Source: a virus. Taken from it: DNA of 31,562 nt. Of the stretch, positions 1 to 31,562 are shown in pieces (position 1 is the first letter of the stretch; each line of letters starts with the position of its first letter). Below the pieces are notes generated by a model. It made no database searches. It was not told the origin of the DNA and saw only the letters and a program-made list of their open reading frames with translations. The DNA is taken from IMG/VR virus record IMGVR_UViG_3300007234_000054, positions 1 to 31,562 of that record, one strand, 5' to 3'. The position numbers and the translations under genes are program-made.

Positions 1-32
1 GAGGGATTTTAATTGAGCACAAGGAAAGCGCA

Positions 33-374
33 ATGAAAGACAGAGATAACGAAGATTGCGTTCAAGAAGCAAGATCGAAAGGTAAGCGTGCGTTTCGAAG
101 TGGAACCCCACGAGAGGGTAATCCTTACCCGATAGGCACCAGTGATTATCGGTGGTGGGATGATGGCTTTTGCACCGCGCGTAAAACGTCGGTTTCTGAG
201 ATACCCGAGCCTGACGAGTATTGCGCTGGATGTTGGTACATCAAATGCCGGTGCAACGAACCGCATCCGTTCACTCCGAACGATGAAGGCTTTTGCACTT
301 GGTGCGGGTCGTGCGCGGAGAACGCGCCCAGCCACACGTTCGTATCTGACACGGGAGATAATGATGGGCATTAG
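33..374 (+). CDS. RMF/CrpP-like small protein with Cys-rich zinc-binding tail
   Basis: 113 aa. The N-terminal half (about residues 14-47) has the spacing seen in ribosome modulation factor/CrpP-like proteins: Ala-x3-Gly, a second Gly, then NPYP and an aromatic WWDDGF ending. The C-terminal half has Cys pairs at CAGC, CRC and CTWCGSC that could bind zinc. RMF family proteins bind ribosomes; whether this one does is inference. The ATG at 33 follows the Shine-Dalgarno-like AAGGAAAG. It is the first gene of the rightward block, and the next gene starts inside its last codons. The family call rests on motif spacing by eye. Confidence 0.6.
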   Translation: MKDRDNEDCVQEARSKGKRAFRSGTPREGNPYPIGTSDYRWWDDGFCTARKTSVSEIPEPDEYCAGCWYIKCRCNEPHPFTPNDEGFCTWCGSCAENAPSHTFVSDTGDNDGH

Positions 375-546
375 CACATACGCACAACGGATCATCGACG
401 AGAAGGACGCCGAGATCGAACGGCTGCGGGGTGCGGTTGAATACGCCATGCAGATGTTTAGCAGCAAGCGTCCGCCCGACCCCGACCTTGTGTTTGCGGC
501 GCTACAGCAAGCCTTAGAACCGTCCACTTGTGGAGACGAGAAATGA
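361..546 (+). CDS. Small hypothetical protein, N-terminal coiled coil
   Basis: 61 aa. I chose the ATG at 361 (a second in-frame ATG is at 364) because GGGAG lies just upstream; the same frame is open back to 142, but that longer form would overlap most of the previous gene. The N-terminal half, around RIIDEKDAEIERLRG, looks like an amphipathic helix or short coiled coil, as in many phage proteins of unknown role. It overlaps the upstream stop by 14 bases and its own stop overlaps the next start as ATGA, suggesting translational coupling. No function can be assigned. Confidence 0.6.
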   Translation: MMGISTYAQRIIDEKDAEIERLRGAVEYAMQMFSSKRPPDPDLVFAALQQALEPSTCGDEK

Positions 547-824
547 TCGTTCGTGATTTGCCGATAGGGGCGACTTTCAAGTTCGTGGATCGGTTTCCTG
601 ACGAACGACACGGCATGTCTGCAACGCGGACGTACATCTACCGTAAGTTAGCAGAGGAAGTCGAAATTAAGCGCATGACGCCTGTTCAGAAGATTCGCAC
701 GACGCATGTTCGAGACGATGGCACGGTGGTCTTTGATTACAACCACGGGGCCGCAGCGGTGTCTTACGTGGACGCCATGTTGCCAGTCTCCTCCGATATT
801 GCCGGGAGTTCTGACGATGGCTGA
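543..824 (+). CDS. Hypothetical protein, small beta-rich
   Basis: 93 aa. The ATG at 543 follows GGAG at 532-535 and overlaps the previous stop (ATGA), which fixes the start over the upstream ATG at 528. The opening IVRDLPIGATFKFVDR and the alternating Val/Thr pattern near HVRDDGTVVFDYN suggest a compact beta-barrel-like fold. Short phage proteins with a similar 'LPVGATF' opening are common, but I know of no assigned function. It sits in the early accessory gene string and ends 8 bases into the next gene. Confidence 0.6.
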   Translation: MIVRDLPIGATFKFVDRFPDERHGMSATRTYIYRKLAEEVEIKRMTPVQKIRTTHVRDDGTVVFDYNHGAAAVSYVDAMLPVSSDIAGSSDDG

Positions 825-1020
825 ATGCCAGCGATGCGAGGGGCGCGGCCATGCGCCGGTCGCCCTGGGCGGAACCGAGGGACGCTTCTACAACCACGTC
901 CACATTCAACTGAGCGGGGAATGCCCGTTCTGCGAGGGAAGCGGCAAACTGCCAGATCACATCGACCAGTGGCCAGAGCGAACACCCCCGTCCGTTTCTG
1001 AGGAGAAAGACCGTGGCTGA
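817..1020 (+). CDS. DnaJ-type zinc-knuckle protein
   Basis: 67 aa. Two motifs, CQRCEGRG near the start and CPFCEGSG in the middle, match the CxxCxGxG pattern of the DnaJ zinc-binding domain, so this is probably a free-standing zinc knuckle. Phages often carry such peptides; their partners are unknown. The ATG at 817 follows GGGAG around 804-808. It overlaps the genes on both sides by 8 bases. The last codons contain the sequence CGTCCGTTTCTGAGGAG, which doubles as the Shine-Dalgarno region of the next gene and recurs elsewhere in the block. Confidence 0.65.
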   Translation: MAECQRCEGRGHAPVALGGTEGRFYNHVHIQLSGECPFCEGSGKLPDHIDQWPERTPPSVSEEKDRG

Positions 1021-1291
1021 TCTGACGCCCAACCAGCGCCGCGTGCTGAAAACCATGAACGGTATTCGATGGGAGGGGTCCCCCGCTGTCTGCTCGTTCA
1101 AACTGGTTGCAAGCAAAAGCGGTCTGTCCCGCCCGAGCGCCAAGCGTGCCGTGCGCCAACTGGCCGACATGGGACTGGCGGAATACTCGGCAATGTTCAA
1201 CGACGACGGGATGATCTGCGGCTCAGGCTACATGTTGACGAGCGAGGGTGAGGCCGAAGCGTCGGTTTCTGAGGAAGGAGATAGGCCATGA
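1013..1291 (+). CDS. Winged-helix DNA-binding protein (putative regulator)
   Basis: 92 aa starting at GTG 1013, with GAGGAG at 1001-1005 as a strong ribosome site. The pattern LTPNQRRVLKTM, then a Ser-Arg-Pro-Ser-Ala-Lys-Arg-Ala-Val-Arg-Gln-Leu recognition-helix-like segment and LADMGLAEYS, is typical of small winged-helix/MarR-like modules. It is the only recognisable sequence-specific DNA-binding candidate in the window, so it is worth considering as a partner for the dispersed palindrome, though nothing in the sequence links them. The tail SVSEEGDRP echoes that of the upstream gene. ATGA overlap with the next gene. Confidence 0.6.
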   Translation: MADLTPNQRRVLKTMNGIRWEGSPAVCSFKLVASKSGLSRPSAKRAVRQLADMGLAEYSAMFNDDGMICGSGYMLTSEGEAEASVSEEGDRP

Positions 1292-1575
1292 TGTTCATGT
1301 TCAAAGGCGGCAATATCATCCCCGTAATGAATGAGCGCCATCGGTGGCTGTGGCATAAAGATGTGCTTAGTAAGTCGGAGCGTAAAGAACTGGATCAGTA
1401 CCACAAAAAGATCACAGAGCTTATGACTTCTTTAACAGCCCTTGATGACACTATCTCAGCGATGGCAGGAACTGGATTAAAATACACACCTGAGTTTCGT
1501 GAAGTTCTCGAAGCCCGTAACGATCTGGCGGGTAGCTTAGGGTTGCACCCTCGCATAGTACATGACATCACGTGA
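1288..1575 (+). CDS. Hypothetical protein ending inside a palindrome
   Basis: 95 aa. ATG 1288 follows GAAGGAGATAGG, a strong ribosome site. The middle (SKSERKELDQYHKKITELMTS) is predicted helical and charged. The last four residues, DIT plus the TGA stop, are read from the first copy of the 18-bp palindrome at 1563-1580, so the palindrome supplies the end of this gene. Either the repeat was inserted near an old 3' end or the site has been kept at a gene boundary. No known family recognised. Confidence 0.6.
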   Translation: MMFMFKGGNIIPVMNERHRWLWHKDVLSKSERKELDQYHKKITELMTSLTALDDTISAMAGTGLKYTPEFREVLEARNDLAGSLGLHPRIVHDIT

Positions 1576-1580
1576 TGTCA
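1563..1580. repeat. 18-bp palindrome copy 1 (perfect)
   Basis: TGACATCACGTGATGTCA. It spans the stop codon of the 1288-1575 gene and lies just before the ribosome site (AAGGAAGAG) of the DNA polymerase gene, so it sits at a gene junction. Confidence 0.97.
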
Positions 1581-1591
1581 AAAGGAAGAGC

Positions 1592-3760
1592 ATGATTACG
1601 TTCGACTTCGAAACCAAATCGTATGCCGAGCTAAAAAAGGTCGGGGCTTGGTGCTACGCGGAAGACCCAACCACAGAGATCGTGTGCTGCGCGTATGGCA
1701 TCGACGCCGAACCAATTCAAACATGGTGGCCGGGCAAGAGATTGACCGGACCGCAGGCATGGCACGGCCACATGTACCCGCTGCCTATGCCATTCGATCT
1801 CTACCTAGCGATATCGGCTGGCGATACAATCGAAGCGTGGAACGTAGCCTTCGAACGCGCAATCTGGGCTAACATCATGGTCCCTACGCACGGCTGGATA
1901 AACGTCCGGCACGAGCAGTGGCATGATACGATGGCGGCGGCGGCGTACTACGCACTGCCTCTGGGGTTGGATCAATGCGCTCGTGCTCTAAAGATCGGGG
2001 GGAAGAACCCGGAAGGCGGACGCCTGATTACAAAGTATTCGAAACTTCATCTTGATACGGCGCATAAGCTGAAGGTGAAGCGAGAAGAAGCTGGTCTCCC
2101 TCACATCCCCGACAATGAGTGGGTGCCTTGGCGAGAGATGACGAAAACAGAAAGGGATAAGAACCCGAACGCCAAGGAAGACGGCGGGTACTTCAATAAC
2201 GACTTCGGATTGTTTGTCGAGTACTGCATCGATGACGTGAAGAACGAACAGGATGTCAGTGATTTCCTTGGTGATCTACCTGCGCAAGAGCAAGAGATAT
2301 TTCATCTTGACCAAAAGATCAATCTTCGCGGTATCAAGCTGGATGAAGTGTCGATAAGCAACGCACGCCATGTGGCCGAGCAAAGGGCGCAAGACCTATC
2401 CGAAGAGTTCTTTAAGTTGACCGGGTACAAGCCTTCTCAAACTGTAGCTTTAATGGATTGGTTTAAAGAGCAAGGCTACGATCTCGATAACATGCAAGCG
2501 GACTATCTTGAAAGCGTGTTAGAGGGCGATGAAGATGTCACCTTAGAGGGCGACGCACTTAAAGCTGTGCGTTTGCGGCTGAAGTTCAACAAGGCTTCGA
2601 CCAAGAAACTGGACGCCATGTTACGTCAGCGGGCGAAAGATGGCCGTGCCAAGTTTCAGATGCGATACCATGGCGCAAGTACCGGGCGTTGGACTGGCTC
2701 TGGGTTTCAGCCCTTGAACCTTGTGAAATCTTACGAGAAGGTGCCGCCCGATAGACTAGTTGCAGACATCAGTTTCCGAGATGCTGAGTACCTAGACATG
2801 GTGTACGGCGATGCCATGGAAGCGGTGAGTAAGGCATCTCGCCACCACATCATAGCTGAGAAAGGCCATCGCATTATCGCTGGCGATTTCGTGTCTATCG
2901 AGGCCGTGCTTCTAGCTTGCACTGCCGAAGAGACATGGAAAGTGGAAGCGTTCCAGCGCGGCGATCCTATCTATGAGTTGATGGGGTGCAAAATCCATAA
3001 CTTACCAGACGAAGCCGTCGCGCTAGCGAAGAAAGATAAGCAAGCTTTCAAGGACAAGTATCCGGTCGAACGCTTCGATGGCAAAACAGGCGAACTTGCT
3101 TTTGGCTACCAAGGTGCGCTGGGCGCATGGCGTAAGTTCGATAGCAGCGACCGATACACTGATGAACATATCATCGAAAACATTTGCAAGCCATGGCGGC
3201 AGGCACACCCTGCGATCACCCAATACTGGAAAGATTTGGAATGGGCAGCTAAGCAAGCGGTAGACAACCCCGGCAAGGAGTTTGGCGTCGGACCCATCGG
3301 CTTCAAAGTCATCGATGAGTGGCTATCCATGGAGCTACCCAATGGCAAGCGCATCTGGTACTACGAACCGAAGTTGAAATTGGGCTGGCCACAGTGGCAC
3401 AAGCCTAAAGAATACGATGAGTGCGCGGACGGAACATGCGATTGCAAGAAGGTCTTGAAGCTATGCTACATGGCCCAGAAAGAAGGGCAGTGGCGCGTCA
3501 CCTATACCTATGGGGGCAAGCTAGCGGAGAACGCTACACAGGCCACGTCACGTGAAGTTCTGGTGCCTGCTATGAAACGCCTAGAAGCGGCAGGATACCC
3601 CATCGTCTTGACCGTGTATGATGAAATCGTATGCGAAGTGCCAGATGGCTTCGGCGATGTTAAAGAGTTCCAAGAGATCATGCGAGAACTACCGGGAGAT
3701 TGGGCTAAAGGGTGGCCGATCAACGTGGACGTATGGGAGGGCGAGCGTTATCGCAAGTAA
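1592..3760 (+). CDS. Family A DNA polymerase with 3'-5' exonuclease domain
   Basis: 722 aa replicative polymerase of the T7/Pol I class. The start ITFDFETKS carries exonuclease motif I (Asp-x-Glu at residues 5-7). The polymerase half shows motif A (AGDFVSIEA, about residue 430), motif B (Lys...GYQG, about 491-512) and motif C as VYDEIV (about 675), where many relatives have HDE. I chose ATG 1592, preceded by AAGGAAGAG; the frame is open back to ATG 1562, but that start lies in the palindrome, lacks a ribosome site and would add TSRDV. It copies the phage genome with proofreading. No primase or helicase is in the window, so those genes lie elsewhere or are host-supplied. Confidence 0.95.
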   Translation: MITFDFETKSYAELKKVGAWCYAEDPTTEIVCCAYGIDAEPIQTWWPGKRLTGPQAWHGHMYPLPMPFDLYLAISAGDTIEAWNVAFERAIWANIMVPTHGWINVRHEQWHDTMAAAAYYALPLGLDQCARALKIGGKNPEGGRLITKYSKLHLDTAHKLKVKREEAGLPHIPDNEWVPWREMTKTERDKNPNAKEDGGYFNNDFGLFVEYCIDDVKNEQDVSDFLGDLPAQEQEIFHLDQKINLRGIKLDEVSISNARHVAEQRAQDLSEEFFKLTGYKPSQTVALMDWFKEQGYDLDNMQADYLESVLEGDEDVTLEGDALKAVRLRLKFNKASTKKLDAMLRQRAKDGRAKFQMRYHGASTGRWTGSGFQPLNLVKSYEKVPPDRLVADISFRDAEYLDMVYGDAMEAVSKASRHHIIAEKGHRIIAGDFVSIEAVLLACTAEETWKVEAFQRGDPIYELMGCKIHNLPDEAVALAKKDKQAFKDKYPVERFDGKTGELAFGYQGALGAWRKFDSSDRYTDEHIIENICKPWRQAHPAITQYWKDLEWAAKQAVDNPGKEFGVGPIGFKVIDEWLSMELPNGKRIWYYEPKLKLGWPQWHKPKEYDECADGTCDCKKVLKLCYMAQKEGQWRVTYTYGGKLAENATQATSREVLVPAMKRLEAAGYPIVLTVYDEIVCEVPDGFGDVKEFQEIMRELPGDWAKGWPINVDVWEGERYRK

Positions 3761-3762
3761 TT

Positions 3763-4173
3763 ATGATTGAAGTTTGGAAAGATATACCAAAAACTAAAGG
3801 TTTCTATCAAGTGAGCAACATGGGGCGAGTCCGTTCTGTGGACCGCAAGGTAAAGCATCAAAGATATAATAAAAAAATATTCTATAAAGGTCGAGTTCTG
3901 GCGACAGGTCGCAAGCTATCGAAAGGATACCCCATAGTTGTTTTAAGTTTAGGACCAAAACAGATAACTAAAACTGTGCATAGACTGGTGGCCGAAGCGT
4001 TCGTACCGAACCCTCAAAAACTCCCTGTTGTAATGCATAAAGATGACGATCCGTTGAACGCGAAAGCATCTAATCTTGAATGGGGTACAAACACAGATAA
4101 TATGAGGGATAAGAAGTGCCCGCATTGTGGCAAGCATATCTATAAAGGAGCTTATGATGATAGCCCTGCTTAA
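3763..4173 (+). CDS. HNH homing endonuclease (NUMOD4 + HNH)
   Basis: 136 aa. Residues about 3-25 (VWKDIPKTKGFYQVSNMGRV) are a NUMOD4-type DNA-binding motif. The region HRLVAEAFVPNP...VMHKDDDPLNAKASNLEWGT is the HNH nuclease core. A CPHCGKH zinc-like motif closes the protein. It begins 3 bases after the polymerase stop with a poor ribosome site, and its DNA is visibly more A/T-rich (the stretch near 3865-3885 is almost all A and T), both typical of a mobile intruder gene. It probably nicks or cuts intron-less alleles at or near the polymerase gene. It overlaps the next gene by 20 bases. Confidence 0.88.
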   Translation: MIEVWKDIPKTKGFYQVSNMGRVRSVDRKVKHQRYNKKIFYKGRVLATGRKLSKGYPIVVLSLGPKQITKTVHRLVAEAFVPNPQKLPVVMHKDDDPLNAKASNLEWGTNTDNMRDKKCPHCGKHIYKGAYDDSPA

Positions 4174-4354
4174 GGAAGCCATCTATAAGTGGCTGAACCC
4201 CGTGCAGTATACGAACAAGTACAGCGTGATTGTGACATCACGTGATGTCTACTACGACTACGAAATATGGGATGATTACGAAGGCAAGGTTGTAGTTGAT
4301 GGGTTTGTATGGGGCGGGGACTACTGCCTCGTGCTGGCAGACAAAGAAACATGA
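4154..4354 (+). CDS. Small hypothetical protein with in-frame palindrome
   Basis: 66 aa. AAAGGAG at 4144-4150 favours ATG 4154 or 4157 over the in-frame ATG at 4127. Residues 28-32 (TSRDV) are encoded by palindrome copy 2. The sequence is aromatic and acidic (YYDYEIWDDYEG) with a beta-strand pattern, and reads like a short SH3-like or beta-sheet protein, but no family is recognised. It overlaps the HNH gene's 3' end by 20 bases. A 21-base gap with a ribosome site separates it from the resolvase gene. Confidence 0.55.
   Translation: MMIALLKEAIYKWLNPVQYTNKYSVIVTSRDVYYDYEIWDDYEGKVVVDGFVWGGDYCLVLADKET
4233..4250. repeat. 18-bp palindrome copy 2 (17/18)
   Basis: TGACATCACGTGATGTCT, with T in place of the last A. 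It lies inside the 4154-4354 gene in the frame that reads Thr-Ser-Arg-Asp-Val. Confidence 0.95.
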
Positions 4355-4375
4355 AGATCAGGAAAGGAAAAACAT

Positions 4376-4921
4376 TTGTCTAGAAGAGTGATAGGTATAG
4401 ACCCCGGCCTATCTGGGGCAATCGCCATCTATGATGGTGAAGAGATCGATGTGTGGGAGATGCCCCTGCGTACTGTGGCCAAGCAACGCCGCCGCACCGT
4501 GACAAGGCAAGTACAAGGAGAGAAGATCAAGAGCAAGAAGATGGTTGAAGTAGGGCAGAACTATGTCGATGAAGAAGGTCTTCACGAGCTTATGCTTGAT
4601 AAGAAATTCAACGGCACTGCTCCACGGGTATACCTAGAAGAAGTACATGCCATGCCTCAGCAGGGTGTCACATCGATGTTTAACTTTGGCATGGCTTACG
4701 GTATCGTACGCGGGATGTTCTCAAGCTGGGAGTACGAGATCGTAGATGTTCGCCCGCAAGAATGGAGGAAGTATCTCGATGTTCTGCCTGATAAGGAAGG
4801 CAGTATTATCACGGCCACTGCCCTGATGCCTGATGGTGTTGGAGAATGGCACTCACATGACGGCAAAGCCGAGGCTGCGCTGATCGCTTACTATGGATGG
4901 GAGAAAGAGAATGAGCGTTAA
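4376..4921 (+). CDS. RuvC-like Holliday junction resolvase
   Basis: 181 aa. The opening RRVIGIDPGLSGAIAIYD has the first catalytic Asp of the RuvC/RNase H fold. YLEEVHAMPQQG supplies the central Glu, and SHDGKAEAALIAYYG the C-terminal Asp/Glu pair. The enzyme resolves branched DNA made during phage replication and recombination before packaging. The reading frame starts at TTG 4376, a few bases after AAGGAA at 4364-4369; an ATG at 4351 is out of frame and opens only 10 codons. The stop overlaps the next gene by 11 bases. Confidence 0.88.
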   Translation: MSRRVIGIDPGLSGAIAIYDGEEIDVWEMPLRTVAKQRRRTVTRQVQGEKIKSKKMVEVGQNYVDEEGLHELMLDKKFNGTAPRVYLEEVHAMPQQGVTSMFNFGMAYGIVRGMFSSWEYEIVDVRPQEWRKYLDVLPDKEGSIITATALMPDGVGEWHSHDGKAEAALIAYYGWEKENER

Positions 4922-5609
4922 GGACCATATCGAGAACAGCGGCAAGAGCATACCGCAAGAGCGCATGAAAGAATACGATCATCCGTTGGATAACTTTCGA
5001 CGGATCGATCTTATCAAGCAGGCGGTCAAAGACTGTGAGGACGCAGAAATACGGCACGCGCTTGAGATGATCGGTGTCAAGATGGCGAGGCTCGTGACTA
5101 CGCCGGATCACCAAGATAGCATCGACGATATCCAAGGATACGCCGAGACGATCAACATGATCTGGCAGAAGCGCAAGAACCTAGAGCGTTCTTTAGTCGT
5201 GCCAGAAGGGCACTCTGTCCCCGCCCCGCCTAAACCTCTTGTGACATCACGTGATGTCACACCAGAGAAAGCAAGCACCAGTCTATTAACCAACGAGCGT
5301 TTCGGGACTGCGGACCACGCCACCGCGATGGATATTATATCGCGTGATGCCGCCCCAAAGAAAGCAATGCCTGATCCCGTATTCGTGGGCTTCCCCGTCT
5401 TCGTTCCGGGGATCGAAGAGCGTCCTCCGCAGTGCGAGATGACACCCCGCGCCATGATTGATGGCGGCGGCTACACGTGCAAGCGTTGTAACTACGACAT
5501 AGCGGTAGGAGCTTTAAGAGAGCCTATCGAGTGCCGTCGCTTCTGCGAGCACGCTAAAGAATGGGGCGACTGCCCCGACTGTCGCCATCGAACTAGCGTA
5601 ACGTCTTAG
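4911..5609 (+). CDS. DUF6378-like protein with C-terminal zinc-binding region
   Basis: 232 aa. ATG 4911 follows GGGAGAAAGAG. Residues about 1-90 (ERMKEYDHPLDNFRRI... GVKMARLVTTPDHQDSIDDIQGYA) fit the phage DUF6378 family of small helical proteins, possibly related to nucleotide pyrophosphohydrolases but of unproven activity. A linker of about 60 residues holds palindrome copy 3 (TSRDV at residues 112-116) and a decayed second copy (ISRDA, about 143-147). The C-terminal part has CKRC, a later single Cys, FCEH and CPDCRH, likely a zinc-binding region. It is the last rightward gene and overlaps the opposing holin-like gene by 17 bases. Confidence 0.72.
   Translation: MSVKDHIENSGKSIPQERMKEYDHPLDNFRRIDLIKQAVKDCEDAEIRHALEMIGVKMARLVTTPDHQDSIDDIQGYAETINMIWQKRKNLERSLVVPEGHSVPAPPKPLVTSRDVTPEKASTSLLTNERFGTADHATAMDIISRDAAPKKAMPDPVFVGFPVFVPGIEERPPQCEMTPRAMIDGGGYTCKRCNYDIAVGALREPIECRRFCEHAKEWGDCPDCRHRTSVTS
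5242..5259. repeat. 18-bp palindrome copy 3 (perfect; symmetry extends to 22 bp)
   Basis: TGACATCACGTGATGTCA, with matching flanks that extend the inverted symmetry to 5240-5261. It lies in the linker of the DUF6378-like gene and is read as TSRDV. Confidence 0.97.
5335..5352. repeat. Decayed palindrome copy
   Basis: 13 of 18 positions match the palindrome (intact core CGTGATG). Translation is ISRDA, and the following codons (APKKA) parallel TPEKA after copy 3, so a unit of about 35 bases appears duplicated 93 bases apart and then diverged. Confidence 0.55.
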
Positions 5610-6183
5610 GCGGCTCCTGCCTGTTACGGTCGCCGTACCACCAAACGAATGCGGTGGTGAACAGGTAAGTGAACGACGCGATGAAGTACATGGTTACAGC
5701 CTGCGCCTGCTCCGGCGTGGGCTGTATCGCGTAGGTCTCCAATAACTCACGGTACTGCCAGTACATAAGCGTATTCAAGATGGCCATGTATAGGGTCAAG
5801 CCGGGGCGCATGGCTCCCCGGAAGAAGTCGAGAAGCAGAAGCAGGAACGAGGATATGTTCTGTAGGAACCCGCCGACTTTGCCTTCGGTGAAGGTACGGC
5901 CTTCGGAGAACAGCTTCGGCTCCGTCTGGTAAGACGCCGCGTGTGCCTTGGCGCTGGCGATATCGTCAGCTTCTTCTCGTTGGATATCCGCTATGGCGAT
6001 AGCGTTCTGCCCTTCAAGTTTCAGGGTTTCGATATCATGCTTACGTTCTTCCGCCCGCTCCTTGGAGCGAAGCTCGAACATCTTTGCCTCGTGCTTGCTC
6101 TTCAGCCACGTGCCAACGACGCCTGTGATGCCGCCGAGGACTGTACCAAGGCCACCGCTCATGAGGTTAAGAATGAAATCCAT
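5593..6183 (-). CDS. Holin-like membrane protein (3-TM GTA-holin type)
   Basis: 196 aa. A glycine-rich N-terminal segment (SGGLGTVLGGITGVVGTW) is followed by a long charged helix (about residues 30-80) and two hydrophobic segments near residues 120-140 and 160-180, ending with a charged tail. This layout matches the 3-TM 'gene transfer release' holin family, which makes holes in the inner membrane at lysis. It is the last gene of the leftward late block, where a lysis function fits. It overlaps the upstream DUF5675-like gene by 17 bases and the opposing DUF6378-like gene by 17 bases. Activity is inferred from family and position. Confidence 0.75.
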   Translation of the reverse strand: MDFILNLMSGGLGTVLGGITGVVGTWLKSKHEAKMFELRSKERAEERKHDIETLKLEGQNAIAIADIQREEADDIASAKAHAASYQTEPKLFSEGRTFTEGKVGGFLQNISSFLLLLLDFFRGAMRPGLTLYMAILNTLMYWQYRELLETYAIQPTPEQAQAVTMYFIASFTYLFTTAFVWWYGDRNRQEPPKTLR

Positions 6184-6598
6184 CGTTCCAAATCTCCAAT
6201 TTAAAAGCTTGTCGTTTCATCGTGTCTTCCAGTAATCGCACCGCTGGACGCGAAATCAGTACGGCCTTCTGATCCTTGATAGCGCCCAGCTTTTTACCCA
6301 GCGCAATACAGCCATATAGGTGGGACTTGTACCCCTTGCTTCGGTCGCCCATCAGGTTCGCAGGATGGATGCGGATACCTGAGCGCCCCGGTACTTCCGA
6401 TACTAGATACATCTCTCGTTTGAACGCCGGGCTGTAGGTCCACAGTACAGTGTAGGAACCCTCCGGGATACACGATACGTTTGCGGCATTCTGTCGGTCC
6501 GGTAGCTCGCCTGTGAAAGCCCAAGTATCTCCAAAGAACATACGCCCGAAGGTGCCTTGGTCCCCGGTCTCGAACCTTTGCAGAAACACAGTAGGCAT
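6167..6598 (-). CDS. DUF5675-like protein (lysis-cassette enzyme candidate)
   Basis: 143 aa. The preferred start is ATG 6598, which overlaps the upstream stop as TAATG; an in-frame ATG at 6676 would sit inside the neighbouring gene. The order RFETGDQGTFG, SCIPEGSYT, GRSGIRIHPAN and then YGCIALG is that of DUF5675. The His and the Gly-Cys-Ile motif recall the active site of L,D-transpeptidase-like (YkuD) enzymes, so a role in cell-wall remodelling or lysis is possible but unproven. No other cell-wall hydrolase is recognisable in the window, which makes this the best endolysin candidate. Confidence 0.75.
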   Translation of the reverse strand: MPTVFLQRFETGDQGTFGRMFFGDTWAFTGELPDRQNAANVSCIPEGSYTVLWTYSPAFKREMYLVSEVPGRSGIRIHPANLMGDRSKGYKSHLYGCIALGKKLGAIKDQKAVLISRPAVRLLEDTMKRQAFKLEIWNDGFHS

Positions 6599-6879
6599 TA
6601 GTCCGCGCATTCCATGAACATGGCCGGGTCGAGTGATGCTTTCGCAAGTGCGCGTTCGTTGGCTTTCTGAAGACACCAGCGGATTTCATTCTTTTGCTTG
6701 AACAACGCATCTTCGACACGCCACTCAACAACAGCATCCGGGTTGACGGCTTTCTGAATATACTCAACTGAGAAGTACAGGCGGGCGACAGCCGCGACAG
6801 CAACAAACGTGAAGCAGATAAGGAACCAATATTGCTTCAGAAACAGGAGAGCCGGATTTGCGCGACGGTCCTCGGTCAT
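6598..6879 (-). CDS. Small single-pass membrane protein (spanin-like layout)
   Basis: 93 aa. Basic N-terminus (MTEDRRANPALLFLKQY), one hydrophobic segment at about residues 15-35, then a soluble charged domain ending MECAD. An N-in membrane protein with a periplasmic helical domain, located between holin-like genes, resembles inner-membrane spanins (Rz), but it lacks an obvious partner lipoprotein and is short. Its stop overlaps the next start (TAATG), and its start overlaps the upstream stop by 4 bases. Confidence 0.6.
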   Translation of the reverse strand: MTEDRRANPALLFLKQYWFLICFTFVAVAAVARLYFSVEYIQKAVNPDAVVEWRVEDALFKQKNEIRWCLQKANERALAKASLDPAMFMECAD

Positions 6880-7154
6880 TGTCCTACCCCCTGTGTGTAG
6901 ATGTACGCAACGAGAGACAACATGATAAGGATGGTGCCGCCGAGCACAGATAGAATAAGCTTGTCGAGCCTCGCATGTACTCGCCCGGTCGAGGATTGGA
7001 TAGAAGCCTTAATTTCAGCCAGCGTGGTCTTAGTGTCCCCCTCAAAAGCTTCTCGGCGGTCATTCTGTGCTTCGCAGTAGCGCTCATGCGCATTTATCTG
7101 TTGCTGTAGCATCTCAAGACCATGCCTTGCTGTGATGTCAACTGTCTCGTTCAT
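6876..7154 (-). CDS. Coiled-coil protein with C-terminal membrane anchor (XhlA-like)
   Basis: 92 aa. ATG 7154 follows AAGGAG at good spacing; an in-frame upstream ATG at 7205 lacks one. Residues about 10-65 are charged and helical, followed by one hydrophobic segment (LSVLGGTILIMLSLVAYIY). This is the layout of small phage membrane proteins of the haemolysin XhlA type that accompany holins. It lies in the membrane-protein cassette just before the fibre genes. Function is inferred from layout only. Confidence 0.6.
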   Translation of the reverse strand: MNETVDITARHGLEMLQQQINAHERYCEAQNDRREAFEGDTKTTLAEIKASIQSSTGRVHARLDKLILSVLGGTILIMLSLVAYIYTQGVGQ

Positions 7155-7170
7155 CTTGCTTCTCCTTATA

Positions 7171-7644
7171 CTACAGCAAGGCAATGCCGCCATACAGGGC
7201 CGCACCTGCTAGGAACTCGGTCAGATATGCCCACCAGCCACCTACACTAGAGAAGTAAACATTCTTGACGTAGTAATAGGCAGCGACAACTGAGACTGGC
7301 ACAAACCACAGTGGCCATGTGTCGGCGATGGGATAAACTCCGGCGACTAGCGGGGCTACCGCAAGCACGCATGGCGTTCCATAGTGGATCAGCATCTTGA
7401 GCCAGCTTTGCCACGCACCGTCAGGGAAGCCACGAACCAGCGCGTACCCGACGAAGCCGCCCACCCACAGGGTGATCCAGTGAAACTCGAAGGCGTAAAA
7501 TGCGGCCACGATACCCCAGAAGAACAGAATGCCTGAGCGAACGGCACCGGGGAAAGCAACCCACTCCTTGCCGCGCCCATCGATAACGCGAAGCAGCCCG
7601 CCGATCAGGGCGATGGCGAGCCAGATGATCCAGTTATCAGGCAT
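7171..7644 (-). CDS. Polytopic membrane protein
   Basis: 157 aa with five or six hydrophobic segments: IIWLAIALIGGLL, ILFFWGIVAAFYAF, ITLWVGGFVGYALV, VLAVAPLVAGVYPI, LWFVPVSVVAAYYYV and a C-terminal one. ATG 7644 follows GGGAGG. It overlaps the receptor-binding gene by 8 bases. With four membrane proteins in a row, this may be an extra holin, an antiholin or a superinfection-exclusion protein; no family is recognised. Confidence 0.6.
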   Translation of the reverse strand: MPDNWIIWLAIALIGGLLRVIDGRGKEWVAFPGAVRSGILFFWGIVAAFYAFEFHWITLWVGGFVGYALVRGFPDGAWQSWLKMLIHYGTPCVLAVAPLVAGVYPIADTWPLWFVPVSVVAAYYYVKNVYFSSVGGWWAYLTEFLAGAALYGGIALL

Positions 7645-9103
7645 ATTCCGTCCTCCCTTGCCCCCGACGCCCGGCAGGGCCGTCTCCCTGTACTGCCGTC
7701 GAAGTTTGAATAGAGTAGGTGTTGCTGCCCGCTGCGTTGTAGGACGCGCTGGACGTGATGACTTGGAAGCCGGTCGCCGTTGGCAGCGCGTGCGTACCCC
7801 ACGTTATATTGTTGCTATTGATCGTGCTGGTTTCGCTGATGTCTGGCGTTGCGCCAAGATACACGAACGGGCCATCGGCGTTGGCGTTGCCTGTGAAACT
7901 CCCGGTCTCGGGGTCAGAAATAGATGGTGCGGGGAAATTCTGCGTGGCGAGCGATACTGCGCCGGTCGGCATACTCGTGATAACGTCATCGGCGAAATAG
8001 CCCGTTGCATTCCATGTGCCGCCGCCGCCGATGAACATCGGGAACCAGAGGCCGGTGAGGCCCGTAGCGGCACTGCCCTGAGACACGCCGTCTTTGTAGA
8101 ACGTCAAAGTACCGGCATTGAGGCGAACGCCGATCCTGTCGCCGTCCGTCCAAGTGTCTCCGTAGGATGCTCCCGCCTCGCCCGCGCTATCCGTCAACAA
8201 GTTACCCGATGAAGACCTATAGCCGTAGTTCGTCAACGTGCCGTTCGTGTAGGGGTTGGCCGATTTATCGAACGAAAGATCGGTCAACTTACAGATGCCG
8301 ATATATGCCGGGAGGCTCGCGCCGCTCGCTGTCTCAACCTCGAAGTAGATATCGAGGTCGCTATCCATCGCGAGCGTTGCCAAGACCATGCTGTCAGCCG
8401 ACGCTCCTGAATTGCTGATCGTCTGGTTGCCAGTGGAGAACGTAACGGACGAGGTTCGAGAGCCGTAATGGAGCGGGTTCCACGTCGCGTGGTCGCCGGC
8501 ACCCTTGCTCACACTATCGGTCGGGCTGTCGCTCGACTGCGTGACGTTCGTAGCCGTCCAGTCAGAGCCGGAACCTGAATTGACGCCGGTAGACGGGTCT
8601 TTGATGTAGTGCTCGCCTGCAACCGCTGTCGTATCCTTCGGCATCCACTGTCCGTTTGAGTCCGCAACACCAAATGACGTGTAGGCCTCCGTGCCAGATT
8701 GCAGATGGATTTCGCAGGCGTAGCCCTCGAAGTCATCGAACAGCTTTGCGTTCGTTAGGTCAGTCGTTGTGATCGACGCGGCGGCAATGACCTCAGCCCC
8801 GTTGACGAACGCGCCATTGTTGGAGACGTGAATGTGCATCCATGCGGCAGGATCGCGCAAGACCGCCGACGAACTCGCGCCCTCCGCCTCAAGCGTGTAG
8901 TTCGCGTTGATATGAACCTCACCGCCCGTCGCGCCGAGTATCAATTCTTCAGCACCCGTAACAGTGGTCTTCACCCATGCCGATAGCGTCCACGGGGCGG
9001 TGATCGAGTAGGCCAGAGACAATTCCGATCCGCTCGCGAACAGGCCGGAGAACGGGACGATGTAGCCCCTATAGCCGCTCTGAATTAGAGGAAATATCTG
9101 CAT
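7637..9103 (-). CDS. Receptor-binding/tail-spike candidate with LamG-like and SPRY domains
   Basis: 488 aa. Residues about 30-125 (TAPWTLSAWVKTTV ... WMHIHVSNNGAFVNG) look like a LamG/concanavalin jelly roll. Residues about 235-370 carry a SPRY/B30.2 pattern: YIGICKL, DGDRIGVRLN, GTLTFYKDG and GLWFPMF. These lectin-like folds are used by phage tips to bind cell-surface sugars or proteins. The start overlaps the upstream fibre stop (TAATG), so fibre and tip are translationally coupled. It is probably a host-range determinant, by analogy. Confidence 0.75.
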   Translation of the reverse strand: MQIFPLIQSGYRGYIVPFSGLFASGSELSLAYSITAPWTLSAWVKTTVTGAEELILGATGGEVHINANYTLEAEGASSSAVLRDPAAWMHIHVSNNGAFVNGAEVIAAASITTTDLTNAKLFDDFEGYACEIHLQSGTEAYTSFGVADSNGQWMPKDTTAVAGEHYIKDPSTGVNSGSGSDWTATNVTQSSDSPTDSVSKGAGDHATWNPLHYGSRTSSVTFSTGNQTISNSGASADSMVLATLAMDSDLDIYFEVETASGASLPAYIGICKLTDLSFDKSANPYTNGTLTNYGYRSSSGNLLTDSAGEAGASYGDTWTDGDRIGVRLNAGTLTFYKDGVSQGSAATGLTGLWFPMFIGGGGTWNATGYFADDVITSMPTGAVSLATQNFPAPSISDPETGSFTGNANADGPFVYLGATPDISETSTINSNNITWGTHALPTATGFQVITSSASYNAAGSNTYSIQTSTAVQGDGPAGRRGQGRTEYA

Positions 9104-10593
9104 TACGGAAGCCTAAACTGAAGCTCGACCAAGAGACCCTTGGCTGGGGTGGTATGCACCGCATCAACATCGATCCGAAGTTGGTCTCCGGTGGCCACGT
9201 CATCGTTTGACGTATCGATAACAGCGGGAGTTGCCGCCGTGCTACTGTCAGTCTCAGTGCTGTCGATGGTGATCTTGGTCGAAAGCATGTCCGCTGCTTG
9301 AGTGACATTGTGGATTTGGATGTCCATCGTTCCTGTCGTGCCTGCGGTCTGGCAACAAGCCGCAACAGCGACCAGATCGAAGCCATTGAGGACGGAGGGG
9401 ATGCGGAAGAACAGGTCACCTGCGCCATCGCCAGTCTCACAATTCAAGCTGTCGTCGAACACCAGAACGGGGATGACAGCCGTACCGTAAGCGGACCCCG
9501 CTAGTGCATCCGGCGTCACGGCTCGCGTTGCATCAGTTCCAGTTGTGACTTCCGAAGCGATAGCAAGTTCGACCTTGCCAGCTTCAGTGGTTGAAGCGGA
9601 AGGAACTTGCGAAATGACAGTCGTTACCCAATTGTCGGGGGTGTTGTCGTCGGCAGTGAACATGACGACTTTGCCCACAGTATCAAGGCCGGTGTAGTCG
9701 CCGTCTACGTCATTGATACGATCCGTCCCGTCGCGCACAACTGTGATGGCGTTATCTACGTTGACTACTTCAATGACGAAGAACATGCCTTCATCCGCGC
9801 CAATGGCCGGGAGATTGATCGCGACCGTGTTACTCGACGCATTGACCTTATAGTAGGTTCTTGCGTCAGAAGTTTCGACATCGTTTGAAGAAGCTGTCAG
9901 CGTCGTAACAGCGGCGTACCCAAATGCCGCTGCTTGTGCCGCTGCCTCACTAGCGGCTGCATTACTCTCTGAAGTAGCAGCGTTGCTTTCGCTGGTTGCT
10001 GCATTCGTCTCACTGGTAGCAGCGTTAGTTTCTGACGTAGCTGCCGCTGTCGCTGAAGCTGCCGCTGCTACAGCCGGATTAGTGATCCACTCAAGCCCCG
10101 TAGCGCCAGAGTTTACCGCAAGGACTTCGCTAGCGCCCGGCGCTGCAACTTCTTCATCGAAGCTAGTGAGATCGACAGACACCGCGAACTTGAGAGACCG
10201 ATCGATCTCTTCCTGCTGCTGCAAGCAAATGATAGCAAGCTTATCCGCCACACGCTGAAGAACTTCAGGGAAGTAAGTGCCTTGGTTAGACAAGGCCACC
10301 TGTTGATCGATGGGAAGGACGCGCTTTATAACTACAGAGATGCCGGAAGCGATAGGCGTCACTTCGTCTTCAGGGTATCGAACGCTGCCTGTGCCGGGGT
10401 ACTCGGAGACTTCCACGGCGTAGGCAGATGCGCCGGTCCCTTCCGACAGAACCGTCTCAACACCAGTAGCATCGACTACCGACTTCACTTCCAAGTCAGT
10501 GCTGGCGTAGATCACCATGGGAGAGAACGAGAAAGTCGTGGCGCTGCCATTGCCTGCGCGAGTGACTTTGTTCGTTGTGTTTGTCAGAGGCAT
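9103..10593 (-). CDS. Tail fibre with T7 gp17-like N-terminus
   Basis: 496 aa. The first 140 residues (NNTT/FSFSP, SGISVVIKRVLP, QGTYFPEVLQRVADKLA) match the virion-attachment domain of T7-type fibres. About residues 175-225 hold a 7-residue repeat (ATSETNA, ATSESNA and variants), likely a trimeric helical shaft. A beta module follows (INLPAIGADEGMFFVIEV...), similar to one in the head protein at 23244-24053, then a C-terminal beta domain. ATG 10593 follows GGAGAAG. Palindrome copy 4 lies 17 bases upstream of the start codon. It links the tail to the receptor-binding protein encoded just downstream. Confidence 0.85.
   Translation of the reverse strand: MPLTNTTNKVTRAGNGSATTFSFSPMVIYASTDLEVKSVVDATGVETVLSEGTGASAYAVEVSEYPGTGSVRYPEDEVTPIASGISVVIKRVLPIDQQVALSNQGTYFPEVLQRVADKLAIICLQQQEEIDRSLKFAVSVDLTSFDEEVAAPGASEVLAVNSGATGLEWITNPAVAAAASATAAATSETNAATSETNAATSESNAATSESNAAASEAAAQAAAFGYAAVTTLTASSNDVETSDARTYYKVNASSNTVAINLPAIGADEGMFFVIEVVNVDNAITVVRDGTDRINDVDGDYTGLDTVGKVVMFTADDNTPDNWVTTVISQVPSASTTEAGKVELAIASEVTTGTDATRAVTPDALAGSAYGTAVIPVLVFDDSLNCETGDGAGDLFFRIPSVLNGFDLVAVAACCQTAGTTGTMDIQIHNVTQAADMLSTKITIDSTETDSSTAATPAVIDTSNDDVATGDQLRIDVDAVHTTPAKGLLVELQFRLP
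9925..10045 (-). repeat. Tandem 21-bp coding repeat in tail fibre
   Basis: About five imperfect units encode ATSE(T/S)NA heptads that decay into Ala-rich sequence. DNA units differ mainly at synonymous or Ser/Thr positions. Such repeats can change length by slippage and so alter fibre shaft length. Boundaries are approximate. Confidence 0.7.
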
Positions 10594-10610
10594 TTTTCAC
10601 TTCTCCAAGG

Positions 10611-10628
10611 TGACATCACGTGATGTCA
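10611..10628. repeat. 18-bp palindrome copy 4 (perfect, intergenic)
   Basis: TGACATCACGTGATGTCA between the large internal virion protein gene and the tail fibre gene, just upstream of the fibre ribosome site. Confidence 0.97.
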
Positions 10629-10660
10629 TTAAGATACCAAATTACCTGTCAGCGAGCAAA

Positions 10661-13600
10661 TCACGGACCCTCGTACCGTGGCCCTGTCATATACTCATAC
10701 CACTCGATGTCTTCGTACAGCATATCCTCATAGATGGCGCTGCCAGTCTTGTTGATCTGGCCTGATGGGTATTTGAAAGCGATGCCCAACACCGCATTGA
10801 TAGACTTCAACAAGCTATCATCTACCTCACCTTGAAGCGCCTGATCTTTTACCCTGTTCAAACGCCCAAGCAAGGAACCCCAAGCGCCACCACCTTCGAA
10901 ACCTTCGAAGAACGCCGGGATTTCTCGGACAATAGGAATGCCGCCCGTGGCACCTTTGATGCCCTCCCAAGCAGCCCTCTGCTCCCAAGGGTCATCTTGC
11001 TCTTCATCCGGCCAGCCTTCGCGAATGACCGATGCCAACAAACCTTCGACTACGAACAACAACGCCATGTCTGAGGCGTAGCTGGCAGCTTCGAAACCAG
11101 TCTTGAACGGATGCTTGATGTCCACCGCTTTACCAAACTTGGCAGAGCGCTCGTAAGCTACGTTGGCTTTTGCAGCAAAGTAGTTCAGGAACAGAGAGAA
11201 GGATCGCACAAGCTCACTCTGCCGAACATTACGGTGCAACGTGCCGCGTTCGAAAGCGGTCCGCTCTTGGAAGTTACCTGATCCTTGCGACCGTGCGACC
11301 ATGCGATCCCCAAGCTCGGCGGCTTTCTTCGTATCGCCATTAAACTCTTTCAAGCCCTTCTTGTACGCAGCGATCCATGTTACGAAATCGACCATCCTCT
11401 GCGCTTTACGAATGAACAAGAAAGTAGCATCACCCATGTGCTCGCCAACTCGCCCCGGTAAAACTTTATTAAAGAAAGTGCTATTCAAGCTTCGACGTGC
11501 TTCTGTGATATCCTTGTTGAACGCATTCTCACGCTCCATCATGAAGCCAGACTGCTCTGTAACCCACTGAAGCATCCCATACGGGGCCAACAGATTGCCG
11601 GTCTTCATAGGAGAAGTGATGACATCGAACAAAGCGTTTGCCACATACCTGTGGCCGATCTGCACAGAACTTTGGATAAGACCTAGCGGCTGAAGCGCGG
11701 CCACGCTCATGTTGATGCCCATGGCAGAGATAGTGGTGCCCGCCCTTAGCGCACGGAAGCCGCGTTCTGCAAGGTGATGGCGATGCAGTTCTCCGGTGGT
11801 TACGTCGCCTAACCACACATCGATCATCTCCCAGATTTCTTTATGGCCGCTGTCTACGAATGCCTGCTTCAGCTTCTTGTTGTGGACCACCTTGTAAGCG
11901 TCGATGATCGCATCACCCATCTCAAGATCATACAGGACCATGTTTATGTGGTCATTCAAGACGAAGGGGTCTAACTTTACATCCGCGTTAGTACCTTCGC
12001 GAGCTTCAGTGTGGTAATCCTTAGTGTGCGACCGCGTGAACCCGCCTGTGAGAATTGCCTGCTTAGCTTCTTGCACACTCTCTGTGCTGTCGAAAGCCGA
12101 CTTCTCTGTATCGTACTGAAGAGGGTAGTACCCGCCACGATATGTCTTACCCCGGACTTCGAACTCTCGCGCCGGAACCTTTTCAACATCCTTGTTAAAC
12201 CTGCGACGGTGAGCTTCCTTGATTTCGTCGTAGAAGCTGTCGAGATAGTCCCAGACATTTTGTGCGAACGCTAGATCGCGATCACTGGCGTTTTCAAGTA
12301 CCGCATCAAGCTCTTGCTCTGTGAACTGCTCACTATCCAGCAACGCCTGCCTGTTGCCCTCGTTTCCAAGGTTCAACAAGACCGCAATCTTTTCTCGTCG
12401 CTTCAGGCGACGACGCACGTTGGGAACGTATACCTCTTCCCCCATCTTGCTGCGCTCAGACTTAGAGAACATATCGAACATCTGCACTAAATCTTTACTG
12501 ACTTGAGCGGTTCGACGCACAAGACCAATATGCCCCTCTAGATATCCTTCGGTAGTGGCCCGGTCGATGCCACGCTTTACGCTATCGTAGGCAAGGCCCA
12601 GATCATTGAAGCCATCTATCTCGCGCAGAACCGTATCGATGTTCAGAATGTAGGGTGCAAGTTCGACGCCAAACTTATCCTTTCCTTCTCGCCAGTTCCG
12701 CTTCATAGTCTCCCAACGGCTGACAACGGTTTCTTTAGCTACTTCTCTAGCTTCCAAAACTTTCTGACGAGGCTTGAGATTAGCTTCCATCAACTCGACA
12801 ATTTGATCTACCGTCTCGTCTACGGATGCTTCTCGCGCTGCGTTACGGAACTTGTTTTCATCCCTGCCCATCTTATCGAGGGTTTTGATAGTTTGATAAA
12901 GTTCATTCCACTCGCGAAGAGCAAGATCGTTCACGTGAGTTTTCCCATCAGCGTCGAGAACACGCTGTGGGATTTCAGGAATATACGTACCGCTCTCAAG
13001 CGCCTTACGCTGCGCAAACTCTACAAGCTGAGTGCGCTTTTTCTCAGATAGCCGGGGACCAAGTTGGTAATCCGCAAGCTTCTCACGGATCACATCTAGA
13101 TACTCTAGCGGCAGCGTCTTCGGCACTTTCCTCTTAGACAGGAACTTGCTCAGGAACTTGTTACCCTTAGCGATCCTGTCCTTGTACTTGTAGCTCTCTC
13201 GCGCCATCTCGAACGCGAGTATCTGGTTAGTCTTGTGCTTCGCCGCAGCTTCCCAATCCCCAGAGCGAACAGCCTTACGCGCTTTCATGCTCTCGCGCTT
13301 CTGGATAGCCTCAAACTTCTTAGCGTTGATATGGCGCACAATCTGATCTTCCATCAGGGTTCGCGCACGATTGCGGATAACGCTCAGCTTCAGCCTGCCA
13401 AGGCCTCTTTGCTGCCGGATACGAGCCAGTTCGAAGGCCATCATGTCGGCGTACTTGTCAATCGATAGAGCACGGATCGCCTGATCGATCTCTTCTCTTT
13501 CAGACAGGATCGTAGGAAACTCCTGCTCCATCCGTTGCTGTACTTGCGTAGCAACCGCTTCATCGAAAGACGGATTATCCAGAAGTTGATACAGAAAGAT

Positions 13601-15733
13601 ATCAGGCGACATGCCATAAAGCTCAGCGTAGGCTTTGATGTGCTGACCTTTATGGTTTTTTGGTGCGAAGATACGCTGGCCCTCATACTTGGGCAGAGCT
13701 TTCATGGCTTCTTCATCGCCCAAGACTTCCAGCACGCTCTGGTAGTCTAGGCGATCTTTGCCGATACCAAGGAAAGCTTCGTAGATCGGGCGCGTGGACA
13801 GCTCATCACGTACTTGCTGCGTCACATCTTCGCGAAGGTTCTGATACTCCTTATCTACCCGCTTGGCTTCCCTCTTGAGGCGGCGCTTTTCGACAGCATT
13901 CTTGGCACGTTCACGCACGCGCTTAATGCTTTCGAGATAGCTAGCATACGTAGGCTCAGTCATGCCCGCATCCTTAGCGGTCGTGAATAACGCCTGCATA
14001 CCAAGCTCATGTTCGGCTAGATCGAGAGCTTGTGTCTCCTGCTCAGTTAAAGCAGAAGTATCTGTTTCAGATGTGACATCACGTGATGTCACATCTTCTT
14101 CACCATAAGCATTCAGGACATCGCGCTCGGCCTGATCTAACTCTCGGCTATCTGCCTGTTCTTCCGCCTGTGCTTTCGTCAGCCCATCAGCGCGAAACTT
14201 GGTATGCTCCTTAAACTGATCGCCACGCTCTGCCTGAATGACGTTAAGAGCGAAGTCTTCCATGTTAATACGGACATCGCCACCAAGCTCGCGTGCTTCA
14301 TCAAGCTGATCCTGCACCCCAAGCTGCTCATACAAACCTTCGGCAGTGGGGTCTTCCGCGATGATCCGGTCAAGCTCCTCTACAGGAACGTACACGTCGC
14401 GCACGCCTCGCTCTGCGTAAGACATGGCCACGTGCTTGGCTGCTTTCTCAGGATCGCGCTTGGTTAGGGGAGATTTATCTAGCTCCTGCATCAAGCTATC
14501 GACTTCTTGCACCACCTGTTCCGCTTGGCGCTCCTGCCGGATGTCGGACACGAGACGGTACCCGCTGCCGGGGGCGGCAAGGATGGCCGTAGTCTTTAGG
14601 GTCTTGATGGCGATATCGCTAAGGCGCTCGCTCCACTCGTCGGGCGTCCACTCGGCGGACCCATCGGTCATCTGCTTACCAAGCTCTTCGGCAGCGATAT
14701 TGACAACTTCTTGCGCTACCTCAGTGCCGGTCTCTACCCCAACATTCATAGAGTAGTTCAACACAAAATCAGAAATAGCTTGCGTGAACTTGGGATTTTT
14801 ATAGATGCCCTTCAAGCCCTCGCGAAACGCTCGCTTGCCAGTATCGGACAGGGGTTTCAGGAAGGACGCGCCGCCCAGAGTTTCCAACCCAGCGTTGATG
14901 ATGCCCACGCCAAGAGAAGTCCAGTAAGCGACATCAGGGTTCACGCCAGCTTCAAGCTGCTCCACGTAAGACAGCCCAGCTTCTACTTCTCCGACATCCA
15001 TAATCTGATGCCCAACGAAACCAGAGACGCCACCACCAATAGCGCCCGCTGTAACAGTCAAAGGCGCAAAGATACCGCCCGCTAAACCTGTCAACGATCC
15101 AGCGGCAGCGCCAGCGCTGATACGTGCGGCTGCTTCCGGCCTATCTACGGATGCGACACGCTGGCCAAAGAACTCCATCACACCGGCCAGCCCTGAAACA
15201 AAACCTTCAGTATCGTTGCCTAAGCTGCGCAACCTTTCTTGGAGCACCTTCACTCGCGTTTGTGCGTTTTCGCTTTGGGGAGCGGAACGAAGATCAAGAC
15301 CGGCATAGCCTAGCTCACTCATGGTCTCGCCGCGTTCATACCCACGGATCAAACGCTCGATAAAGCTGAGGTTTTTTACGCTGTCGTGGGCCACCTTCGC
15401 GTTGTTCGGGTCCGCCAAGAAATTGGCAGTAGCAGGATCAGCCTTGAGAAACTTATCGAGGCCGTAGATTTCTTCGGTCTTCAAATCGTCTTCGACATAT
15501 TCCAGTGCATCCGGCTCGACGCCGAACTGCTTTGCACGGCGCTGCTTTTCCGCTTCTGCATCCGGGTTGACATCACGTGATGTCTGAAGGTTCGTGATAG
15601 CTGCATCCGAGGCGGGGCCGGTTAAGAACTGCTCTACGCCTGCAACGCCTTCATTAGGCTGATCTACTCTAAGATCAGGGGCAGAGCCTTGCCCTGAGAA
15701 GAACGCATCAAGACCTTTGATTTCTTCAGCCAT
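10661..15733 (-). CDS. Large internal virion (ejection) protein, T7 gp16-like
   Basis: 1690 aa, the largest gene here. Position after gp13/14/15-like genes and before the fibre matches T7 gp16, which forms part of the channel that carries DNA across the cell envelope. The N-terminal third has a Gly/Ala-rich hydrophobic stretch (about residues 205-245), suited to membrane insertion; the middle is long, charged and helical. I do not see the lytic transglycosylase domain that opens T7 gp16. Two palindrome copies are read in frame (TSRDV at residues 51-55 and about 549-553), both in acidic linkers. Start overlaps the upstream stop as TAATG. Confidence 0.8.
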   Translation of the reverse strand: MAEEIKGLDAFFSGQGSAPDLRVDQPNEGVAGVEQFLTGPASDAAITNLQTSRDVNPDAEAEKQRRAKQFGVEPDALEYVEDDLKTEEIYGLDKFLKADPATANFLADPNNAKVAHDSVKNLSFIERLIRGYERGETMSELGYAGLDLRSAPQSENAQTRVKVLQERLRSLGNDTEGFVSGLAGVMEFFGQRVASVDRPEAAARISAGAAAGSLTGLAGGIFAPLTVTAGAIGGGVSGFVGHQIMDVGEVEAGLSYVEQLEAGVNPDVAYWTSLGVGIINAGLETLGGASFLKPLSDTGKRAFREGLKGIYKNPKFTQAISDFVLNYSMNVGVETGTEVAQEVVNIAAEELGKQMTDGSAEWTPDEWSERLSDIAIKTLKTTAILAAPGSGYRLVSDIRQERQAEQVVQEVDSLMQELDKSPLTKRDPEKAAKHVAMSYAERGVRDVYVPVEELDRIIAEDPTAEGLYEQLGVQDQLDEARELGGDVRINMEDFALNVIQAERGDQFKEHTKFRADGLTKAQAEEQADSRELDQAERDVLNAYGEEDVTSRDVTSETDTSALTEQETQALDLAEHELGMQALFTTAKDAGMTEPTYASYLESIKRVRERAKNAVEKRRLKREAKRVDKEYQNLREDVTQQVRDELSTRPIYEAFLGIGKDRLDYQSVLEVLGDEEAMKALPKYEGQRIFAPKNHKGQHIKAYAELYGMSPDIFLYQLLDNPSFDEAVATQVQQRMEQEFPTILSEREEIDQAIRALSIDKYADMMAFELARIRQQRGLGRLKLSVIRNRARTLMEDQIVRHINAKKFEAIQKRESMKARKAVRSGDWEAAAKHKTNQILAFEMARESYKYKDRIAKGNKFLSKFLSKRKVPKTLPLEYLDVIREKLADYQLGPRLSEKKRTQLVEFAQRKALESGTYIPEIPQRVLDADGKTHVNDLALREWNELYQTIKTLDKMGRDENKFRNAAREASVDETVDQIVELMEANLKPRQKVLEAREVAKETVVSRWETMKRNWREGKDKFGVELAPYILNIDTVLREIDGFNDLGLAYDSVKRGIDRATTEGYLEGHIGLVRRTAQVSKDLVQMFDMFSKSERSKMGEEVYVPNVRRRLKRREKIAVLLNLGNEGNRQALLDSEQFTEQELDAVLENASDRDLAFAQNVWDYLDSFYDEIKEAHRRRFNKDVEKVPAREFEVRGKTYRGGYYPLQYDTEKSAFDSTESVQEAKQAILTGGFTRSHTKDYHTEAREGTNADVKLDPFVLNDHINMVLYDLEMGDAIIDAYKVVHNKKLKQAFVDSGHKEIWEMIDVWLGDVTTGELHRHHLAERGFRALRAGTTISAMGINMSVAALQPLGLIQSSVQIGHRYVANALFDVITSPMKTGNLLAPYGMLQWVTEQSGFMMERENAFNKDITEARRSLNSTFFNKVLPGRVGEHMGDATFLFIRKAQRMVDFVTWIAAYKKGLKEFNGDTKKAAELGDRMVARSQGSGNFQERTAFERGTLHRNVRQSELVRSFSLFLNYFAAKANVAYERSAKFGKAVDIKHPFKTGFEAASYASDMALLFVVEGLLASVIREGWPDEEQDDPWEQRAAWEGIKGATGGIPIVREIPAFFEGFEGGGAWGSLLGRLNRVKDQALQGEVDDSLLKSINAVLGIAFKYPSGQINKTGSAIYEDMLYEDIEWYEYMTGPRYEGP
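14074..14091. repeat. 18-bp palindrome copy 5 (perfect; symmetry extends to 28 bp)
   Basis: TGACATCACGTGATGTCA with flanks that continue the perfect inverted symmetry to 14069-14096, the longest in the window. It lies inside the 1690-aa gene in the TSRDV frame. Confidence 0.97.
15568..15585. repeat. 18-bp palindrome copy 6 (17/18)
   Basis: TGACATCACGTGATGTCT; the terminal mismatch is the same base as in copy 2. It is read as TSRDV at residues 51-55 of the large internal virion protein. Confidence 0.95.
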
Positions 15734-17832
15734 TACTGTTGCGCCTTCCAGCCCTTGATGATCTTGATAATCTGTTCCTTACGCTCAGCCTGCGTTGGCG
15801 GGATGTAACTGGCGTTAGCCAACGATTGCAGTAGCTTCTCTGGCGGATCGGTAATGCCGTTCTGAGCCAAGAGATTGACCAAACTATTCGTTTGATCTTC
15901 AGATAGATTATCGAGATCGACATTCGCTTCTGCTTGATCTTGCGGCAGTAGCTTATCGAACTGAGCGACAGTGCTGTCGTAGTCATTCATCAGACCGTCA
16001 GGCGCTACGGTAAGGCGCACAGATAGTCTAGCTGCTTCAGCGTTAATCATCTCGGCTGTGATCGGAACGTCCGCGTCGATTTGTTCTTGTACCCACGCTT
16101 GCATGTCATTGAAGGCTTCGTTATACGCATTGATATGCGCTGGCGTCTTTCTCTTGGCGCTGACACCGAATATGACCCGCCCATACTGGTTCAAAGCATT
16201 ATCAATGCGCTTGTCATACTTGGTGCTTTCTTGCTTACGTTCCAGCCTAGCCTGTGCAGCCTCAACCTTACGCGCCAATAGCGTAGCTTCGTCCTCTGTA
16301 AGATTGCTCTCAACTTCGAAGACATCTACTTTCGCCAGTTCCGGGTTCGGAAGCTGAGACAGCTTCTTGTAGGTCTCGCCATCGCTGGTGTTCCGGTAGC
16401 GCTTGCCGTTGACGAACCGCTCTTCACGCTTGCGAAGTTCTTCCATGCGATCTCGCGTCGAACCATCGCCAACGCTTAGCGTGACATACGCCTCCTTGTT
16501 ATCCTTGATCCAGCCATTCAAGGAGCGACCGTCCAAGATGGCCTGCGTAGCGCTCGCCATGGCAGCATCAAGTTTCTGACTAGTCTGTTCATCCCTCTGC
16601 GCTTTATTGCGAGTGAAGTCCGCGTGAGCAATCTGCTTCAAGCGTTCGACATCAGATTGCTCGTCTCGGAGAAGTTTCAGAGCGTACTCTTGATCCTTAC
16701 CAGAAGAGTTCTCCATGATGTACGCTTTGCGAGCATCAAAGTCTCCATAGTTATTACTCTGAAGAGAGCTTTCGACCAGCCCTTGCGCCACTTCAGGGCG
16801 AGCTTCCGCAGCAAGAGTACGCTCTTCCGCACGCTCAGAGCGAGCTTCCGAAGCCCTAAGCCTCTCGATAGTTTCATCGGCCCTAACATCGCCAATCAAT
16901 TGACGATACCGAAGCATGGCCTCGTCCTGTGTCTTCCCGTCCACAAGCTCATCGATATAAGCGATACCCGCCGACTGGTCATCTTTGAACATCTCGAAAG
17001 CTTTTCCAGCGACATCCTGTGCTGCCTTAGCTCTGCCTTCGGTCTTCAACTGCTTGACCATGTGAGTGAAAGTGCCGGGGTCCACCTTATCCTTGTGCTG
17101 GCGATAGATAGCTTCCGCTACAGCAATATCGTCTTCATTGGCGATAGCTGCATCAAATGCCCCTTTGACTACGACGCCATTGCGCCCCAGCAATCTGGCA
17201 GATGCCTGCTCTTCTGAAGCTCCATTACGCGCTGCCCAGCTTGCATTTTCTTCCCCAAGGGTTTTCAAGCTTGAGGCCATGATCGCAGGATCATTATAGG
17301 ATTTCACCGCGTCATCGAAAGCTTGCGCTTCCCTCGCTTCCCCCACAAGGTTCTGGTGCTTAACCCGTTCGCTGGCAGCATGCTTGGTCATCTCTTGGAC
17401 GCCAAGGCGCAAACGCTCGCGGGACTTCTCAAGCACCATCTGTTCGATGCGAGAGTTGGAGCTTCCTTTGACGATTTCTGCTACGCCCTCGCGAAGCAGC
17501 TTTTCGGTATCGTCATACGTATCGAGAGCGGTGGTCTGTTGGGCTGATAGATATCCAGTGTTATTTTCTGTGCCATCCCCATAGAGACTAGTCGAGATCA
17601 ACTCAGCAACTTGATTGTCCCGCTCCTTAAACTCAGTCTCATTATCCTCACGGATTTGAGTTATAGCAAGCTGCGCAAGCTGATCGGAAAAGCCGGAAAT
17701 ATTCTTTCCAGCTTCTTTTAGCCCTTTGCCCCCATCTCCGAAAGCGGCAGAAGGTACGTTGGGGTTCTGGTAAGTAGGAGCTACCGCATTGGCATTGACA
17801 CTGCCAAGCTTATCACCGGGGATGCTAACCAT
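15733..17832 (-). CDS. Internal virion protein, T7 gp15-like
   Basis: 699 aa, almost entirely charged and predicted helical, with many Ala/Glu/Arg stretches (EARSERAEERTLAAEAR around residues 325-345). Order and size correspond to T7 gp15, an internal core protein ejected into the periplasm to build the DNA channel. ATG 17832 overlaps the upstream stop as ATGA, and its own stop overlaps the next start as TAATG, so the internal virion genes are translationally coupled. The call rests on position and composition rather than a clear motif. Confidence 0.7.
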   Translation of the reverse strand: MVSIPGDKLGSVNANAVAPTYQNPNVPSAAFGDGGKGLKEAGKNISGFSDQLAQLAITQIREDNETEFKERDNQVAELISTSLYGDGTENNTGYLSAQQTTALDTYDDTEKLLREGVAEIVKGSSNSRIEQMVLEKSRERLRLGVQEMTKHAASERVKHQNLVGEAREAQAFDDAVKSYNDPAIMASSLKTLGEENASWAARNGASEEQASARLLGRNGVVVKGAFDAAIANEDDIAVAEAIYRQHKDKVDPGTFTHMVKQLKTEGRAKAAQDVAGKAFEMFKDDQSAGIAYIDELVDGKTQDEAMLRYRQLIGDVRADETIERLRASEARSERAEERTLAAEARPEVAQGLVESSLQSNNYGDFDARKAYIMENSSGKDQEYALKLLRDEQSDVERLKQIAHADFTRNKAQRDEQTSQKLDAAMASATQAILDGRSLNGWIKDNKEAYVTLSVGDGSTRDRMEELRKREERFVNGKRYRNTSDGETYKKLSQLPNPELAKVDVFEVESNLTEDEATLLARKVEAAQARLERKQESTKYDKRIDNALNQYGRVIFGVSAKRKTPAHINAYNEAFNDMQAWVQEQIDADVPITAEMINAEAARLSVRLTVAPDGLMNDYDSTVAQFDKLLPQDQAEANVDLDNLSEDQTNSLVNLLAQNGITDPPEKLLQSLANASYIPPTQAERKEQIIKIIKGWKAQQ

Positions 17833-18365
17833 CAGGAGAAGGCTCCCTCATTATCAAGCTCATACCACTTAGCTGCAACAGAGCCAGCGGTGCTCAGCAA
17901 CGTACCGCCGGCTGAAAACTTGGAGCTATTGTACGCATTGCGCCCAGCCATCTCTGATAGAGAAGCTTCATTCTCGAAATTGTCCGCCTGAATGAGGTAC
18001 GTCTGGGCCTCACGCTCTGCATTATTCTCAGTCGTAAACACGTCGAGAGAGTTGACTTGCGCCTGATCTACAATCAGATCGCCCGAGCTATCTTCAGGGT
18101 CGAGTTCTACACCGTTGCCCGCAAGAGCCGTCTTCATCTGCCCCACGATCAAACGGCCCCGGAGCGCCACCTTGCGCTTGGCTTCCTTGCCCCTGTCCCG
18201 AGCATCATCAGCGAGGTACTTAGCGCGGATAGAGTTGTTACGCTGGATAGCAGCCCGATACTCCCCCTCGGCCTTAGCTTGCTTTCCGGCTTGCACTTGT
18301 CCATACGCACTGACCACGCCCCCGATGATAGAGCTAGCTAGTGAAGCTTCAGCTACGCCACACAT
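17832..18365 (-). CDS. Internal virion protein, T7 gp14-like
   Basis: 177 aa. An N-terminal small-residue segment (SIIGGVVSAYGQVQAGKQ) precedes a long helix (RNNSIRAKYLADDARDRGKEAKRK). LRGRLIVGQMKTALAGNGVEL then matches a segment common in gp14-like internal core proteins, which are ejected into the outer membrane and start the channel. ATG 18365 follows directly after the stop of the gp13-like gene. Confidence 0.72.
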   Translation of the reverse strand: MCGVAEASLASSIIGGVVSAYGQVQAGKQAKAEGEYRAAIQRNNSIRAKYLADDARDRGKEAKRKVALRGRLIVGQMKTALAGNGVELDPEDSSGDLIVDQAQVNSLDVFTTENNAEREAQTYLIQADNFENEASLSEMAGRNAYNSSKFSAGGTLLSTAGSVAAKWYELDNEGAFS

Positions 18366-18839
18366 TTATCTCTCCATGCTAAAGCGGTGGAACGGCAGGC
18401 CATCCGGCCCGTAAGGCTTAGGGTAGTACACAGAAAACCCAACCCACTGAAGCCAGCGTATCGCGTCTTCGTTACGAGCATCGACATAGTTTTCCATGTA
18501 CTCATATTTACTCCGCCAGTCTTCAACTACCTTGATGCTCTCCCTGAGAAACTTACGCCCATGAAAGCTAAGAGAATTGGTGCCTATCATCCATGGGACC
18601 GCCGTGTTCCCCAGCATAGTTGGCGCTTTACATCCGAACATGCATAATACTGTGTCATCTGCTTGCCCGATCTTGACATCACGTGATGTCAGAAAAGAAC
18701 CTTTCAGCGCATGAAAGGGCAGTAAATTAGTGGAGGCCCAAATCTCCTGTCGATCTGCTTCTCGAATATTCTGTACTATGGTCTTGATGTCTGCCGCCTG
18801 TGCGTCGCGAATAGAATATTCAACCTCATTCTTCATCAT
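18366..18839 (-). CDS. T7 gp13-like protein (GNAT-like fold), in-frame palindrome
   Basis: 157 aa. The opening IRDAQAADIKTIVQNIREADRQEIW and the later ENYVDARNEDAIRWLQWVGF fit the gp13/DUF2833 family, which has a GNAT acetyltransferase-like shape and is needed for T7 core assembly. Between them the family's surface loop holds FLTSRDVKIG, where TSRDV (residues 51-55) comes from palindrome copy 7. Comparing this loop with relatives lacking TSRDV is a clean insertion test. It overlaps the nozzle gene end by 14 bases. Confidence 0.75.
   Translation of the reverse strand: MMKNEVEYSIRDAQAADIKTIVQNIREADRQEIWASTNLLPFHALKGSFLTSRDVKIGQADDTVLCMFGCKAPTMLGNTAVPWMIGTNSLSFHGRKFLRESIKVVEDWRSKYEYMENYVDARNEDAIRWLQWVGFSVYYPKPYGPDGLPFHRFSMER
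18674..18691. repeat. 18-bp palindrome copy 7 (perfect)
   Basis: TGACATCACGTGATGTCA inside the gp13-like gene, in the TSRDV frame. Confidence 0.97.
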
Positions 18840-21800
18840 CGTCCCCTTCTTCGATATTAGGCATGATGGCCGATATTGTCATCGGCAACGGATAAATCTG
18901 CCTAATAAAGACCTTCCCCTGACTAGCCCAATCCGAAAAGATTTCGATCTCTACGTCACCGTTTTCCAGCGTGGTAGGCTCTCCATAGTTTTCATCCTCA
19001 CGCTGCGCCAACTCCACAAGACTACTACTGTCTGGGCCGACAAGCAAACCACGGGTATCCTTGAGCCGCAGCGCCACATAAGGAGTTCTAAGGTCTTTTC
19101 CTTGGACTGTGCCACGTCCGCTTTCAGGCGGTAACGTCTCTACGTCCGCTATAATTCGACGGCCTAAATGAACACGGCTATACCTACGATCAAACGTCAC
19201 ACTGCCGTTAGCAACCGTGATATCTTCGACTACTTCACCATCGCACAGCGCAACCGCATCGGTAATCCCTTCGAGATGCCACGCGCCAGTTACCGTAAGC
19301 ACCGCTTCTCTGACAGTACCGCTTTCCTTATAAGCGTTAAAAGCAGAGCCATCGATAGCTGGGTATATCTGCCCCCCGGACGTGTAAGCGCTGTACCCAG
19401 AAGTATCCACATCCGCGTCTGCTAGCGTAGTCAATTCAAACGTATCATCTGTAGAATTGGCCACCTTGTACGTGTTGCCATTCAGAGAAGTCATGCCCGA
19501 GACGTTGAAGATGGCGATGACATCGCCGTCAGACAGCCCGTGATCTTCCAGCGTAGTAACTACGCCGGGGTCCGCTTGAGTAACCGCGCTGATATCAACT
19601 CTGTCATTTTGCTCGTTAGAGATGACAGAGAACGTGGTGGAAGTTGCATCTGCCACACGGAACCTGTTGCCGTTAAGCTGAGCAGGCTGCGTCTCGTTGA
19701 AGCTGCTATCGACATTAGGCTCCCACAAGATGTCGTGAATATCTACCTGATCTCCGTCCGAAAGATTGTGGTTGGCTGAAGTAGTCACGACTACAGGATC
19801 AGCCGCAGTTACACCAGAGATGTTAATAGGCACATCATAAGTTGAACCGCTATCTACGAAGAAAGCATCTCGGACATCGAAGAACCTACGGGTGGCCAAT
19901 CGCTCGATGTACCAAGCAGGAGAGCCGCCTACGGTCCTCTCTACTACGAAGTAAGGGACCGTTTCTCGATCTGAAGAAGTGGGCCGTGTTGAAGCTACGC
20001 GCTTGAACTTTCCTTCCGTTTTCCAGCGCGTCCAAGCGATCACTTCCTGTTCCGGGTTGAACGTCATGTTGCAGACCAACCCATCCGCCCGCACCATAGC
20101 AACCATAGGATCAGGGACGCCGTAGTACGCCCAATCAACAGGAGCGTATTCATACAGCAAATGCGGGGCAAAGATTGTCATATCATTGCCCTTGTAGCCA
20201 TCTACCGTGATCTCATACCCAATGCTACGAACTTGGCTCTGGTTCTCTGCGACAAAAAGCGTCTTATCGCCAATGACGATAGGCTTCAGGTAGCTCGCGC
20301 CCCAAGAGGACTGAGGTTTTTGCCTAAGCGTCTCGGCAGAAAATGACGCCTCTGTGCCTGCGTTCACCCTCCACTCTTGTCCTGAAGTGAAGATAAGCAG
20401 ATCATTGCCCGGCACCAGTGCTTCAATGGCGTTAACTTCAAGAGAGTTGAGAGTGGCCGTGATAGCATCATCGGACTGGCGAGGCGAAGACTGGCTCATG
20501 TTCGCTTGAGAGCCAGTGACAGAATAGAAACTCGTATCTGGTTTGTTATCTGTGCTAGCAAACACTCTGCGTTGCTCGTAATACGAGGCCACGCTGGGGT
20601 AGTTTCCTTCCCCGAAGAACGGGTTTCGTGCTTTCGGGGGCGTCAAGGACAAGTCTGCCGATATGTTATCGTCTTCGAAAGACGTAAGCTCAGTCTCTCC
20701 GATTAGCCCATAGATGCCATTCTCCCGCCGGTACACTGCATACTTCTGCGCGTCCGTCGCAGCCGTCCACGAGATAGTATTATCGATAGTGGATTTGGAG
20801 TTAGTGACTTCAACGAACGTGGCATTGATATTTCCGCCAGTGGTTTCAGCATCGTATCCCGAACCATCTTCTCCTTCTAACTCAAAAGTATTCGTAGTCT
20901 TGTTAGCGACCGTGAACCTTCTGCCATTAACTTCAGTCATTTCAGTGAAGCCGCTTAGGTGTACTTCATCTCCATTCACATATGGGTGACTAGAAGCAGT
21001 GACGACAACCGGGTTCGCTGCTGTTGCCGTGGCACTTGAAGTCGTGGTGTTGCTGAGCGCAGGAAGGCTTTCTTCTTCGTTATCTTTATTGATAGCTGTA
21101 ACTTGGTACCGCTCTGTCACTGAAGCTGTAGAGTTAACAGTGACAGTCTGCCCTGTTGGTGACGCCTGAGCCGGAGCGAAAGTTATGACATCTAAAGACC
21201 ACGCATCGTGATCTGTTCGACTAAGCTCACGTGGAGCGTAGTTAGCGTGTGTCAGCGTCATAACATTAGCTGATTGAACAATCTTATGCTTCAGGGTCAA
21301 AACATCGGCGATAGCATAGGGTGTCGCTAACTCGTACACTTTGAAGACACTGCCGTCCGTACCCGCTGCCGAATATCCTGAGCCATCGATATCAGCGCCC
21401 GAACGAAGATCAGTCAACTCAAATGTCGTGCTGGTTTTATTGGCTACAGTGAACCAACGATTATTAATCTCCGGCATGGCAGTGCAGCCAGAAATATACA
21501 CGTCATCTCCGTTAGAATACCCATGCGCAGCCGAAGTGGTGATAACAACCGGATCAGCTTTCGTCGCACCAGTGATCGTCTTGGCGCTCTCCAAAACCTG
21601 ACTATCGTTTCTGACAACGCGCATGTATTGATCGCCGAACTCAAGCACATAGGTGTCGCTTTTGTTGAAACGAAACTCTATCAGAGCCGGGGGAGTACCC
21701 GTGCTCTCCTTACAAGGGCAAACGAACGCAAGCCCCGGTCGATTGCTAGCGCCACCATACGAACTGATCTGGACATTCAACGCAGTCTTTAGCGCGACAG

Positions 21801-21879
21801 CATACGCCGCCGTATCAACCCGACCATAGAGATCAGAGCCAATCTCGCCTCGGGCCATGGAGGGTTGGATAATACGCAT
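18826..21879 (-). CDS. Tail tubular protein B/nozzle (T7 gp12-like) with four FCCH-like repeats
   Basis: 1017 aa, longer than T7 gp12 (about 800). The opening MARGEIGSDLYGRVDTAAYAV and GGASNRPGLAFV are typical of podovirus nozzle proteins that close the tail end. Four copies of a beta repeat (A-x-PVVVTTS-x-H-x-(Y/L)-x-(N/D)GD-x-V-x-I...NGR-x-F-x-VAN-x-T-x-TTFEL) sit at about residues 103-180, 286-352, 688-754 and 763-838. They resemble the E1 FCCH-type domain found in several phage structural proteins and explain the extra length. ATG 21879 overlaps the upstream adaptor stop as TAATG. Confidence 0.85.
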   Translation of the reverse strand: MRIIQPSMARGEIGSDLYGRVDTAAYAVALKTALNVQISSYGGASNRPGLAFVCPCKESTGTPPALIEFRFNKSDTYVLEFGDQYMRVVRNDSQVLESAKTITGATKADPVVITTSAAHGYSNGDDVYISGCTAMPEINNRWFTVANKTSTTFELTDLRSGADIDGSGYSAAGTDGSVFKVYELATPYAIADVLTLKHKIVQSANVMTLTHANYAPRELSRTDHDAWSLDVITFAPAQASPTGQTVTVNSTASVTERYQVTAINKDNEEESLPALSNTTTSSATATAANPVVVTASSHPYVNGDEVHLSGFTEMTEVNGRRFTVANKTTNTFELEGEDGSGYDAETTGGNINATFVEVTNSKSTIDNTISWTAATDAQKYAVYRRENGIYGLIGETELTSFEDDNISADLSLTPPKARNPFFGEGNYPSVASYYEQRRVFASTDNKPDTSFYSVTGSQANMSQSSPRQSDDAITATLNSLEVNAIEALVPGNDLLIFTSGQEWRVNAGTEASFSAETLRQKPQSSWGASYLKPIVIGDKTLFVAENQSQVRSIGYEITVDGYKGNDMTIFAPHLLYEYAPVDWAYYGVPDPMVAMVRADGLVCNMTFNPEQEVIAWTRWKTEGKFKRVASTRPTSSDRETVPYFVVERTVGGSPAWYIERLATRRFFDVRDAFFVDSGSTYDVPINISGVTAADPVVVTTSANHNLSDGDQVDIHDILWEPNVDSSFNETQPAQLNGNRFRVADATSTTFSVISNEQNDRVDISAVTQADPGVVTTLEDHGLSDGDVIAIFNVSGMTSLNGNTYKVANSTDDTFELTTLADADVDTSGYSAYTSGGQIYPAIDGSAFNAYKESGTVREAVLTVTGAWHLEGITDAVALCDGEVVEDITVANGSVTFDRRYSRVHLGRRIIADVETLPPESGRGTVQGKDLRTPYVALRLKDTRGLLVGPDSSSLVELAQREDENYGEPTTLENGDVEIEIFSDWASQGKVFIRQIYPLPMTISAIMPNIEEGDDDEE

Positions 21880-22490
21880 TAGTTTCTGACCTTGAGAGTT
21901 TGGGCTTCAAAAGCCGTCTTAGGAACTTCTTGCTGAGCGTCCACCGCAGTAGCTTGCACTCTCATGTCGTTGAAACGCTTTTCAAGGCGATCCATGATGG
22001 TAGACTTACCCGTCAACTCATACGCGATATAAAACCCGAGCCGAACGCTCAGCATATTGATCGCGTGCATGGACCATAGATCGAGAGTGGTGTGGTTCTT
22101 GGTGTAGATCAAGACTGCATTTTCCTGATCCGTCACAACAGTAACGCTATCAGCTTCATCGTCAGCATCCTCAAGCTCATAAGGGACCGGAGCAGCATCA
22201 GCGCCTAAGGGGTTTTCGATATAGCGCGGGGCCACACAATCCGAAGGCAGAGCGTACCGAAATCTCCACCTATTCGTAGGAGCAGCTTGGTCTGACAGGG
22301 CTAGTGCTTCGGATTTACGAGCGAAGCTCCAATTGTGCGCTTCCAATGTTTCGAACCGAGCAGGTTCATACCATGTACGACAGGCGTTAGGAGCGACGCC
22401 CGCCTGTGTCTCACTCTGGATCGTGCTCTTCGATCCTACGCGGGACGCAGCCATGTTGAACACTTGAGCTTTCGTAAATCCTACTGGCAT
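21879..22490 (-). CDS. Tail tubular protein A/adaptor (T7 gp11-like)
   Basis: 203 aa. FTKAQVFNMAASRVG at the start, CRTWYEPARFETLEAHNWSFA and RWRFRYALPSDCV are the hallmark strings of the gp11-like gatekeeper that joins portal to nozzle. ATG 22490 has a near-perfect AGGAGG. It is the first tail gene after the head block and is preceded by a GC-rich hairpin and palindrome copy 8. Confidence 0.88.
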   Translation of the reverse strand: MPVGFTKAQVFNMAASRVGSKSTIQSETQAGVAPNACRTWYEPARFETLEAHNWSFARKSEALALSDQAAPTNRWRFRYALPSDCVAPRYIENPLGADAAPVPYELEDADDEADSVTVVTDQENAVLIYTKNHTTLDLWSMHAINMLSVRLGFYIAYELTGKSTIMDRLEKRFNDMRVQATAVDAQQEVPKTAFEAQTLKVRN

Positions 22491-22507
22491 TCTGTCCTCC
22501 TAAGACA

Positions 22508-22537
22508 AGACGGGCGGGCTGTTACCCCCGCCCGTCT
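22508..22537 (-). other. GC-rich hairpin between head and tail genes
   Basis: AGACGGGCGGG at 22508-22518 pairs perfectly with CCCGCCCGTCT at 22527-22537 (11 bp, 8-base loop). On the transcribed strand it is followed by UUGUCUUAGGAGG, which has no good U-run, so it may stabilise or process mRNA rather than terminate it. Confidence 0.75.
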
Positions 22538-22543
22538 GAAGCC

Positions 22544-22561
22544 TGACATCACGTGATGTCA
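22544..22561. repeat. 18-bp palindrome copy 8 (perfect)
   Basis: TGACATCACGTGATGTCA. Its outer TGA on the minus strand is the stop codon of the 22559-23179 gene, and it lies 7 bases from the GC-rich hairpin. Confidence 0.97.
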
Positions 22562-23179
22562 CTCAAACTCAGCGAGAGCGGCCTCAATCTCGACCACGAG
22601 GGTCTTGCGGGTCTTGCCTCCCTGCTCGCGCTCCAACAAGTCTTTCAACTCGTCATAGTCCATGCCTTCCAACAGCGGAACGATTGCATCGACAGGTTGG
22701 TCGAGGACATCGACAGGTTGGTCGAGGACATCGCCCACGTCTTCCGGCTCGTCTTCCGGCTCTTCAGCATCCGCTTCCTTCTGCGCCAGTTTGGCCGCTT
22801 TATCAGCGATGCCTTCATCCCGCTGCGCCTTTTGCTGATTGGCCATTGCTTCCACGCGCTTGTTGACTTCCTCGTCGATCTTCGCTTGGATTTCCGCATT
22901 GGTCAGCGGCACGCTATCGACATCTTGTTCGATGCGCTGTTCCTGCGGGGTCTTGTAGTCATCCCCCACGATAGTAGCATCGACAGGCAGGCCGAGGCGA
23001 GAGCCGGGGCGCAGCCGGTTCGTAAGCTCCGCGATCTCTTCCTTGGTCATCTGTGCTGTGACGCGCTTTTCCATTCGCTGCAACACGATGTCAGGAATTT
23101 CCGTAGGAATACCGTCACGGCTCATGCGGAACCGACCGAACGGAGTATTGAAGTTTCGCTTCAAAAGAACTTTTGCCAT
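22559..23179 (-). CDS. Head-associated hypothetical protein with SAP/HeH-like tail
   Basis: 206 aa. The start LLKRNFNTPFGRFRMSRDGIPTEIPD and helical middle (IQAKIDEEVNKRVEAMANQQKAQRD) suggest a structural protein of the head block. An acidic linker contains DVLDQPVDVLDQPVD, encoded by two exact 21-bp repeats. The last 35 residues (LLEGMDYDELKDLLEREQGG) resemble SAP/HeH-type helix-extended-helix motifs. ATG 23179 follows AAGGGG. The TGA stop is supplied by palindrome copy 8. The exact role (minor head or joining protein) is not known. Confidence 0.6.
   Translation of the reverse strand: MAKVLLKRNFNTPFGRFRMSRDGIPTEIPDIVLQRMEKRVTAQMTKEEIAELTNRLRPGSRLGLPVDATIVGDDYKTPQEQRIEQDVDSVPLTNAEIQAKIDEEVNKRVEAMANQQKAQRDEGIADKAAKLAQKEADAEEPEDEPEDVGDVLDQPVDVLDQPVDAIVPLLEGMDYDELKDLLEREQGGKTRKTLVVEIEAALAEFE
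22687..22728 (-). repeat. Two exact 21-bp tandem repeats
   Basis: Two identical 21-base units (22687-22707 and 22708-22728) plus 5 bases of a third encode the VDVLDQP duplication in the acidic linker. Exact identity implies a recent slippage event. Confidence 0.9.
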
Positions 23180-23209
23180 TTCTATCTTCCCCTTATCAGG
23201 TGTTAGAGG

Positions 23210-23239
23210 GAGGCGGACGCCCCGTAGAACGCCCGCCTC
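23210..23239 (-). other. Hairpin downstream of the beta-rich head gene
   Basis: GAGGCGGACG (23210-23219) can pair with CGCCCGCCTC (23230-23239) with one mismatch and a 10-base loop. It follows the stop of the leftward gene at 23244, but no U-run follows. It may act as an mRNA 3' stabiliser or partial terminator behind the capsid genes. Confidence 0.65.
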
Positions 23240-23243
23240 AAGT

Positions 23244-24053
23244 TTAGCTTACAGCCGCAGAGAACGGAGTAGCAACCGTGCCCGTGCCAGTGGTGCGTCC
23301 CTCGATAAGGAACTTACCGCTGGCATAGTCAGTGACGGTCAAAACATCCCCCATGATGCCTCCTTTGGTGGAGCCATTCATGGTAATAGTGTCATACCCG
23401 TCTCCGTCAAGAGCGGGCCAACAAGCTACGGCATCCGAAGTGTCGGTATCGACATTCGTGATGGAACCATGAAACTCATCCGTACCGTTAGCCACCTGAA
23501 TGATATCATTGTTCGAAGTGACAGTCGTGCCGACGATGAACTTGTAGACATCGCCAGTGCCAGTCGCAGCGGGCAACGTGACAGTATCACCTGCCGCATT
23601 GTTGAGGACCAACAGCTTACCCGCGTGATCTTCCGCCGTAAGAGTGGTATCCGCTTCGATACTGACAACAGCATCCCCGCGCCGAATAGAGCCATAGAAC
23701 TTATGGCCTGCTTCAGTGCGTTCGTACTGCACGTTGCCAACGAGATCGGTAGTACGTTCGATCAGACGATCTTCATTGTCAGACAGCGTAGCTGTAGCCG
23801 TACCACTAGTATCGACAAGGACAATCAGCCGAAGCTTCTCATTGTCATACTCAGTGATATGGTCGTAGGCCACGGTTGCATCTTCAGTATCCCAAGACTT
23901 AAGGATCTGCCACGCCCCACTACCCGGAGAACCGACTTCACGCTGAAGCGCGATAGTCATGTTGTAGGTGCCAGAGATGGCGACTGCAACGGTATTACCC
24001 TTCGCGCCCGCCTGAAGCTCTGTGTTATCACCTACACCTGTGAAAGAAGCCAT
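23244..24053 (-). CDS. Beta-rich head decoration or fibre-like protein
   Basis: 269 aa. The N-terminal half (GNTVAVAISGTYNMTIALQRE ... WQILKSWDT) looks like an Ig-like sandwich. The C-terminal half (VTLPAATGTGDVYKFIVG...NNDIIQVANGTDEFHGSI) is a beta module like the one in the tail fibre at 9103-10593. It lies next to the major capsid and cement genes, so a capsid decoration or head-fibre role is likely. ATG 24053 has a perfect AAGGAGG, consistent with high expression. Confidence 0.65.
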   Translation of the reverse strand: MASFTGVGDNTELQAGAKGNTVAVAISGTYNMTIALQREVGSPGSGAWQILKSWDTEDATVAYDHITEYDNEKLRLIVLVDTSGTATATLSDNEDRLIERTTDLVGNVQYERTEAGHKFYGSIRRGDAVVSIEADTTLTAEDHAGKLLVLNNAAGDTVTLPAATGTGDVYKFIVGTTVTSNNDIIQVANGTDEFHGSITNVDTDTSDAVACWPALDGDGYDTITMNGSTKGGIMGDVLTVTDYASGKFLIEGRTTGTGTVATPFSAAVS

Positions 24054-24084
24054 GATTACCTCCTTAGCTTCGAAAGGGTTAGGG

Positions 24085-24102
24085 TGACATCACGTGATGT
24101 CA
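24085..24102. repeat. 18-bp palindrome copy 9 (perfect; symmetry extends to 24 bp)
   Basis: TGACATCACGTGATGTCA flanked by GGG and CCC, so the inverted symmetry covers 24082-24105. Intergenic, between the cement and beta-rich head genes. Confidence 0.97.
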
Positions 24103-24111
24103 CCCCTCGCC

Positions 24112-24582
24112 TTAGTTCTGGGCGTCAGCCTGAGCGACCCACGCGGACGGGTTCGGCGTCAGGAAGGCGTTGATCGCGCCCGCCGTAACCGTAGTCGTCG
24201 CAATGACGCAGAGGATGCCGAGGTAGCGCTCGTAAGCGCGGCCCTGCATCGGCAGCGGGAAGATGCCGATGTTTGCCCCAGCGTCGAGGTCGTTGGCGTC
24301 GTCACCGTCCGTAACGAAAGTGCCGGTATCGATATGCACCGTGGCCGTTCCGTCAGTGGCGATTGCCGCCTGCGCGTCGGATGCAAGCTGGAACTTGATC
24401 GTACCGGCGGACCCACCAGTGATGATCGAAGTCGTCGTCTGCATGACGAGATACAGGTTCGGCATACCGTTGCCGATGTCGCGAGCCACCGTAAGGTCGA
24501 TGACATCGCCGATGAGAGCCGTGCCTGCCGCAGCCGCTACGCTGGTGGCATCGCAGAACTCGTTGCGTTCGTCCAAGATCAT
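24112..24582 (-). CDS. Capsid cement protein, Bbp16-like
   Basis: 156 aa. MILDERNEFCDATSVAAAAGT, then VIDLTVARDIGNGMPNLYLVM and a C-terminal YERYLGILCVIATTTVTAGAINAFL, follow the layout of Bbp16, the cement protein that clamps the BPP-1 capsid. The gene is directly downstream of the major capsid gene, as in BPP-1-type phages. ATG 24582 follows AAAGGAG. Confidence 0.82.
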   Translation of the reverse strand: MILDERNEFCDATSVAAAAGTALIGDVIDLTVARDIGNGMPNLYLVMQTTTSIITGGSAGTIKFQLASDAQAAIATDGTATVHIDTGTFVTDGDDANDLDAGANIGIFPLPMQGRAYERYLGILCVIATTTVTAGAINAFLTPNPSAWVAQADAQN

Positions 24583-24625
24583 TTTGATCTCCTTTACCTT
24601 GGGTTAAGACAAACCTACGAGGTCA

Positions 24626-25639
24626 CTAGACCACGCGAGCTTCGTCGGCAGCGAGAACGTCAGTGCGACGGACAGCAACTTCCTGGAAGAACTGCGTCCG
24701 AACACCGCCGACATTCTCGATGGTGAGGGTCGAACCCTGCGTCTTGGCCGAAAGCTGCTGACGCAATTTCGTGCGGGTGTCGCGGGCCATGTAGAAGGCC
24801 GGACGGCACGCCTGAAGGTTCGGGATGAGGTCGAGAGCCTGAAACATCAACTCAGACAGGTCCGCGCCCGACGAGAACGCACCAGAAGTGTACGTGGTCG
24901 AGAGCAGCGACTTGTCGATGTTGCAGATGCGGACCACGTAGCGCCAGTCCTTAAGGCACAGGCCAGCGTCCCAACGGTAGTGGGATCGATAGATTTCCGC
25001 ACGCCCATTGTTGCCATCGATATTCTCGTCCGTAACCTGCCCCTTGTCTTCGAACTGAAGACCGGCCTTCGAGCCTTTCGGCACGATACCGAAGCACGTC
25101 TCGCTGCCCCAACCAATGAGCCAGATCGACGTGTTATCGGAACCGGTGCCGCCAGCATCGATGATATTATCGGCGTTCTCGGCGGACAGATCGTTGAAGC
25201 GCGGGGCAAAGCCGGTGAAGGCTTCCGGTTCCGTGCTTTCGTTGCCGAACACCAGAGTGTCCGCCATCTCCTGAGACATGCCCTCGATATGGGGGCGGTC
25301 CTCGGACAGACGGAACTCCGCCGTATTGCCGTTAAGGTCCGCAAGAGCCTTATCGACTTCGGCGTAGTCTTCCAGCATACCGCACGTATCGGTAACACGA
25401 ACGGACGTGGATTTGGTCGGCTGGACGCCGCCGTACATCTTACGCCAAGTCGGCGTCGGGATGCCCGTGCGGATCGAAGTCTGATGGCCGGTGACGAGAT
25501 TGCCTTCCTTCCAAGTCATGTCGAGAAGGATTTCGTTCACTTCGGTCAGAACTTCCGCAACGGTGGCGATATTGCCGTCCGGGTCGGTCACGTTGGCCAG
25601 ATCGAGCAACGTGGGGTTGTCGCTATCAAGTGTGGACAT
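24626..25639 (-). CDS. Major capsid protein (Bbp17-like, HK97-type fold)
   Basis: 337 aa. The pattern LTEVNEILLDMTWKEGN, HQTSIRTGIPTPTWRKMYGGV and GNESTEPEAFTGFAPRFND matches major capsid proteins of BPP-1-like podoviruses. The C-terminal VAVRRTDVLAADEARVV is also typical. About 330 residues is the usual length for the family. It forms the icosahedral shell, with the scaffold encoded just upstream and the cement just downstream. ATG 25639 follows AAGGAG. Confidence 0.92.
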   Translation of the reverse strand: MSTLDSDNPTLLDLANVTDPDGNIATVAEVLTEVNEILLDMTWKEGNLVTGHQTSIRTGIPTPTWRKMYGGVQPTKSTSVRVTDTCGMLEDYAEVDKALADLNGNTAEFRLSEDRPHIEGMSQEMADTLVFGNESTEPEAFTGFAPRFNDLSAENADNIIDAGGTGSDNTSIWLIGWGSETCFGIVPKGSKAGLQFEDKGQVTDENIDGNNGRAEIYRSHYRWDAGLCLKDWRYVVRICNIDKSLLSTTYTSGAFSSGADLSELMFQALDLIPNLQACRPAFYMARDTRTKLRQQLSAKTQGSTLTIENVGGVRTQFFQEVAVRRTDVLAADEARVV

Positions 25640-25652
25640 TTACCATCACTCC

Positions 25653-26381
25653 TTACTTTTGGTTTTTCATGGAGGGGTACATCTTCTCCGCTCTGGACCG
25701 ACGATCCGAAGCATTGACCCCGAAGCTGAACTCGCCCTCTTCGGAAATGTACTGCCCTAGCGTATAGAAAGCTTTGATCGCAGCCGGGTGATCGCCCAGC
25801 CCCGTCAAATCCATGGCGTCAACGAGGTCTTGACCGCCTAGCTTCAGCGCCGCATTCTTGGCCACGCTGAGAGCTTCATCGATCTTCCCATCTTCGCCCT
25901 GAAGGGCCTTGTCCGCTTTCGCGTCTTTAGCCCAGCCTTCCTTAACTGCGTCCCACTGCTTACTCTGGTCAGCAATGATCGCCTCACTGATCTGTTGCAC
26001 CGTTTCGGCGTGCATCGTGACAAGCTCCTGAGCTTCCTCTTGGGTAAAGTTCTTACCCTTCGCAAACTCGGAAAAACGCTCTAAGCGTTCCTCATCAACC
26101 GGCATACCTTCGGGCAGTGTGAAGGCTTCATACTGGTCAGGGGCACCGTCAGACTTGTCTTCTTCGTCGTCTTCCGACTTGTCTTCCGACTTGTCTTCCG
26201 CGCCCTTCTCGGGATCACCACCGGCTCCGTCGCCCTTATCTTCGGACTTGTCGCCGGTGTCTTTACCTTCGGCACCTTCGCCTCCGGTATCTTTATTCGC
26301 CTCGGCATCCGCAGACTGCTGTTCCGCAGTCGCGCCACCTTCAGCGCCTTCCCCCACATCATCCGTTGCTTCATCAGCCAT
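25653..26381 (-). CDS. Scaffolding protein
   Basis: 242 aa. Residues about 1-85 are extremely acidic and low-complexity (GEGAEGKDTGDKSEDKGDG). The C-terminal part (FAKGKNFTQEEAQELVTMHAE ... WAKDAKADKAL ... GQYISEEGEFSFGVN) matches phage scaffold proteins that guide capsid assembly and then leave. It sits between the Bbp19-like and capsid genes, the standard place. ATG 26381 follows AAAGGA, overlapping the upstream gene by 8 bases. The acidic part includes 12-bp tandem repeats (26171-26200). Confidence 0.85.
   Translation of the reverse strand: MADEATDDVGEGAEGGATAEQQSADAEANKDTGGEGAEGKDTGDKSEDKGDGAGGDPEKGAEDKSEDKSEDDEEDKSDGAPDQYEAFTLPEGMPVDEERLERFSEFAKGKNFTQEEAQELVTMHAETVQQISEAIIADQSKQWDAVKEGWAKDAKADKALQGEDGKIDEALSVAKNAALKLGGQDLVDAMDLTGLGDHPAAIKAFYTLGQYISEEGEFSFGVNASDRRSRAEKMYPSMKNQK
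26171..26200 (-). repeat. 12-bp tandem repeats in scaffold gene
   Basis: CTTCCGACTTGT twice, followed by CTTCCG, encodes the repeated Ser-Glu-Asp-Lys of the acidic scaffold arm. Confidence 0.85.
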
Positions 26382-26706
26382 CGTCGTCGTCCTTTCTTCC
26401 CGCTTGGTCTAAGTCAAACTTGTCTGCAAAATCCTGCGCTTCCTGTTGCATTAGAATATACACGCCGGGATTTGCTGTCAAAGCACACTTGAGCACTTCT
26501 TGAGCCACTTCATCGCGCCCAACCATCCTATTCAGGCGCTCCGTATCGAAAGGCTTTGTGGAGTTTCCGTAGATATCTCCCATGCTCAGGATGCTGTAAA
26601 TAATGAAACGGCCCTCATACGTATCGAGGACTTTCTGCCACATCTCTTTTTCGATGTGCCTTCTCGCCGCCGCAAGGTCTTCCGGCGTGACATCACGTGA
26701 TGTCAT
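26374..26706 (-). CDS. Bbp19-like protein starting inside a palindrome
   Basis: 110 aa. WQKVLDTYEGRFIIYSIL...NRMVGRDEVAQEVLKCALTANPGVYILMQQEAQ matches the Bbp19 family of small head-module proteins found between portal and scaffold in BPP-1-like phages; the role is unclear. Its ATG at 26706 immediately follows the portal stop (TAG), and codons 2-6 (TSRDV) are palindrome copy 10, so the repeat forms the N-terminus. Relatives should show whether these residues are an addition. Confidence 0.78.
   Translation of the reverse strand: MTSRDVTPEDLAAARRHIEKEMWQKVLDTYEGRFIIYSILSMGDIYGNSTKPFDTERLNRMVGRDEVAQEVLKCALTANPGVYILMQQEAQDFADKFDLDQAGRKDDDDG
26688..26705. repeat. 18-bp palindrome copy 10 (perfect)
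   Basis: TGACATCACGTGATGTCA covering codons 2-6 of the Bbp19-like gene, directly after the portal stop. Confidence 0.97.
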
Positions 26707-28422
26707 CTACTTCCTCCCCACTGCCGAAGACAGCACATTATCATCCCCGAGTTTAGCATCGGATGCCATCTTCATGGCGTTAGCAGCCTGCGCCGCCATC
26801 TCCATCTGCTGCTGTTGCTGCATCTGCTGAGCACGAAGCTCTCGCATCTGCTCCGCATCTCCTGTCGGAACAATCATCTTCGCAGGAGCACCAACAAGAT
26901 CAGCATAATTATCCAGCGTATGATCGCCGTCGATCTTATCCAGCGCTCCCTCGAAACCCATCTCTCGCATGGCACCAGCGAAATTAACCGTGCGTTCGAT
27001 AGCATTGGTGGCGACCGACTTCTGTGCTTGTGCCAGCGCGGATACGAACTCTATGTCCAGTTCCTTGCCTTGAAGACCCCTCGGCGCGGGCGGCATGATA
27101 CCCGCTTCAAGCACCTGTTCGCCAATGCGATTGACCATCAGGCTCAGCCATTCACCGTGAACCTGTTGCAGGCCCGGTCCGATCTGAAGAAGACGCTCTT
27201 CATTCACCTGAGAAAGGTACAGTTCATTCTTGGGCTGCACCCCCTCATTCTCCGTGATGGCCATGAACAGGTCAGTGAAGAAGCCCTCATTGATCCGGCG
27301 CTCGATACGTTCGATGTTCCAGCCCTGCTCCTGTACGCGAGGATCAAGCTTATACAGGCTTTCGATCTTCTGGTCCCCGCCCATGGCAGAATTGGAGGTG
27401 ACGCCGCCCGGCAGATTGGCGATAGGCTGATTGCGGAAGGACGGCGGAGCTTGCAACGGCGGATTGCCCGCTTTGGCAATCGAGTTCATCAAGTCCCGCT
27501 CGCTCTGCTGAAGAGACTTAACATCTGCCAACGTGACCATGCCGGGACTTTCTACGGCATACACATCTTCATTGGCGGTCATCCAGCGAGGCGCATAGCC
27601 GGGGAACACACGATACCCCGACTTCTTGAGATACGCGCTGTACTCTTTCTTACCCTTGGCTTTGTTCTTCTCTTCGAAGTAGACCGAACGAAAGCGCAAG
27701 TTCTCCGAGAAAGGAGAAGAAGGATCGTATACCGGATTAGGTTCTAGCACGTGATAGACAGTGTGCCACGAATGATAGTTGCCGTTATCGTAGTTGTTCT
27801 GCACGCTTTGGCTGACGCTATCGTAGCCATATTCCGCTACAAGATTGTAAGCTGTCTGCTGGTATTTACGGACAGCCGTGTTAACCCTGTGCTTCTTGTC
27901 GGTGGCAAGCATGAAACTGCCAACTGTGTGAGTGTAGAACCGGGCAACATTCTCGAAATCATTCACATGCGTCATAAACGGCGTACCGAATACGAGCAAC
28001 TCCCGGATCATCAAAGGAGCCATGTTGTAGAGATTGCTCTTGGCCGCGACCATGAGAACGACATCTCGGTACAACTCAAGCCAAGCCTTGTGCTCACGTG
28101 GCCCAAGCAAGTCCTTGTTAAGGAGCGACCACACGAACCAAGGCCGAGACGGAGACATCACACCTGCGAACATACCGGCCACTGCTTTTCTGAGCGCCCG
28201 GCTTGCCGCATTGTTGATGATGTTCTTGTAGCGCTTGTCGCCTTTGTTGCGATCCTCAACAAAGAAGCGCCCACGTCGCGGGTCAAGATACTCCGACAAT
28301 TCCTTGTAGTGAGCCTCGAAGGATGAATACTCAAGCTCCATGCCTGAGATACGCTTCATCAAGTCATCACGATCCTGATGCTCATCCGTCGATTTCTTTT
28401 TCTTGTCGGCGTCCATGGCCAT
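26707..28422 (-). CDS. Portal (head-tail connector) protein
   Basis: 571 aa. ELSEYLDPRRGRF, NNAASRALRKAVAGMFAGVMSPSRPWF and LLVFGTPFM are the conserved strings of the podovirus head-tail connector family (BPP-1 Bbp21 type, Head-tail_con). The C-terminal tail is Gln/Met-rich (AQQMQQQQQMEMAAQAAN). Twelve copies form the ring through which DNA is packaged. ATG 28422 follows AGGAG. Its stop abuts the Bbp19-like start. Confidence 0.92.
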   Translation of the reverse strand: MAMDADKKKKSTDEHQDRDDLMKRISGMELEYSSFEAHYKELSEYLDPRRGRFFVEDRNKGDKRYKNIINNAASRALRKAVAGMFAGVMSPSRPWFVWSLLNKDLLGPREHKAWLELYRDVVLMVAAKSNLYNMAPLMIRELLVFGTPFMTHVNDFENVARFYTHTVGSFMLATDKKHRVNTAVRKYQQTAYNLVAEYGYDSVSQSVQNNYDNGNYHSWHTVYHVLEPNPVYDPSSPFSENLRFRSVYFEEKNKAKGKKEYSAYLKKSGYRVFPGYAPRWMTANEDVYAVESPGMVTLADVKSLQQSERDLMNSIAKAGNPPLQAPPSFRNQPIANLPGGVTSNSAMGGDQKIESLYKLDPRVQEQGWNIERIERRINEGFFTDLFMAITENEGVQPKNELYLSQVNEERLLQIGPGLQQVHGEWLSLMVNRIGEQVLEAGIMPPAPRGLQGKELDIEFVSALAQAQKSVATNAIERTVNFAGAMREMGFEGALDKIDGDHTLDNYADLVGAPAKMIVPTGDAEQMRELRAQQMQQQQQMEMAAQAANAMKMASDAKLGDDNVLSSAVGRK

Positions 28423-28437
28423 GGTCTACTCCTGTTC

Positions 28438-28455
28438 TGACATCACGTGATGTCA
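28438..28455. repeat. 18-bp palindrome copy 11 (perfect, intergenic)
   Basis: TGACATCACGTGATGTCA between the proline-rich small gene (stop at 28457) and the portal gene (start 28422), just upstream of the portal ribosome site. Confidence 0.97.
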
Positions 28456-28456
28456 G

Positions 28457-28663
28457 TTATTGCCCCAACAAGGTTTTGGCGGTGCCTTGCTGCACTCCGC
28501 CTTCGATAGCGCCGCCGAGAAGGGTCTGCTTCTTCACGCCAGTAAGGCCGCGTCGCGCCTTCTTACGAGAAGCTACCACATTCTCGTCCACGGGCGTAGG
28601 AGCCTTCGGCGGAGCCGGGGGCGGCGGGGGAGGGGCCGGGGCTTTCGGGGAGGAAACGCACAT
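28457..28663 (-). CDS. Small proline-rich protein
   Basis: 68 aa. Begins MCVSSPKAPAPPPPPPAPP, a proline tract, then a basic segment (ASRKKARRG) and KKQTLLGGAIEGG. Small proteins of this type, opening with Met-Cys, occur between terminase and portal in related phages, sometimes annotated as hypothetical. AAGGAAG precedes ATG 28663. The proline tract DNA is a G-rich stretch on the + strand (see findings). No function is known. Confidence 0.65.
   Translation of the reverse strand: MCVSSPKAPAPPPPPPAPPKAPTPVDENVVASRKKARRGLTGVKKQTLLGGAIEGGVQQGTAKTLLGQ
28617..28650 (+). other. Potential G-quadruplex tract
   Basis: Five runs of four or five G (28617-28621, 28626-28630, 28632-28635, 28638-28641, 28647-28650) with loops of 1-5 bases on the + strand, opposite the proline codons. 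It meets the usual G4 pattern; structure is not demonstrated. Confidence 0.65.
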
Positions 28664-28676
28664 GGAAACTTCCTTC

Positions 28677-30407
28677 TCAATCTATGGACACGTGTGCAAG
28701 AGGGTCTACTTCTGGGGTGATCTGCGGAGACCGGCTCATGCCGTGCGGCTGGGACACACGCGCCACATCCTGCGCGTAGTTCAACGCCAACGCATCGGCA
28801 ATATCGGGGGATGCAAGGCCGCGAGCCTTCATATCTTTCTTGGTCTCCAAGTGTATCTTTTCACCTTGAAGTGTATAACCAAACTCACGTTGGGTCAATT
28901 GACCGAACAAGTCCTGTGCCGTCTGTATCTGCGCCCGACCGGGCATCTGCATTGTCTCGTCAACGAACTCAGGAAGCATCGGCAGGATAAGGCTCGTCTT
29001 GATGGCTTCCTTCATCCGACCCCACATTTCGTCAGAGCGATACCGATACGTCTCCGGCTGGAATACGGGAGTGTTTCCGAAGTTCACCGGGAAGATCAAG
29101 CTAGCATACCCCGACTGGTTGAGGATATCGACAACGCCCGCACCAACGCCGCCAACGTCAACGAAGACGCCTGATATCTCCGTGCCGAGAGAATGAAAGA
29201 ACTCGATTTTCTGAATGACCTTGTTCGCCACAGCTACGTTATCGAGACCGTTATAAACCCCATCGCCCACAACAGGCATGAACGACCGCGCATCGTTTCC
29301 GATCACAGGGTAGATGACGCTGTTATCGGGGCCGAACCGGGCTACGTCAACGCCGATGGTGACGGCGGCGTTACGGTCGGCCACGCTCGGACGAAAACTC
29401 GCTCTCTTGGCCCACGCTGTCGGGATGAACTGAAGCGTACCCTGCGACGGGAACTCGCCCCTGACACGGACCTTTACGAAGTCACTGTCTTCGCCGTAGT
29501 CCTCAACCCACTCCCGCATCCTCTTCTTGTTCGTGATGTAGACCGAGCGGCTATCGATCTTCCTCACAATGTAGCGATGCTTGAGCTTGCCCTCGCATTC
29601 CTCGAAAAAGGCTCCGCTGTTTCTCGTGGGGTTGCCGAAGTCAAACGTCATCGGCTCGCCGTCCGTGGTGCCGCCCTCGCGAACCTCATGGATTTTATCG
29701 GGGACCGCGCTGTCCTCATCGAAGATGTAGTAAGACGTAGAATTGGCGGCGTGCTGGCCCGCGAACGCTTCCGAGTTTTCCTCCCGGCTAGTTTGCGCCG
29801 TGCAAAACCACTCTTCAGGATGCTTCTTGTAGCGAAGAGACATGCTGCCTCTTCCGCTGTTGTACTGGAACCAATGCTCAGTCAGCGATCTCTTGTGCCA
29901 CTTCCCAAGCTCAGCCCACGTCTTTGTCCTCAACTGCTCAGCCGTGTTGGCGGTGACAGTCCCCTTGCTGTACGGGCGAGTGTCGGAAATGAACTTAATC
30001 AACCAAGCGACCAGCGTGGACTTGCCGATGCCGTGCCCGGATGACGTGGCGAACTGGATAGGATCGACAGCCACACTCCCGTCGAATGCTCTCTTGTCGA
30101 TCTCCTTCCCTAGCTGTTCGAGGAACTCGCACGCCCACATATCCGGCCCGTATCGAACACCGTATCGCATTCGATAGTCTGCCATGTATTCAGCATACGT
30201 AACGAGATCGAGATCGCCAGTGTATACGTTGTGGATCAGCTTCGTATCCGGGTCCACGAATACGCTATCGTTTTCCCAATCGATCACCTGAATAGCCGGA
30301 TCGCTATCCCAAGGAAACGCCAGCATCACGTAATCAAGGGGTTTGGCGTAGCACTCCCCCAAGATGTCAGCTATCTGGGCGTCCGTACTCAGTTTATCAG
30401 GCTTCAT
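28677..30407 (-). CDS. Terminase large subunit (ATPase + nuclease)
   Basis: 576 aa packaging motor. Walker A is SGHGIGKST (residues 123-131) and Walker B is YYIFDED (about 226-232). The RNase H-like nuclease shows the acidic residues of VDVARFG (D354), FVDVGG (D417) and SPDIADAL (D535/D538). It pumps DNA into the head through the portal and cuts it. ATG 30407 follows GGGGA and overlaps the upstream gene by 11 bases. Confidence 0.93.
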   Translation of the reverse strand: MKPDKLSTDAQIADILGECYAKPLDYVMLAFPWDSDPAIQVIDWENDSVFVDPDTKLIHNVYTGDLDLVTYAEYMADYRMRYGVRYGPDMWACEFLEQLGKEIDKRAFDGSVAVDPIQFATSSGHGIGKSTLVAWLIKFISDTRPYSKGTVTANTAEQLRTKTWAELGKWHKRSLTEHWFQYNSGRGSMSLRYKKHPEEWFCTAQTSREENSEAFAGQHAANSTSYYIFDEDSAVPDKIHEVREGGTTDGEPMTFDFGNPTRNSGAFFEECEGKLKHRYIVRKIDSRSVYITNKKRMREWVEDYGEDSDFVKVRVRGEFPSQGTLQFIPTAWAKRASFRPSVADRNAAVTIGVDVARFGPDNSVIYPVIGNDARSFMPVVGDGVYNGLDNVAVANKVIQKIEFFHSLGTEISGVFVDVGGVGAGVVDILNQSGYASLIFPVNFGNTPVFQPETYRYRSDEMWGRMKEAIKTSLILPMLPEFVDETMQMPGRAQIQTAQDLFGQLTQREFGYTLQGEKIHLETKKDMKARGLASPDIADALALNYAQDVARVSQPHGMSRSPQITPEVDPLAHVSID

Positions 30408-30660
30408 CGCTTTCCCCGATATCGAACTTCATCTGCGCCGGGTCCACCGTATTGATCGCCATCTTCGCATCCGTGGCCACCGCCATGAACATCCCGGACA
30501 GAAAACACTTCAGCAAGTCCATGTGCACCTTCGCCAACGTATCCGCCACGAACATCACACGCTCCGCGTGCTCCTTCGGCACGATCAGCATATCCTCCCC
30601 TAAACAGACGATCAGGTCTTCTTTCGCAGTCCTCTTGAAATCAACTCCTGTGTGCACCAT
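30397..30660 (-). CDS. Hypothetical protein between terminase genes
   Basis: 87 aa. GGAGGAA precedes ATG 30660, and the gene overlaps the large terminase start by 11 bases, so it is very likely expressed with it. The centre is helical (HAERVMFVADTLAKVHMDLLKCFLSGMFM). No family is recognised. Its place between small and large terminase suggests a packaging accessory, by position only. Confidence 0.6.
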   Translation of the reverse strand: MVHTGVDFKRTAKEDLIVCLGEDMLIVPKEHAERVMFVADTLAKVHMDLLKCFLSGMFMAVATDAKMAINTVDPAQMKFDIGESDEA

Positions 30661-30678
30661 TTCTTCCTCCGCTTATTT

Positions 30679-30708
30679 TGACATCACGCTAAAGCTACGC
30701 GGATGTCA
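30679..30708. repeat. Interrupted palindrome copy (expanded loop)
   Basis: Both 7-bp arms TGACATC and GATGTCA are intact, but the 4-base centre ACGT is replaced by 16 bases. Compared with the other copies, this is a 12-base expansion at the centre. It lies between the small terminase gene and the 87-aa gene, and its last 3 bases are within the small terminase stop region. Confidence 0.85.
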
Positions 30709-31365
30709 GTTCACTTCCTCGTAATCGGCATCGATTGTCTTGGGCGCATCCTTCTCAATTCGCTTCCGCCCTCGCGCCAACCTCTCTTCAATCGTCACTC
30801 CACCATCATTGACGGTGATGTTGTCATTGAACATCCCGAAGATACGCGCCAAGGCCACCAAGGCGCTGTCCTTAGAATACGGCTTCACCCGCACCCTCTT
30901 GACTTCCTGCGCGTCATCTCCGCGCCCTTCCTTGTACGTTTCAACCGTGACTTCACCAATCGCGGCAAAATCATCCATACCTGCTTCCGTGAAATCGAAA
31001 ATGAAATCCCCCGTATCCTCATCGACCGCAATAAAGTTGCCGATGTTAAAGAACGCGATCTTCGCAAGCTCGTCCTTGACACGATCCTGAATATTGTCGG
31101 CGCGCTTAATCATGTCGCCACGTCTCTGCTCAAGATACGCAGCAACCTTCGGCGTCGTAAACAATCGCGTGCATTGCGCAAGCGCCGTGGTCTTTGGGTA
31201 CCCCGCCTTCATCATGGCTTCCGACCGGCTGAAGCCCTGAAGATGGTACTCGACCGCCATGAACTGCGGTTGAGACAGCTTGGCCGCAAGGCTCTTCGAT
31301 GTCGGGCCTCCTTGTGGCTTCTTATGTCGTTTCGTAGCGATCTTGCGCGTCTTTGGTTTGGCCAT
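30706..31365 (-). CDS. Terminase small subunit
   Basis: 219 aa from ATG 31365. A second in-frame ATG at 31377 would add four residues, but GGGGA lies 5 bases before 31365, so I prefer the shorter form. A basic N-terminus is followed by a helix-turn-helix region (LSQPQFMAVEYHLQGFSRSEAMMKAGYPKTTALAQ) typical of the Terminase_2 DNA-binding domain, then VAAYLEQRR and a beta-rich middle. It recognises phage DNA and hands it to the large subunit. It is the first gene of the leftward late block. Confidence 0.88.
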   Translation of the reverse strand: MAKPKTRKIATKRHKKPQGGPTSKSLAAKLSQPQFMAVEYHLQGFSRSEAMMKAGYPKTTALAQCTRLFTTPKVAAYLEQRRGDMIKRADNIQDRVKDELAKIAFFNIGNFIAVDEDTGDFIFDFTEAGMDDFAAIGEVTVETYKEGRGDDAQEVKRVRVKPYSKDSALVALARIFGMFNDNITVNDGGVTIEERLARGRKRIEKDAPKTIDADYEEVN

Positions 31366-31404
31366 TCTCTTCCCCATGCCGTGCGCTTTCGGAATTAAGA
31401 GGAT

Positions 31405-31448
31405 GCCCCGGCGCTCTAACGGTCACTGGAAAACCGGAGCGCCGGGGC
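31405..31448. other. Long hairpin in the terminase leader
   Basis: GCCCCGGCGCTC (31405-31416) pairs perfectly with GAGCGCCGGGGC (31437-31448). CGGT (31420-31423) pairs with ACCG (31433-31436), extending the stem after a 3-base bulge. There is no U-run on the minus transcript, so it is not a standard terminator; a regulatory leader or packaging-site structure is possible. Confidence 0.8.
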
Positions 31449-31532
31449 TTTGGTCTTGCGAGGCGGGGAAGGATGCCTGCTCGACCGCGCCGACTACAGG
31501 AAAGCGCACACAAACCGTAGACCGGCACGCCT

Positions 31533-31561
31533 AGTGTACGAAATCGCAGGCTTTCGGTCAA
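31533..31561 (-). promoter_or_regulatory. Sigma70-like promoter for the late block
   Basis: On the minus strand TTGACC (31561-31556) is separated by exactly 17 bases from TACACT (31538-31533), giving 5/6 and 4/6 matches to -35 and -10. Transcription would start near 31526 and read through the hairpin into the small terminase gene. Confidence 0.55.
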
Positions 31562-31562
31562 A

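Follow-up and report, generated by a model that had tools for sequence, protein, structure and literature searches.

The 30-bp element at positions 30679-30708 of the window (the whole virus record analyzed here, G000, 31,562 bases) is the twelfth member of a set of dispersed palindromes (dyads). We consider it, with a probability of about 70%, to be the recognition site of a symmetric DNA-binding protein, disrupted by a central insertion of approximately 12 bp. Besides the element, the window holds 11 copies of the standard 18-bp palindrome TGACATCACGTGATGTCA at one mismatch or fewer, nine of which are exact, against 0.01 expected from shuffled sequences. The palindromes, to which no strand applies, and the genes around the element are as follows.

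1563-1580, intact palindrome, overlapping the start of the DNA polymerase A ORF
4233-4250, palindrome with one mismatch (last base)
5242-5259, intact palindrome, within ORF 4893-5609
10611-10628, intact palindrome, between ORFs 9103-10593 and 10661-15733
14074-14091, intact palindrome, within the 1690-aa ORF
15568-15585, palindrome with one mismatch, within the 1690-aa ORF
18674-18691, intact palindrome, within the internal virion protein ORF, at the same codon position in six relatives
22544-22561, intact palindrome, upstream of the tail-protein ORF 21879-22490
24085-24102, intact palindrome, downstream of ORF 24112-24582
26688-26705, intact palindrome, overlapping the start codon of ORF 26374-26706
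28438-28455, intact palindrome, between the terminase large subunit gene and the portal ORF
30679-30708, expanded palindrome, holding the stop codon (30706-30708, minus strand) of the terminase small subunit gene
30689-30700, insertion of approximately 12 bp (CTAAAGCTACGC), placed by comparison with the 18-bp consensus, its exact ends being ambiguous
28677-30407, minus strand, terminase large subunit (terL), without a Pfam match and named by alignment to annotated phage terminases
30397-30660, minus strand, 87-aa ORF without a Pfam match, downstream of the expanded palindrome
30706-31377, minus strand, terminase small subunit (terS), Pfam Terminase_2, E = 1.6e-16

The late block of the window lies on the minus strand and is epsilon15-like, comprising the small and large terminase subunits, portal, protease, major head protein, tail, and internal virion proteins. 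On the plus strand lies the DNA polymerase A ORF, with a Pfam score below the cut-off, and the early region seen in relatives is apparently largely missing from the window. A lone exact half-site, GTGATGTCA, occurs without a partner at 7132-7140, where approximately 0.24 such half-sites were expected by chance from simple arithmetic.

The expanded element

The element (TGACATCACGCTAAAGCTACGCGGATGTCA) retains both arms, TGACATC and GATGTCA, exactly, and a centre of 16 nucleotides replaces ACGT, just as the earlier note, which had drawn attention to intact arms around a centre expanded by 12 bases, described it. The extra CGC/GCG pairing that the same note thought allowed is found inside the centre in the predicted fold. 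The left half-site (TGACATCAC, plus G) is whole, and the right half-site retains seven of its nine bases; base 30701, which lies beyond the 12-bp insertion, also departs from the canonical right half. A search for the exact arms at any gap from 0 to 30 gave ten matches in the window, namely, the nine standard copies and the element, with 0.01 expected overall. The element had been placed between terS and the next gene; the next ORF does start at 30660, but the last three bases of the element are the terS stop codon, so that it is not wholly intergenic. No promoter-like site was found in 30300-31200, and when the origin of the insert was sought with words of 9 to 11 bases, the rest of the window gave matches of 9 bases only.

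The element lies approximately 850 bases from the contig end, a location that agrees with a sequencing or assembly artefact. By contrast, L003 (IMGVR_UViG_3300006802_014000, 4220 bases), a contig that may or may not stem from the same sample as the window, aligns to window positions 26675-30894 at 99.88% and carries the identical 30-base expanded copy; the two differ at 5 of 4220 positions, none of which is within the element. An assembly error is unlikely because L003 was separately assembled and has the same expanded copy, and we find an artefact of either kind hardly credible. No third near relative was found when the collection was scanned for the exact 18-mer, a scan that may omit records very near the window.

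Spacing and centre of the palindromes

The spacing of exact 6-base arms was counted in 24 contigs, some of which are overlapping or near-identical (L089/L090 and L056-L058), and 85 pairs had the standard spacing versus five with another. Besides the element, these five comprise a two-base contraction in L073, neighboring sites in L057, an arm of an intact site paired with a stray arm in L011, and a pair in L037 that is probably due to chance. The copy at L073:3256 (GGTATCAGGATACC) has a centre two bases shorter, which is the opposite kind of spacing variant to the element. When 7-base arms with up to one mismatch per arm were counted in ten genomes, 142 pairs were standard and 26, including the element, were not, versus approximately 28 nonstandard pairs expected by chance from single-arm counts; the element was the only one of the 26 with both arms exact. 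Two of these pairs, one in G009 at 9292 (+7 bases) and one in G008 at 18904 (+1), resemble weak spacing variants but are within chance. Over the set, the inverted half-sites stand at the invariant spacing of a fixed-spacing dimer site, whereas the element, at 30 bp versus 18 bp, does not.

The central ACGT was kept in 149 of 160 sites from nine records, a set picked by resemblance to the consensus of each record, in which a few sites at three mismatches may be chance. Counted from the outside to the centre of the half-site, the mismatches in these nine records numbered 14, 9, 61, 15, 7, 24, 6, and 6 of 320. Self-complementarity was lacking in 82 of the 160 sites (in G014, 15 of 16), and a comparison position by position gave 85 broken cells versus nine changed on both sides. 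This pattern of mismatches is opposite to the expectation for a hairpin, and, judged from the sequences, it would fit a dimer of a DNA-binding protein.

The earlier note had suggested that a hairpin, whether in RNA or as a cruciform, may matter more than a fixed-spacing dimer site; the hairpin would then be the functional form, with a loop free to expand. In line with this, the element folds as the arms plus CGC/GCG (z = −1.58 for the minus, coding strand and −2.62 for the plus strand), two of the five intact copies examined formed better folds than any of 200 shuffles, and pairing of the flanks showed a weak excess when summed over 77 sites (66 versus 55 expected, p = 0.04), which was also seen in the window alone (p = 0.013). 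However, the other three intact copies were similar to their shuffles (z = −0.11, −1.09, and −1.35), flank pairing per position was near expectation, and no terminator-like site was found at the element. A hairpin is not supported because the part that would form its loop is better kept than the rest of the palindrome and about half of the sites are not self-complementary; over the set, compensatory changes did not maintain the pairing, nor was the loop free. With the spacing fixed and the fold of the element modest, we regard a functional hairpin as quite improbable.

We instead favor a disrupted protein-binding site. The normal palindrome would be bound by a symmetric protein dimer, with one subunit on each half-site (GACATCAC in the window; GGTATCAC and similar sequences in relatives). 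A small insertion of approximately 12 bp at the centre would have parted the half-sites and destroyed the central ACGT, and the dimer would be unable to contact both halves at 30679 as usual, with binding lost or reduced to one half-site. Protein binding, the dimeric nature of the protein, and the weakening of the element are what we infer here, and the element was most likely disabled or weakened by its twelve extra bases. Several observations speak against this explanation: the arms of the element retain every base, unlike those of a long-dead site, its position is not generally conserved, and the centre is not invariant (two of four dyads in L154 depart from it). Since the arms are fully kept in the window, the insertion may be recent.

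The same arms could belong to a specialized site. Twelve additional base pairs are approximately one helical turn, which would leave the half-sites facing almost the same side of the helix; a protein that is flexible or multimeric might then still bind, and the effect at the terS-terL boundary would differ. Such a role agrees with the unaltered 7-bp arms, with the complete left half-site, and with the location of the element at what is a dyad position in G001. However, no other exact-arm pair with an enlarged centre occurs in the genomes examined, stray and chance pairs aside, and the centre, elsewhere among the best-kept parts, is lost. We therefore consider a specialized site unlikely.

Palindromes in related phages

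The window palindromes are part of a dyad system that is dispersed through the genomes of a clade of epsilon15-like podophages. We gathered relatives by their terminase, with a second list limited to the best 80, and many of these terminase relatives carry their own version of the dispersed palindrome. GGTATCACGTGATACC is the form in G001 (48.8 kb; 30 sites at up to three mismatches), G008 (17 sites at up to two mismatches), and G009 (26 sites); GGTGTGACGTCACACC is found in G002 (12 sites at up to three mismatches, one of them probably chance) and GGGATCACGTGATCCC in G011 (23 sites at up to three mismatches), and G014 and G013 have mixed forms. The central ACGT is common to the consensus forms found in the contigs of these relatives. 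The dyad set was not detected in G015, G016, G017, or G020, and ATCACGTGAT, GTGACGTCAC, and TACACGTGTA were all absent from nine named phage records (L029 and L104-L111, of which vir555 is itself a metagenome assembly).

Individual records showed further variants. MZH0603 has a different repeated near-palindromic word. L154, a locus that also encodes a protein of the A2 family described below, carries four imperfect dyads (2483, 8241, 11823, and 18548), two of them with a centre other than ACGT. At G001:C1:17775, 19386, and 19612, the second base pair is changed on both sides (GCTATC/GATAGC for GGTATC/GATACC), and these three copies are clustered within approximately 2 kb of a region that may be divergent. 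In L057, three GGTTACACGTGTAACC dyads lie within approximately 90 bp (around 138-223), approximately 1 kb ahead of terL.

Exact matches to the 18-mer in L001 and L002 were judged coincidental because TSRDV is the sole open reading of the word; these matches are inside ORFs reading VTSRDVT, at loci that have no other DNA similarity to the window. The proteins concerned (L001:6085-6200, where VTSRDVT is repeated, and L002:5418-5445) look replication-related and are apparently unconnected with the dyads. A scan of genomes for hosts found none; it gave two distant matches in MAGs (33% identity), with no dispersed dyad set in the stretch examined. Judged by title and abstract, searches with the motif listed no phage paper, and general searches listed none on such palindromes.

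Conserved positions of the palindromes

The nine late sites of the window, including the element, were mapped to relatives via homologous proteins, and a site within 120 bp was counted as a match; random controls placed sites uniformly, whereas real sites prefer gene ends. In G001, eight of the nine sites were matched (random mean 0.98), and in G008, seven of nine, with none of 2000 random trials as good in either case. Fewer matches were found in G014 (4/9, p = 0.0075), G002 (2/9, p = 0.037), G009 (2/9, p = 0.19), and G011 (2/9, p = 0.14).

The element itself maps 8 bp from an intact palindrome in G001, and this G001 site contains the terS stop codon, as does, from a reading of its sequence, the site in L038. 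Among 11 relatives, a site at the terS end is present in L019 (G001), L038, and probably L053 (L059 is too short to tell); L043 and L048 instead have a site across the terL start, and L036 has none there. In G008, G009, G014, G002, and G011, the nearest site is 228 to 1218 bp from the place of the element. With regard to conservation of the expanded form in relatives, which had been proposed as a check, the form is kept in L003, and the palindromes of G001, L038, and probably L053 at the terS end are intact. Such intact counterparts agree with the other option that the earlier note offered, a dead or specialized site.

A dyad in the internal virion protein gene, in places imperfect, occupies identical codon positions in the window and in G001, G008, G009, G014, G011, and G002, and the encoded residues vary with the DNA motif (TSRDV, VSRDT, VSRHT, VSRDA, VSRDP, and VGRHT). 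Because the dyad stays at the same codons while the amino acids follow the motif, these sequences point to selection at the DNA level. In G013, the dyad is nearer to the start of the gene, and G015 and five named phages have no dyad at this place. The palindromes might alternatively be neutral relics without a role, for example, a mobile repeat scattered by copying, and nine window copies are indeed exactly identical; however, the same places are occupied in diverged phages despite a genome-wide change of motif, which recent copying would not yield, and this explanation appears very improbable to us.

A candidate reader of the palindromes

A nameless family of helical proteins, which we term A2, is a candidate reader of the dyads. 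Its conserved block is INVRLxKA...ADDHRLAAA...GIKFxxW...SYETxRKL. A2 was found in all seven dyad-bearing contigs of at least 43 kb that were examined whole (G001, G002, G008, G009, G011, G013, and G014) and also in the 27-kb G022; G001 and G011 each have a second copy, as does G002, where it is weak (E = 1e-9). Members of the family, identified by alignment and often flanked by dyads, include the following, among others.

L033:8717-9523, minus strand, A2-family protein
L119:19172-19990, minus strand, A2-family protein
L125:15881-16693, plus strand, A2-family protein

A2 was absent from G015, G016, G017, G020, and the nine named records. It was not found in the dyad-bearing window, G023, and G027, all of which are short (31.6, 26.5, and 19.6 kb, respectively). 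Conversely, G018 (L152) has A2 and G019 a weak A2 match, and no dyad set was detected in either. A dyad lies within 110 bp of an end of 9 of 10 A2 genes versus 79 of 206 other ORFs of at least 150 aa (Fisher p = 0.0016, an optimistic value because the 110-bp threshold was picked after the approximate distances had been seen). Since the clade also shares other exclusive genes, including the polymerase, the association between A2 and the dyads may be only a matter of common descent.

The AlphaFold model of A2 is all-helical, with a mean pLDDT of 81 for the whole protein and 85.5 for the core, which in the model could be read as helix-turn-helix-like. No convincing match to A2 was obtained in Pfam, PHROGs, NCBIfam, or PDB sequences. 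Fold searches with the whole model and with the core gave no convincing match either, only middling ones to helical bundles, and neither supported nor refuted the helix-turn-helix reading.

Comparison with known systems

Phage N15-type centromere sites and parS are dispersed inverted repeats. The window motif also contains TCACGTGA, the parS core. However, the centre of the G002 dyad is TGACGTCA, and a ParB_N (PF02195) gene was found in none of eight records, which are possibly incomplete, whereas the same profile matches 10 of 14 control genomes. In the same number of records, including the window and again possibly incomplete, neither a tyrosine integrase (0/8) nor a serine recombinase (0/8) was found, and HTH_3 was matched in one (G008), below the cut-off; the window seems to miss much of the early region.

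The Salmonella phage epsilon15 is a distant relative of the window by its late genes, and it has seven annotated repressor sites, which are dyad-symmetric (ATTACC-N5-GGTAAT), scattered, and in one case just before terS. Its sites differ from those of the window clade in their sequence, in the N5 spacer versus ACGT, and in being fewer. Epsilon15 also has an annotated integrase and an HTH regulator, whereas the eight records of the clade have no integrase and no HTH_3 over the cut-off.

Cluster A mycobacteriophages such as L5 and Bxb1 are described as having 20 to 30 stoperators throughout the genome, with a motif that varies with phage divergence (PMC6550527; PMC9283540). Stoperators are 13 to 14 bp long and without dyad symmetry; most of them point in the direction of transcription, and the repressor binds them as a monomer (PMC6550527). 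The palindromes of the window clade resemble them in that many copies of one short lineage-specific motif are spread across the genome, but they are dyad-symmetric and hence not asymmetric sites in one orientation. To judge by these comparisons, the dyads would work like a dispersed operator set. Since searches detected neither an integrase nor a ParB gene, the dyads can be called neither "stoperators" nor "centromeres", and membership of the epsilon15 type can likewise not be asserted.

We tentatively propose, at rather less than even odds, that a clade in which neither integrase nor ParB, nor a CI-like repressor scoring over the cut-off, was detected marks its whole genome with lineage-specific dyads, approximately 11 to 30 in number and many of them conserved in position, that these would be read by the co-evolving all-helical A2 to arrange transcription or the genome in lytic growth, and that the copy at 30679 would be a natural spacing variant of one address.

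Significance of the expanded palindrome

The element is a variant within the dyad set. On its own, the expanded copy is a minor curiosity, yet it provides a built-in test of spacing in a type of site that does not otherwise vary. Of greater importance is a dispersed, symmetric, and lineage-specific set of sites, many members of which are fixed in place as the motif shifts throughout the genome. Phage immunity offers a known case of dispersed lineage-specific sites, the stoperators, whose usual partners were not found in the dyad clade. In these phages, the dyad system may serve immunity, transcription control, or genome organization.
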